The notes beneath the pieces are model-generated. The model did not search any database. It saw nothing but the letters and a program-made list of their open reading frames with translations, and was not told where the DNA came from. A stretch of DNA of 64,000 bases from assembly GCF_000516985.1 (NCBI RefSeq), contig NW_006917099.1, forward strand, positions 1,070,685 to 1,134,684, given 5' to 3'. The translations under genes and the position numbers were made by a program. How positions within the stretch are numbered: position 1 is the stretch's first letter; every line of letters starts with the position of its first letter. Shown here one piece after another: positions 1 to 64,000 of the stretch. Source of the DNA: Pestalotiopsis fici W106-1. Its lineage: Eukaryota; Ascomycota; Sordariomycetes; Amphisphaeriales; Sporocadaceae.

Positions 1-3000
1 GCCGTTGCGCTCAGCCAAGCAACCAAGGTGGTTGATTGAACTGATGAGGAGAATCGTTGTCATCCTTACGACCATTGACAACAATATGTGTATACTGAAT
101 TATACGTTTCCAGCACTCTGCCTCAATGTATACTTCAATAGTGCATGGTAGCAAGAAGTTTGTTCTTCGGTCGAGCAACGTCCGCACAGTTTAGGGAAAA
201 GTATGTGCTCAGCTTGCGATCAAAGAATCCAGGAACCACTAATGCATCCATCGCCTTTTGTTTTCATGTCGAGTTGGATCTCGTCGGTGCGAGTCGCAAA
301 GAGGTTGGTAAACTTGTTTGGAGCTATTTTGTTGCATCATTGACTGAATCATTCGGCCAGGGTAAAAATTGCCAAAGTTGGCAATGGCACGCCTAGGGCC
401 ATATAATACGTGGGTCAAGACTACACAAAAACTCGCAACGCGGATTTTCAGTGAGGGCATTTTAGGATCCATGAGCAATATTCCAGTCGCATGTTGATTT
501 GCATTTCTTCAGGAAAATAAAAAGTCTGAACACGGCGCTCCGAATCACGGTAGAGTTGATCACTATTGGTAAATCCCATCGGTCTGGGCTTTCAACGGCA
601 CCGGCCGCGCAATCCTGCAATAGCCCGAGAATTCATTCGCGGCTCTCATCAGCCATCCAACAGCCAATTCCTTATCGTAAAAGGCGATCTCCCGGCAAAT
701 GGTGCCAGACTCCATCTTCTTGCTCACGAAGAAACCCGAATTAGGCCTGATTCGGACGCTCCACAAAGTCCATCGGAATAAGGTACTGGGGTATAATATC
801 CATAACGTAGGTACGTAGTATTTGGGGTGGATTCCGTGCACAACAGATGGCCCCATTCGTGCGGGTGGGGGAACTACTTGGAAAAAAAAAAAGTGATCCA
901 TAGAATATTCTTCTTCATTTGTTGTTGACACAAAACCGTAGAAGCTCCACTGGCCTATACCCAGCCCACCGCGGAAACGCTTTTGGCTGGAATTCAATTG
1001 GGCTCCTCGTAAATACTATGACTGATCCGCAACCCCCTGTCAACTGCGAATTCGCAGCCGCTATTATGGTCGTTTAGTAACGATAAAAGCGAAGCCGTCG
1101 TCGCGGCTAGGGGGCGACACGACGATCCGCCCCATCTGAAAACCCTTTGCAAAAAAGAAAACTGAACAAAGGCCAGCCTGGCAAGGCCTGTCGTAGCCAG
1201 TAAATTTTTTTCTTTGATATTTTCATTACGGTTAGGGTTTGAGGACAGGACCCCTGATTCCCGCCCGCGGAAAGTTTGGGGGTCCAAAACACAAATGATG
1301 GCCAAGGCGGCATAAGCAAATAAGGATGAATGCAAATACAGGCCATGGATGAAAAGTCGCCCAACAAGCCGCGTCCAATAAAGAAATGTCGACGACGTGA
1401 TTTGCTGAGATACAGTGCACATCACATCCAATCCTTGACATTGCAGCAAGCAGACATGCTTGACAGGTATATTCATAGGTAGAGACCATGTTGAGGAAAA
1501 TCCGGATCAGCCGGTCATGAGCAATAGTAGTAATGACTTGTTTTGGCCGAGGCTATGTAATGCATCTGTTTCTGTTACCAGACAAGGCAGCGATGCAAGT
1601 TGTAGCATGTCTATTCGTCTAAAACAGGATTAACAAGGGTCCTTGTTGCGGGATGCATAGAAGCTACGGAATACTGTACATAGGTGCATAACCATGGCAG
1701 GTTGTGTTGCGGGATGATGGCAGTGTGTGTATGTATATTTATTTATTCCGTAGTAGCCCACGCGACGCCCAACTTTGCACTAAAATTAAAGCCGCATACA
1801 ATTACTTCCCTTCTGTCCGGCAAAAAGACCATTTTTGTCATTGTTCCATTGTGGAATACACAAAATATTGCTAGATAACTCATTTCGCCTATTCAAAGTA
1901 GGTACGGACGTTTACTCCGTAACTTGCAACTACTATTACTATGACAGTCGCTGTTGCCCCCGTAATATCAGAGCTCGTACCGCCGCCTGGCGAGCTGACC
2001 AAGAGCTAAACCCCAATGAGGCAGGACGGTCCTGCAAACATTAAAGAACCCTACCCAAGGTACCTGAGGCGAGGCGGCGCCCAGCACGGTTGCAACAAGT
2101 ACCTCCTCCTCAGGTGGGCAGGCAGCGAGGGACATCAGCGCGCAGAGCGCGGGTCTCCTCCCGCGGCGGGGCGCTAGTGATTATCAGGCCGGTACGTGTG
2201 CCCGACCATCAATCAGTTGTCGCATTTGCTTATCAGGCAGGCTTGTTAGGTCGGTTGGTCATGTAGTATGTACTAGGTAGTAGGCAGGCAGACCGGCAGA
2301 TCAGACAGGACAGGGCGGTTCAACCAGGAAATAGAGAACAAGTCGCCGTCTTGCCGTATCTATCCCATTTGCCCGTCTTATTGTCCAACTCTCCTTCTAA
2401 TCCTTCTCCTGCTTGTCAACAGAAAGAGTGATTCTTGGATATAGACTTTCGTTTGTGTGTGTTTCGCTTCTTGTCTCTGCTCTGATTTATCTGTGCTTCC
2501 CCATTTTCAGCCCGCTTCCACAAAGTCAAGGACCCTGAACCAAGGGTCCATTGTCAGAGGATCGATCGCGACCCCTTCAAGAGTTGAAAGGAACAAACCC
2601 TTCATCGTCAGTGGTTCCAGCCGAGGAGAACAGAAAAACTTATCCAAACAGCGGAGCCTTGCCTCACGAGTCATCTACGAATTACGACCTGCTTATTCGC
2701 CCTGATTCTACGCATCTTTGCAAGTACAGTTACAGCATCGCACTTCTTCATGCGAGCAGCGCCCACGTCACTGGAACCGCCCTGGCCGAGACCTGCTAGC
2801 CGGCACGATTTACGTAAAGAGCGGGCGCTCCTGATGCAAGGACACACGATCCCCCAGCGAGTCAAGCACGCGACCCGGTCCTAGTTGTGTACCTACATTA
2901 CATGCTACATCATTCTTATTATTAACAGCACTTGGCTTTTTGAGTTTGGTACGGCCGTCCGTCCGCCGCATTCCTTGCGCCAGCGGGCCAGAGAAGAAAC

Positions 3001-3120
3001 CCCCCCGGGCAAGGGTAGCCGTCGATTGCTAAGCCCACCTTACTGCTAGAGGCAGGCAAGCCAGCCCAGCAACACATCATATTAGTACAGGCTGCTCTGC
3101 CATGCACTGCCGCCGCCGCC
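1..3120. other. Gene-poor leader region with no supported gene
   Basis: No reading frame here shows recognisable domains, splice-joined homology or coding-like composition. The open frames are short and overlap on both strands. The last ~1 kb (about 2040-3120) is pyrimidine- and GC-richer and probably holds the promoter and 5' leader of the gene starting at 3121. A non-coding 5' exon there cannot be excluded. Confidence 0.5.
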
Positions 3121-4698
3121 ATGATGCTCAACCCTAGATCCTACTTGCACTCGCGCCAACAGCCTGTACCCGGCCTTCCGACTTCCAAACGTGCAAAGGC
3201 CTCCTCGTCGGCGTCCTCTTCGACTTCCTCGACGACCTTTTTATCGAGACGAAGAGATGAACCAATCGCTACTTCTCCAAACCAGTCCTCGAATGCAGTT
3301 CTGTCTAGTCGATCGAGCAGCAACATGCCGAAGCGCAAGGAGCCTCGCGACCTGAGTCACAGCCCACCAAGTACAAGCACAACCATGGCCAACGCCGTTG
3401 CACGACCAACCACGCCCACCAGCGCTGTCCAAATTCCTGTAAAAAATAAACATGAAGCGTCATATATGCACAAGACTCGACACCATGCAGATGGTCACCC
3501 ACGGAGACAATCCAGTGGGAGCCACCGCCGCCGGGACAAGCGCTCGTCAGATGCGCTTCCACCGTCTGTGGCTGCACTGCTTGCCATTACAAGTATCCCG
3601 CCGCAAGCCAGGCGAGGAAACGGCCGCCAAAGAATGACGGTCGACTCCATCGTGCCACGGTCACAAGTCTCTGAGAAGGATTTAAGTCACGAATTAAGCC
3701 TTGCATCTTCGCTAGGCCGGAGTCCCATGGACGTTTTGATGAGCCCTCCGGATGAAGTTTTGGAGGAAGACGCTTCCATCACTAGCGATAGCTGCTTCAC
3801 ATCTGCATTGTCTACTAGGGCGGGTTCTTTAGAGAGTCTTCCGTCACTGGGCGACTCGTTTGGAACTACACTCCCTTCGGTCGACAGCCCAGTGACACCT
3901 AGGGGCAGGAGATTCCGCCAGCCAAGGAGGTCTTTGGAACCAGTGTCTTCGCCTCCTGGTGAAAAGGAAGAGCACCCCCTTTGGGTGAACCCAGAGATCG
4001 ACGAGGTGGAATTTGAGGTCTACACACCATCCCCTGTCGAGGCGGACAAGCAGCAGGACACGGTCTTCCTGCCGCTCAAGACTGCATTCAAGTCAAATTT
4101 GACAGCATCCCTTCGTGCATTGCGCTCGGCAGCTCGATCATTGTCGCAATTCACTGCATCTTCGGTCCCCGCTGAAGACTTGCTCACGCGATCCATCCTG
4201 ACCATGGACCCTCGCGTCCCCTTCACCGACGAACGCCGACCACCTGTATTGGAAGAGGAACCCAGCGAGGCCATGCGCCGCTATCTGAACCCTACGGACA
4301 GCGCACGGCTCGACACCCGGGCCACCTCGACCCCTAGTACGCGCAGTTTTACGGCATCGATTCAAATGCAGACTTACAAAGTGCAGAGGTCCAGAAAACC
4401 CGTCACTGCTTCCGCAAATCGTACTATAGCGCCTCCACCTCCAGCGTCTCCACGAGCAGCGCCTGCTCCTGTCTCCTTTCCGCCAGGACCCAGACAGCGC
4501 GAAATTCGGGAGAACTCTGATTTTATTCGCATTGCAGTCTTGGAGCACCTTATGCGCAAGCGCGGCAAGTTTGACACGACCCAGGAGGGGCATGCTCGAT
4601 GGTTGCTGCCGCCACGAAAAGCCAACACCAAGCCGTATGAAATTGGTTCAGACGGTGTCCCAGCCAGATGGGTCTCAGTTGGGCAAGACGTTGTGTGA
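3121..4698 (+). CDS. Conserved fungal protein of unknown function
   Basis: Single-exon frame of 525 residues opening with two Met codons. The N-terminal third is Ser/Thr/Pro/Arg-rich and looks disordered. Several blocks match an uncharacterised family I recognise from other Sordariomycetes: a KRSSDALPPSVAALLAIT block near residue 140, a KSNLTASLRALRSAARS block near 325, an RSILTMDPRVPFTDERRPP block near 360, and the C-terminal REIRENSDFIRIAVLEHLMR / RARW-like / PPRK / DGVPARW signature near 460-520. No enzymatic motif, signal peptide or membrane segment is visible. The spacing of the conserved blocks suggests short linear interaction motifs on a flexible chain, probably nuclear or cytosolic (inference). 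It stands alone, with kilobases of non-coding DNA on both sides. Family membership is fairly sure; function is unknown. Confidence 0.85.
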   Translation: MMLNPRSYLHSRQQPVPGLPTSKRAKASSSASSSTSSTTFLSRRRDEPIATSPNQSSNAVLSSRSSSNMPKRKEPRDLSHSPPSTSTTMANAVARPTTPTSAVQIPVKNKHEASYMHKTRHHADGHPRRQSSGSHRRRDKRSSDALPPSVAALLAITSIPPQARRGNGRQRMTVDSIVPRSQVSEKDLSHELSLASSLGRSPMDVLMSPPDEVLEEDASITSDSCFTSALSTRAGSLESLPSLGDSFGTTLPSVDSPVTPRGRRFRQPRRSLEPVSSPPGEKEEHPLWVNPEIDEVEFEVYTPSPVEADKQQDTVFLPLKTAFKSNLTASLRALRSAARSLSQFTASSVPAEDLLTRSILTMDPRVPFTDERRPPVLEEEPSEAMRRYLNPTDSARLDTRATSTPSTRSFTASIQMQTYKVQRSRKPVTASANRTIAPPPPASPRAAPAPVSFPPGPRQREIRENSDFIRIAVLEHLMRKRGKFDTTQEGHARWLLPPRKANTKPYEIGSDGVPARWVSVGQDVV

Positions 4699-7600
4699 GC
4701 CAGACCCTGGCAATTGGTATGGGGTCTTCAATTCACAATACTTCCGCGGTCAGCCGAATTGCTGGCTGCCACTGCGGCCAGCCCACCCGAAGAAGCACCA
4801 ATCACGGAACAAGACGCCGGTATTTTCTAATCATTACTCGATAAAAACGGCCCCGCAGCTTTGCTTGCGGCGATAATTGTCATTATCCATGGCGGCACAA
4901 CTGATCCAGGGGTTCAAGCTGGGCAGCCTACCATGTCTCAACGTCCAAATCGAACTCCGTCCCAACGGTGGCGGGCGGCGCTGCCATGCAGGCGATTTCC
5001 GACGTCACATGCGCTTCCGACAAACGATACCGACATGCCTGCGGTAGAAGCCGGTCCTGTTTGGAACGACACACCAGCTGGCTTTCCATTACACTATAGC
5101 CACCGAAGTCGCACGATCGACGACCCGCAGACTAGCCATGCTAGAGTGAGCTAACGGCAATTGCAACATTGTCCACTCCGGCGGTTCAATTCCACCCGCA
5201 AAACAAAGCCCAGGATTCGGGTTCGATCTCTAACATTTTTGATCCACCACTGCGCGTTCAAAGGAGCTTGTCCGACGTGTCGGAACCGCGACGATGAGTG
5301 GTCGGTTACCACCTAGATTTGTTCCAGAAGAATCTCGGACTATCGGCACGATGCCGCCACGACTCATGGACAAGCATACCCAGGCCGCTTCCAAATTTGG
5401 GCGCTGGGCACTGGACTTGGTGCGAGACACGACCGCCAGCAGTTGCAAAAACAACCAACAACAGAATTCATACGGGCGTCGACAGTCAAATTCGCATCAA
5501 CAATCATGCGTACGCGAAGCTCTACATTGAGAAAGTGGATCTTGGAGTAACAAGCCTTACACAATTCAGGGTCCAAGTCGAATTGACATTTTGATTTGTC
5601 GGGGTCCTGCTTGGACGAACATCTATGGTAGAGCCCCGTCAAGCCATCAGACCGCTACAAATTTTTTGTCCCATTGGGAAAACAACGCTAGGAGCGATGC
5701 AATTTGGCTTAACATGCGCTCTTTTACAACAAGCCTCAAACTCATTTGATCCCACACATTGGGAACGAGAAAATTTTTTCAATCCAACGCCGACATGCCC
5801 TTGTTGCCTTTATTGGTTTTCTGCATATGATACCAGGGGAGTTACTGCTATGCGCGTTACCTGCGAAAGAGCTTCTATCCACCATGCATACTATTTGACA
5901 CTTTTTTTTTTTCTTTAACTCGCTTTATTTGCATACTTGCTTTTTTGGTAGCAGGAGTCCAGTCGGAATGGACAAGGGTTTGCATTGGGAAGGTGTTCTA
6001 GGTTTTATTACTCCTCATGTAGCCCTTCTCGCCAAGGTTGACTACCGACAAGCATGCATTTTCTGGCGTCGTGTTGTCTTGGTAGCATTTTTGAATTTTT
6101 ACATAGTGGGAGCAGACAAGATTATTGAGAATGCATACAATCATAAGACTTAAGACTAGCTATTACTACTACTATACTCTTGTTGCCTTGTTTCCTGCAA
6201 TGTTTTCCGTGTTTCCTGCAACATATCCCGCCAACATGGGATGCGGAGTGGCAGAAGGAATGGACGATCCTGCAACACAGAAGCAGCCGAGCGGATTCCA
6301 GGGTCTTCGGGGTCCGTGGGGTCGTCCCGCAATGCCCTGCGTCAATGCCTAATGTGCACTTGAAGTAACAGGATAGTTTTCACCGGCGCCCAAGCAACAC
6401 CGAACTCTGCGGGATGTGGAAACGATGGGACGAGAATATGATTAGAGTTGGTCGGATTGTGTCTAGTCAGAGTCAACTTGGGCTACATGCTGCGACTTTG
6501 AGAGGCCAACAAAAACAACAGAAGCCTCCCGGGTGAGTCCTCTGCTTCATTGTGGAGATATCAACAATTCTATAACTTGATACAACCTGTGCTCTCTGTC
6601 GAGACTGGGGTGTCGGAAACGAGCACGGGTTACCGCTCTGGTGCAGCTCATTGCAGGTCTGGCCAGGTATTCCGCAGGTAACCGGCGATCATTGGAATCA
6701 AGCCACATTCCCTGTCGTTTGGTGATTTGGGGGATGAGACGATGATCGTGCTCCCAGACGGTGGAATAACGCTGGAATAACGCGCTTGGTAGGAAAATGG
6801 AAAGTAGATATCTCCGCGAGAGGTCTTCGAATCCATATGCAGTCTGCCTTGTCACGTTTTACCCAAAAACAGTCAAGCCGAGGAGTCCGCGGTATTCAGC
6901 CGCACCTGCATAACCTCTCTGTGCTTTTCCGCCACCCGCCAGCCTCTCGAATCTCAAAAATCCATGTAGGTATGTAATACATGGCAATCTTGTTTGTCTA
7001 TACCTCAACGCAAAACCCACTTGGGGTACTTTTCTCTCTCTTTGTTCTTCAGCGCTTCGCTGATCTCGGCGACAAAACGGAGATAAAGAAAAAAAAAATA
7101 GTGGTGGATTATGGACGCTTGGCACGCACCATCTCAACAGATCTTCACTATTTGTACATACTGGCATACCTCCTGACCTATACTAGATTAGTCAAACGCA
7201 GAGTGGGCAGATGGGTATGCAATCGTGAGGAGGGGAAACCTTCCTAAAAACTTTCTCGTTGACTTGCCTGATACTACGTACTCCATGCTGTCTACTGGCA
7301 GATAGCCGTAAATGATAAAACCAGGAGGAGAAAAAAAAATCCACAGTCAAGAGGGGTCCTTCTGAGATCGGCATTCACTGCAGCTAGCCAGTTAGCCGAC
7401 GATCATGGGTTTTCTGTCTTGTGCTTTTTCTGGGCAATCCACTTCTAGACAATATCGCCAGGTTGGGAAGGTTGGCTCAAGTTGGTTCGTACTTACTCAT
7501 GATTTTGTAGTCAAGAAAATGACATTCACTCCGAGCTCGTTGATATTGCTCAAGCTGAGAAATGTGGATAATTCCATGAATCCATGATCTGTATCATGGA

Positions 7601-8125
7601 CCAGATTGTATCTAATATCATGTATTACGCTGCGTGGGGCAAAGGGTCTTGTTGAAAGTACTGTGTGTAGTATGTACGGAGGAGGGTATACTCCGATCGG
7701 TCCATCGGAGTAAAGTCCGGCGGTATATATTAGTATAGTCGGGCCCACTGGGTATAAAATGGTATGCACAATTGGGTATGCATTGAAGGGAGGCGGTGTG
7801 GGCAATTCTTATCACCTCAGATCCGCTGGGCAGAAAGTGGTCCTCAAAGGCAGATTATGACATGATTTGTGGCGGCCGAAGCTAGCTTTTGGAACAGCGC
7901 GACATGGAGTCATGGCAAAATGCGACTGTGTTTTACAAGTGTTTTTGCGGAAGTTTTTGGGCTGCTCAGCGACATTCTCATGGGGGATCACTGACTAGAA
8001 AAACTGACACATGTTGATAAGATGGCCAAATAGATATTTGTATTCATCATACCAGAGGCTGGCCGTTACTTAGTCTTCCCCTTCTGTGTCTTATGCGCAG
8101 GCCTGCAGTCTCCACCGTCTGGTGA
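4699..8125. other. 3.4-kb intergenic stretch, no supported gene
   Basis: Only short frames without recognisable domains are present. Part of it is AT-rich with homopolymer T and A runs (about 5900 and 7090). One compact hairpin lies at 7689-7712. No terminal inverted repeats or transposase remnants were recognised by eye; a very degraded transposon cannot be excluded without a database search. Confidence 0.5.
7689..7712. repeat. Perfect 9-bp inverted repeat, 6-nt loop
   Basis: The arms TACTCCGAT and ATCGGAGTA are exact reverse complements separated by CGGTCC. The surrounding bases are also rich in TACGGAG/CTCCG-like words. It could be a transcription-factor site or a fold-back remnant; nothing around it decides between these. 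Confidence 0.5.
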
Positions 8126-10885
8126 CTATATGAAAGAACTTGATGGCATCTTGTGGCCTTCACCAGAACGCCAATTGGCAAAAATCTCACCCCATGCCAC
8201 TATAGCCGCGCTCCGAACAGACTGGTCTTCATCCGACAAGCGCCGGGCAAGCGTCTCGATGATCACTTCGGGTAGCTCCAACGACGATAGATCAAGATCA
8301 CGAATCTGTATAACGTGAGCCAGACCAAAATATTGGTCTTGTCGTTGCCAGTTGAACATTCGGACGAAAGACTGAAAATACGTATCGGATTGGGAAGCAT
8401 GAATGGACACGGGATCGATTCCGAACAGCTTGTCTGTGACCATCCAGAACGACTCCCGGATCAGGGTACGAAGAAGTGTCTCGTCGGCTGGTGACGTGCC
8501 AAACAGGATAAATGGATTCTCGAGCGTGATGCAGATTTTGACCATCCAGAGCCAATCTCCAAAAAGAATCCAGACCAGCGCCACAAAGGCCGCAATGGGG
8601 AACTCGCGAAGCAGGATCAATGGGTTCCTCTTTCGAAAGCTGTCCCTGGCCGCCCAACCCAACCTCCAAGCAAGATCCAGAGAAGAGCCGTGAGTGCCTG
8701 CAAGGGGAAACCGCGAGATAAAATCATGGGATCAGAGTCAAAGATCCTATCCTCAAACATCCATGCCAACTCATGGGAAAACGTGCGAACAAGAGCCTCG
8801 AGCCTGGGGACAGTCCAAATGTCGGAAGCGCCCCGCGTGTAAATCTTGGTCATACCTCTAATGGTCGATTTTCGGAGCCACGGCCTTGGATCCTCTAGGT
8901 TTCTGACAAATTGACAAGTCACGTCCTCGGGCCACCATTTCTGTGCATTCGATTCTCGTTGCTCGTTGAAACTGTCGAGTCTTGCTTAGTCAAAGTTCAT
9001 ATCGACAGAGGCATTTCTAAACCCACTCGTAATATCATGACCCAACTCATAGGTCATATCTGAAGCCCTGCTGTCAAGATATCGATCCACAAAGTCACGT
9101 CTCTTCCGAGAAGCAATTTGAAGAGTGTAATCGGGGGTTTCGTTATCAGTTCCATGCTCAGAATCAGGCTCTGGGAGCGATTTCAGCGAGAATGAGTGAA
9201 TATGTTCAGCAATATGATTGAGCAGCTCCTCGGAATCAGGTGCCCCAGTGTGATCACACAATGGGCACTGGCTGATGCCGAATGGAACGTGATGCTGAGT
9301 TGCAAAGAATAGGATACTATCGCTATAAAGCATATCTTTTGGAATGGCTTTCGCGTGTTGACCTCTTGTATGCTGGATGAAGTCCTCGGTTGTGGGATAG
9401 AGGGTAGGCGTGATGCCCGGGGCGGAACAAAGTAGACATTGCCAACTATTTTGATGGTCTTGCATGATATGTTGCATCCAATCCGCGCGCCGCGTATACA
9501 GGACTTCGGGATGTGCACATGAATCGATGATACAAGTGTACGGTCTTATGTCATCGACAAGATGTTCCCTTGGCCACGAGAATGATTAGCGGCATACGGA
9601 ATCTGTTCGCAGTTAGGGTAGCTTACCTCCAGAGTGCTTCCTCTTGGTATGCCAATGGCAAAACTAGGTAACAGTACGGGCATTTGAAGTTATGAGCACC
9701 AGCCTGAACCGTTGGGGGTTGGGGATAAACACACTCCACTGTCGATCCCGTGATTTGATGTGATTTATCCCGGTAGCTGGACGTCTTGGTTTTCCCGGAC
9801 TGGACTGATTGACCAATATTGTCTTCACTTTCACTCTCAGACAGGACATATTCCCAGTCTTCAGTCTGTTCAAATTTCTCATAGTCGTCGACCGAGGCCT
9901 GAGTTATGTTTCTGGTGTATTTGTATTTAGGAACCGCTTCGGGAACTCGTGACCTCGCCATTCTGTGATGCGCCGAGGGAACTCTCCAATGATTTCGATA
10001 GTTCTTGGATCGGAAACGCCTTGATTTGGGTGGCATCCTGTTTAACTCGTCATGACTTTTCCAATCTTCCCCATGGTCGATCACAGCCCTAGTCTTGTTC
10101 TGGGAGTATTCAGACACTTCCATGCGGGCCATTCCAGACTCTGCTGTGAGTCCGGCATCGAAGCATGGCGGGTGTTTCCTAGAATACAAGAACCAATGTC
10201 TTCGCCTCATGTTTGATTCAACAAGTCTCTTCTGCAGAGGCGTCAAGTTGCTACTTGTGCTGTCAAGGTGCTGAGCCAGTATAAACCTCTCTGAAGACGT
10301 CTTGAGCTCAATGTGATCTGTCGCCTTGAAGTGCTTGTCCGCTTCCGAGCATCTCGTACTCAAATCGGTATCTCTGAGTGCCTCAGTTAGCCGAACGAGC
10401 TGTTTGATTGAGTGGCCAACATCTTCCTGGGCGCAAGCTAGGTCTTCAGAGTCTGACTGTTCTTGGTCCTGGGCAGGCAGAGGAAAGCGAGTAATAGCTG
10501 GTCGGGATTTCTTTTCATCTAGCAGGCGTAACAATCCTTTCGTAGTAAACTCAGGGCGCAACGTAGTTGAGACTTTCTTTGTTTCTTTCTTTTCCGGAGA
10601 GCATACCTCTAGGCAAATTTCGGTGCACTCTTGGATCAGAGCAAGGGCGTTCAATAAGATGTATACATTATCGCGTTCGCGAAGTACTCGATCAATCAGA
10701 GCAGCACGTCTGTTGGCAGATACACCAAAGTCCGCTGTCCAAAGGTTGAAATGTGCGAGCTGGGTTTCGGCCCACTCAGACTCCATCAACATGGGCTCTT
10801 TCACACATTGCTGAAGGGTATCCCGACACTTGGAGGCGGCCTGATAGATCGGGAGTGTGCCCATGTCATGTGTGCGGAGATCCAT
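8126..10885 (-). CDS. AcuF-type C2H2 zinc-finger protein with C-terminal HEAT-like repeats, apparently frameshifted
   Basis: Exon 1 (10885-9627) gives a ~420-residue N-terminal region. It opens with a helical segment containing the motif FNLWTADFGVSANRRAAL, common at the start of fungal zinc-finger and STAND-like proteins. A clean intron (9569-9626) joins FKCPYCYLVLP...EALWR to REHLVDDIRPYTC...CAHPEVLY...W..HIMQDH, which is the AcuF-like C2H2 signature; further Cys pairs (CLLC, CPLCDH) follow. Exon 2 meets a TAA at 8988-8986, but the same frame resumes as clear coding (NEQRESNAQKWWPEDV), so a 51-bp intron at about 9022-8972 is likely. The C-terminus holds HEAT-like repeats, including two or three related ~108-nt units. 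One unit is 107 nt, which throws the frame near 8630-8660 and leaves the last ~170 codons (to 8126) in another frame. That is either a real lesion or an assembly error. It is divergent from the protease gene downstream. Function unknown; nucleic-acid or protein binding inferred. Confidence 0.6.
8519..8733 (-). repeat. Tandem ~108-nt coding repeat (107 + 108 nt), partial third copy
   Basis: Read on the minus strand, 8733-8627 and 8626-8519 align without internal gaps over their first ~75 bases. They encode (D/N)PxIL...FP...AL(L/V)WIL(L/F)G(G/D)W. The first unit is 107 nt and the second 108 nt. A third, shorter match (NPFILF) starts at 8518. The missing base coincides with the frame switch in the host gene. 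Confidence 0.65.
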
Positions 10886-12050
10886 GGCAAAACTACATGT
10901 GAATACCGCGAATCCATTAGCTCAAGTCTGCGGCATAGGAATTAATGATATAGAAAGGCGTGTATTGAGTAGTGCAATGAATACCTGCCAAGCCGAAGAC
11001 TGACTTGAATTTTAATATGAGGGCATAGAATATATGCCAAGCATAAAGAACAATATCTTTGAGGAAACCTGGTATATAGAGCAATTAGAAAGATTCAGGT
11101 CGAATAGGAAGGCACTTGCCAGACTTGAGTTGAATACGTGTCAGCGGAGAAGCTTGAACCACACTCCAACGATTAGGGTGGTCGAGTAAGTCCAATACTA
11201 GTCACAAGTGCGAATGAAAATCCGAACCAGGTGAAATCGATTCTAGTTTGAACTGTATTACACATGTATCTCCCTATGCTCGGACATACGGCTAGACTGT
11301 TCATATGGAATGCTTAGGTTGGCTGCTTTTTTTTCTTTCCCTGCGTAGTTGTCGGCACTACGCCCATGTTTGGTTAGAATGCGTGAGTAAATGCAGAGGT
11401 TGTCTTCTAGATAGATGAGGAAATGTCTCGGAACGATTTTCATATTTGAGAACAAGAGTGTGGGCTTGCTGGGCATGGTCTCGGCAATGAATCTCATGAC
11501 GACAGCCGGATGATCCCGCTCGAATCACGAGGAGCTGAGTAGATCACCATTTCTGCTATTAAAGCTCGGCCCAACTTTAAGCGTTGAGGCTGACAAGCTA
11601 GTTTAACTTGCGACCCCATACTTCACATGATCGATCTTCTCCCGCGCACTCCCCCAGCAGAATATACTTACCCTCTAGCCCTAGCTTCAGTATCAATATT
11701 TGGGATATTGTCCTGGAAGCGCGATACATGCATCGAATTGGGTTCTGTGGCTAGATACGTAAACCGATTTTTGATATTTTCTTTTCTTCTGGTGGCAGTG
11801 TCGCACACCTTATGGTTTGACTTCGAGAGTGCGCCAACCTCTACATAGTTGGTATGGCTATGCGTAAGTGGAAATTACAGATTACCTAGGTAGGTACTGA
11901 AAGGTGCAATACGCCAATTCTAAATAGGCTCTTTGCCCAAATAACAACTCGAAATGTGGACAATGTTATTTCCATGTATAAAAGATTATCTTGCACCACA
12001 TCCAGCGATGAAATATGTAGTTATTCCAATGTTTCTTTTTCTTCTCGAAC
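10886..12050. other. Divergent intergenic region upstream of the protease gene
   Basis: About 1.2 kb between two divergently transcribed genes, so it probably carries both promoters. It is AT-rich. Short frames (for example 11627-11848) have no recognisable content. A TATA-like stretch (TGTATAAAAG) lies near 11974, ~75 bp before the protease start codon. Confidence 0.5.
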
Positions 12051-14820
12051 ATGGATTCTACAATCCAAGTCGCCCCAGATCTCAGCATGCCGACAGGACG
12101 ACAGCTGCTGAGACTTGCTCATGATGTGTTCGAACGCATCTGCCACATTGCTGTCGACCTTTGCAACACGATACCAGACACAGCCCAAAGGCGTAAGAGC
12201 AGAATCCGAAAGTTGGCCAATGAGCTTAGCATTGCCAGAAGAACAATTGCTCGTTTGAATACAAAATCAATTTCAATCGCGCATCACGACGAGCTGCAAA
12301 ATAAGCTCAGGGAGCTGGTCATTTACATGGAAATGCTATGCCGCGTATGTTGCCTGAGGTATGGAACATAACCAGTCGAACATTGATACTGATCGTAGTG
12401 CGACTGCTTGCAGGGGCCTGGTAGTCTACAGACCGGGCAATGTCCTATGCTTTATACACTGCTCAGTCTCACTACTACTCAACTCCCTGAGTTCGATCCG
12501 ATAACCGAGGGAATCGAGAACAAAGTTCGGCGGAATCTTCTTGTCTTTGCTGGCTGGTCGAGAGACCAGCGACAAATGTACCTGGAAAAGCTCGTGTGTT
12601 TCTCTGGACTTGCAAGGGGGGACACACTTCCGTACAAAGAGGGCTGGCCCCGCGAGCATGATCACACTTTGAGCGATCTTTCTCGAAGGAACAAATCAAT
12701 GCTTCATCGGGCCTTTCTCCGAAATTTAGATTGTGATTGTGATAAAAGCCACGAGGTGCGATTGAGCTTGAAGGGCTTTGTTAGCAGAGGCCGAAGCCAT
12801 CGAGCAGGTAACAATACATCCTTCAATGAAGATGTCTTGATGCGTTCCATGTCACCAGTCCCGAGTGTCTGGCGAGATATTCAGTTCCGTGTCACAATGT
12901 GAGTATTGCCCATGTCTCAAGGTACACGCAACTTACGGAAAAGCAGAGGCACTGGCAATGCAACACCGCTTGGTCAACAATCCATTCCGCTCAATGCTCG
13001 GACGTTTTGTGCTTTGGTCCGTTCTGGACATGAGCTCAATTCGAGGTTGCGCCTTGAAGTGAGAAATTCCCAGTTCCACCAGCTGCAGGGAGTTGATCCG
13101 CACATGCAAATGGACCTCTATCCCAGCCATTCTCTCCGTGATATCTTGCAGACTCATCGTCTATCTAACAAGGATAAGCTTGTTTTGTCCTACATTATCG
13201 CACGGTCCTTTTGGCAATACTATGATTCACAGTGGATGAACAGGAATTGGACAAGTGATTCTATTCACTTTTTCTTCAAGCCTCCACAAAATCTCGAAAG
13301 ATTTCCAGGCTCCATATACGCAAACGACCCATACCTTGCAGCTAGCTTTGAGGAGCCTCTTAAGACCTACGACGAATTCGCTGGATCAATTGATGTCGCT
13401 TACAAGTATCCCAGAGTCTTGGCGCTTTGTACCATTCTCCTAGAGATTGTTTGTGGCCCTCAGCTGGAGAGAAACTCACACGATACGATCGAGCAAAGGT
13501 TCAACGATCAATTTGCACAGGCCTTGAGATACGCTGGAGACAATAGCGTGTGGCACAGCTTTGAATACAAGGAGTTTCGGGAAGCTTTGCAGACTTGTCT
13601 TGTCAGCAAAACATTCGACCTTGCCACAACACGCCATGGTTCTGAGTGGGCTCATGACCTTGAGCATAGGCGAAAGATTTTACATGACAACTTGGTATAT
13701 CCACTCCATTCCTTGATTAGGGGTCTCCGGTTTGAGAGTGAGCTTATCCGAATCGAACCTCTGAGCTTGCGGGGTGCTGGCACAGAAAGAAGAGAGGCTT
13801 CAGCTTCCAGGGAATGGATGGAGGCAATATACGATGCCCATCTGAGGACCAAAGCGTTGCTTGACCCCTTGCCAACAGGTGAAACAAACACGCGATCCGT
13901 TCGAGTAGCAGTCTTAGATACCGGCTGTGATACATGTGCAGCATTCTTCCAACCATTTGAAAGCGCAAGGCAGATCGCAAAGTGGCGAGATTTTGCAGGA
14001 GAGAGTTCCGAACCAGTAGATGAGGAGGGCCACGGAACACACTGCACATCCTTGGTGATGAAGATGGCCCCCGAAGCAGAGATATACCTGGCGAGAATTG
14101 CAAAGCGCAGGGACGACATAGCCGACGCTGTAGAAGCGATATGCAATGTAAGTATGATTCGAGCCTTGTTCCCTGAACCCACTTGCACTAAAAGAATTAT
14201 AGGCAATCGCATGGGCTTCTAATGAATGGGATGTCGACATCATCACCATGTCGTTTGGTTTTAACGAACACGTAAGGGAAATCAGGACATCTCTGATAGC
14301 GGCCGAGAGGATGAAGAAGAATCAACTGTTACTTTTCGCCGCCGCCTCAAACTCGGGTGCCAACCTGCCCGAGATGTTTCCTGCGTGTTGCGATTCGGTT
14401 ATATCCATTCGCCAGACCGACAGGTATGGAGCATTCTCGGTGGAAAACCCCCCAATGAACTTGAGAGACGCATACGTGTATGGTACTTTGGGTCGGAGAG
14501 TTCCCTCATCCTGGAGCTTGCCAGAAACGGGCGAGGTCGCAAAGTCGGGGTGTTCAGTAGCCACGGCAATCGCCGCGGGCATTGCTACGATGATATTGAC
14601 ACATGCAACACTAGGCTTTCCATCAAATGACTATCCACCCCCGGAAGTGCATGGATTATGGACGCGGCCTGGAATGCTGGCCATGTTTGAGAGGTTATCT
14701 ATCGAGGTAGAGCCTCCGTCTCGCCAGAGGTTCTTGTCTCCTGCAGAATTCTATGCAAGAAACGGGAACACAGCAGAAGCAGTACGAGCCTTACTCGAGG
14801 AGGTATCCAATTCTTACTAG
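12051..14820 (+). CDS. Subtilisin-like serine protease with DUF7580-like N-terminal region (HET-Q2-type)
   Basis: Four exons: 12051-12344, 12414-12898, 12944-14147 and 14203-14820, giving about 866 residues. Introns are 69, 45 and 55 bp; using CAG at 12946 instead would make the second 48 bp. Residues 1-100 are helical and basic. About 105-430 resemble the fungal DUF7580 region, with the block LYPSHSLRDIL...RSFWQYYDSQWM near 320 and a later KYPRVLALCTILLEIVCG-type segment. The peptidase S8 domain occupies ~575-800 with all key residues: Asp585 (AVLDTGCD), His623 (GHGTHC), oxyanion Asn711 (AAASNSG) and Ser779 (SGCSVATAIAAG). The usual GTSxATP is GCSVATA here, but Ser is kept. There is no signal peptide, so it is probably cytosolic. 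It lies 412 bp upstream of a gasdermin-like gene on the same strand, the arrangement known for het-Q2/het-Q1, where the protease clips the pore-former. The substrate here is inferred. Confidence 0.85.
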
Positions 14821-15232
14821 ATAAATTGAGTTTCAAAGACGAGTTAGTGTACGCCGGCTCCGACTTACTCAGCCTCCACGTACAAAAAGCCTTCGCCATG
14901 TGAAGGATTGAATAATCGTAGTCAAATGCGCACTATATCAGGAAGAAAGTAAGATTGCCAGGCATTTCACAAGCCAGCAAGGTTTCCAAGATATCTTATT
15001 CGCGCACAGATTATGAACACAGGTATTAAGGTATTGAGTTGCAACCAAGGTGGGTGCGCATCAGAGCTGAAGGATGGTTGAAGTATCTCGCATATAGAGC
15101 ATATTCCAGCTGAGGTATATCATGGTTGACGATCTATAAAACCGGTATAATATACAAGAATTTCTTGATTTTGTGAGTTGACAATATGTCTCGAACCAAG
15201 TGACAGGGAAACCCCGACGCAACGAGATCAAC
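14821..15232 (+). promoter_or_regulatory. Spacer between protease and gasdermin-like gene
   Basis: 412 bp, AT-rich, with no frame of interest. It must hold the protease terminator and the promoter of the gasdermin-like gene if the two are transcribed separately. No specific site was identified. Confidence 0.4.
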
Positions 15233-16114
15233 ATGTCTCCCGAATGCACATACCTACTGGCTAGTGCGCCCTCAAACCTTACTTATACGCCGTCAGGGCC
15301 GATTCAACTTGGGAATATCATCGCCAATCCTCTGGAGCCAGCCAAGGTGCTTTCGTCGATCGACGACAAAGTCGGCCGCGCCTATAACAATAATTTAGAG
15401 AAGGATTTTCAGTTCTCGCAGGGTGGCGGATTGAAATTCCAGGGTGGCTTCTGGGCAAAAGTTCTCCAGGCATTCGGTCTTTCCTTCGACGCCATCAATG
15501 ACAAGCACGAAGCTGTCTCCTACTCTGTCAAGAAATTGGAAACCCGCACGCTGAAGAGTATACCCAGGGAGGAGGAGCTTCGAAAGCGATTCAGTGAGCT
15601 CGCTGTCCGCAGACATCTGAATTCTGGGCACAGAACTCCCAAGCTGTATCTGATCTGTGGGCTCAAGGTTGCATATGGTATGACAGTTTGCACGGACAGG
15701 GCTCACGACCGAGGCGGCGGTGTTCAAGCTGAGGTTCCGATCCCCGCAGATGGAATTGGTCTGGCGGCAAGTGTTGGAGCGGGTATTCAACTGAATCGAC
15801 AAAGGCAACGGGTTATGCGGTTCGAAGCCGAAGGGCCAGTAGTCCTGGCGTATGAGCTGCTTGTCATACGCGTCCGAAAGCGACGGGACCAAGGGATCGA
15901 CATTGATTCATATAAACCAAGAGGAGCATTTTTGCACGGCGACGACGACGACGGGAGCGAGGATGATGTATTGTCTGAACAGGATAGTGGATATTCTGGA
16001 GACGATACTGAGATCGAGACAAGTACAGTAGAAAGGGCGGATCTTGACAAATGGGCAAAAGGCTTCTGGATCACGAATGAAGACGGGCAGGAGACCATAG
16101 TCGACCGTACTTGA
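15233..16114 (+). CDS. Gasdermin-like protein (RCD-1 / HET-Q1 type candidate)
   Basis: Intronless, 293 residues from the ATG at 15233; the frame extends 33 bases upstream only through a GTG. The N-terminus carries the block YTPSGPIQLGNIIANPLEP that I associate with fungal gasdermin-like proteins. A PKLYLICGLKVAYGM strand block follows near residue 137, then Gly-rich strands (about 160-190) and a VVLAYELLVIRVRK segment near 205-218, which resembles the last strand of a gasdermin N-domain. Residues ~235-265 are strongly acidic (DDDDGSEDD...SGDDTEIE), ahead of a short hydrophobic/aromatic end. In known fungal gasdermins, proteolysis removes a small C-terminal segment; the protein then binds membrane lipids and makes pores that kill the cell. 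The adjacent same-strand subtilase fits as its activator. Identification rests on recalled motifs and gene order, not on an alignment. It could instead belong to a sister family of unknown fold. Confidence 0.68.
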   Translation: MSPECTYLLASAPSNLTYTPSGPIQLGNIIANPLEPAKVLSSIDDKVGRAYNNNLEKDFQFSQGGGLKFQGGFWAKVLQAFGLSFDAINDKHEAVSYSVKKLETRTLKSIPREEELRKRFSELAVRRHLNSGHRTPKLYLICGLKVAYGMTVCTDRAHDRGGGVQAEVPIPADGIGLAASVGAGIQLNRQRQRVMRFEAEGPVVLAYELLVIRVRKRRDQGIDIDSYKPRGAFLHGDDDDGSEDDVLSEQDSGYSGDDTEIETSTVERADLDKWAKGFWITNEDGQETIVDRT

Positions 16115-17249
16115 TCACAAATCTTTTTTATCAAATTGAATAACTTGAGTTTTCGGAAATTGAATAGTTCAACACTAAAGAAACCGTAACACTGGAGAAA
16201 GCATCTTGAATCAAATGCCATACACCATTTACTCCGGCATCGCGAATATGTGGTTCTTTTCAAAGTTTGATGATCCAATCGCTGACTATCGCCTAGAACA
16301 AGTTACTTCCCTAGTCAAATAATTACCAAGCAGATCTCGGGACATTTCAAACAAGAAAAAGATGTTGCGTGCTTCGACACTATTTGTACAGTCCTCAATT
16401 CGTTCGATTCAACACGTTTCTAAATCTTTGTCTGATCAGTCCCATGCTGATGTCTATGCCGGATGATCTTTGCATGTGCATGTCAAGAATTATTTCAAAG
16501 TCGCGACCCGATATTCTTGGCACTTCTCCGCACTTTTTCGTACATCAAAGTGTAGAACCCGGAGAGTGGAGAAGCAGCGACACGCCCACGGAGAGAAAAT
16601 GAAGACGCTATAAGATTCGAACTTGGCGACACGAAAAAGAACAAGAGTTTCTAAAAGCATTGGCAACTAGGCAGTGTTTCTTGGGACTTTATTTCATCGT
16701 GTTCAATTGTGGAGTGTTCATAGACAGGCGTGAAACTATTCCACTAATGAGCTACAAGACATTCTATCCCTAACACAACTTGGCCGTGGACGTATCCGTC
16801 TCCAAAAAAAGACCGAGACAATGACCAGTAGACATTCATAGCCATCAAGGCTGTCGGGATGACAAGATGGTGGGATTTTCCGAGAGCTCCGGGAACCCTG
16901 GGACAATGATCTTCTCTCCCATCCTTGTCGCTCCAATAGCTAGGGACTGCCAAGTACGCACCTGGGCTCCATGCCACCTAATTTCCCTCCAATTGAATAG
17001 ACGAATCGTCCACGTTATCCATTTTTACAATATGCATGTTAGTTCTTGGGTCGCTATGAAGGACTATATTCAATATTGGACTCATAAGCCGCAGCCTTGG
17101 CGATAAGGGGCAACATGCGATCGTAGGAAAACATAAAAGAGAGAGTGTGTGCTCTCCACGACGATGGATGAGAGCGACCCGGTGGGCAGATTTAGAATAT
17201 CCAATTCAACTATTTACCCAATCACCAAGTCCGCGGTGAATTACTCAAG
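16115..17249. other. Intergenic region before the GH105 gene
   Basis: 1.1 kb with no supported gene. It separates the immunity-like island from the secreted-enzyme genes and should include the GH105 promoter. Short frames at 16369-16602 and 16744-16977 show no domains. Confidence 0.45.
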
Positions 17250-18606
17250 ATGAAGACCTCTATTCTGAGTCTCCTGTCTGTTGGCGCCGCCTCGGCTGCG
17301 GCGCAGACTTCGTTGCTCGCACGGTTTGCCGACTCCTTCATCAGAAGAGGCGTCGAGTACGACTTTGGCTACACGGCAGCAACCTTGTACCTAGGGTATG
17401 AGGCTGCGTATGACCTGACCAAAAACGAGACTCTCTACGACTGGTACCACGACCAGATTGACGGCGTTGTGGCCGACGATGGAACCATTGTAGACTGGAA
17501 TTATACTTTTTACAGTCTCGACGAATACGTAAGTACTTTGACTCTTGCCCAAATCCTGGCACCAAAAGAACCAATTCATCATGAAAGAATCACTGCTAAT
17601 TACACGAAGCGCATGGGTAACAATTACCTTTACTGGTACAATGAGACTGGCGAGGAAAAGTACAAGTCTGCCGCTGCAATTGTCCGAAGCCAGCTCAATA
17701 GGCATCCTCGTACACCCACCGGAGGCTTCTGGCACCGCCAGCCCACCTACCCCAACCAAATGTGGCTCGATGGCATCTTCATGGCAGACAGCTTCTACGC
17801 CAAGTGGACAAGCTGGTTTGACGCCGACAACGTAAGTGGCCAAGCGAACTCTGACTTGGAGTCATCAAATGAACAACTTGTTGATCTGTTAACTAGACCA
17901 CTGCCTGGGACGACATTTTGTCGCAATACGAGCACATTGAGGCACACACGCGCAACACGACCAGCGGTCTCTTGGTCCACGGCTACGACGAGAGCTTCAA
18001 GGCAGTCTGGGCGGACCCAGTGACGGGCGCCGCACCGCTCGTCTGGGACCGCGCCGTCGGTTGGTACTTTCTCTCTCTGTGGGAGACGCTGCAGGTGTTT
18101 CCCCAGTCGCACGAGGGCTACGCCCAGCTGCTGGGCTACTTTACCACCTTGGCAGATGCGCTCAAGACGACCCAGGACGAGTCTGGCGGCTGGTGGCTCA
18201 TCATGAGCGAGCAGTACGTCGGGGCCGAGGGCAACTACATTGAGAGCAGCGCGTCGGCCATGTTTGTGCTCGGCATGTTCCGCGGTATTCGCTCCGGGTA
18301 CATTGAGAGCGCCGACTTTCTTGCCACGGCACAAAAGGGGTACAATCTCCTGGTGGACAGGTTCGTCGTGGAGAATGGCGACGGCACTTTGAACTGGGAG
18401 GGTACCGTCCAGGTTGGCTCGCTTGGTAGCAACGGAACATACGAGGTGAGCTTGCCTGATGCATCAGCAATACTTTGTTTTTCCGCACCTGCTGACAATG
18501 ATTACAGTACTATATCGGTGTCCCTCTTGCTTCCAACGACTACAAGGGAGCCGGCCCATTCATGCTGGCCTCTTACGAATGGGAGACCTGGGCCTCGAGC
18601 GCTTGA
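17250..18606 (+). CDS. Secreted glycoside hydrolase family 105 (unsaturated rhamnogalacturonyl hydrolase-like)
   Basis: Four exons: 17250-17528, 17610-17831, 17897-18445 and 18508-18606, giving 382 residues, the usual GH105 length. A signal peptide (MKTSILSLLSVGAASAAAQ) precedes the (alpha/alpha)6-barrel domain. Family blocks include GFWHRQPTYPNQMWLDGIFMA near residue 150, with the conserved Asp of the catalytic region, then HGYDES, WDRAVGWY, and GNYIESSASAMFVLGMFRG near 310. The protein ends in MLASYEWETW. GH105 enzymes remove the unsaturated galacturonyl residue left by pectate or rhamnogalacturonan lyases, by hydration of the double bond. Several NxT/S sequons fit a secreted glycoprotein. 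No other pectinase gene is nearby, so it seems to act with enzymes encoded elsewhere. The exact unsaturated substrate cannot be told from sequence. Confidence 0.9.
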
Positions 18607-19762
18607 TCGTGTAAAGAACTGGTCAGATGCTACAGTGTCGCGGTACATAAATGAAAGTATATACTAGAGCGCGTCGCATGGTATTCAACAATCAGTCATA
18701 TTCCCTAGACACAAGCAATAGATTGGATGTGTGCAAGTGCTCCGTATGTGTTACATTATAGCCCAAATGCGTCATCTGGCTCCGGCAAAATTGGTTTCTC
18801 CAATTCTTTCGTAGTGGCCTCGAGACCTATGAGATAGAACTGGGGCTGCCATGTGGACAGTAAGCACGTAATCAGATGGATGCATTGCCATTGTGAGAGC
18901 ACCATTTATTGAAAGCTACCGCGCCCTGCAGCCGGGGTAGCATCAACGCACACCCAAAGCTTCTGTTCTTGTTCTGTCGCTCCTATCTCCGAGAACTAGA
19001 ACAGGAGATGCCCATTAATGATTTGTGTGTAGGTTTATTTTTGCCTGCGCGCCCATTCGCTGTAGCTGTACTTGCAGTACGTGTTTCGGACACATGGAAA
19101 GAATCTTGCCGCTCGTATGCCCCCTCCCGCCGTCAATACCTTTGATGATTTTCTTTGCGACTTATGTGCCGTTGCTTATTCCCGGTGTCGCGTCTTTGCT
19201 GTATTGTGTAAGCGCTGACCTGGAGCGAGTCAGAGGGTCTTTAGACTATACGTAGTACTATCAGCTGTATAGCGTCTGTCCACCAAAAGCCCCAGAGATT
19301 CATCCAACAAATTATCACGACTATTTCTTTAACCATTGATTAATCATGCCACAAAATCCCCACTTCTCTGGATGTTTATCTTCTTTGGCGACTCTTTGTC
19401 CAAAAATTTGGATTTTCTATCCAGCAAAAGTTACCATTGAGGAAAACGCCTGGGAAGGACAAAGGTGCCGGGACATTGCTCGTGTTTCATCAACCAAACC
19501 CCTGCTCCTTGGCTCAAGATAGTGTGAAACCCATGTCTGTCTGATCCTAGACTGGGGCAAGCCGCGCGTTGTTGCGCTACTGTGTATTGCCCGAGTTTCG
19601 ACAAGGCACCATCATCTTTCGATATCGCTGTCGCTATCGCTGTCGACAGCTATCTAAAGAGATAAAAACTACTTCAACATCATTTCCCGTGTGTTTTCAC
19701 AAGCAGCAGCAGCATCAATACGAATAGTTCACACCGGTACAGTCCGAAAAAGACGCTAAAAC
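18607..19762. other. Intergenic region upstream of the UstYa-like gene
   Basis: 1.15 kb without a supported gene. A short direct repeat of TCGCTGTCGCTATCGCTGTCG type sits at about 19625-19648, ~120 bp before the next start codon, and may belong to its promoter or leader. Confidence 0.45.
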
Positions 19763-20842
19763 ATGGCGGACGACAGCAGGACACACCAATACCACAGCGT
19801 CAAGGCGGATGAGCGCGATGAAATTGACGATCTCGACATGCATATCGAGGATACGATTGACTTGGATGAAAAGGATTACATGCACGCCGCGACGCCTCTG
19901 CGGACGAGGAGAGCTCGAATCCTAGAAGTCTTGAACAGATATCGCTGGGTGATTGACGGAGTCCTCGTGGCAGTCGTCGTCATGCTGCTGGTGGACCGTT
20001 CCTGGACTGGAAATAGCAAGACAACCAAAGTAGACGCGCAATACGAGGGAACTGGTGATGTGGTTGGGTTTGCGCCTCGTTGTATGTGTCACTAGTAATT
20101 GCACTCCCATGATTTTCTCCCCCCAGAAACTAACCCAGGTCCAGTTTCGCAAAAGATTGTAACTTTTCAGCCTGATCCCATGTTTGTGCCGGAGAATGGA
20201 TCCGAATTCTTTACAGACGAGGTACGACAAAAGTGGTTGGGTATTGTCCCGAGTAAGTCGGCCTCGTTCATTACGAGCAATGACAGAATACTAACTAACC
20301 TGGTAATATAGAGGGACTTGGATATTTGAACATCAAAGATCCCGCCAAGTATCAAGACCTCCCACAAAAGCTGGAAGGCTATTATGACAAATACGTCGTC
20401 ACGACGTCCATGACGCACCAGCTCCACTGTCTGGTACGTTCTCTCGATCCTTTTAATGCTCGCTTCTATACTAACATGGACAAAGTATGCCATTGCAGAA
20501 GTGTTTAGCGCATATACTTCCAATATCACTGAAAAGATCCCACGAGAATCGCCGTGGCATCTTGCGCACTGCTTTGTAGGTCCCTATCTGGCGCAGAAAC
20601 ATTTATCTCACCAGAGATAAGAACATAGTCGAACATATAAACTAACTCTAAAATCTGTGTAGGACTATTTACGCCAAGCCATCATGTGCGCCGGCGATAT
20701 TGCACTTGAAGGCAAGGAGACGACTTTCCCAGAAGGCATTGTGGGATCAGATGGATGGGATGCCAAACACGTCTGCAAATCATACGACGAGGTACTTGAT
20801 TACCTGGATGCAAACCGAGCCGATGATGCCGTATGGATCTAG
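19763..20842 (+). CDS. UstYa-like (DUF3328) membrane-anchored protein
   Basis: Five exons: 19763-20078, 20127-20252, 20312-20433, 20486-20575 and 20663-20842, giving about 277 residues. The first donor (GTTGTA at 20079) is non-standard; using GTATGT at 20082 would create a stop. An acidic cytosolic N-terminus (~1-65) is followed by one membrane span (about 66-80, VLVAVVVMLLV) and the DUF3328 domain. Both family HxxHC motifs are present: HQLHC near 183-187 and HLAHC near 213-217, followed by DYLRQAIMC. In ustiloxin, cyclochlorotine and related pathways, UstYa proteins act as oxidases or cyclases on peptides, and the two His/Cys motifs are needed. No RiPP precursor with repeated core peptides was found beside it. 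A flavin monooxygenase and an MFS pump follow, so a small oxidative pathway is possible. Substrate unknown. Confidence 0.88.
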
Positions 20843-21127
20843 AGTAGTTGAAGATGATTTATTCGTTACCCATCAATGACCGGCCAGGGACAACCCAGGA
20901 TTTGCTGTGGTCAAGCATGTGGTGCGATTCCCGAGGACCAGCTCTTCGAATCACTTAGAGCGAATACGCCACGGGCGCGGCACCAGACAAGGCAGAAGAG
21001 AAGAGAAGAGCATCACGAACATGAGCGCGAAATATCTATTGCGCCTTTGATCAGTCTGGAAAGATGCTCAGCATCGTATGTTTAGTGGGGTGAATGGGGA
21101 GATATATCCTCCTGCAGACACAAAGTC

Positions 21128-21145
21128 GTAACTCGGCCGAGTTAC
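21128..21145. promoter_or_regulatory. 18-bp perfect palindrome centred on CGGCCG
   Basis: GTAACTCGGCCGAGTTAC equals its own reverse complement. CGG/CCG half-sites are the usual targets of fungal Zn2Cys6 regulators. It sits ~360 bp upstream of the flavin monooxygenase start and ~290 bp downstream of the UstYa-like gene. Function is inferred. Confidence 0.4.
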
Positions 21146-21317
21146 TCTACCGACTTCCAAAGTCCAGAGCTTCACCCAGCGCCAGGCCAACCAGCAAAAA
21201 GGTGGGCGCAATCTGACATTGCGCAACCCGAGCTATACATCAGAGATGATATGAACAGAATGCAGCCATTGAAAGGGCCATTTGGGACGCGTTCACGACT
21301 ATAAAGATGGGTCCCCG

Positions 21318-21329
21318 ACCGAGCTCGGT
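21318..21329. promoter_or_regulatory. 12-bp palindrome CCG-N4-CGG
   Basis: ACCGAGCTCGGT is a perfect palindrome with outward-facing CGG halves, 173 bp upstream of the flavin monooxygenase start. Together with the palindrome at 21128 it makes a plausible Zn2Cys6-type control region. Function is inferred. Confidence 0.35.
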
Positions 21330-21501
21330 ATTGCGTGATCGCGATAGCAATGATGCCATTCAGGATGCATGCGGAGCAAGCCAGCAGCGCTTATAAATAC
21401 AAAAGGCGTATCAAAAAGGTCACAGCTGCCTTAGAATAAAATAAAAAGGAAAAATAAAGAATTATTGAATTCATTTTATTCTGAAAACAAGTAAAGTCAA
21501 A

Positions 21502-22824
21502 ATGCCTACAGAATTTATCAGGTACGAACTCCTTGAAATGAGTATAAACTACAACCACTAACACGGATATATATAGCCTAACATTCAACAACTCGGCGAC
21601 TGAGATCGCCACGGGTCCCAACCCGACCGGTATTGACCCCCAGTACCTGGTCAGATATGCCAGGACACTGGACGAGTATGGTTTCAACTATACACTGGTG
21701 CCGTACGGCTCGGGGTCCTATGATCCCTTTACCATTGGCGCCACCATTGCCGCCGTGACCAAGAACATTAGCGTCATCATTGCCCTGCGGCCCAACACCA
21801 TGTATCCAACCGTGGCCGCCAAGGCCCTGGCCACACTGGACCAGCTGAGCTCTGGCCGCGTCGTCGTGCACTTTATCGCCGGCGGCAGCGATGCCGAGCA
21901 GGCCAAGGAGGGCGATTTCCTCAGCAAGGACGAGCGCTACGGCCGCCTCGAGGACTACATCAAGATCCTCCGCCGCGCCTGGCAGTCGGCCGAGCCCTTT
22001 GACTGGGAGAGCAAGTACTACACCTTCAAGGGCTTCAGCAACCAGGTGCGGCCCACCAAGGGCACGATCCCCGTGTCCGTGGGCGGCTCCTCGCCCGAGG
22101 CCTACCGCGTCGGCGGCTCGCTGGCCGACATCTTTGGCCTCTGGGGCGAGCCGCTCAAGGAGACCAAGGAGCAGATTGACCGCATCTACGCCGAGGCCGA
22201 AAAGGCCGGCCGCACCGATCGCCCCCGCATCTGGGTCACCTTTCGCCCCATCCTCGCCGAGACGGACGACCTCGCCTGGCAAAAGGCCTACCGCTATCTC
22301 GACCTCCTCAAGGGCAACCAGGGCAAGGCTGGTCCCAACTTGGCGCCTCAGACCAACTCAGGTCCCCAGAATGTCGGATCGCAGCGGCTGTTGGATATCG
22401 CCTCTCGAGGAGAGGTGCAAGACCGCGCCCTTTGGTATCCTACTGTAAGTATCTATCTGGTTTATGCTCTTGTCGAGACTCGACACTCCACTATATGCAA
22501 GGGAGTGTACGAATCATCCACATCAGACGCAATATTGCTAACACTTTTTCATAGGTGACGGCCACGGGTGCCCGCGGCGCTTCTACGGCATTGGTCGGAT
22601 CGCCACAGACTCTGTCCGACTCGATCCTCGACTACGTAGATCTCGGCTGCGAGCTCATTTCCATTCGCGGCTACGACAACTACAATGACGCCGTCGACTA
22701 TGGCCGCTACATCCTGCCAAAGGTGCGCGCCGAGCTGGACAAGCGGGAAAAGGGCGAGACTTCTGCTGCCCCGGAGCCGTCGGCCAAGGAATCCAATGTG
22801 GTGGTCCCGGCTGAGAGCGGATGA
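21502..22824 (+). CDS. Luciferase-family (LLM) FMN-dependent monooxygenase, SsuD-like
   Basis: Three exons: 21502-21521 (only 20 nt), 21577-22444 and 22555-22824, giving 385 residues. The mini first exon reads MPTEFIS and restores a normal N-terminus before FNNSATEIATGPNPTGID. The TIM-barrel luciferase-like domain shows ALRPNTMYPTVAAKALATLDQLSSGR, VHFIAGG and GGSSPEAYRVGGSLADIFGLWGEP, typical of alkanesulfonate/FMNH2-dependent monooxygenases. The C-terminus has GSPQTLSDSILDYVDLGCELISIRGYDNYND and then a short low-complexity tail. Such enzymes use reduced flavin and O2, supplied by a separate reductase, to cleave sulfonates or oxidise small organics. No reductase gene is adjacent. It could serve sulfur scavenging or, beside UstYa and an MFS pump, a secondary pathway. 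Substrate is open. The long minus-strand frame across it is GC-driven shadow. Confidence 0.9.
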
Positions 22825-23261
22825 GGCTGTTGGATGAGTTTATGATTTTACGAGTAGCGCTTGCAGATTGAATTTTTTATGACAGCAAATATAGAAACAA
22901 TGTAAGTTATGCTGAGGGTCAATGCCGGAATCAGACCGACCGGTCTAACCAATACAGTTTTCATTATAATGTAATGAATGATTCGAAAGGATAGTGATGT
23001 ATGCCATGTCTGACGAGTTTCACGCACTGAAGTAGTATGGGCTCAGGACGACATTTGTTGCCTCTTAAATTTGATTGAACAGAAATGACACGCTCAATGA
23101 CTCATCCATCACTCGAAAAGACACGCCATCCACGAGAAAAATGAGCAGTGACTCCATTATGGGCCTTGAATGTAGTATCACTAAGTTTGCATGTTTCCTT
23201 GTGTTTCAGAGATCAGTATCATTCGAACAGAACATTATACCCAGTACAAAATGGAGACCGC
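22825..23261. other. Convergent intergenic region
   Basis: 437 bp between the 3' ends of the flavin monooxygenase and the MFS transporter. No gene or clear hairpin terminator is seen; it probably holds both polyadenylation regions. Confidence 0.4.
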
Positions 23262-25200
23262 TCAGCTCGTGGTCTTTCGTAATCCCTTGCCACTGATGAA
23301 AATCGATGTGATGACAGCTATGGCTGCGATACCAGTCGACGCCGCGAAAGAGTACTGCAGTCCTTGATAGTACACCAACCGCGCCTTGAGCTGAACATCA
23401 GGAGGCAGCTGTCTGAGGGCGTCGACGGAATGCCGGATGTCGTCAATGATCTGCATGGGTGCAGGAAGTAAGCAATGTGCACGAAGTGTGAGAGAAGAGA
23501 AATTGAGACTGTTATTGAATTGGGCCATAGGGAAAAGATCACATACCTCCCACTTGTTTGGAACGTCATTCAGGGCTTCTGGCAACTTGACGCTCAGTGT
23601 TGTCTGCAAGATGGCAGAAGTGATTGAGACGCCCCAGACGGTGCCGAGCGACCTAATGAGGTAAACTGTCGATGCACATACCGCGTGATCTACATAGGTA
23701 TTTGGGGTTAGTCATATGATGTTGATTATCCAGAGAGCCATTTCCCACTGACCTGCATGCTCAAACGTTGCCAGAGATGTAAACAGAATGCCCGGGTACA
23801 CGATACCCTGACCGAGGTTGGCCGGGAAAATGTAGACATAATACTTCCAGAGCGAATCCTCAAACTGGATAGAGGTGACCAAAGCATTGCCTACAGCCAT
23901 GAGGACCGCGCCCGTTCTCACGAGCGCCGTCAGCTTGCCCCAGCGCGACATGACGACACCAGCAATGACGCCGCCGATCGGCGTGGCCAGCGAGGGGATC
24001 GCGAGACGGGCACCGGCCGTGGTTGCCGAGTCCAAGAGAACAACCTGAAAGAACAAGGGCAGCATAAACAGGTAAGCGTACGCACTCAGCCCGACGCAGA
24101 CATTGGTAGCCTGCGTCAAACCGGGAAGCCATCCGTGCAGCATGCGCAAGGGAATCACGGGGATGGCTTTGGTCCTGGCCTCGACCACCAAGAAGAGGCC
24201 TAGCAACACGACGCTGCCGACAAGAGACGAAATCACCCAGGGACTGCTCCACGGCAGCTCGTTGCCCCCCAGACTGAGCCCGATGAGCTGCACCGAAATG
24301 GCAGTGACAAGGAGCAGGGCCCCCGAGATGTCCACGGCACGCCACGTATCGGCGAGGCTGGATCCGCGCAGGGCATTGTGCGGGTTGCGGATCACCAAGT
24401 AGCCCAGCACCAGGGCCACGGCAGACACTGGCACCTGCAGCAGGAAACACCAGCGCCAGCCGATGGAGTCGGCAATGGAGCCGCCGAATGACGCCCCGGC
24501 AATGGCGCCGAATCCAAACGAGGCGTTTTGCAGGGCTTGGTACATGCCTCGCTTACGAAAGGGAATCATGTCCGAGTTGACAATAGTTGCTAATATCAAT
24601 CATCAATTTTAGCAATCTCCCTTTCTTCCTTGAATGTATAACAAAACTCCACTCACCCATGGTCATTAGACCACCGCCTCCAAATCCAGTGAGAGCCCTC
24701 ATGAGATTTAGCAGTATAAAGTCCTGCGCGACACCACAGCCCAGACAGCCCAAGGCAAAGGTGACGGTGGAAATAAAAAAGCAAACACGGCGCCCAAAGA
24801 TATCCGAGATGCGCCCGTACAGGGGCTGAAACGCCGTGCTGGTGACCAGGTAACTCGTCGTGAGCCACGAGGCCGTATTGACGGCGTCAAACTCCGAGGC
24901 AATGACGGCGTACGTGGCCGCCGTAATGGTGCTGTCAAAGCCGTACAGAAAGACGTTGGAGAAAATGGCCAGCTCAATGAGCATAAAGTGCCGGGGCGCC
25001 TTCCACTCGCCATTTTCGTCTTCGCCCGGCGCCGCTGTTTGGCTCAGTAGAGGCTGCCGCTCGCCCGCAGACTCGGGCAAGCCTCTGCCTCGCTCCACCG
25101 AGTTGTCGTCGTCGTCGTTCCCGGCGGTGGCTGCGGCTCCGTCCCGAGTAGCTGCGGCCGCAACGTCAGTCGGGGGCGGAAAGTGTTCTATTGATGGCAT
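23262..25200 (-). CDS. MFS transporter of the DHA2 / vacuolar basic amino acid (Vba/Fnx)-like group
   Basis: Four exons: 25200-24657, 24589-23753, 23689-23547 and 23450-23262, giving 570 residues. A long acidic, low-complexity N-terminus (1-~75) precedes about 14 hydrophobic segments. MFS signatures are visible: the loop 2-3 motif GRISDIFGRR near 135, motif C-like GFGAIAGASFGGSIAD near 205, and RALTGFGGGGLMTM. The pattern of an ATIVNSD(M/L)IP stretch after the fourth span and a late VYLIRSLGTVWGVSITSAILQ segment matches fungal Vba/Fnx transporters, which move basic amino acids into the vacuole. Its neighbour is LYS2, so lysine or another basic amino acid is an attractive substrate. An efflux role with the UstYa/monooxygenase pair is the alternative. 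Intron positions keep frame throughout. Confidence 0.85.
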
Positions 25201-25739
25201 CTTGGGTGGTTGCAGAACTTCAATCTCATGTCACGATGGAATCTACAATAAAACCAGCCCGTCTCTGGCAATGAGTACGTTTATAACCAAAGCAGTCGGC
25301 CAGTACGCCGATTCTCTTTTTGCTTACGGGCAGATATTTCGCTTGGTCTTAATTGCGTGATCAGTGGTGGAGATATAACGACTATTGCATGCCGCTAGTG
25401 CAAGAATGAGACTGCCCACATCCCAGAAGGGCGTGTGATTGTCAATAAGAATGCTTCCATATCATTGGTTTATACTATCTCATTGGGTCGGGGCTAATTG
25501 GAAACGCATAAGACCTACTCTGTCGGCATGACTCAGACCTAGTGGTTGGAAGAGTGGACTATATGATCACCGACTTCATCCCAGGTTGACCAGGATGCAA
25601 ACTTGACAAACTTCATTTTATTTACACGTCTCAAGGCTCTCCCAAATCTATATGTAGACCCTGTAGATTCTTATCTAGTCAAAACACAAATCGCTTTTCA
25701 ATTCTGACCCTCGAAACTACAAAATACACAATATCAGCT
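25201..25739. other. Intergenic region, LYS2 terminator and MFS promoter
   Basis: 539 bp between two minus-strand genes. It should contain the 3' end signals of the aminoadipate reductase gene and the MFS promoter. No specific element was recognised. Confidence 0.4.
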
Positions 25740-28700
25740 CTAAGCCGCACCACCACGTCCACCAATGGCTTGAGCCTCTGTCGTGATCTCGGGCAAAGGC
25801 CTTCCCTTCTCCGTTGGCTCGCTAATGAACTTGATCTTGGCCAGGTACCCCAAGTACTTGCCAATCTCTTCTCTGCCAATGCCGTAGCCAAAACTCTCAT
25901 CAACGCCTGTCCACCTCTCCGCATCTGCCTTGAGCACTGCAGCCGTGTTTCTATCGTCTAGCTCAGGAGCACGGGTGTTTGCAGGGAGGTCGTTCATACA
26001 AAAGTGGAACAGGGGCATGAGAGCATGCTGCTCTTGATCCTTCTCAAGGGCACCAGCAGACACGAACTTTTCCAGCTCAGACTTCCAGGCGTCGTAGCTG
26101 ACTTCGGGGGTCTTGTAGCCATAGTACTCCAGCAGGGACAGGTACTCATTCATGCGAAGGCGGGGGTGGGCCGTGACGTGCAGGACGTGAGCACCGTCCG
26201 GAATAGGGTTCAGGGCGGCAGCGACAACGATGCGAGAGACGTGGTTAACCGGGACAGCATTGACAGTGTTGACAATGCGCGGGCGCGATGAAAGTTGCAC
26301 GCAACCCTTGAGAATTCGAATCAGGAAGTCATCAGTGTTGCAAACACCAGTAATCATGTCACCAAGAATGTAGCCGGCCCGAATGACGGAGCCCGACAGT
26401 CCACGCTTGCCTGCCTCTCGGACAAGTTGCTCGGAAACCCACTTGGTCTGGCCGTAGCCTGTGCCAAGACCTCTGCGGCTGCCTTCCATGTCATCGGTCT
26501 CGTAGACAGCTCCCTGGCCAGTGCTGGTTTGCTGCTCGGAAAGCTGGATGTAGTGATCAGTGTCCAGCACACTGGTCGAGCTGACAAATGTGAATGTCTT
26601 GGGCTTTCCTTCGTTGCAGAGCGTCAATGCGTCGAGAGTAGACAAGACATTGGCAGTCATCATATCTTGGTATCTCTTGACCCAGTGGACAGTTGCACCG
26701 TTGTGGATAATGACATCTGCCTCATTGGCAACCTTTTTCCAGCTGGCCTCGTCGAGTCCAAGGTTTGGCAGAGCCAGATCACCAATAACACAGCTTACTC
26801 TTGAAGCCCATTCCTCCTTCCAAAGACCGTAGGCGCTGATGGAGCGCTTGAGGCGATCCAGAGCCGCCGCCGAGTCCTTGACACCTCGGACATGAGCAAT
26901 CAGGTTGACCTGGCGGCTTGTGCGATCCATAATGTCCTTGACCAAGTAGGCACCCAGGAAACCTGTGGCTCCCGTGAGGAAGACTGTAAGAGGCTCGGAA
27001 CCACCAATTGCGTCCAAGTTGGCTGTCTGGTACTTGGGTGCCAGACGGCCCATGAGCTCGTCCAGAGACTTGGCATACGCGGGATCGCCCTCTTCAGCAC
27101 CCTCGGCAGCAGCACCGCTGGCCTTGTTGAGCAGGTTGTCGATGGCTGCACTGAACCCAGCCAGACTTGGGAACTCGTACAGTGTGTTGATGGAGACGTT
27201 TGCGCCAATGTTCTGTCTAATGTTGAGGAGCAGCTGTTGAGCCAAGAGACTGTGGCCGCCAAGGTCAAAGAAGTTGTGCTCTGGTCGGATAGTCTTGGGG
27301 TTCAAGCCACGGACGACGTCGGCCCACTGCTGGGCAACATTCTTTGCAGTCTCCGAAAGAGACTCCCAGCTCTTCAAGTCCTCCTCAGAGGCATCCTCCA
27401 CACGCTCCGCAACATCAGGGAAGGGCAGGTTTGGCTTGTCCACCTTGCCGTTGGGGTTGAGGGGAAGCCTGTTGAGGACAATGTAGATTGTCGGGACTGC
27501 ATACACCGGCAGACGGGTCTTCAAGTGGTCTCTGACCTCGGTCTGGAGAACTCGGTACTTTTTCAAGTAGACCTTGACGGAGCCCATTTCCAGACCTTCA
27601 TCCTCGACATCTTCAATCTCGCGCGCGGCGACAAAGCGTTGCCACTCGGCCGTTTCGGGCACAATATAGCTCACCAACGTCTGTTCTTCGTTACGATCTC
27701 TTCGCACGAGGGTCTTGCAGTCCCGAATTAGAGGGCTCTGGCTCAGATTGCTATCAATCTCGTTGAGCTCGATTCTGAAGCCACGGATCTTGACTTGGTC
27801 ATCAGCGCGACCAGTACACTCCACATCGCCCGACTCAAGGTACTTGCCGAGATCACCAGTTCGGTACATTCGGTCTCGGGGGCCTTGGAAGTACTTTCTC
27901 CAGGGCTCATTCTTGTTGAGCTGCTGATCAAGCTCGGCCCACTTCTTCTCGTCAACAAACCAGTTGTTGACAAATTTCTCCTGGTTCTTCTGAGGATCAC
28001 CTAGGTATCCCTCTGCCAAACCAGCAGCTCTAACGTAGATCTCTCCCGTCTCACCTACTCCACACAGCTTGGTGCGGTCTTGACGGTCGACAATCAACAG
28101 CTGTACACCCTCCATACCAGTTCCAGCTGGGACGGTGTCCTTCAGCTTGTCCATGAAATCGGCATCTCTAGCTCTGCTGGGGACCTCGAAATAGCTGACA
28201 GCTCTTTGCGTCTCGGTCGAACCAAACATATTTTGAATGTTGGCATTGACGGCGAGTTTTCTAAGAGTGCGGCAATCTCTAGTGGTGAGAACATCACCAA
28301 CAAAAAAGACCTGCTGCAGGCTGGGGAACTCTGCAGTGGCACCTCCGACGAGAATCTGACCCATAGCCGGTGTCAAGTGACTGACGGTAGGCTTGTGGTC
28401 ACGGAACCACTCGGCCAGCTTTTCGTGTTGGATGTCCTCCTTGGCGGGCACCAGCAACTGAGCGCCCAAGAAGAGGGGCGTGAAAATGTCTCGCTGGATG
28501 GGGTCGTGGGCGATACCAGAAAGCATGGTAAATCTGCTTTCCGAGGTCAAGTTGAAGCGCTTGGACATCCAAGGAAAGTATCTCGCCAAACTGTCGTGGC
28601 GACCCAGGACGCCCTTGGGGCGGCCTTCACTTCCCGACGTAAATGAGAGAGTCGGGTTGGAGTCGGGACCAACGATGACGGGCGGGGGCGGCCCCGAACC

Positions 28701-29318
28701 TGCTTGCCTGGCCTTTTCGAAAACGTCCTTTCCGTCGATCTCGCCTCCGGAAAGGAAACCATCGTCGTGTAGGCGCAGCTCAGGCACATCGGCCTTGAGC
28801 TGGAGTTCGCTGTCGATGTATTGCTGCACCTGTGGTGCCAATGGGCCATTCTCGTCGGTCGCCCTGCCAATTCTGAGTAGAGCACGAGGTTGGGAAACCT
28901 CGAGGTAAATCTGCTGTCTTGCTGGAGGGTAAGCAGGATCGAGAACCGTCATGGTCGCTCCAGCAGCCTATAATGTGAACATTGTAAGCCATGATCGTTT
29001 CTTACAAGAGGATGCCGCGCGTTAATTGCCTACCAGAATACCCATCAAGCTGACGACCAAATCCACGGAACGGTGCGCCCAGATCATGACGACGTCCCCG
29101 TTGGTGACTCCGGCATCGTGGAGGTAGTGGGCGAGTGTGTTGGAGGCCTCGTAGATTTGGCGGTAGGTGAAGCGCCTCTCGGGCGTGGTCGACGACTGAG
29201 TCTCAATCACACATGGGCGGTCGGGGTGGGCTTCTGCTTGTTGCTGGAAAAACTCGTGAATTGCGCCAGCGTAGCCAGACCAATTAAGGTCGGCAGTCGG
29301 GTCGGGTAATTGCACCAT
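25740..29318 (-). CDS. LYS2: L-2-aminoadipate reductase (alpha-aminoadipate reductase large subunit)
   Basis: Two exons (29318-29034 and 28967-25740) give 1170 residues, normal for the filamentous-fungal enzyme. The 66-bp intron joins SLMGIL to AAGATMTVLDP. The adenylation domain (~1-560) shows LSFTSGSEGRPKG (AMP/phosphate-binding loop), SHLTPAMGQILVGGA, NMFGSTETQRAV and YRTGDLGKY. The carrier domain near 610 has FFDLGGHSLLAQ with the phosphopantetheine Ser. The C-terminal thioester reductase (~660-1150) begins with the NADPH-binding VFLTGATGFLGAYLV and keeps the Tyr-x3-Lys pair in GTGYGQTKW. It activates and reduces 2-aminoadipate to the semialdehyde in lysine biosynthesis, after a separate phosphopantetheinyl transferase arms it. 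Domain order A-T-R is shared with NRPS-like enzymes, but the sequence blocks are those of Lys2. A Gcn4/CPC1-like TGACTC lies ~150 bp upstream. Confidence 0.95.
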
Positions 29319-30983
29319 GTTGCGATCTTCTGGCTTCTTCTTGTTGGTGCAATTGGAACAAGGAAGAAGTTGGTGATGGGGTTTTCAGCAGCGGTGTATG
29401 TTGTATTCAGCACAAAAGTGAAATTTTGGCTGCTCCGATGGCGGGGATGTCCCTAGCTTGAGGAATGACTCCCACTGGAAGCTGTTTGTATGAGAAAGTC
29501 AATGGTGGGGGCGGGGGAGGATGAGGTCAATTCGTGCAGCGCGACCCCACCAGGACAAAATTCGCGGCACACGACCTACGACTAGACATGGGACTAAATG
29601 TAATCATTACTGTTGACCCAGGGCCCAGTCAGCTTACTATGTTGATAAAGAATTGTAGAAAATCTTCATATCCAAATCACCTACTGTTGCATTGATGCTT
29701 TCGGGGTAACTAAGCTTACGATATGTTGCTCTCAATGTCGGTCGCTCTTCTAGACTGAGGAAAAATGCACTGACGTAGATGCATGCACCCTTCCGAAATC
29801 GGCTTCAAATCCATGTACTGTTGACTGTAGCATTGTCAGAAGAGAATTGTGTCCAAGCGTGTCGGGACAATGATACGGCAATTGTTGATATTCGAATTTG
29901 ATATAGTAAGTGGTCTGTTTTCCATGTAGCTGCCTCTCGCATCGACGAGAATTCGTTCTGCCACTTGACAACGACCATTTGGCAAAAGACGAGTACCAAA
30001 GTCATACATCTAGTGAATCCCGCGCTTCAACCTCGACCTCAAGTATCGAAGTACAATGCCACCGACTAGTACATTTTGCCATTTCTGAATTATTGGCTCA
30101 TGAAAGTCTTGGCAAATGATACTTCGTCCTTCCCAGTCGCTGTCGTTAGTTCGTGTGCTGCTAGTGGCAATGCAATCATGTTGAGATAAATAGAGTGTAT
30201 AGTTGGCTATAAGGACAATGGAATGTAGCACAAGACTTATAGTCAAGGCGGCGGGGGTGATACTTCATTGGAATATGGTACGAAATAATTGAGGTGGTAC
30301 GAATGCGACAACTTGCCTGTTTAAACTGTTTCTGTGGACAAGTCGGAGAATAGATTCATTCATTTACACAAGGAGCTTCAATTGAGTAAATCACCCTCGA
30401 GTTTCACAGAGTCGGTTGCCAGACCAGACGTGCCAGGCTCATCACGATATCTTAACCTATCGATCTGAAAACATCCTGTAACATTATGGAGATAAACTGG
30501 AGCTTCGATGTGATGCCACTGTTCCGGTCAATCACGCAACCAAGTCTAAAGCTGTCGATCCAGTGCATCACCGATGGGACCGATACTGCAGAGCATCCGG
30601 TATGACTCCCTCGGCCAGTCATCTCCATAGGTTCCGTGGGTGAATTTCTGCAGATGTGCACGTATTGCATTGCCGGCAAGGATTTGGTTGGAACAAGTAT
30701 GTGGTAGGTCTTACACGTTAGTAGGAATTCAGCTCCATCATTCGTCGGATTTGTAGCTGTTGGAGATGCATGGTGGAATCACGCAATCGGCTATAACAAA
30801 ATAAGTTCAGACGCAGTCGGTGTCGTCATCCCATTTCGAGAGCATTTGAAATATTCTCATGTCCGCTCTGAAAATTGCGGTTAGGTCGGCCATCATTGTT
30901 ATTGAAACACTCCTTGTTGTCTACAGTGTTGATATCAGCCAAGGTGTGTTGAACGCAATATTTCCATCGTGCGTATAATCACC
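29319..30983. other. Divergent promoter region between LYS2 and the arylsulfotransferase-like gene
   Basis: 1.66 kb with no supported gene. It carries the promoters of the two divergent genes. The LYS2 side holds a TGACTC motif and a GC-rich patch at 29505-29525; the distal part is AT-rich with short shadow frames only. Confidence 0.5.
29466..29471 (+). promoter_or_regulatory. Gcn4/CPC1-like site (TGACTC) upstream of LYS2
   Basis: TGACTC is the core of the cross-pathway-control element bound by Gcn4/CPC1, which activates amino-acid biosynthesis genes on starvation. It lies ~150 bp upstream of the LYS2 start. A six-base match is weak alone; its position makes it credible. Confidence 0.35.
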
Positions 30984-32774
30984 ATGAGATCGAGCTGGTA
31001 CTATGGCTTCTTGCCAGTATTGTGCCAATTGGCACAGGCGGATTGGCAATTCAGATCCCGTCCTGATCTTGCACCACCTCGGCTGAACATTACCATTCCC
31101 GCTACAAAGGATGTTGAGTCGGGATATCTTTTCCTTGCCCCCTTCGCAGGCCTTCCCGACACGCCTTGGGAGCAACACGGTCCGCGACAGGCAGGGGCTT
31201 ACATCATACGTGACGATGGCGACCTTGTTTGGTCTGGGTATGGCATATACAGCATCTGGACGACCAATTTCCAAAAAGCGCGATGGAACGGAAAGGATGT
31301 CCTCTTTACCTTTGAGGGGGACCATAATCCTGGCTATGGACACGGTACGTACAATTTTCTCAGTGATGTGGCCCGAATGTCTACAAGTGCTTATCAGATG
31401 AACTGTAATTGACTTGCCCCTCGCTAGGTCATGGACATATCACCTTTTTGGACCAGAACTACGAAACGATCCGGGAGCTCCGGGCTGGAAATCACAAGCT
31501 TGTCGACAAGCACGAGTTTCACATTGTGAATGAGAAGACTGGATTGATTCAGATTTATCAGCCGGTGCCAAGGGATCTAACAGCCTACGGGGCCAAGCCA
31601 GAACAACAATGGATTGTAAATGCAATCATCCAAGGTAAGCTCCAACGTTGTTCAAGTAGCCTTGTGCGGTAGCGACTAACCATGTACCTTTCAGAGCTCG
31701 ACATTGCTACGGGCGAGCTCCTCTTTGAATGGGCCAGTTTGGATCATATTTCACCCGATGGTTCGTGGAAATAATTCACAAGAATACAAACGACTACTAA
31801 CACTTGACGTTAGAGGCAATTCTACCAATCAACCCGGGACAAGCAGGTTCTGGGTACAATAGCTCCGACGCCTGGGACTATTTCCACATTAATAGTGTTG
31901 ACAAGGACTCTGATGGCAACTATTTGATCTCGGCGCGCGACGCCTGCAGCGTTCACAAAATCAACGGCTCCGATGGTAGCATCATCTGGAAGCTGAACGG
32001 CAAGGACAGCTCTTTTGCAGTCCCAAAGAATGCCAAGTTCTGCTTCCAGCACCACGCGCGCTGGTTAGAGCAGTATGATGACTCAATCGAGATCATCAGC
32101 TTGTACGATAATTCCGCTCATGGCTCTGAGCATGGCGAGGGCAGAGAGGTGCACACGGCGCCAACAAGCAGTGGTAAGATTCTCAAACTCAACACGACGT
32201 CGTGGGAGGCCGAGCTGGTTCAGGCCTTTTTCCCGCCCGACGGCCTCCTGTCCAAGTCGCAAGGCTCAACGCAGGTCCTGCCCAACGGCAACGTTCTCGT
32301 CGGCTGGGGATCCGAGGGGGCCGTGACCGAGTTCCTGCCCAACGGCACCGCCATCTTTCACGCCTACATGGACTCGGACTACCTGGGCCTCGGCGTGCAA
32401 AACTATCGAGCTTTTCGATACAACTGGACCGGATACCCCAACGAGGAGCCCGCCATTGTGGCGCTTGCCGACGACGCCGGGACTACCTTGTACGTCAGCT
32501 GGAACGGCGATACCGAGACCACGACGTGGCGTTTCTATGCACTCAACGACCATTCGGTAGCAAAACGTACCTTGGCGATGTGGAGCGCAAGAGCTTTGAA
32601 ACTTCACTGCGACTGGAGGGCGAAAAGGTAAAACTTGCAACGGCTGAAGCGATTGACAAGAACGGAAATATTTTGAGAAAAACCGGTGCTGCCAAGGTGG
32701 AACCTTTTATTGCGCCTCCTCGAAAGTCATCACTCGGCCTCGGCTTTTTTGATCAGTCTCAAAACGAACTTTAG
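30984..32774 (+). CDS. Secreted arylsulfotransferase-like (ASST family) protein, apparently frameshifted near its end
   Basis: Exons 30984-31344, 31428-31634, 31695-31760 and 31814 onward. The ATG at 30984 gives a clean signal peptide (MRSSWYYGFLPVLCQLAQA); an ATG 15 bases upstream is in frame but less likely. The beta-propeller ASST domain shows YGHGHGHITFLDQNYE, HEFHIVNEKTG, DYFHINSVDKDSDGNYLISAR, DGSIIWKLNG, FCFQHHARW and GSTQVLPNGNVLVGWG. The HFHIN/QHHAR-type histidines are where ASST enzymes keep catalytic His. In frame the protein stops at 32631 with an unrelated 20-residue end. The expected end (GSKTYLGDVERKSFETSL... to the stop at 32774) continues in another frame from about 32558, as if one G were missing from TCGGTAGC. 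No GT-AG intron fits. Bacterial relatives transfer sulfate between phenols; the fungal substrate is unknown. Confidence 0.8.
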
Positions 32775-33087
32775 GGGAGGGGGGTTGTAGCTGTCAGAGC
32801 TCATCTTCTTTTGACTGGCTTGCAATAACCAAATACTTCAAGAATATGTCGGTAAATAGTGCCAAGAGACATTCAGCGTGAGACCTATCAGAATTTTCAC
32901 GTTTTTCAAAGATTGTTTCGAAAAATTGTTTCGATAATGAATTTATTTATTATCTGCGCTGCTCCGCCTATTTGCTTGCCAATATTGTTGGTATAAAGCA
33001 CACTAATGAGCGATCGCCCCAATCTTGATTGGGGAAGAAACAAGCCAATGATATATCTTGTTCGTTTGGCGCAGGATGGGCTGTGGA
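32775..33087. other. Convergent intergenic region
   Basis: 313 bp between the ends of the arylsulfotransferase-like and aquaporin genes. AT-rich around 32930-32950; presumed polyadenylation signals on both strands, no gene. Confidence 0.4.
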
Positions 33088-34319
33088 TTAAACGGGCGAC
33101 ACACGTCGGCCAGCCTCGAGATTGGTGCTCTCCCTGTAGGCATGATCGCCAAAACTTGATCTTGCTCCCTGGCTGTGGCCATTGGACATGGTTTCATGTC
33201 GCAGGGCGTCAGTGCTGGTGCGGCCATTGTGATTTTCCGCGTGAATAGTCTCTGTTTTGGGCGGACTAGGCGAAATCCTATTCTCATCTCCCGTAGTTGG
33301 GTCAAATTTCATCCGCATGGTGCCGTCAGTGTCGGCCTGGGGATTGACAGTCTCGTACTCCAGCGCCTTTACGAGCAAGTAAAAGGCCGTAGCCAGGAGT
33401 GATCCGAGAATAGGGCCAACCCAGTAGATCCAATGGTAGCCGTGGAACGAGCCAAGGACTACACATGGACCAAATGATCGCGCTGGGTTTACGCTGCCGC
33501 CAGTATAAAAAACGCCACTGCAATGATATAATCAGCTTTGCCGTCATTGTCATACTTCTAAAAGCGATAGTGAAAAGGGCTTGACTTACACCAACTCGGC
33601 AATGAACAAAGCGAGACCAATACCAATAGGAGCAACAAAAGTAGCCCGATGCTTTTCCGCCGCCAACATGAAAATGGTGAATACCAGCAGGGCTGTCAAG
33701 AACATTTCAATAAAGAGACCCTGAACCACACTGGTGCCGCCCGCGAGCGACGTGCGAACATTGAGCGGGCCCGGGAACAGACCCAAGACGACCGCGGCGG
33801 CCGCGATGCCGCCCAGGATTTGGCTGAGCATGACTAGACAGCCGCGGACGTACGTGACTCCGCCCACGAGCATCATGCCCAGGGTCACGGCCGGGTTGAA
33901 GAGTCCGCCGCTGATGCGGAAGAAGACCCACTGCGCCGATGATCATGAGTACATGTCATTTCAACATCGCTTGCGTATCGGACAGGTTTACTTACAGCGT
34001 TCACGGCCAGACTCATACCAAAACACAAGGCGATATAGAGCAACCGCGCGGGGTCAGCATTGAGGCTCTCCTGGTCTTTACCCGGCGAGTTGTTGACGGC
34101 ATTGGTGCCGCCAAACGCAAACAGGAGAAACAGAAACGTGCCGACAAACTCGGCCAGCATGGCCACAAAGTGGTTCTTGGCGTCGCCGTGCAGGAAGGGA
34201 ATCCGCATGCGGCGCGACACCAAGGTCGACGAGTCATCCCGCGGGCGCACGTCGGTATTGGATCGCGACTCCCATGGCATGCGGATCCGACGGCCGGGAC
34301 GATCGACATTCATGGTCAA
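33088..34319 (-). CDS. Aquaporin (orthodox fungal type)
   Basis: Three exons: 34319-33996, 33930-33590 and 33517-33088, giving 364 residues. A ~45-residue charged N-terminus precedes six membrane spans. The first span is VAMLAEFVGTFLFLLFAFGGT. Both pore motifs are intact: FNPAVT near residue 120 and VNPARS near 230. The HGYHWIYWVGPILGSLLA block and NPARSFGP favour a water-selective channel over an aquaglyceroporin. The C-terminal ~90 residues are hydrophilic with many Ser, Thr and Asn and probably carry phosphorylation sites (inference). Splice joins rebuild AVNA-WVFFRISGG and AELV-GVFYTGG exactly. It sits in the plasma or an internal membrane for osmotic adjustment. It is convergent with the arylsulfotransferase-like gene, with no obvious functional link. 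Confidence 0.93.
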
Positions 34320-37302
34320 TTAGAGTAGAATAGCTTTGCCGTTATAGTATTTATGGATTGAGATTGGTTTATATCAAAGAACATGCCCAGAAAAGCAGAT
34401 CCTAGGTGATGCATAGTTATGTTCCTGAGACGGCGATTGGAGTCGTTCTGGATATATAGCTGAATATATACACTGTTCTGGATATCATGTACGTCAGTGC
34501 CTGCCGGGAACGTTGGCTGCAAGGCGATTACTACGGGACGCACTTAAACCCAAGGTTCAGATCTTTCCTACTATCGTCGTCTACCTCTCCTAGTCCATCT
34601 GAGTAACGCAGCGCAGAGATCCAATGAAGTCGTCTCGAGTGCTGAATAATAATGATTCCAGCACCAGCGCTCTACAAGGCGGTTCGACTCATCGTCCTCT
34701 AGCCTCCAACGTTAGGCCCAGGTATAACGCCTTTGAAAATATCGTCTAGAGCTTTTCAATGACGGCGTCAACGGAATTGCATTGACGAGTTGCCGGCCCC
34801 GGGGGCAAGCAAAGTCTAGTTCGGGGAATATGCTCCATTGGGATCACGGAGATCTCCATGGTGTCAAAGTCAATCTTTTGACTGCTGCGTAGAACATGGA
34901 GAACGATGATGGAGACATGATTGAGTGATTGATGGATCTCGAGTCCACATCATGGCAACCCATCAAGGAAGTTGTTTGCGACGCGTGCCTGTGATCTGAT
35001 GAATCGAAAGAGCCTATCCAGTGTCCGGGACAAAATCTCGAAACATACAACACGCGCGAGGCTGCGTTGGAAACGACATCGTGGTAGTAGAAGAGGAGTT
35101 GGGCTCATGATAAATCAAACACATGAGTTCTTAGCGCCATGAAGTCATAGACTAGCATGCTCTCGACGCCTCCTGATGCCGTTTGCGCATTATCAAAGTA
35201 TAAGGTTTGGTGTCGTTGGATTGTGGTCCAACGCCAAATTACGGAGATCGTGTCAGCACTTTGCTTTGTTGTGTGCACATGTAAGTAGTTCCCGCTGTAC
35301 ATGAAATAGTCAAAGTCAATTCGGACAAATAAGCTCGGACAAAATAAATCCAGAAGATAGGACAATTATCGCGAATAGGAGAAAACCTCACTTCATATTC
35401 TTGGTCTTTACATGAATCTGATGCAGGCAGGTAAACCCAGTACGCCTGGTTCTACCACCTATCTCAAACGACTTTGTGCACATCACGTACACTCTTAACA
35501 CCAATGTTAATTGGACATTGGAAGGACGCACAACGCATTCGGAGAACAGCCCTCGGATATAATTTCCAGTAACGGAGCTCGATTGTTTCCGCCAGAAACC
35601 AAAGCAAATAAAACGCTGCCCAAGCTAAACGCCATCGCAAGCACATTGTTCCTGTCCGTGTCAACTCAACGTGGTCTTGGCAAAACTTCGTCGGTGCCCC
35701 GCGGTATATCCTACGTTTCGATGGCTTCCGTCGGTCCCATGGACCACTGACTGCGCGCAGAAACAAGCCTTTGCGGTTATCGTTCTTGGCATGCAACCTC
35801 TATTATATTGTTTGTGGGGGTCAGTCGGTACCATGAGCTGCCTGGTCCAGCAAGTGTGGACAAGAATTGGCTTGTTTCTGAGTCCCTTGATGGCCTTGGA
35901 CGGTTGCAGCCGAAAGTGATGGTGGCCAATATGGGGAGGAGATCTCATGATTCCATTGCTTTCCGCCTTGGCGTCGAGGGGGGACTCAGAGAAGAGGTAG
36001 GTATTCATGTCGTGATCTAGTCATGGACTAGGATGCCAACCCCCGTACCAGGTACTTTACAGAACGCGCCAAAGTGACTGCCGAGACTCGACCTGCCATC
36101 AGATCATCTGGTTTTTTTACTAGCAGAGCACTCTAATACCTCAATGTGCTTACCAATACAAAGTGAGTCACTTTGAAACAACCCTGTGTTGAATCGTGAC
36201 CCCAAAAACTCAATAATTAGATCTTCATCTTGGCCGTACATGGGCAAGTGTCTTGGCCACACTGTACTCATACTTTTGGACTCCGGCCCGGCCCTTGAAC
36301 GGATGAGTTTGCGATATAATAGCACGAAAACGGAAATAAGAAAAGGATACCCAGGTCCAATACTCCAAGACTAAAAAAGTCAATGCAACGGGCTTATCTC
36401 TTACACGGCTCGGAGCAACCATACAATGGTGCATTCCATATCCGAGACCCTCCCCTCAATAGTTCCGGATCTCATCAATACGACTAATGCCGGGCGCGAG
36501 TGCTGCGGCTCTGTTTGGCCCAGCTTCCCCCACAGACGAAGAGTTGCCGTGGAACCGATGGCGCCTAGATGGTAGACAGAAATAGGCAAGGCGTCACGCA
36601 TGTTGACGATGGCGACAGACTGAATCCCGCAGATGACCGGTTCCCATTGTTACATCTGTGCTGCCTGTGCGGGATCTGTTCGCGGATGGGGGGCAAAAAA
36701 ACCAACAGTCGATGACCTCGTGTTGTGTGCTTTTTGCCAGGACCAGGGGGGAGGCTGTTTAAACAGGTAACATCCCAGCGGGCTTGGCAAGCAAGGGGTG
36801 GTGGATCTTCTTGTTGTTTATTCTGACAACCATTCGTTGCTCGAGCATAATCAAGTCCCGGCTGATTGGCTGCATCCGAATACCCTTTCCCAACCGTCCA
36901 GAAGGACCTGGAGACCACCCACGAAAAAACAAAAAGAGGTGATTGCCAAGTCCTGCGCCAAGAAGTGCCGAGATGGTTGCAACTACCGCAATTAATGCAC
37001 AAGTAGCCTGCGGTGCCCATGGTGCTGTGCCATCGGCCAAGAGATTCGGTCTTGTCGCCTACCTCTTTGGGTATGCTTCTCAAGATAGCGTGATATGATG
37101 CATCTTCTGGAAGTTCTGTGCTATCAATTCGAATTGGCAGTCAGATCAAAGCTGGGCGCGTATAAGAATGAGCAGAGGTGACAAGATGTCCCGAGAGAAA
37201 GTGGCTGGATGTGTGTGTGTTGAGGTTGTCCTGGTCGTCGATCATATCAAGCCACATTTCTTGGGTGTTATCCGCACAGCGAAGAGCCAAAGTAGTTTCA
37301 AC
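34320..37302. other. 3-kb divergent intergenic region, no supported gene
   Basis: It lies between aquaporin and the LVIVD-like gene. Frames such as 36565-37083 (-) and 35464-35796 (-) overlap others on both strands and carry no domains. It presumably holds both promoters. Confidence 0.5.
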
Positions 37303-38855
37303 ATGAAGTCCTTTATCGCGGCATCCGTTGCCTTGCTGGCGGGATCTCAGGTGGCTGTTGCCAAGGAGATTGCCAACCCTGCCAGGCAATGGGAGTATGA
37401 CAGTGGTCTTGTTCATGAGACCATCATGAGCACCAAGCATGTACGTGTTAAAACTTCTTCTGCTTATACAACCAGAGTATGCTGACTCCTATAGGCTGCT
37501 TGGGACGCCAAGAGAAAGGCTGGTGCTTTCGACTCTAGACAATACAAGAGCTACAGCGCAGAAGCCGGTCCCGTTGCCTGCACCGATGGCATTGCCGCAG
37601 TCATTCCCGGCGATGCCAACAACACTTTCAAGTGTAACAACGTAAGTAACAACCATCCTATACTCACTGCCACAAGCTGGGTACTCACAATCAACAGATT
37701 GACTTTTACGACTTCCAAAGCCACTTTGACCTCGGCAGCGTGGTGGGAGAGGGCGCCGGCAGCTGGGGGTGGACCAGCGACGAGGGCCGCGAGTTTGTAG
37801 CCATTGCGCAGAGCGACGGCGCCGCCTTTGCCGAGATTAGCAGCGCGGGCAAGCTCGTCTACCTGGGCCGGCTGCCGCAGTACACGACGGCCGACCCCTC
37901 GCTGTGGCGCGAGATCAAGGGGTACAAGAACTACATCGTCATTGGCAGCGAGGCCTACGACCACGGCGTGCAAATCTTTGACATGTCGCTGCTGCTCGAC
38001 GTGGACCCGGCCGCGCCCAAGACGTTTAGCAACGAGGACGACCTGACGGGCTGGTTCGGCGACCTGCCCGTCGGCCGCTCCCATAATGTCGTCGTCAATG
38101 AGGAGAAGAACTATGCCGTGGCCGTCGGTGCGCAGCCGCGCAACAGCAGCTGCGCCTCGGGCCTCATCTTTATTGACCTGACGGACCCCAGCGCCCCGTA
38201 CTCGCCAGGCTGCGCAAGCGGCGACGGCTACGTGCACGACGCCCAGTGTCTCGTGTACCGCGGCCCCGACGAGCAGTACAGCGAGCGCGACATTTGTTAC
38301 GGCTACAATGAGGACACGCTGACCATTTTCGACGTGACTGACAAGAACGCCACCAACATCATTTCGCGCACCACGTACGAGGGCGCCTCGTACACGCACC
38401 AGGGCTGGGTGCTAGACACGCAGTGGCAGCAGTACCTGGTACTCGACGACGAGTACGACGAGTACGACTCGACCGGCGAGGGTGCCGCTGGATTCCCAGT
38501 CACCTACTTTTGGGACATTAGCTCGCTCGAGGCTCCCAAGCTGTCGGGCATCTACCGCAGCGACACCCGTGGCATCGACCACAACCAGTTTATCAACGGC
38601 GGCTTTGCCTACCAGAGCAACTATGGCACCGGTCTCCGCGTCCTCGACATCTCGTCCATCCCCGAGGACCCCACCGGCGGTAGCGTCAAGGAGGTGGCCT
38701 TTTTCGACATTTTCCCCGAGGACGACGAGGCCGAGGATGGTGGTATCATTGAGTTTGAAGGAACTTGGTCTCACTACCCCTTCTTCAAGAGTGGATTCAT
38801 CCTGGTCAACACGATTGAGAGGGGTGCATTCGTTGTCAAGCGGACAGACATTTAG
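37303..38855 (+). CDS. Secreted LVIVD/choice-of-anchor-B-like repeat protein
   Basis: Three exons (37303-37440, 37495-37641, 37698-38855) give 480 residues. The signal peptide is MKSFIAASVALLAGSQVAVA. The body is a beta-propeller of LVIVD-type repeats: YLGRLPQ..., VIGSEAYDHGVQIFDMS, SHNVVVNEEKNYAVAVG, GLIFIDLTDPSAP, CYGYNEDTLTIFDVTDK, YTHQGWVLDTQWQQYLVLDDE, TYFWDISSLEAPKL, GLRVLDISSIPEDP. Bacterial choice-of-anchor-B proteins share this arrangement. The HNVVVNEE, HDAQC and HQGWV histidines are regularly placed and may bind metal (inference). Fungal homologues are often called regulatory P domain-containing proteins without functional proof. The sequence is Asp-rich with several NxT/S sites, fitting an extracellular protein. 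It is convergent with the FAD oxidoreductase, 186 bp away. Confidence 0.85.
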
Positions 38856-39041
38856 AAATCGTAAAGTGGGTTGGTCTGAAGATATTACAATATCCAAGTC
38901 GGTCACGAAATATACAAGGTGACTATATATGTGCATCAGCGGAAAATCGCGGGTATCTATGGTCGTGAAAATCTTGAAACCTCTCCCCCCTCTCTCATAA
39001 CTTCACCTGATTTGATGGAGACTTTTGTCCAGAAAGAAACT

Positions 39042-40520
39042 TCAGTGCCACTGCGTTGGTCCCTTGGCAAGCAGATAGTCCCCGCCCCTCCATGCCTTGT
39101 AGACTCCGTACAAGCCCTGCAGTGGCCGAACGCCCCGGAACGGCTTCTGCGGGTTCTCGGCCGAGTTGACTTTGACTTTGTCGTAGACGCTAGGCAGATA
39201 GGCCGCCGAGTAGCGCCGCCGCAGGTCGTCATACGATTCCCGGTCATATGCTGCCCAGAACTCTTCCTCGGTATAGTAGGCATGCGCGTACAACCACTTT
39301 TTCCCACCGAGCTCCTGGACCTTTTTCTCGAGATCCCGATTCTGGCGCAGAAACACGTCGTGCTTGGTAGATCCCGGCCGCCAGATGCCAAAGTTGAGGA
39401 GATGTTCCGGCGTTTCGGGGTTCGAGAAGCCGGCGTGGAGGCCGTGCCCCGAGTCAGGGTCGTCTCGCCTGACCCGGAGCGGGCAGAGCCATATCGGATA
39501 AGTCTTGAGGTTCGTGTCTAGCCACTCCTGAAACTCGCCGACTTTATCATATGGTACACCGACGTCTTGGACGATGTAGTCGTCTGCAAGTTGAGACTTG
39601 TGCAGAGCTGCGTACATGACCTTGGCCCTCATGTAGCGATCGAGCACCGACCGCGTTACACGATTGAAGGGCGTGAAGAAGTACCTGAATGCGTACCTGG
39701 CGACCCAGAATCCGCCACGGTCATATCTAAACAGGTAGTCGGTAAGCAAAATATAGTCCGTGACTCTGTCCCGGGCCTTCTTGGTCCGCTTATCTACGTG
39801 CAGGTAGAACCAGGGATCTTTTTTTCTTGTGAAATGCAGTGCTTTGGCTGAACTTGGTACCTCGTTCACGAGACGCCCCGTGCAGACAATGGCGCGCTTT
39901 GGAGAGAAAACAATACCATCTAGATAGTCCACGGATGAGTCTTGAGCCTGGTCCTGCATTGTCGCAGAAGCAGCAGCAATAGATGCAAATGTCTGGTATG
40001 TCAACTCGACATATTGACGCGCGTCTCGAAGCTGGACCTCCAACAAGGTGACAACTCCAAGCGTCCCAAACCCAGAGGCCGCGCCCCAGAACAAGTCGGG
40101 CTTGGCTGACTTGGACGCATGCTCAATCTCTCCGTTGGGCAAAACGATCTCGATCGAGTTGATGGTCGAGTCAAACGGACCATGGCGGAATGAGCTGCTC
40201 TCACCAGAGCTCCCCGAGAAGCCGCCACCGACGGTAATGTTTGGAAACTCCATGACAACCAAGGGTACGAGGCCGGACTTGAGGGTCGCCTCAACGAGCA
40301 TATTCATGGGAACATTTGGTTCTACCAGTGCAATCTTGCGCCCGGGGTCGACTTGCAGCACATTGTTGAGCTGACTGGTATCAACGGTATTGTCGGCCCG
40401 GCGGGCAGAGGCGCGAGTGCTGTTGGTTGATCCATGGTAGACACGAAAGGGCCTTTGTGTAGCATGAAAGAGGCGGATGCTCTTGGCTACAGTCTCAACG
40501 GCGGCTTCGTGGGTTTCCAT
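39042..40520 (-). CDS. FAD-dependent oxidoreductase of the DWF1/DHCR24 (delta-24 sterol reductase) type
   Basis: Single exon, 492 residues. An FAD-binding PCMH domain occupies the first ~200 residues, with VYHGSTNSTRAS, KIALVEPNVPMNMLVEATL, VGGGFSGSSGESSSFRHGPF and an ASGFGTLGVVT segment. The second half matches DIMINUTO/DHCR24: YPIWLCPLRV near 370, GKKWLYAHAYYTEEEFW near 430, and LRRRYSAAYLPSVYDKV. Animal and plant relatives reduce the C24 double bond of sterols. Ascomycetes make ergosterol without that step, so the substrate here is probably different (inference). No N-terminal membrane anchor of the DHCR24 kind is seen; an unannotated upstream exon could supply one. Convergent with the LVIVD-like gene. 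Confidence 0.85.
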   Translation of the reverse strand: METHEAAVETVAKSIRLFHATQRPFRVYHGSTNSTRASARRADNTVDTSQLNNVLQVDPGRKIALVEPNVPMNMLVEATLKSGLVPLVVMEFPNITVGGGFSGSSGESSSFRHGPFDSTINSIEIVLPNGEIEHASKSAKPDLFWGAASGFGTLGVVTLLEVQLRDARQYVELTYQTFASIAAASATMQDQAQDSSVDYLDGIVFSPKRAIVCTGRLVNEVPSSAKALHFTRKKDPWFYLHVDKRTKKARDRVTDYILLTDYLFRYDRGGFWVARYAFRYFFTPFNRVTRSVLDRYMRAKVMYAALHKSQLADDYIVQDVGVPYDKVGEFQEWLDTNLKTYPIWLCPLRVRRDDPDSGHGLHAGFSNPETPEHLLNFGIWRPGSTKHDVFLRQNRDLEKKVQELGGKKWLYAHAYYTEEEFWAAYDRESYDDLRRRYSAAYLPSVYDKVKVNSAENPQKPFRGVRPLQGLYGVYKAWRGGDYLLAKGPTQWH

Positions 40521-41274
40521 CAGCTCTGCTTTTATCGAGTCCCGTTCGCCCCGGAAAGGGGGACAACAAGAAAAAGCAACCTAGAAATGCAGCCGAAGCT
40601 GACAACCGATCGGCAGACGGAAGGGACGGAAGCGCCGCTGTCAGCCAATGTTGGAGTGAGACCAATTAAGGGTGGGTTGTAATTCCAGCTGCGAAGAAGA
40701 AATAAAAAAGGAGCGATATGCAGCTAGATTTGCGTTGCTTTAGTTTTTAAAAATTAAAAAATTGGATTTTCTTTTTCGAGGGAAAAATCAATTCAAATGA
40801 TGATACAACAAGATAATGAAAGTAGATCAAAGGCCAAGGGAAATGACTTTCGAAATTACAGGAGGAAATCCTGGAAGCCCTGGAATGATGGACTGCTGGG
40901 CGAATGGGAAAGGGAGGGCTGTCAGTGCCTACTCCGAATCTTGCAGCGAGAGATGCACAGCATTTTAATGCCCGAGACGTGCCTCTACATCAGCGAGCAT
41001 TAGTGGGGAAGAAAAAAATGGCCGCCTACATAGCTAGCGCGCGCGCTGAACTTGGCGCGTTCACGATGCTGGCAAGAGATCCAATGCGACTCATTTTAGC
41101 TTTCTGGTCTCACGTCCTCACGTGCTTTCGTGTGTGCATACCATTGTAGCCGTGAATTTTGGGAATCAATGTCATGATTCAGCAAACTAGTCCAGTAAGT
41201 TACTACTGTACAATTTGTCACGACAAGCAGAATCTGTATGCATTCTGTGCCCTCCACACCATGGCCTGCCTACA
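40521..41274. other. Intergenic region upstream of the FAD oxidoreductase
   Basis: 754 bp containing the oxidoreductase promoter and the 3' end of the mucin-like gene. AT-rich patch at 40740-40800; no gene recognised. Confidence 0.45.
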
Positions 41275-43244
41275 TTAGGCATACACTGCAGATAATGCGA
41301 GGCTAGTGCAGTTCCACGTGTCGACCACTACGTTTGGGCTACCATCGCTGGAAATATCCAGGCCCAGACCACAACTGACCCAGTGCGCCATGTCTCGTGC
41401 TTGGCAACTCAAGTCGTCCTCCGCGATGCCGCAGTCCAGTGCCCCGTAGCCGAGATCAGTGAGATTACCTAGTCTCTGCCCGTCCACTAGGTAGAGTGCG
41501 CTGCCCGTGAGCCCGTCCTTGGTCTCTACAATGGCAATGGTGGGCAGGCCGCTGGCGCCCACGTACCCGACTGCACATAAGTGACCAGAGCTCTCGACGC
41601 TAAATTGATCCGAGTGGTTGGCCGACGAACTGAACAGGATCTGATCTCCGCTGACCTTGGCGTACCATCCGTCCAAAACGCTGGAAGGCTGTGACACTCT
41701 TAACAGAAACGGGGGCGACGTCTCCCCGCACGTCGTGTCCAAGGTCGAGGTCGAAGTGGGCGTAGCCGCAGGAGTGCTGGTGTTACTGAACCGGACTGAC
41801 GTCGAGTTAAGGTAGGGTGCCGACGTTGCATTTGCATACGGCGGCGCTGTCGCATTCAACCATGAAGTCGTGGTTGCATTCAAGTACGGTGCCGAAATGG
41901 TCGTGTTGGGAAACGATGTGCTTGTTGCATTGAGAAATGGCGCCGTCGATGACGCATTCACAAAGTGAGCACTGGTTGCATTTATATTCAGGACGCCCGT
42001 CGTGTTTAGAAATGGTGCGGATGTTGCACTCAGTAACGCCGTCGACGACGTTGCGTTCAAGAATGGTGCACTCGTGGTATTGACGGCTACATTGACTGGA
42101 GTCGTTGGTGCTGTTCCATTGAGTATTCCTGAAGTCGTGGTATTGAGGAACAAGCCTGTTGATGTTGCATTGGCTGCCGAGACGGTACTCGTCATGTTGT
42201 GGCTGCTACTACTCGTCTGTCCAACCTCCAGTGCTGTTGTGCTGTTTGCAAAAGGAGCTGTGCTGCTAGAGTTTACCAAGCTGCTACTAGTAGAGTTTGC
42301 GAACAACGCTGATGTTGTTGAATTCGCAAAGCTACCTACTGTTGAGCCCGATGTCTGTGTTTCTCGCGACTCCGAGAGACCGCTCGACAGAGGACTGCTA
42401 CTATCAGAGACGGCCACTGTGCTCGTCGCAGTCGGATCAAGTCCTCCCAGGCCCGTAGAAGATGGGCTACTGGATATGTCTGATAGAAAGCTTGAGAGAT
42501 TGGAAACTGACGAGTTCGTAGGCAAGGTTGTGGAATTCGCAAAAGCTGCCCGCGTGGTATTAGTAAAGGCAGCAGTAGTGCTATTACTGATGGCCATATA
42601 AGTTTCAGTCGTCACAATGGTTGAGATCTTGGTCACTACAGCGGTTCTCTTTACGCTGACAATCTTGGTCGTCTTTGGCGTTGGTGCTGTGATGGTCGCA
42701 TGTTGTACGCCCAGGCAACTGCACGCGCTGGAATAGGCGGCGACAGACACACAACCTGATGCATAGCTTGGTGTCTTTTGCGCAGCCGTTGTAGTAGTTG
42801 TATGGTCGTGATGTGGCGGTACACGTCTGAGTAGAATGTCGAGAGCCTCACGCTGCTCCTCCCACCGTTTTGATGCAACTTTTGTGTTGGTAGTGACTGT
42901 AGTCGTTGCTGTTGTCACTGTAGTTTTTGTGGTAGTTGCCGTCGTGGTAGTCCCAATCGTCTGTGTAATGGTGCTATAGATTGCGATGAGCGAAATGCCT
43001 CTGAATTGTTTGTTAAAGCTGTTTACCTCGTCGATGGAGTAATTGTTGTTTTGAAAAGCTCGCTGCAATCAGACATCCGTATATGCGACGGTGCACTGCT
43101 CACCGCTGTGTCGCGGTTAGCCTATTCGCTATACTCAGCGCGTCATTGTCTCTTACCTCTCAGACACCGATCATTCGAACATGCCCTCGCGGCCGCCGCC
43201 CCGGACACTGCCACCACCAACGCTACCAGTCCTGAGAGACGCAT
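41275..43244 (-). CDS. Mucin-like, heavily N-glycosylated secreted or cell-wall protein
   Basis: Three exons: 43244-43157, 43105-43027 and 42973-41275, giving 621 residues. The large exon is open further upstream, but its first codons are intron. The two small exons add a signal peptide (MRLSGLVALVVAVSGAAAA) and a Cys pair (ACSNDRCLR), then DCSELFKTTITPST, which joins in frame to STITQTIGTTTT. This start is typical of fungal extracellular proteins. Residues ~70-160 are Thr-rich. About 210-480 are degenerate repeats of (A/S)(P/A)(F/Y)(L/A)N(A/S/T)T(S/T), so nearly every unit carries an NxT/S sequon. The C-terminal ~150 residues (from CGETSPPFLLRV) form a Cys-containing folded domain with DGWYAKV and VVVDTWNCTSL. 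There is no GPI signal at the end. Probably a wall or matrix adhesin-like glycoprotein; function is not known. Confidence 0.8.
41780..42600 (-). repeat. Degenerate coding repeats encoding N-glycosylation sequons
   Basis: Read on the minus strand, this segment encodes dozens of short, imperfect repeats of the pattern APFLNATS / FANSTT, about 8-14 residues each. Units have diverged but keep the Asn-x-Thr/Ser site. The array lies entirely inside the mucin-like gene. Confidence 0.75.
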
Positions 43245-45718
43245 TGCGATGAATGCAGTAAAGGTCTAACAATCCCCATCACGTAGACGAATGTGCAAGA
43301 ATATGTTGCTGTTTGAAATCTGCCCGCCATCGGCACATCTAAGCGAGCATGGGGTCGGCGACCCATGGCACGCAAACACACGCCCCTCTTCTCCAAAGTG
43401 GCCATGGCATTGTTGAAATCAAGAAAAATCTTGAAATTCCAGACTGCGACATGGGGCTCGTTCTGGGACGATTTAAATTGACCTGTCATGCGTTGGGACC
43501 TGCGTCGATGGACGTTTGATCCAATCGTGATCCTGGCCCCATACCAGGGGGGGCTGGTCGATATAGGCCAAGCTTTTTCAATAAGAGGGCACATGGGTCT
43601 GTTCAGCCTGCTTTGGGATGAATCTCATCGCGTAAAGTCTCAAAATGGAGTCTGCAAATGTTCAAATCGGTATTGTACGATTTCATGGAGCTTTACTTTT
43701 ACATCCGTAGAAAATGACAGGGACGCATCCAAGAATTCTCAAGCTCGATCGCGATAATTGCCAGCGTGCACGCATAATAGCCTCTTCAATCAACACTCGC
43801 AAGAAAGACGTTTCTATTATTGGCTGCAAGTTCGTCTGGAACATCTTAGAAATCTAAATATAGCTTATCATGGCTCACAAAAGATATTACTCTCTCGTGT
43901 ATTGGTTGATCATAAAGAGGCTGAACTTCTTGATCACATCTTATTATAAAATTCGCCTTGATAAGAATAAATAAGATTACTTATTGATGAACTCGTCAGC
44001 TTTTCTACAAGGCCCAAGCATGTAAATATTGTTCGAAACCTACAAAGCTACTCGTTTTATTATTGTACCGCATCGCAAGAACTTTTCAATGGCTTCGGTC
44101 TTTGTGATTATTCTATATCGACACACCCAGAGCAGACAATTGCAGGGCTTGCAAGCAGGGCTTAATTGGGCAGAAGCAGCGCACATGGAACTCTAATTTA
44201 TCTATATGTGCTAGGTTAGTTGTTGCACTATTCCTATCCGCAAGCATGTTGCTACAAAAGCAGAACGTATAGTGCTCTGCTCAGAGAAAAATGAGAAAGG
44301 ATATCCATATTTTCACGTATCGGACGTATGGTAAACGGATAAGCAAAAGCATTGTTGTATCACAGCTGGTCAAGAAGATCCAATTGACCGTGTGAACGTC
44401 CTAGTCCAGTCGGAACATGATTCCATGGGAAGTAAGCTTTCTGATGGGTCATTCTTGAGTAAGCGTGGCACTTGGACTGCATTGTGTCGTTAATATTTGT
44501 GAGTGAACATGATTTATTTACAGTAGGATCTGTGACTCGATTTTTGGGTACACTGTCTAGTATCAAATCGTCCAAGGCTAAACATGAATAGATATTTTTT
44601 CTCTCAAGCAAGTAGAAAACCTCATGTCTCGCCACTTGCCTCAATCTGTCTGCCACACGAGACCATACTAGTCTCTACTCAGGGTAAAGAGGCAACCCAG
44701 TCCTGACCTCTATGAAGAGAAAAACTTAAAGCTCATCAGTTTCACACTTTTTCACAGCAAAACTTGTGCTGCCTGCGTATTATCATGCTAGCCCATGTGC
44801 GAGCCATGTAGCCCGCCCGGTAAGCCGGATCATCCGCAGAACGCCCCGGGGGATAGTCTGTAAGTCTAGGTCAGTACCAAGTGGGCAAGATTACCTTAAT
44901 GTAGCTCGCGCCATGCATCGTTGGAGGACAAAAGCACACGCAACCACCCGAAGCTGTCAATATGTGTATATGCGTGCGTGTGTCGCACGTCAGATCCGCA
45001 AGCCACTAGATCAAAATTTACATACTGTAAATAGTTTCTTGTGGGTACTAGTAAGCATATATTGGATCTAATAAAAATGGCTCGACTTTTGCTCGTATGT
45101 GATCCATCTCAAAGGAAGCAGCTTGACTCGAGTCACACTAGGCAACATGACGCATAACAAAATATATTGTAGCGGAATAGAATTGAGGGGATAATTCGCC
45201 TCTCTTCAAGAATTTCACAAACAATATGACTCGTTTACTACTGTGGACATGTGTGAAGATGCAGTCAAGAGGTAGGCGCATGGATACGTCTAAAGCGGGT
45301 GCAATGCATCAGTCAATGTACGAAGGCAGCATCACCTAGCCCACCGGCTGACCAAACTCTAAAATTTTGAAAAACAAACAATAATGGCAGCATTGCTGAA
45401 TATACGCGGCAAGATAATCACGGTATGTGCAGATTACTGATACGGGCTGCAGAGACATACACATGCGTCGCGTCACTCAAACAAGTCTTCTTCCAAGTGG
45501 GTTGACAATCACTTGGCATCTCGATTGGTTCTGCCAGAGCAAGACATGATTGCTTAATGTCTTGGATTGCCCATCTATCTATAAATAAAGATCTTATTTC
45601 CGTTTTTCAAGTAGTGCTATAGAAAACTTTCGCTGAAACACACAGGGTATCAGTATATATTATTTTTGAAGCAAGCTCCATCCGCATGGAATTGCGTCTT
45701 TCATGTCTGGTGAACAGT
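43245..45718. other. 2.5-kb AT-rich intergenic region, no supported gene
   Basis: It holds the mucin-like gene's promoter on its left and the 3' end of the CorA-like gene on its right. About 43.8-44.7 kb is distinctly AT-rich, as in degraded repeats, but no terminal repeat or protein remnant was recognised. Confidence 0.5.
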
Positions 45719-47782
45719 CTAAAACCCCCTCTTTCCCATCATCTTGCGACGTGCTTTTGTGTGATGCTCATGTTCCTTTCGTCTTTTGCGAACCGTCCAG
45801 ACTTTTCGACGCTGGAAGAGTGACTTGAACCATTCCACCATGGCCTCCCTCATTAGAATGAGAATGAGACCAACCGTAACGGGGATGGCGATATACCAAC
45901 TGTGACAATGTAAGCCTACAAACGCAAAAACACAAATTTGGAGAAAAAGGCTACTTACAATAGGTTGACGCTACCTTCAATCTGAGGAAAGTCGGTAAAA
46001 TTCTGTCCAAAGAACCCGGACAAAAAGGTCAGTGGCAAGAAGATAATGGTCGCCACGGTCAGCTGTTTCATGCTTTCATTCTGGTACGCCGATATGGTGT
46101 TGAAGATGAGATCAATCATTCCATCGGCCGACTTTCTAATCGTATTCAGGTTCTCGCCAATCAAGACACAGTGATCGTACACATCGCCCAGATAAGTATG
46201 AGTCATGGGCGTTATAATGACACCTTCGACCGGATTCTGAAGCTCCTTGGTTGCGTCTGTTTGTGAAAGTGTAGTCTTGTGATCGCGCATGGCTGATATT
46301 ATCGATGCAATTGGATTGATGAGGCCAGCCATCTTGTTGATTTCTGACTGTATAATGTAGAGACTACGGGTCTGCTTGATGCTCGGTCGTAACAGGACGT
46401 CCAATTCAAGATCGGCAATGACATCGGCGTAGCAGTTAGCTACGGGGATGGCCATGTCAATGATGGCATCAATGATTGCCTGTCCCACCATTGACGCATC
46501 GCAAGACTGTCGCAAAATAGTCTCTGGACTGCCCAACCTCGCCAAGATTGGTTTTTCCACATCATCAGCGGACTGCTCAAAGAATGCAATGACAGTATTA
46601 TCGGATGTAATGAACATGGCGACCTGTTCTGCAGTAACAGCCAAATCCTTGGATGCTAGTGCGCTGTGTCGTTCCATAAAGTCGTTACGAGCCTCGTTGG
46701 ACGAAGCACGATACCTTTGAAGCGTGCAAAGCGTACTAGGATTGAAAACGTCTGATAGACCAGTCGCCTGGTGTTCCAAGGGGCCGTTTATGGGCGGCAT
46801 GGAATTCCCCCTCTCGAGGGTACTGTCCGCGGAATTGTATTTTCCCTTTTGGCTAGATGACCACCATCGTTTGAACTTTTTCTGAATGCCGCTGTCGGAA
46901 CTGTGGCTCTTGACGCTTGAAACTTCAAATGCATCGTCGTCTGATTCATCGCTGCTGTCATCGTCCAGCATTCGAACCAGCTTCTGGCAGGTAAATACCA
47001 GGAAAGCATGATGTTGGTACCTGTAGATCAGATCAGCTATTGCCACGAGGCACACTTGCCATGACAAGAATCCGCGCTCACCAGTCGACCTTGGTCCGAT
47101 TTCTCGTGTTCATGATATCCTCAATGGCCAGCCTATGCAGACTCTTGTAGTTGCCAAGGGCTTGTATGACATCCCAGCTCAGCCCATTGACATTGATCCA
47201 ACGACACTTGACCCAGTCAGGCTGGGGTTCCTCCAGGAAGCTAATCATCTCTTCATTGTCCAGCTCGTGGATCGCCAGATCGTCCTGGCTAAAGTCGACA
47301 ATGGTAATCTGGCACGCGGCGTGGAGACCCATGACAGCCTGGCCAGCATTGGGTTTGGTCGTGTCAACGCCTGGCTCGGCGCCGGCATGCCATCCCGGCT
47401 CCGTCAGATCGTTGAGGTCCACCTCCTTGATGGTCTTGAAGGTGCTCGCGCGCGCGGCATTGCGCCTACGGATGCTCACCCGCGAGAGCTCCGTGTCCGA
47501 GCGCGTCGGGCCTCGAAAGCCCGGGCTGGTCACGGTAATGGGCGACAGGTGCGTGTCATCCTGCGGAGGGATGACTTGCGTATCGATGTTGGGAGCATAG
47601 CGGACGCGCTGGTGGTGTTCTCGTTCTCGCGAGGTCCGGGGCAGGGTCGCGGCGCCGGGAGAGGGCACGCCATCGAGACCAGGTGAGGATACCGACACTG
47701 TCACCTCCGGCGCATGCAGTGATGCGTCTGGTGGAGGCGTGCTGTCCTCCGAGTTTCGGGGCATATCGCCGCTGCCATACAA
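45719..47782 (-). CDS. CorA-like divalent metal ion transporter
   Basis: Three exons: 47782-47082, 47020-45959 and 45899-45719, giving 647 residues (or 641 from the Met at 47764). The long N-terminal part is disordered, then turns into the CorA cytosolic funnel: WINVNGLSWDVIQALGNYKSLHRLAIEDIMNTRNRTKVD near 200-230, a Ser/Asp-rich insertion near 255-330, and the long helix with HTYLGDVYDHCVLIGENLNTI near 510. The last exon supplies the second span (WYIAIPVTVGLILILM) and a strongly basic tail. The first span ends in FLSGFFGQNFTDF, so the family's GMN pore motif reads GQN here. GMN is the usual selectivity motif of CorA; a change may alter ion preference, and fungal paralogues with this variant exist to my knowledge. 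The transported metal is not determined. Confidence 0.88.
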
Positions 47783-48530
47783 TTTGTCTCTGTCGGCGGC
47801 CCGGGGGGAATCGTCAAAAAGCTGCTGGAAGCTAGGGGGGAAAGACTGCCAAGACGCCCTGGTAGCTTTAAATAAAGCTTATTTCGCCAGCCAGCGTCAA
47901 TGACGTTGCCCCAGATCTTTAGTCCAGTCGAGACAATTCTAGCGTCGCACGCTCTGGATTGCAACCAAACAAACCCACGAGAACTGTTAGAATACAATAG
48001 AAGAAAATCGTGATCACTCGAGGAAAAGGGTCGGCTGTCGCCATAATAAGGAGCGTCTCAAAGATTTGGACAAGGTTCACGAGATCAGGGGCTTGTTCAC
48101 TACAAGCGGGGCGAAACCGTTAGCAAGTTCCAGCCGTTTGATTAGCGCTGACTCGCTCGTATACGTAGAATCCAGTGTTGATAGTATATTTAGCACCTTG
48201 TGTTATCCATAGTCTTCACATGAACTTTATAGCTCTTGACTCAATTGACCTAGGAGGATTCTTGCTCAAACAGCGGTGTGGATATGTTTTTTCTTCTCGT
48301 GAATAATCATTCTGAAATATCTTGTAACCATATTCCAAAAGGTAAATAGTATAAAATTGGTCTGGCTTTTGAAATATGTATTCAATAGTCTATCTTTGTC
48401 GCCATTAAATGCTTATAGATAAACAAGCTTTTGGTCGCCATTCTCGTCATTGAGTTCATGGTATCTTCATCCCAAAACATAAAAAATGAATATCATACAG
48501 GCATCAGACTTCATGCCCGTTTCTGCCCCT
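47783..48530. other. Intergenic region between CorA-like and Aquarius genes
   Basis: 748 bp. It contains the promoter of the CorA-like gene and the terminator of the Aquarius homologue. AT-rich around 48250-48480; no gene seen. Confidence 0.45.
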
Positions 48531-51500
48531 CTACTGTCCATCAGGGCCTTCCTCGGCCTCAAATCCCTCCTGCACCTCTGCCGCCACATCTTCCTCGTCT
48601 TCCTCGGCAGCGCCTACTCCGTCGACATAGGTCCTTTCTTCCTCAATGACAGGCTCCAAGACTTCAGCGACCTGCGCGTCTGGCAGGTCACGTTCCTCTC
48701 TTAATTGTTTGATCTTTGCATTCGTCATTTCAAATACATACTGCCCGAGGTGTTCCACGCCTTCCATGACAGCCTCGCCAGGAACGGATTCGTCCTCTTC
48801 ATTGGCCTGCAGTCGCTCCGAGGGCCACAATTCGCCAGTGACAAGTGTGAGCTTATCTGGACGCTTGAGAAGCAGCTCGAATGCGGGTTTCAATTCATAA
48901 CATGCCTCAAAGACATCTCGGCGGCCTAAAATATAGAGGCCAAGTCTTGCACGAGACAAGGCCACGGTAAGTCGACGGATGTCTCGAAGGTATCCTACTC
49001 GAGATGTGCGTGTCAAGGAAAGAATTATATCTAAAAGATCGAGTTAGCGATGGCCAAAGACGATTGGATAAATTAATCAAAACTTACAGTCATTCTGTTC
49101 GCCTTGGTACTTGTCGACCGTCGTGACGATCTTGGGCAAACCGAAAATCGGATTCTTTGCACACCGATGGGCTAGCACATCCTTGACGAGAGCACGTTGT
49201 CCCGCATATGTTGTAAGAATACTGATCTGCTCGGCTGGGTATCCGAGAAGACGCATGTATTGAAAGAGAGCCACAGCATACTCTGCTTCTCCGAGATTCT
49301 GGATAAAGTGTGGAGTCGGCTCCATTTCACCACGACCCTTGTACTCTGGCACGTTGATAAACTGGTAGTCGAACTTGAAACCAGCATTTGCCGTTTGAAA
49401 CTCCTTGAGGCTCTCAACATGTGGTAGACTGCCAAGGTTGGGATAACGCCACTGGTACAGTGCGGCAATCGAGGGACGAGCGCGGCCTTGCTGGTCCAGA
49501 GTGATTGCGGGAATCCCCAGGCGGATCAGACGTGAGAAGAGGGACTGTTCCAGATTGGCAAAGTGACGGAATGCAAAGTTTTGGATGACGGGCGAGTTCT
49601 GGTAGTGGTCACCACAAAGAACAACTCTCTGTAGGGCTGTTGTTCCGTCCTTGGGCTTCTGCATGGCCAGGGGAATGAAGTTTTCAATCTCGGTAATCTG
49701 AGCAGCTTCTTCCATCACAACATTGTCATAATGAAACCCGAGGTTTGCTATCTCCCCTCTCCGCATGGCAGCGTGAGTAGATGTCATGGCAATGATCCGA
49801 GCCTCGTTTGTGAGAAGATAGTTGGCCTTGTCTTTCTCCTTTTTCAATATCTCAAATGGCTGTACGTCCTTGAGTTCCGAGAAGATCTTGGAAATATGGT
49901 GCCGACATCCACTGATGATATCCAGGACGGTTGCGCGATCCGCTTCAGCAGGGAACAGAGGCTGCGGGGTGTTTGAAAAGTACTGGTGGAATGGGAATGC
50001 CTGAACCACGTCGGCAGCAGATACGTCTTCTGATGCTGTCGCCTCGGCGAATTTGGCCCATGCTGGTTGGACATAAACAGAATCGAAATATCCGGCTGTC
50101 TCTGCAGAATTGCCATGGGCGCCTGGTGCACCTATGCTCGCAGCAAGCCTATTGACCTCTTGCAGATATCTATTGCGGTTCTCCATGAAAGACTCTACAC
50201 GACCCTGCTTGCTGAAGTTTGCCTCCAGACCAAGTTCTTCCTCTCCGTGACCTAGACGCAAGAGGTGTCGTTCATCAATGTCGAGTGCAGCTATCTTGGC
50301 GAAAAGCTGATTCAAGGCTTGGTTCGAATGAGCGATAAGTAGAGTGCGCTGCTCTGGGAAATTGTGGTAGATATTACTGATAATCTGCGTGGCAACGTCG
50401 GTTTTGCCCGTTCCAGGAGGGCCGACGATAACAGTAAGACCTGGTTGTGTTCCCGAAATGATGGCGTCGACTTGAGCAGCCGTGAAACGAACACTGTTCC
50501 ATTTCGGTATATCCATAGGATATGGACCCGTATTCGGAGGCTTATAGGTTGATACGTGATAGGTTTCGATCTCGTCCAGGAGAGCAGGCTCGACATCTCT
50601 CCTCCTTTTCTTTGAAGGCTTGGACTTTGGTTCCTCGGCGGCTTTATCGACAGATTCCAGCACATAAGGAGGTGGGAAACTGCCCGACACATTGAACCCA
50701 GGCTCCACGGCTTTGCCTGGCATACTCTCTACGAGGTGTTGCCAGTCAAGGAATGTGTCTCTAAAGTCGATTTTCTTGACTCGATTGGGGAGACTCTTGT
50801 ACGTTGCGGCAGCTGGGTCGCCATAGCCGAGGAACACCTCGTGAAGCCATGGGGCGAGCGGCACCTCGGAGCGTACTAGACTGCGGATCGACTCCAAGAC
50901 CGGCTTGAAATTGTTCTCCCGGCCGCTTCTCCTAACGATCAAGTTCATCTTTTCATACACGTCCGGCTTGCCCAGCGTCACTAGATCCATGTCTTTCTGG
51001 TACGCTTCCGCATCGAGCTTGAGCTGTATTCTTCGAGTGGGAGCGCGACTTCCGCCGTTGCTGTGGGTCGTCGGGTCTCTGATGGATCTTCCCTTGTCAT
51101 CCATGATTGACACAACCTCGGCCGAACGAACATTCATCAGACCGAGTTTTTCAGCTTCAGACAGAGGTGTAATCTCGCCATTGGTCACTGCCTGCTGCAA
51201 AGAAGCATCTACAGACACGAGGAAAACAACATCATCCGGCCGTAGTGAATCCCATTCTCGACGAATTTGGTCCGACAGACGACGAACATCGAGGGTAACT
51301 TCAGCGCGAACTGCTGACGGTTTCTTGTCACCGACAAGTGGCGGGACGACTTCCAAGATGGAAGGTCGCGAGGTAGGCAATGCCATCTTGGAAAATCCAG
51401 TGAATCTGGTCTCGCCCGACCTTCCAATCTCGGGCTTGAGCCGTCTCAGTGCGGCATCAATATCATTACGAATGCCATAGAATGCCTCTGCACGGTACAG

Positions 51501-52931
51501 TACCAATGATCGGAAAAGGAAATCTCCAACAGAGAGGTACTGCAAATTTAGCTTGGGTAACGGCAATGGCCTCGACCCATCATAATCCTCCGTACTCAGC
51601 AAGAGGGGATCAAGCAAGTCTCTCTCTGTCGGTAAAATATTGGGCAGGCTGTCTTGAAAGGTCTTGGGCCTCTCAAATGTAGCAACAATGGCCTCGAGCA
51701 GAAATGCCCCATCCAAGACGATCTTGGATGAAATCGGATATTCTGTTCTGAGGTCTAGGTGCACAGCTAGACTTGTGGTTTCCTCATCGCTCAACACCTG
51801 CAGAAGAGCCTTGAGATCGTCGTACTTGTCGATGGAAGCATAGTTGGAAAGTGCCAGCACAGTCAACTTGTCTTTGAAGTGACGGAAAGCCACATGTTGC
51901 AATTTCTTGAGTGCATCACAGTGGCGCTCGTAGGCTTCTGAGCGGCTGTGCTGAATGCCAGTTTGATCGTCAATACTGAAGTCGTTGTAGTGACGCAGCA
52001 AAACCCACTGCCTGCGCAAGGCGTCATTTTCCTCGGCGCGAAATACTGGTGACAACTTGATTGCCGTCAAGAGATGCAAGTCTTGCAGGAGGGTATTGAC
52101 ATATCTTCGCGTGGGCAAAGAGCTTTGCAAATCGGTGAGAAACTCAATGTACCGCGCAATGTAGGTCACTTCATCTGCTTTGACCTTGTCGTCGTACAGC
52201 ATGTTGAGGAAATGCAGGGTCAGGGTATAGAGCCATTGCCTCTCAAATCGAAGGCGCGCCTTGGTCTCATCGTCGGCGGCCTCGTATCTCCTTGCTGCAG
52301 CTTTCCACGCCTTCTTCAGAGGCGCAATCTCGGCGAGTTTGGCTTCGCGTTTCGTCTCCGTTGAGAGATTGTGCCAAGTAGAGATGGATACCAGAGGCGC
52401 GCACTCCTTTCTGACTATGGCACAGTCGAGGCTCTGGAAGGCGTATATGACGAATGACAGCAGATGCGATCTGATATTGGTCGTTAGTGTGTTGTCGAGC
52501 GTCATGGCGAGGATGCGCCGAAACAGGATCGAAAAGTCGGCCGGGCGATCTTCGAAGATTTTCCAGGTTTCCAAGCGCTCTCTTGCCTTTGCATTGGTGA
52601 CGAGGACGATCAGCAGGACGTGGAAGTTGGAGGCTTCTTCCGAGTAGCCTGGCCAAAGGTAGCTCTCCAAGATCTGAAGACCTTCAAGTACCAGCAATGA
52701 CTTGTACTGGAAGCCATCCTTTTCCAGCGCATCCCAGATTTCGCGTTTCAAAACATCGTTTTTGACCTTGACCCTCGTGGATCGCTTGTTGGGCTTCAGC
52801 CAGTGCTGTTTGGCAAGCTGAGCAAACTCGGTCTCGCCTTCAATGTCGGCAGCAGTCGGTCGTGCAGTGTCCTGCTTCTTAGCTTGCGACTTGAAGTCGC
52901 CATTGCTCTTGAGTCGCTTGGCGGTCGGCAT
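48531..52931 (-). CDS. Aquarius/Cwf11-type intron-binding spliceosomal helicase
   Basis: Two exons: 52931-49088 and 49030-48531, giving 1447 residues. The ATG at 52931 (MPTAKRLKSNG) matches the usual start; an in-frame ATG at 52958 would add nine residues. The N-terminal ~750 residues are the helical, armadillo-like Aquarius region. The SF1 Upf1-like helicase follows: Walker A GPPGTGKTDVATQI near 850, the motif II variant MEEAAQITEIE near 1100, LCGDHYQNSPV, and TTVDKYQGEQND across the exon junction into YIILSLTRTSRVGYLRDIRRLTVALSRAR. The 57-bp intron falls inside motif V/VI, and its removal rebuilds that motif. The acidic C-terminus is low complexity. The protein binds intron RNA in the activated spliceosome and is needed for splicing and snoRNP assembly in animals. 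It shares a promoter region with the divergent THO1 gene. Confidence 0.92.
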
Positions 52932-53756
52932 TGTCAATGATGCAGCATTGATCCGCAAGCGACAGGCTGGGAGAGTACAACAACAAGACCAGACGAGCTG
53001 GTTGTGTGTTGTAATGGGTCTTGTCCGTGTTTTGTTTCCTAAGCTCCCAGCTGCCTGCCTATCGCATCTACCTAGTGCAGCTCCGAAAGTTGCAGGGCGG
53101 GCTAATGATTTTTTTGGGCGAGACCTAAGGCAGAGAGAGACAGTCAGTGCTGCGGGATGATCTGTGGCGTAAAGAGATTAGGCGCGTCGACAGCTTTTAG
53201 ACACCTAGTACTATGTTCGGCAGCAGCCTTTGATTAGTTCGTCATGCTGACCCATGTCGCGTGCGGGCGAGCCTTTGGCGCGTTCCAATGTTATTTTCGG
53301 GGATAAAACAGCTTCCTGGGTCTTGACTCTGGACTTTTACAGGGGATGCTGACCCCGGACCGAGCACTACTGGCAGGCCGCCATCATCGCACTTGCCCAC
53401 ATTCAGCTAAGCGGTGAGTAACAGCAGAATCAAGTCGATCCATTGAGCTTCAATGCTTCCAAGGTTCCGCGGTGCCATTGGATTGAACCAGAGAGCTTAC
53501 ATAGTACTTCGCGCGCAGCTGATCTGCTCAAAACATTTCTGGATAAAGGCGCTGTCGCAAAGCCACAAACTTGCAACGACTGGCCTTTTTTTTCTTTATT
53601 CGTCAACTGCATCATCACTGCATGTTCTGCCTCTAGGTTCTAGCATGACCCAACATTCTCTACACTCTTTCCACGGTTGGTGATCTGTTACGACACCCAG
53701 GCCTGCCTATTACCCGTCCTGCCCTTGCGCCCAGTTACCCAGAACCTCGACGCACA
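52932..53756. promoter_or_regulatory. Shared divergent promoter of the Aquarius and THO1 genes
   Basis: 825 bp between the start codons of two divergently transcribed mRNA-processing genes. No other gene is supported. The stretch is moderately GC-rich without an obvious TATA box, as is common for fungal housekeeping promoters. Co-regulation of the two genes is inferred from geometry only. Confidence 0.5.
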
Positions 53757-56396
53757 ATGCCTGCCTCTGACGGCGATCTTTTCGATATCCCCGAGGTTGT
53801 CGCCTTTGGTGCGGCGCTGGAGGATGCACTTCAGCAAGCAAAAACCGCCAAGCCCTCTGCAACCATCGAACCGCCCTTGACAAAGAACGACTTCTCTGAA
53901 TTCTTGTCGCAGCTACCAACCATATTCTCGTCCGAGCCATATGCTGAAAAGTCGCGTCAGCTCCTGGTTTTCGAAACTGTCGTGCGCCGGCGATTCGACG
54001 ACCTCATCTCTACGACGTCGATAGACAGCCCCGAGTTCGTTGAAGTTTGGAACCTCATCGACCTAACGATAGTTCTTGCGGAAAGCGGCCAATGCGACTC
54101 TGGCCTGGCATTGACACTTGTTGAACTGCTTCTGGACAGCCAGACGCTGCAGGGATGTCGTACTGCCTTCGACTACCTCGAGTCGCGCCGCGAGCGCTTG
54201 ATCAAGGATCACACCAGCATGCAAGGTTTGATCATTCTAAGAACTTGCAACGAGCTCTTGCGTCGTCTTTCGCGCGCCGAGGATATATCATTTAGTGGCC
54301 GCGTTTTTATATTCATGTTTCAGAGTTTTCCCATGGGTGATAAAGGCACCGTCAACCTCCGTGGCTCGTATCATACCGAGAACGTAACAACATGGGAGAA
54401 ACTTCCTGCCGCACCTGCAGGCCAAACGCCCGAGGGCATGGACGTAGATACAAAGGAGGATGCGACAGCTAAGCTCCCGCCTGCTACGGGTGCAAAGGCG
54501 GTGAGTTTCGATGCCAAGGACAAGTCAAATTCTCGGCAGAAACCCCTCGAGCCCGATGCTCTATATCCCATATTTTGGTCTTTGCAGGAATTTTTCTGTT
54601 ATCCTTTGAAGCTATTCGAATCCCAGAATATGTCCAAGTTCAGAGAGGGGCTGGAAGCAACGCTTCTCGCATTCGAGGCGGTGGTCCAGGGCCAGCGAAA
54701 TCCACAGTCCTCCGATGACACTAAGGATGTCTCGAGGAAACGCAAAGCATTCGAGATCGGCTCATCAGATGGAGGCACTTTCAACCCGAAATACTTGACG
54801 AGCCGAGACCTTTTCGAGCTGGAGATGAGCGACTTATTCTTCCGACGGCACATACTCATACAGGCAGTCATCATACTAGACTTTTTGCGCTCATTATCAG
54901 CGTCGGCCAGAGCAAAGCACGCCAACATTCGTCAGCCCAATAAATCGGTCATGTACAGTGACAAATCCATTTCCGAAGAAGATGTAAGTCAACCAGGGTC
55001 TGGCTCCAGGTGTGGTCCCCGCTGACATGCACAGGACAAATGGGCGGAAGACATGAAGAACAGAATGCAAGACTACATCTTTTCTGGCCCAGATGGTGCA
55101 TATGTTCACCGCATACTCGTGGCAGTGACACAACGAGAAAAGGGCTGGACACGGTGGAAGATGGAGACTTGCCCACCAATGGAGAAACCAGCCGTGACCC
55201 CCAGCGAGTTCAACGAAGCAAGAGAATCAGTCAAGCGACTGGCTACAAGCAAACGCCTACGGCCCCACCCAATGGGCTCGCTTAATCTGGATTTCCTCAA
55301 AGTGGAAGATGAAGAGAGCGCTCTTGACAAATTCAAGGACCCGGCAAGGTGGAAGTTGCCCGAGCTGGAAACTTTCAAGGACATGATTGCAAATGATAAT
55401 CTGGAGCTTGAATTCGCAAAAACGGAAAAGGAAAAGGGACAAATCATCGAGTCCAAGGCCAGTAAAACATGGAGAGCCCTGAGGATAGCAAGCCGGACAA
55501 GAATGTCTGCTCTCGACAGGATTGATGACTGGCAGGACATCAGTGCCGTCTTCGAAGACCCGAAGCAAGCAAACAAGTCAGCCGACGAGGACGAGGAAAC
55601 GGGAGATGCCGGCAGATCGCCCGACGATAAGCAATTGATTGTTATCGCAGGCCCTTCGGGCGTTGGAAAGTCAGCATTGATTGCAAGACTACAGGAAAAG
55701 CAACCACGAGTCTTTAAGAAGGTTGCAAGACATACGACTCGGACAGCTAAGGAAGGAGAAGTGGATGGCCAAGATTTCAACTTTGTTGATGCCGCTACTT
55801 TCAATCGGATGTCTGACAACGATCAGTTTGCAGAAGTCACAAACAAGGAAGGATTCGACATTGCTACCAGCAACAAAGCTCTGGATTCCATCAAGGAGTC
55901 GGGCAAAGTGCCACTGCTGGAACTGGATCATGCAGTAAGTCCAATTATCATTATTAAAATCCAACCACAACGACAGCTAACAATTTTTCAGTCTGTCCAA
56001 AGTTGTAAAGACTGGGGGCTGTCGGCACGATTCATCTTTGTTTCTCCATCAAGTAATGATCAACTGGAAGCACAGCTCAAAAGCTCTGGCACCTACTCCG
56101 AGGACGCCATTGCTGGCATCGTTGAATCTGCGCAGGCAGAGATTGAGCAGGCCAAATCTGAGACATCCCATTATGACACGACAATCACTAATGACAACCT
56201 CGAGGACGCTTACGAAGCCTTTGAGAAATTTATTTATGGCAACTTCACGCAGGAAACAAACGGCGTTCATGATGAGGGCGCCACTAAGGACGGCGATGTT
56301 ACCATGGCCGAGGAAGACTCAAGTGCTGCCGTATCTGTGCCTAACGGGGACACAAGTGAGGCAGTACAAACAGAAGAACTCACGAATGGAAGCTAG
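53757..56396 (+). CDS. THO complex subunit 1 (Hpr1/THOC1) with C-terminal guanylate-kinase-like domain
   Basis: Three exons: 53757-54983, 55035-55934 and 55992-56396, giving 843 residues; the second intron (57 bp) is in frame. Residues ~20-600 are the THOC1 domain: PEFVEVWNLIDLTIVLAE near 90, LTLVELLLDSQTLQGCRTAFDYLESR near 125, a FSGRVFIFMFQSFP block near 190, and WTRWKMETCPP near 450. Hpr1/THOC1 builds the THO/TREX complex, which couples transcription to mRNA export. From ~610 a P-loop domain follows: GPSGVGKSA, TTRTAKEGEVDGQDFNFV, EGFDIATSNKAL and VPLLELDHA, the order and spacing of guanylate kinase. The TTR Arg and GE Glu that bind GMP are kept, so it may still bind nucleotide. A Glu/Asp-rich tail ends it. 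The fusion is continuous across one splice junction with no stop. Whether it is widespread in fungi I cannot verify. Confidence 0.9.
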
Positions 56397-56417
56397 CGGC
56401 AGTCGTCTGACTCTACC

Positions 56418-56546
56418 ATGACGCGCAGTGAGAAGAGGAAGAAGAGGAAGGAGGAGAGGAAGGAGAAGATGAAGGAGAAGAGCAAGGAGAAGAGGAAGAG
56501 GAAGAAGGAGAACAAGAAGAAGAAGAGGAATACTACGTACCATTGA
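56418..56546 (+). other. Purine tract holding a 42-codon Lys/Glu/Arg-rich small ORF
   Basis: From 56427 to 56530 the plus strand is almost pure G and A. An ATG at 56418 opens a frame of 42 codons made mostly of Lys, Arg and Glu, ending at TGA 56546. It lies 21 bases after the THO1 stop, within the presumed 3' untranslated region. Composition alone explains the open frame, so coding is doubtful. Confidence 0.4.
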
Positions 56547-59500
56547 AAGAAGTTGAAAAGGAATAAACAACTTTAGAGGAAACAGGGGAATACTCCAGGC
56601 ATTGTCTGAAGAGCTCCCCTCAACCCAAGATCATGACGAGGGTCTAGAAAGCCATTCAAAGCCTCTAGAACTTTAGTCTTAAGGATAATACGATACCCCA
56701 ATTTTCACATAGCAGACGTACTTGAAATTTTGATGCTGCCCCTCCTGTGAACAATCCGTCCAAACATTGCATGGCCACAACCAATTAACTTGGACTCGTC
56801 AAGTTGGAGGGGGCCAGAAATCCAGGCTCAGGGGCGGCGACACGTGCAAGCGACGGCCCTTGCCGCTGCACAGCCTTCGAGGGGGGTTGAAGAATTCTGG
56901 TAGGAGTATTCTTTTGGTCCAAAGTAAGCCACAGGCCAGCAATCTTGAGGGCATGTCTGCATGGTCTTTGGCAACAGAAGCAGCATTTCAAGCTCTTCTC
57001 CACACAGGTTGGATAGACTTGTCATATAGTTATCGAATATCTACATGTTCCTCTGCCCTGTTTACGAGGTTGATCTTTGTGGGCAGTGAAGGAAAAGGAA
57101 AAAAAAAAAAAACAATCGCCAAGCCCATTCGACTATTTGTGGGCTTTGGCCAAACTCGAGCGAAATTCTACATGATCCTCATGTGTATGCGATCGCGCAC
57201 CTGGCGGGCCTGTAAGCAGAATTGCAGATGGCAAAGCAGAAAATAGAACGATCATGTACGATCGGTGTCCGTCCGTATCGCCGTCGGTAAAAGAGCATGT
57301 GCCAGCTCACTGCATCTAGGCTACTACCCAAGGAAACCGCAGCTCGTTCATCGGGGGTTGACTTGGCTTTCTGCTTGTCCCTTGTCCCTCGCCAAAATAG
57401 GACAGTGGCCCAAGGAATTTCATATGTAAGATCGTGTGGCAGTCATCGTTCATCATACGATGGTATCATGTGCCACCGCTCTCATGAGTATACAGTACCA
57501 TGTAGGAGATTGGAGTTTTGCGTTGAGTCAGTCATGAATTATGAGAAACTTTTGACAGACCGAATTGGATTTAATCCACTCTGACAAGGCATAAGATGAT
57601 GCATTGCCTAGAAAAAGAGGCGAGGAGTTGTAATCTGTAGGCCGATTCTCTATTGTTGCCTGTCCGTGCCTTTGGATGAGCCCGAAAAGCTACATTATTA
57701 GTATCGTACTAGTAGCTAATAATGTGACAGTTAACCCAAGAGCGATCGACATTGGAGAGCCCACCCGGTGGTGCAGGCTTGCGTCACTGGTGTCCCAGCT
57801 GCTGACTTCAGTATGACTCAACAGTCAAACGTTGTATACAAGATGCAGTATGGCGGCAGTCCATCCGGTGGGTCGGTAGGGCAAGAAAAAAAAAGGAAGA
57901 AGGAAAACGAATGGGGAATAGTATGCAGAAATCGAGTGGCGATTGCTTGGGGAGAGGGCAAAAAGGAGGGTGGGCGTTTGCAGCTCTATTTACCAATCGT
58001 CTCAGACCTTAAAAGGAGGGAGAACAGAAAAAATCTTAGCTGGGATACTCGATTGGGTGTGTAGCAGTTAGGTGGTGCGTTGCGACTAATGTAAGGCGAC
58101 TCGTTTCAATGCTTGCAAGTTTCGCTGGAAACGCTGGAAAAGTAGAAAGAATGGCTCAGAAGAGATATTTTCCTTACCCGATCTCTGGTAATAGATGTTC
58201 TGGGTGACTATTGGAAAATGGATTTGCTGGCATAGCATTATGAGCTATACAAATGTTTGAACAGCCTGGGAACCGAATTCCTGAACGTCTGGGGGAATCA
58301 TATGCTTGCTGTCTAGACTGGCAATGAAATATGATGGAGGGACAACCGTCGCTAGCCTGGCATCGTCTAAAGTTTACGGACTCTACTTCGTACTTACGAA
58401 ATTCCCGAGCTGCCCAGAGCGTCGGGAGTTGCGCATCCCGCAAGGGAGATCAATCCTCAGCGTCGTTGCGTCCTTTGAGTACTGTGTAGATGTCGAACAA
58501 ACGTTCGGCATTTTCAAAGACGTGCCTGCAGGTTTTGCATTATATGTCATCAGCTTGAAAGCAATTCCCTACCTTGTAGATAATCAAATTACGTTTTGTG
58601 ACAGAAAGACACACAATTTTATATACTTTTCTGTCTAGTAAAGCATTATCGAAAAAGTAGACTGGAAAAAATCATGTAGCTCGGCACGGCAGGGGGCTCT
58701 TCCGGCCAGGCCTTTACATTAATTTGTGTGGTGATATTAGGACGCGAATGTATGTTGCACACGCGTTGATGGGACTCTAGCACGCTACACCACGGGCTAC
58801 GTATATTGGTAGCTTATATGAGTTTCTTATTATATAGCTACTAGGTATCTACCGACGAAGGGGGTAGCTCCTAAATGACATGACCATTAGATTGCAACTA
58901 AACCACAAGTTGAAGGAATTCCAAGCAATATTATTTTCGTGGAAAGACGAAGAGTTCCCCGGGTCTTTGGGCGATTTCCCCAGGAACCCTGCGAGTAGAC
59001 ATACATGCCTACTTTAGACGTTACAATGTGCGAGACGGTTTTCTTCGGAGCGCTACGTCCGCAGCAGTGCATCCAGGAAATCTTTTCTCTACTCTTAAGT
59101 CGAGATTCAAGCAAGCGAGGCTAGGGTACCTGCCTACGGGCTATGTGCAGACTTTGTCCATTAATGTAGATGAGGAACGTATCTTGTCGCGTGGGAGACA
59201 TGGGTGGTATCGCTGGGCATACCACAAGTTCGGGGTGGTGTTTCGAAACACGGTCTTTGGTCCGGTATGAGTACAGTGCGTACATATGATCGACAAAATC
59301 CGCGGCAGCCTTTTTCTGATTGCTTATATGATGGATGGCAACACCACATCCTCGAGCACTTCGACTCTTTAGCTAATTCATTCGTCTGTCAAATGAACAA
59401 TGAAGGATGGCGGACATGGCTTTTCCCACGTCTACATGCGATTGATCGGATTTCGGATGCAAATACTAACATGGCAAAAATGCCATCTTTCAAATAAGCA

Positions 59501-59677
59501 TAATCCCCAAACATAAACTCAACATGAACCCCTAAAATCTTGTGCCCCCAAGAGATTTCTCACCGAAAAGCAAGGGACTCAATCAAAATAGACATGACCA
59601 GCCCACGGAGGTATGCTAACAAGTTGCCAGAGGTGTTGAAGAAGCGATTCGGTGTGTATTTGACAAATCCGAAGCAG

Positions 59678-59701
59678 TTTTTTTTTTTTTTTTTTTTTTT
59701 T
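59678..59701 (+). repeat. T(24) homopolymer
   Basis: An uninterrupted run of 24 T residues in the eIF4G upstream region. Runs of this length are nucleosome-excluding and prone to length variation and sequencing error. Confidence 0.9.
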
Positions 59702-60758
59702 GGAACCTACTCAACCTACACCTGAAAACCTACCTAACGTGCAAGCGTAATAAACGTACAGAGCACCTCGGAGGTAGGAGGTACTTTCAACGTTTCATTT
59801 TCATGCTCGGCGCATCGAATTGAGCCTGAGGTATTCCTACTTACCTAGTAGCTACCAAGTCCACCAGACACTCAGATTCCTTCGTCTGTATGTTTTCCAA
59901 TTTATTTATTTTTCTGAAGGTGACTTTGGCTCCAACACGATTGGCAGACTTGAAAGTAGTTGGGTCCGGCCGGGAGGACGAATAGCTGCAAAAAGGTCGC
60001 GTCTTGGAGAAAAGCTAGGCAAGGTACGAGCTACAAAAGTAGGTAGATTATGGTCAGGCTGCGAGCATCGGCGCACGGTTGATGCTCAGGCTCATTCACA
60101 GCCGGCCCCAGAGCGAAGATCCGATGGACCTACCTAACGCAACATCCATGGATATGTGTATATGGACATGGAAATCCAAAGCATCGATATCTGATTGCCT
60201 ACTTCCGTACCTGAATGCATGAAAGTGATCGCTACCAACATGGACAACCTAGCTGGTGGTACTGAACAAGGCAGGATACTCCTACTGGCCATACCTAGGT
60301 AGGAAGACAGAGTTTGTAGGCAGACTCTTTTTGGTACTTTGCATGTGCCAAAACCTCCAGGTAGGTAATGTGGCTTGCATCTGTGTGTTGAGTCTCTTGT
60401 CTGGCTATGACTGTTTTGCTGACCGCCAAGCTTTTTGACTCAACGGCCCGAGACTCATTGCGTCTTGTTTTGGGTGCAAAGGGTCATGGCCGACAAGGTT
60501 CTTCTTTGATGGAAATTAAACGAATGCATCAAGGTTGGCGCATTATTGAATCGAGTGGGAAAGAAAAAGAAGTGCGCTGTAGCGATGAATCTCGGGTGAC
60601 AAGATTGAGGAGGAAAAAAGAGGCAAGAAGCCAAGATGTCGAATGTACTTTGCCATAAGTGTCTCGCGCTGGTAGTACATTAGATCTTCCGGCATCAGAA
60701 TTTAGGTGCGCTCCGTGCCAATCTTCGCGACCGGGGGTGGACACACCAAGCCAGGCTC

Positions 60759-60783
60759 TTTTTTTTGTTTTTTTTTTTTTTTT
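60759..60783 (+). repeat. T(8)GT(16) homopolymer tract
   Basis: A 25-base T tract broken by one G, about 1.24 kb before the eIF4G start codon. Poly(dT) tracts are common in fungal promoters, where they keep chromatin open. Confidence 0.85.
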
Positions 60784-62023
60784 AATGAGGAGTTTGGTGG
60801 AGTCGATGCCTTGGGGACGTGTGGAATAGCGCACGCGTTTGGGCAGTACGTAGGAGAACGGATTACAGCATCTAGCGATGACACGCCAGCGTTTGTGAGC
60901 CACTGAAGGAGAAGACGAGCGAGCGCTGACCCACCGGGGCTAAGATTGTGGGTGTTTTTTTCCCGTCCAACAAGTACCTACCTGCTACCTACCTTGCCCA
61001 CTACTGGGCTCGCCTACCAGACTTGACCTGGGTCGACTGGTCAGTGGTAGCGGGAAGGCCTAAAGTGGAACCCACCCAGTTGGCCTGCCAGCTTTCCCAG
61101 CCCTTCCATCCACCTTTGGAGAGCGGTCCCCAAATTTTTTTGAAAAAAAGTTTCTCCTCCTTCACCACCCACGATCACTTTACGTGACTGACCAGAGGAA
61201 CCCCATCCCTTTAGGTCTCTTTTTTTTCTTTTCTACTCGTTGTATTTTTCATCGAGGTAGAAGAATTACGTCTTCCTCTGTATTCATCTCAGAGAAGACT
61301 CTCCTCCCCACTCTTGTACTTCTATTCTCCTCTCCTCCCCGAGACGAGATCTTCCTGAAGTCGACCGGAACGAGACCCTCCCCCGTCTGCGCTTCTGTCT
61401 GGAATCATCACCACGTTGTTTGATTCCTCACAGACGACTCGCGACCACCCTCAATCGCAATCCACCTCTGCAGTGAAAGTTGGCATCTCATCACAGATCG
61501 CCAGCCGCCGATTTCTTTTCTGCGCATCAATTCACCGCTGCGACAGTAATTTGGTCTTTTGATACCCATCCGTCTGGTTCGTTGCCTTCTGTTTCCACTT
61601 GCAGGACTCATCGAACATCTTCGCACATCCACGACTCACCCTCGCGGATTGCTCTGTTTGTTTCGATTATCGCAACTCGGTGTGAATAATCTGCTCACCA
61701 ACAAGAAGGAAAGGGAAGCCATTTGGCGCGGAAAACTCTAATTTAATCGCACGAGAAGGATTTCTATTCTCCCGATACTTGAGAGTTTCGGCATCCATTC
61801 ACTTCTGAAGCACATTGTTCATCAACATTCGAATTTGATATTCGACTGTTCACCAGATCCAGCAACAATCAGTCTGCAGACTATAATAGTTTGGAGGATC
61901 CTAATTTTCTTACTCGGGCAAAGCAATCTTCGCATTTCCCGACCACAGAAGATTCCCTTCGATCAAATCACGAAAGCTCAACTGAAAAGGCACAAGTCTG
62001 CGCGTATCCTCAAGACGTCACAT

Positions 62024-64000
62024 ATGACTTCCACGTCCAACCAGCAAACACCCGCCAACGCGTCCACTGCCCCGAACGGTTCTTCTCCATCGTACGCATC
62101 GGCTGCTTCTACTCAAAAGAAGCAATCGACGCCCATCGTTGCTGGAGGTTCTTCCACGCCTACCATTGTTTCCGGTACCTCGCAACATGCGAAGTCGGGT
62201 TCTGCCTCGCAAGTAAACGGTCGTCCCATCATGCCCGCAGTTCCTACCGTTGCCCCTGCTGTGGCAGTCGGCACTAACGGAGATAACCATGCTCGAAAGC
62301 CCTCTGTCACCGTAGGTGGCAACAACAACAACTACTCTGCCAACGGAAACGCCGGTAAGATCCAATTCGGCTTCTCGGCCTCGCCTGCTGTTTCGCACAG
62401 CACCCCTCAAGGTGGCAGCGCTCCCATCGCTATCCCGAACTCCAACAACAACGCTCGGGTGCCTTCTCCGCAGAACTCGCCGTCACCCATCCCTCAGCCT
62501 TCAGCTAGCGGCGGCCGTCCCCCCTCCAGCGCTCAGTCTGGCAATGTCACATTCGGCAGCTTTGGAGGCAACGGTGAGGTAAGGATATATATCCCATCCC
62601 TCCATCCTACGCTTGATGTTAACATGATGTAACAGACCCACATGCGCCGTACCTCGGCCGCTTCGCAGAACCCCTCGCACATCCGCAACGAGTCTTCCCA
62701 GTCCATGGCCAACGATCCTAGCAACCAGGGCGTTCCTGCTCAGGGTGGACCCCCCGGCCGTGGAGGATATCACCCGGCAGGTCGCGGACGCGGTGGCTAC
62801 AACCCCAACTACAACAGCCACAACCAGATGGGCTACCCGCCCAACGGATCTCCGGCCTACCGCCAAAGCCATCCCGCACAAGGTCGAGGCACCATGGCAC
62901 CCGCCTTCCAACCCCGTGGAAACTTCAATCCTGGAACACCGCCCATGAACCGCGCCAGTCCGGCTTTGCCTGCTGCCATGCCCGTCCCTGGGACTGCACC
63001 TTACTACTACCAACCGCCCATGGGCGGACCCATGCAAAACGTAACGTCTCCCCCCACTCGCAACTTTGAGTATAAGAACAACAAACCGTACAAGCGGAAA
63101 AATCAACGCAGCCGTGATGGAGAGAAGTCTTTCAACCCTCGGCACCGCTCTCAGTCAAACGACTATGCCAGAGAAGGTGGTAAACCGCGACGCTTCAACA
63201 ACAAGCGCGCAGACAATCACTTTCTCAAGGACATGGTGCAGGATGACGCTCGTTGGCATGGCCAGTTGCCAGCAGAACGAGGAGAGCGTGTTGATACTAA
63301 CCGAAATTTGAACATGCCAATGTGGCACCGCCCTCCCATGGGCTCTCACTTCCCTCCTATGAGATCAACACATATGCCAAGTAATTTTGATCCCTCGCTA
63401 ACAGGTCACAACAAACAGCAAGGTTACTACGGACCCCCGGGTACATTCGATCCGCGTGCTATGCCACAACAGTACATGTACAACATGCCACAGCCGCACT
63501 CTCCGGGCCCGAACTTTCAAACTCCCTACACTGGCCCTCCTCCGGCCTTTGTACCTCAGCCCATGTCCCGTACTCAATCGCAGGCCTCGGAGACTCGACC
63601 AACTTCTAGCACTGGTCAGACCCCCCAGCCGGTCAACCCTCAACTTAACAAACAGGCTCCACTTGTTGCTGCATCACCTCAATTTGTGAAGCCAGTGAGG
63701 AAAAGCGGCGCCATCACCATTCGCAATGCCAATGGTGAGGCTGTAGACTTCAACGCTCTCAAGGCACCAGCTTCTCCGGCACACAGCGCCCAGTCAAAGA
63801 CACCACCAGTTATTGCGTCGACCCCCACGCCGCCTCCAAAGTCGACCACACCAAAGGTGAACGCTCCAGCTCACAACCGAACCGACAGTGCCGCCACAAA
63901 GACTTCGGCCGAGGTTCAAAACGAGTTCAAGGAGAAGATTGCTCGACAGATGGCTGATGAAAAGGCCAAGCAAGAGGAAGCCAAGGCCGCTGAAACCAAG
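62024..64000 (+). CDS. Translation initiation factor eIF4G, N-terminal part (runs off window)
   Basis: Exons 62024-62578 and 62636 to beyond the window; the frame is still open at 64000. I chose the ATG at 62024 because MTSTSNQQTPANAS matches the usual fungal start; an upstream in-frame ATG at 61835 adds an unlikely segment. The visible ~640 residues are the disordered N-terminus: Ser/Pro/Asn-rich blocks (KIQFGFSASPAVSHSTPQ, ARVPSPQNSPSPIPQPSASG), an RGG-type block near 235 (GRGRGGYNPNYN), a basic stretch at ~325-400, then QPMSRTQSQASETRP and the conserved block SGAITIRNANGEAVDFNALKAP...TPPVIASTPTPPPKS. The eIF4E-binding motif and MIF4G domain would lie past the edge. The protein bridges eIF4E, eIF4A and poly(A)-binding protein on mRNA. 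Confidence 0.88.

What the first reader, a model, noticed from the sequence alone, without database searches (positions are those of the whole stretch)
12051..16114. Two-gene protease / gasdermin-like cell-death module
A subtilisin-like protease with all catalytic residues lies 412 bp upstream of, and on the same strand as, a gene whose motifs and length resemble fungal gasdermins. In Podospora, het-Q2 (subtilase) cleaves HET-Q1 (gasdermin-like), and Neurospora rcd-1 alleles encode related killers. The pair is therefore a probable regulated cell-death or allorecognition system. The immediate arrangement has precedent; this locus and its protease architecture may be undescribed.
Basis: partly seen in the sequence, partly recalled or inferred. 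Interest (0 to 1): 0.9.

Follow-up and report, generated by a model that had tools for sequence, protein, structure and literature searches.

The report
Three-gene fungal gasdermin cell-death cluster
In a fungus, a pore-forming cell-death protein of the gasdermin family sits beside the protein-cutting enzyme likely to switch it on, and a zinc-finger gene next to them recurs at most of the fungus's other gasdermin clusters, pointing to a possible third part of the switch.

Summary
The window is from Pestalotiopsis fici W106-1. The protease gene (12051-14820, four exons) encodes DUF7580 plus a subtilisin domain with D, H, N, S intact. After 412 bp, same strand, comes a 293-aa gasdermin: profile and fold matches are led by Neurospora RCD-1 (HET-Q1 matches weakly, by profile only). 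The pairing is more than chance: 7 of 7 gasdermins found in the genome have an S8 protease within 3.9 kb, and protease and gasdermin distances co-vary (r=0.77, highest of 5040 relabellings). New here: a C2H2-finger gene (10885-8986, minus) of a family with 14 places found, all 0.6-4.5 kb from a DUF7580 match; 6 of 7 gasdermin clusters carry it, in shuffled order. At one non-gasdermin locus DUF7580 is fused to a HET domain instead. Best reading: the C2H2 and DUF7580 proteins form a sensing unit with exchangeable outputs; here the output is gasdermin cleavage near the 'GAFL' boundary (about residue 233), freeing an acidic tail of about 6.6 kDa. Cleavage, death and the C2H2 role are inferred.

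The parts
12051..14820 (+). DUF7580-subtilase gene (PFICI_11750), exons 12051-12344, 12399/12414-12898, 12947-14147, 14203-14820; putative sensor-protease
12681..13712 (+). DUF7580 domain (residues 193-520 of P0007, spans intron 2)
   Evidence: PF24476 E 1.3e-30; coordinates converted by hand from residues; no significant PDB relative by profile
13896..14601 (+). Peptidase_S8 domain (residues 582-798, spans intron 3), catalytic codons 13917 (D589), 14031 (H627), 14350 (N715), 14554 (S783)
   Evidence: PF00082; alignment A5; residues printed
15233..16114 (+). Gasdermin gene, 293 aa, single exon
   Evidence: Profile hits; fold
15233..15934 (+). Predicted pore-forming core, residues 1-234; net charge about +8.8; ends in conserved G231-A232-F233-L/M234
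   Evidence: Charge and column counts (F233 in 85 of 92 sequences); VIA-align model range 2..229 for the best row
15935..16111 (+). Predicted inhibitory tail, residues 235-293: acidic low-confidence linker, then two short strands (277-281, 287-292); charge about -16, 6.57 kDa
   Evidence: Model (pLDDT below 50 at 232-277); inhibitory role inferred from HET-Q1
8986..10885 (-). Divergent C2H2-finger gene, proposed third component: exons 10885-9627 and 9568-8986 (AAG acceptor placed by eye; the script found no standard intron); may continue to about 8126
   Evidence: HEAT match E 0.0031, below its cut-off, in 8126-8731
10631..10867 (-). Shared N-terminal domain of the C2H2 partner family (14 places found in the genome)

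Best explanation
This is a fungal pyroptosis-like cell-death cluster. The gasdermin is made with its basic pore-forming core held in check by a short acidic C-terminal tail. The DUF7580-subtilase is an intracellular sensor-protease; on a trigger, which probably involves the C2H2 partner, it cuts the gasdermin at or near the conserved GAFL boundary (about residue 233). The freed core binds the plasma membrane, oligomerises and kills the cell or compartment. Shown here: family of both proteins, intact catalytic residues, recurrent linkage within this genome, correlated divergence, linkage of the C2H2 gene. Inferred: cleavage, its site, pore formation, cell death, the sensing role of DUF7580 and of the C2H2 protein, and any role in allorecognition or defence.
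For: Gasdermin membership by profile and predicted fold. Subtilisin fold and intact residues. All 7 gasdermins found are beside an S8 match, 6 of 7 beside DUF7580 followed by S8. Gasdermin and S8 distance matrices correlate, r=0.77, p=0.0002, that is, the highest of all 5040 relabellings. Proteins with DUF7580 plus S8 occur in Apiospora, Trichoderma, Colletotrichum, Fusarium and Nemania (16 of 16 listed hits carry both labels). C2H2 family at 6 of 7 gasdermin loci, and 14 of 14 family places within 4.6 kb of a DUF7580 match; its distances correlate with the gasdermin's (r=0.68, p=0.0028, 6 loci). HET-Q1 is cut likely at F238 by HET-Q2, losing about 5 kDa (passages of PMC12881547).
Against: No functional data. 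The gasdermin model is only moderately confident (pLDDT 64, pTM 0.62), Foldseek TM-scores are at most 0.40 of the query with rmsd of 7.5 or more, and HET-Q1 itself is not among the fold matches shown. DUF7580 distances do not correlate significantly with gasdermin distances (r=0.19, p=0.21). The C3 gasdermin has an S8 protease without a DUF7580 match, and no place of the C2H2 family was found on contig C3, so DUF7580 and C2H2 are not needed in every cluster. Some S8 genes have no gasdermin match nearby (C6:901, C7:1527, C12:1035). The cleavage site is placed by analogy. The C2H2 gene is head-to-head with the DUF7580 gene at 9 of 14 places, which also fits a shared promoter or a regulator.
Confidence: 0.75

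Rival explanations
1. The gasdermin works like RCD-1, without cleavage: two divergent alleles meet after cell fusion and assemble a mixed pore; the protease serves something else.
For: The nearest solved relatives by sequence and fold are RCD-1-1 and RCD-1-2, reported not to be controlled by cleavage (PMC12881547 passages).
Against: A strongly acidic tail of about 60 residues follows the conserved core, and every gasdermin found in the genome has an S8 neighbour, with correlated divergence.
Confidence: 0.1
2. The C2H2 gene is a linked transcription factor that controls expression of the DUF7580 gene, not part of a sensor.
For: C2H2-like fingers at 12 of 14 family places; head-to-head with the DUF7580 gene at 9 of 14 places, the window included.
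Against: At 5 of 14 places it is tandem (4) or convergent (1) with the DUF7580 match, among them three of the six gasdermin loci that have it (C8:518, C8:2012, C6:1317). Some partners run on into ankyrin or kinase stretches on the same strand, unusual for a simple regulator; that these are one gene is inferred except at C1:1834451, where finger motif and ankyrin repeats share one frame.
Confidence: 0.3
3. The linkage reflects a shared genomic neighbourhood of self-recognition genes (a defence-island effect), without a functional unit of three.
For: HET-like ORFs lie near some of these loci (seen by eye in L012, L019 and L028). PMC10197012 raises fungal defence islands as a hypothesis.
Against: 14 of 14 places within 4.6 kb of one gene family looks tighter than an island effect, and gene order is reshuffled while linkage is kept; this judgement is mine, not a test.
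Confidence: 0.2
4. The cluster is a decayed, inactive copy.
For: The window's gasdermin and protease differ strongly from those of other species (best gasdermin relative 41%; best protease relative 39%).
Against: Frames open, splice sites usable, catalytic residues and GAFL boundary intact.
Confidence: 0.05

Closest known systems
HET-Q1 / HET-Q2 of Podospora anserina (fungal gasdermin plus subtilisin-like protease)
   Same: Adjacent gasdermin and S8 protease genes; short C-terminal tail after the core; intact subtilisin residues
   Different: Here the protease carries DUF7580 and a C2H2 gene is linked; the profile match to HET-Q1 (9uv9) is weak (6e-4 with 92 sequences; 0.063 with six)
RCD-1-1 / RCD-1-2 of Neurospora crassa
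   Same: Closest solved relatives by profile and fold
   Different: RCD-1 is reported to act without cleavage and is 244-257 aa (passages); this one is 293 aa with an acidic tail
Bacterial gasdermin-protease pairs (bGSDM)
   Same: Gasdermin fold, short tail, neighbouring protease (the last two from the reviews)
   Different: Other kingdom; profile match only 0.02 to 7e-5
Q2L proteases: S8 or CHAT proteases beside fungal gasdermins, 18 architectures (PMC10197012)
   Same: This protease is a Q2L protein by position
   Different: The passages I read name ANK, TPR and WD40 repeats, NLRs and 'predicted kinase-like domains'; none names DUF7580 or a C2H2 partner. The primary paper (Clave 2022) was not held
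Fungal NLR effector domains (S8, HET/TIR and others)
   Same: Two of the same outputs (S8, HET) are attached to DUF7580 in this genome
   Different: No NB-ARC or NACHT family was matched in the window's protease

Membership tests
Gasdermin family (fungal, fGSDM) | Sequence profile match to solved gasdermins | tested here: met
   6 window-family sequences: 7 of 7 hits at E<=1 are gasdermins, best 6.4e-5; 92 sequences: RCD-1-2 1e-16; 7 of 9 hits at E<=1 are gasdermins, the other two SprA at E 0.6. The single sequence alone finds none
Gasdermin family (fungal, fGSDM) | Gasdermin pore-forming fold | tested here: met
Gasdermin family (fungal, fGSDM) | Short auto-inhibitory C-terminal tail | tested here: inconclusive
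   A 59-residue acidic tail exists after the core; inhibition not testable here
Gasdermin family (fungal, fGSDM) | Membrane pore formation and cell death | not testable with these tools
   Needs expression
HET-Q2-like (Q2L) protease | S8 domain with intact D, H, N, S | tested here: met
HET-Q2-like (Q2L) protease | Gene next to a gasdermin gene | tested here: met
   412 bp; an S8 match lies within 3.9 kb of 7 of 7 gasdermins found in the genome
HET-Q2-like (Q2L) protease | Cleaves its neighbouring gasdermin | not testable with these tools
   Needs co-expression
Heterokaryon-incompatibility (het) system | Polymorphic alleles that kill when combined by fusion | not testable with these tools
   One strain only
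Protein kinase-like fold (for DUF7580) | Significant sequence or fold match to kinases | tested here: inconclusive
   PDB profile search at E<=10: 23 of 26 hits are IRAK4 sequences but at E 0.77-0.93; hhalign to one kinase frame of this genome 0.2%; the structural lists shown were filled by subtilisins

The most novel reading that the evidence does not exclude
The C2H2-finger protein and the DUF7580 protein are a paired, non-NLR sensing platform of filamentous fungi with exchangeable death outputs: subtilase-gasdermin at six loci of this genome (perhaps seven, with the doubtful C2 locus), a HET domain fused to DUF7580 at another. The window's cluster is then one plug-in of an unnamed fungal immune receptor system.
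Probability: 0.35. Interest if true: 0.85.

Novelty: new variant of a known kind. Interest (0 to 1): 0.58.

Why it matters
What stimuli set off the sensors upstream of fungal gasdermins is called a major open question in PMC12881547 (passages). A third gene that stays linked to DUF7580-protease-gasdermin clusters through rearrangement, and to other DUF7580 genes too, is a concrete candidate for the missing upstream part and makes the question testable by gene deletion and reconstitution. If the C2H2-DUF7580 pair is a receptor platform with exchangeable outputs, it would be a parallel to NLRs that searches for NB-ARC or NACHT genes would miss.

Tried and rejected
Considered and set aside. (1) That the 293-aa protein is not a gasdermin: single-sequence Pfam and PDB searches were empty or chance, but profiles and fold settle it. 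HET-Q1 (9uv9) does not appear in the fold lists shown, only in the profile lists. (2) That DUF7580 is a degenerate kinase: only sub-threshold IRAK4 hits and nothing against one local kinase frame; left open. (3) An eighth gasdermin at C2:1028923-1029762: profile E 0.83, no hit at E<=0.05 with the larger profile, hhalign probability 73, E 3e-5 over 85 columns; its relative at C5:48533-49226 has no DUF7580 or S8 match within the 10 kb fetched; not counted. (4) Synteny in other fungi: not possible with the tools (G000 has no relatives here); replaced by the within-genome test. (5) Comparing contig lengths between gasdermin hits (120 of 298 listed) and protease hits gave, by eye, one match outside this genome (A. 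arundinis). (6) One script for the C2H2 gene's introns found none; its model was placed by eye and its 3' end is unsure.

Rows dropped or merged before counts. A fourth C2H2 query gave 8 places: 7 are among the 14; the eighth (C1:4495467) matched the query only outside the shared domain (residues 30-161) and is not counted; no DUF7580 match lies in the 10 kb around it. Weak hits (E up to 0.2) are included in the 14. The queries came from DUF7580 loci, so the family may have members elsewhere that they cannot reach; without the three query loci it is 11 of 11. One of the 29 DUF7580 matches, the neighbour of one of the 14 (C1:194926), is below the family's cut-off. In one search I merged the exon matches into 24 S8 places by hand and added C6:1318; most S8 places away from DUF7580 were not fetched. 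The gasdermins of C8 were first seen by looking inside DUF7580-S8 loci and were then also found by genome-wide searches with other gasdermins. The random-placement figures treat loci as independent, which related loci are not.

Literature: 'DUF7580' is in 0 held papers; among the 10 listed of 92 papers none on fungi holds both gasdermin and C2H2; 'Pestalotiopsis fici' plus 'gasdermin' 0; the listings (10 of 7,367; 15 of 538; 4 of 4) show no title or abstract start on a C2H2 partner. Clave 2022 is not held. Seen: section 15 of PMC10197012 and found passages of it, found passages of PMC12881547, PMC11138114 and PMC11760362; the rest as listings only.
Full report
Origin. The window is C9:1070685-1134684 of a 51.7 Mb assembly in 20 contigs. 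Its protease is 99% identical over 100% to PFICI_11750 of Pestalotiopsis fici W106-1 on a contig of 2,598,408 bases, the length of C9. The C8:520921 gasdermin is identical over 275 of 275 residues to PFICI_10859 of the same strain. P. fici is a sordariomycete of the family Sporocadaceae; that it is a plant endophyte is recalled.

Anatomy of activation. Conserved columns run to G231-A232-F233-L/M234 (F233 in 85 of 92 sequences, A232 in 90 of 92). Beyond lies a tail of 59 residues, 6.57 kDa, charge about -16, against a core of about +8.8. The tail is mostly low-confidence, ending in two short strands. HET-Q1 loses about 5 kDa, cut likely at F238 (passages of PMC12881547). I infer a cut near F233/L234; this is a prediction.

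Is the pairing real? Genome-wide protein searches with four gasdermins found seven gasdermins: C9 (window), C12:1016323, C1:3405427, C8:520921, C8:2014987, C6:1322979 and C3:4208567. All seven have an S8 match within 3.9 kb, six of them within 0.9 kb. At six of the seven, DUF7580 stands just before S8 on the same strand: in one frame in C9 and C12, in adjoining frames (presumably exons) elsewhere. The protease is upstream on the same strand in C9 and C12 and convergent in C1, C8a, C8b and C3; in C6 it lies 3.8 kb upstream on the same strand with the C2H2 gene between. Distances between the seven gasdermins and between their seven S8 domains correlate (r=0.77, p=0.0002, the highest of all 5040 relabellings). 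The reverse does not hold: the S8 loci C6:901, C7:1527 and C12:1035, fetched whole, have no gasdermin match.

The third gene. In the first three loci a divergent gene with C2H2-like fingers was visible upstream of the protease. Its N-terminal domain was searched genome-wide with three queries: 14 places in all, every one 648-4506 bp from a DUF7580 match, out of 29 DUF7580 matches in the genome. A fourth query added none that shares the domain. The chance of one random place lying within 6 kb of a DUF7580 match is about 0.7%. A finger motif lies downstream on the same strand at 12 of 14; in the loci of orfs2 13 ORFs of 100 aa or more hold it, 12 of them at these places. Six of seven gasdermin loci have the family, in different order and strand, so linkage has survived rearrangement. 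It is head-to-head with DUF7580 at 9 of 14 places, tandem at 4 and convergent at 1. Its distances correlate with those of the gasdermin (r=0.68, p=0.0028, 6 loci) and of S8 (r=0.54, p=0.035), less clearly with DUF7580 (r=0.48, p=0.068); DUF7580 against S8 gives r=0.40, p=0.054, and against gasdermin r=0.19, p=0.21.

Other outputs. At C1:1837597-1840272 one open frame holds a HET domain (3.2e-12) and DUF7580 (1.7e-34), beside a C2H2 partner whose frame also holds ankyrin repeats. At C12, C10 and C5 a kinase-like frame follows the finger frame on the same strand (2.6e-9, 3.6e-18, and 2.4e-7 just under the cut-off); whether it is the same gene is inferred. In the frames scanned at four further partner loci (C6:1048, C6:2710, C6:2010, C1:194) only DUF7580 was matched. 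Of the 14 places, seven have an S8 match within 3.6 kb: the six gasdermin loci and C2.

Reading. The two-gene part belongs to a known plan: about 80% of fungal gasdermins are clustered with protease genes, about 63% with S8 proteases, with 18 described architectures (PMC10197012 section 15). What I could not find described is the C2H2 partner and its tie to DUF7580 (listings seen in part; the primary paper is not held). The boldest reading that stands is a two-protein sensing platform with exchangeable outputs; the cautious one is a linked regulator, which the 9 head-to-head pairs also fit. Both are testable by deletion and binding.

Noticed in passing
L016 (C6:901109-905880) and L018 (C7:1523640-1528396), outside the window: Two loci with ankyrin and S8 frames each sit beside a member of one family of about 300 aa with no Pfam or PDB match (33% identity, E 3e-39). 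A third member at C14:493195 lies about 3 kb from an S8 match; two further matches (C2:3394355, and a weak one at C3:4512998) are not near one. It may be a second protease-switched effector family.
   Followed up: partly
C2:1028923-1029762 (L014:5924-6763): An ORF convergent with a DUF7580-S8 locus, with a C2H2 partner on the far side; marginal gasdermin match (hhalign probability 73). Possible very divergent gasdermin.
   Followed up: partly
C1:4495467-4495856 and C8:2016171-2017064: The C2H2 partner ORF of the C8b gasdermin locus shares an 82% identical stretch (query residues 30-161) with another locus that also has finger-like frames downstream (by eye) and no DUF7580 match nearby, suggesting a recently copied 5' end.
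   Followed up: partly
window 53649-56396: A THOC1-like frame is interrupted by one stop at 55023-55025 and reads on in the same frame through the THOC1 end into a guanylate kinase domain: either an intron and two neighbours or a fusion.
   Followed up: no
window 21548-28967: Luciferase-like monooxygenase, MFS transporter and an AMP-binding/PP-binding/NAD_binding_4 enzyme lie together; may be a small metabolite cluster.
   Followed up: no
window 17244-18664: A glycosyl hydrolase 88 gene split over two frames follows the gasdermin.
   Followed up: no
proteins: 13 of the 120 listed gasdermin relatives (298 found) carry the label PF26164, which is not in the library held; its name is unknown to me.
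   Followed up: no
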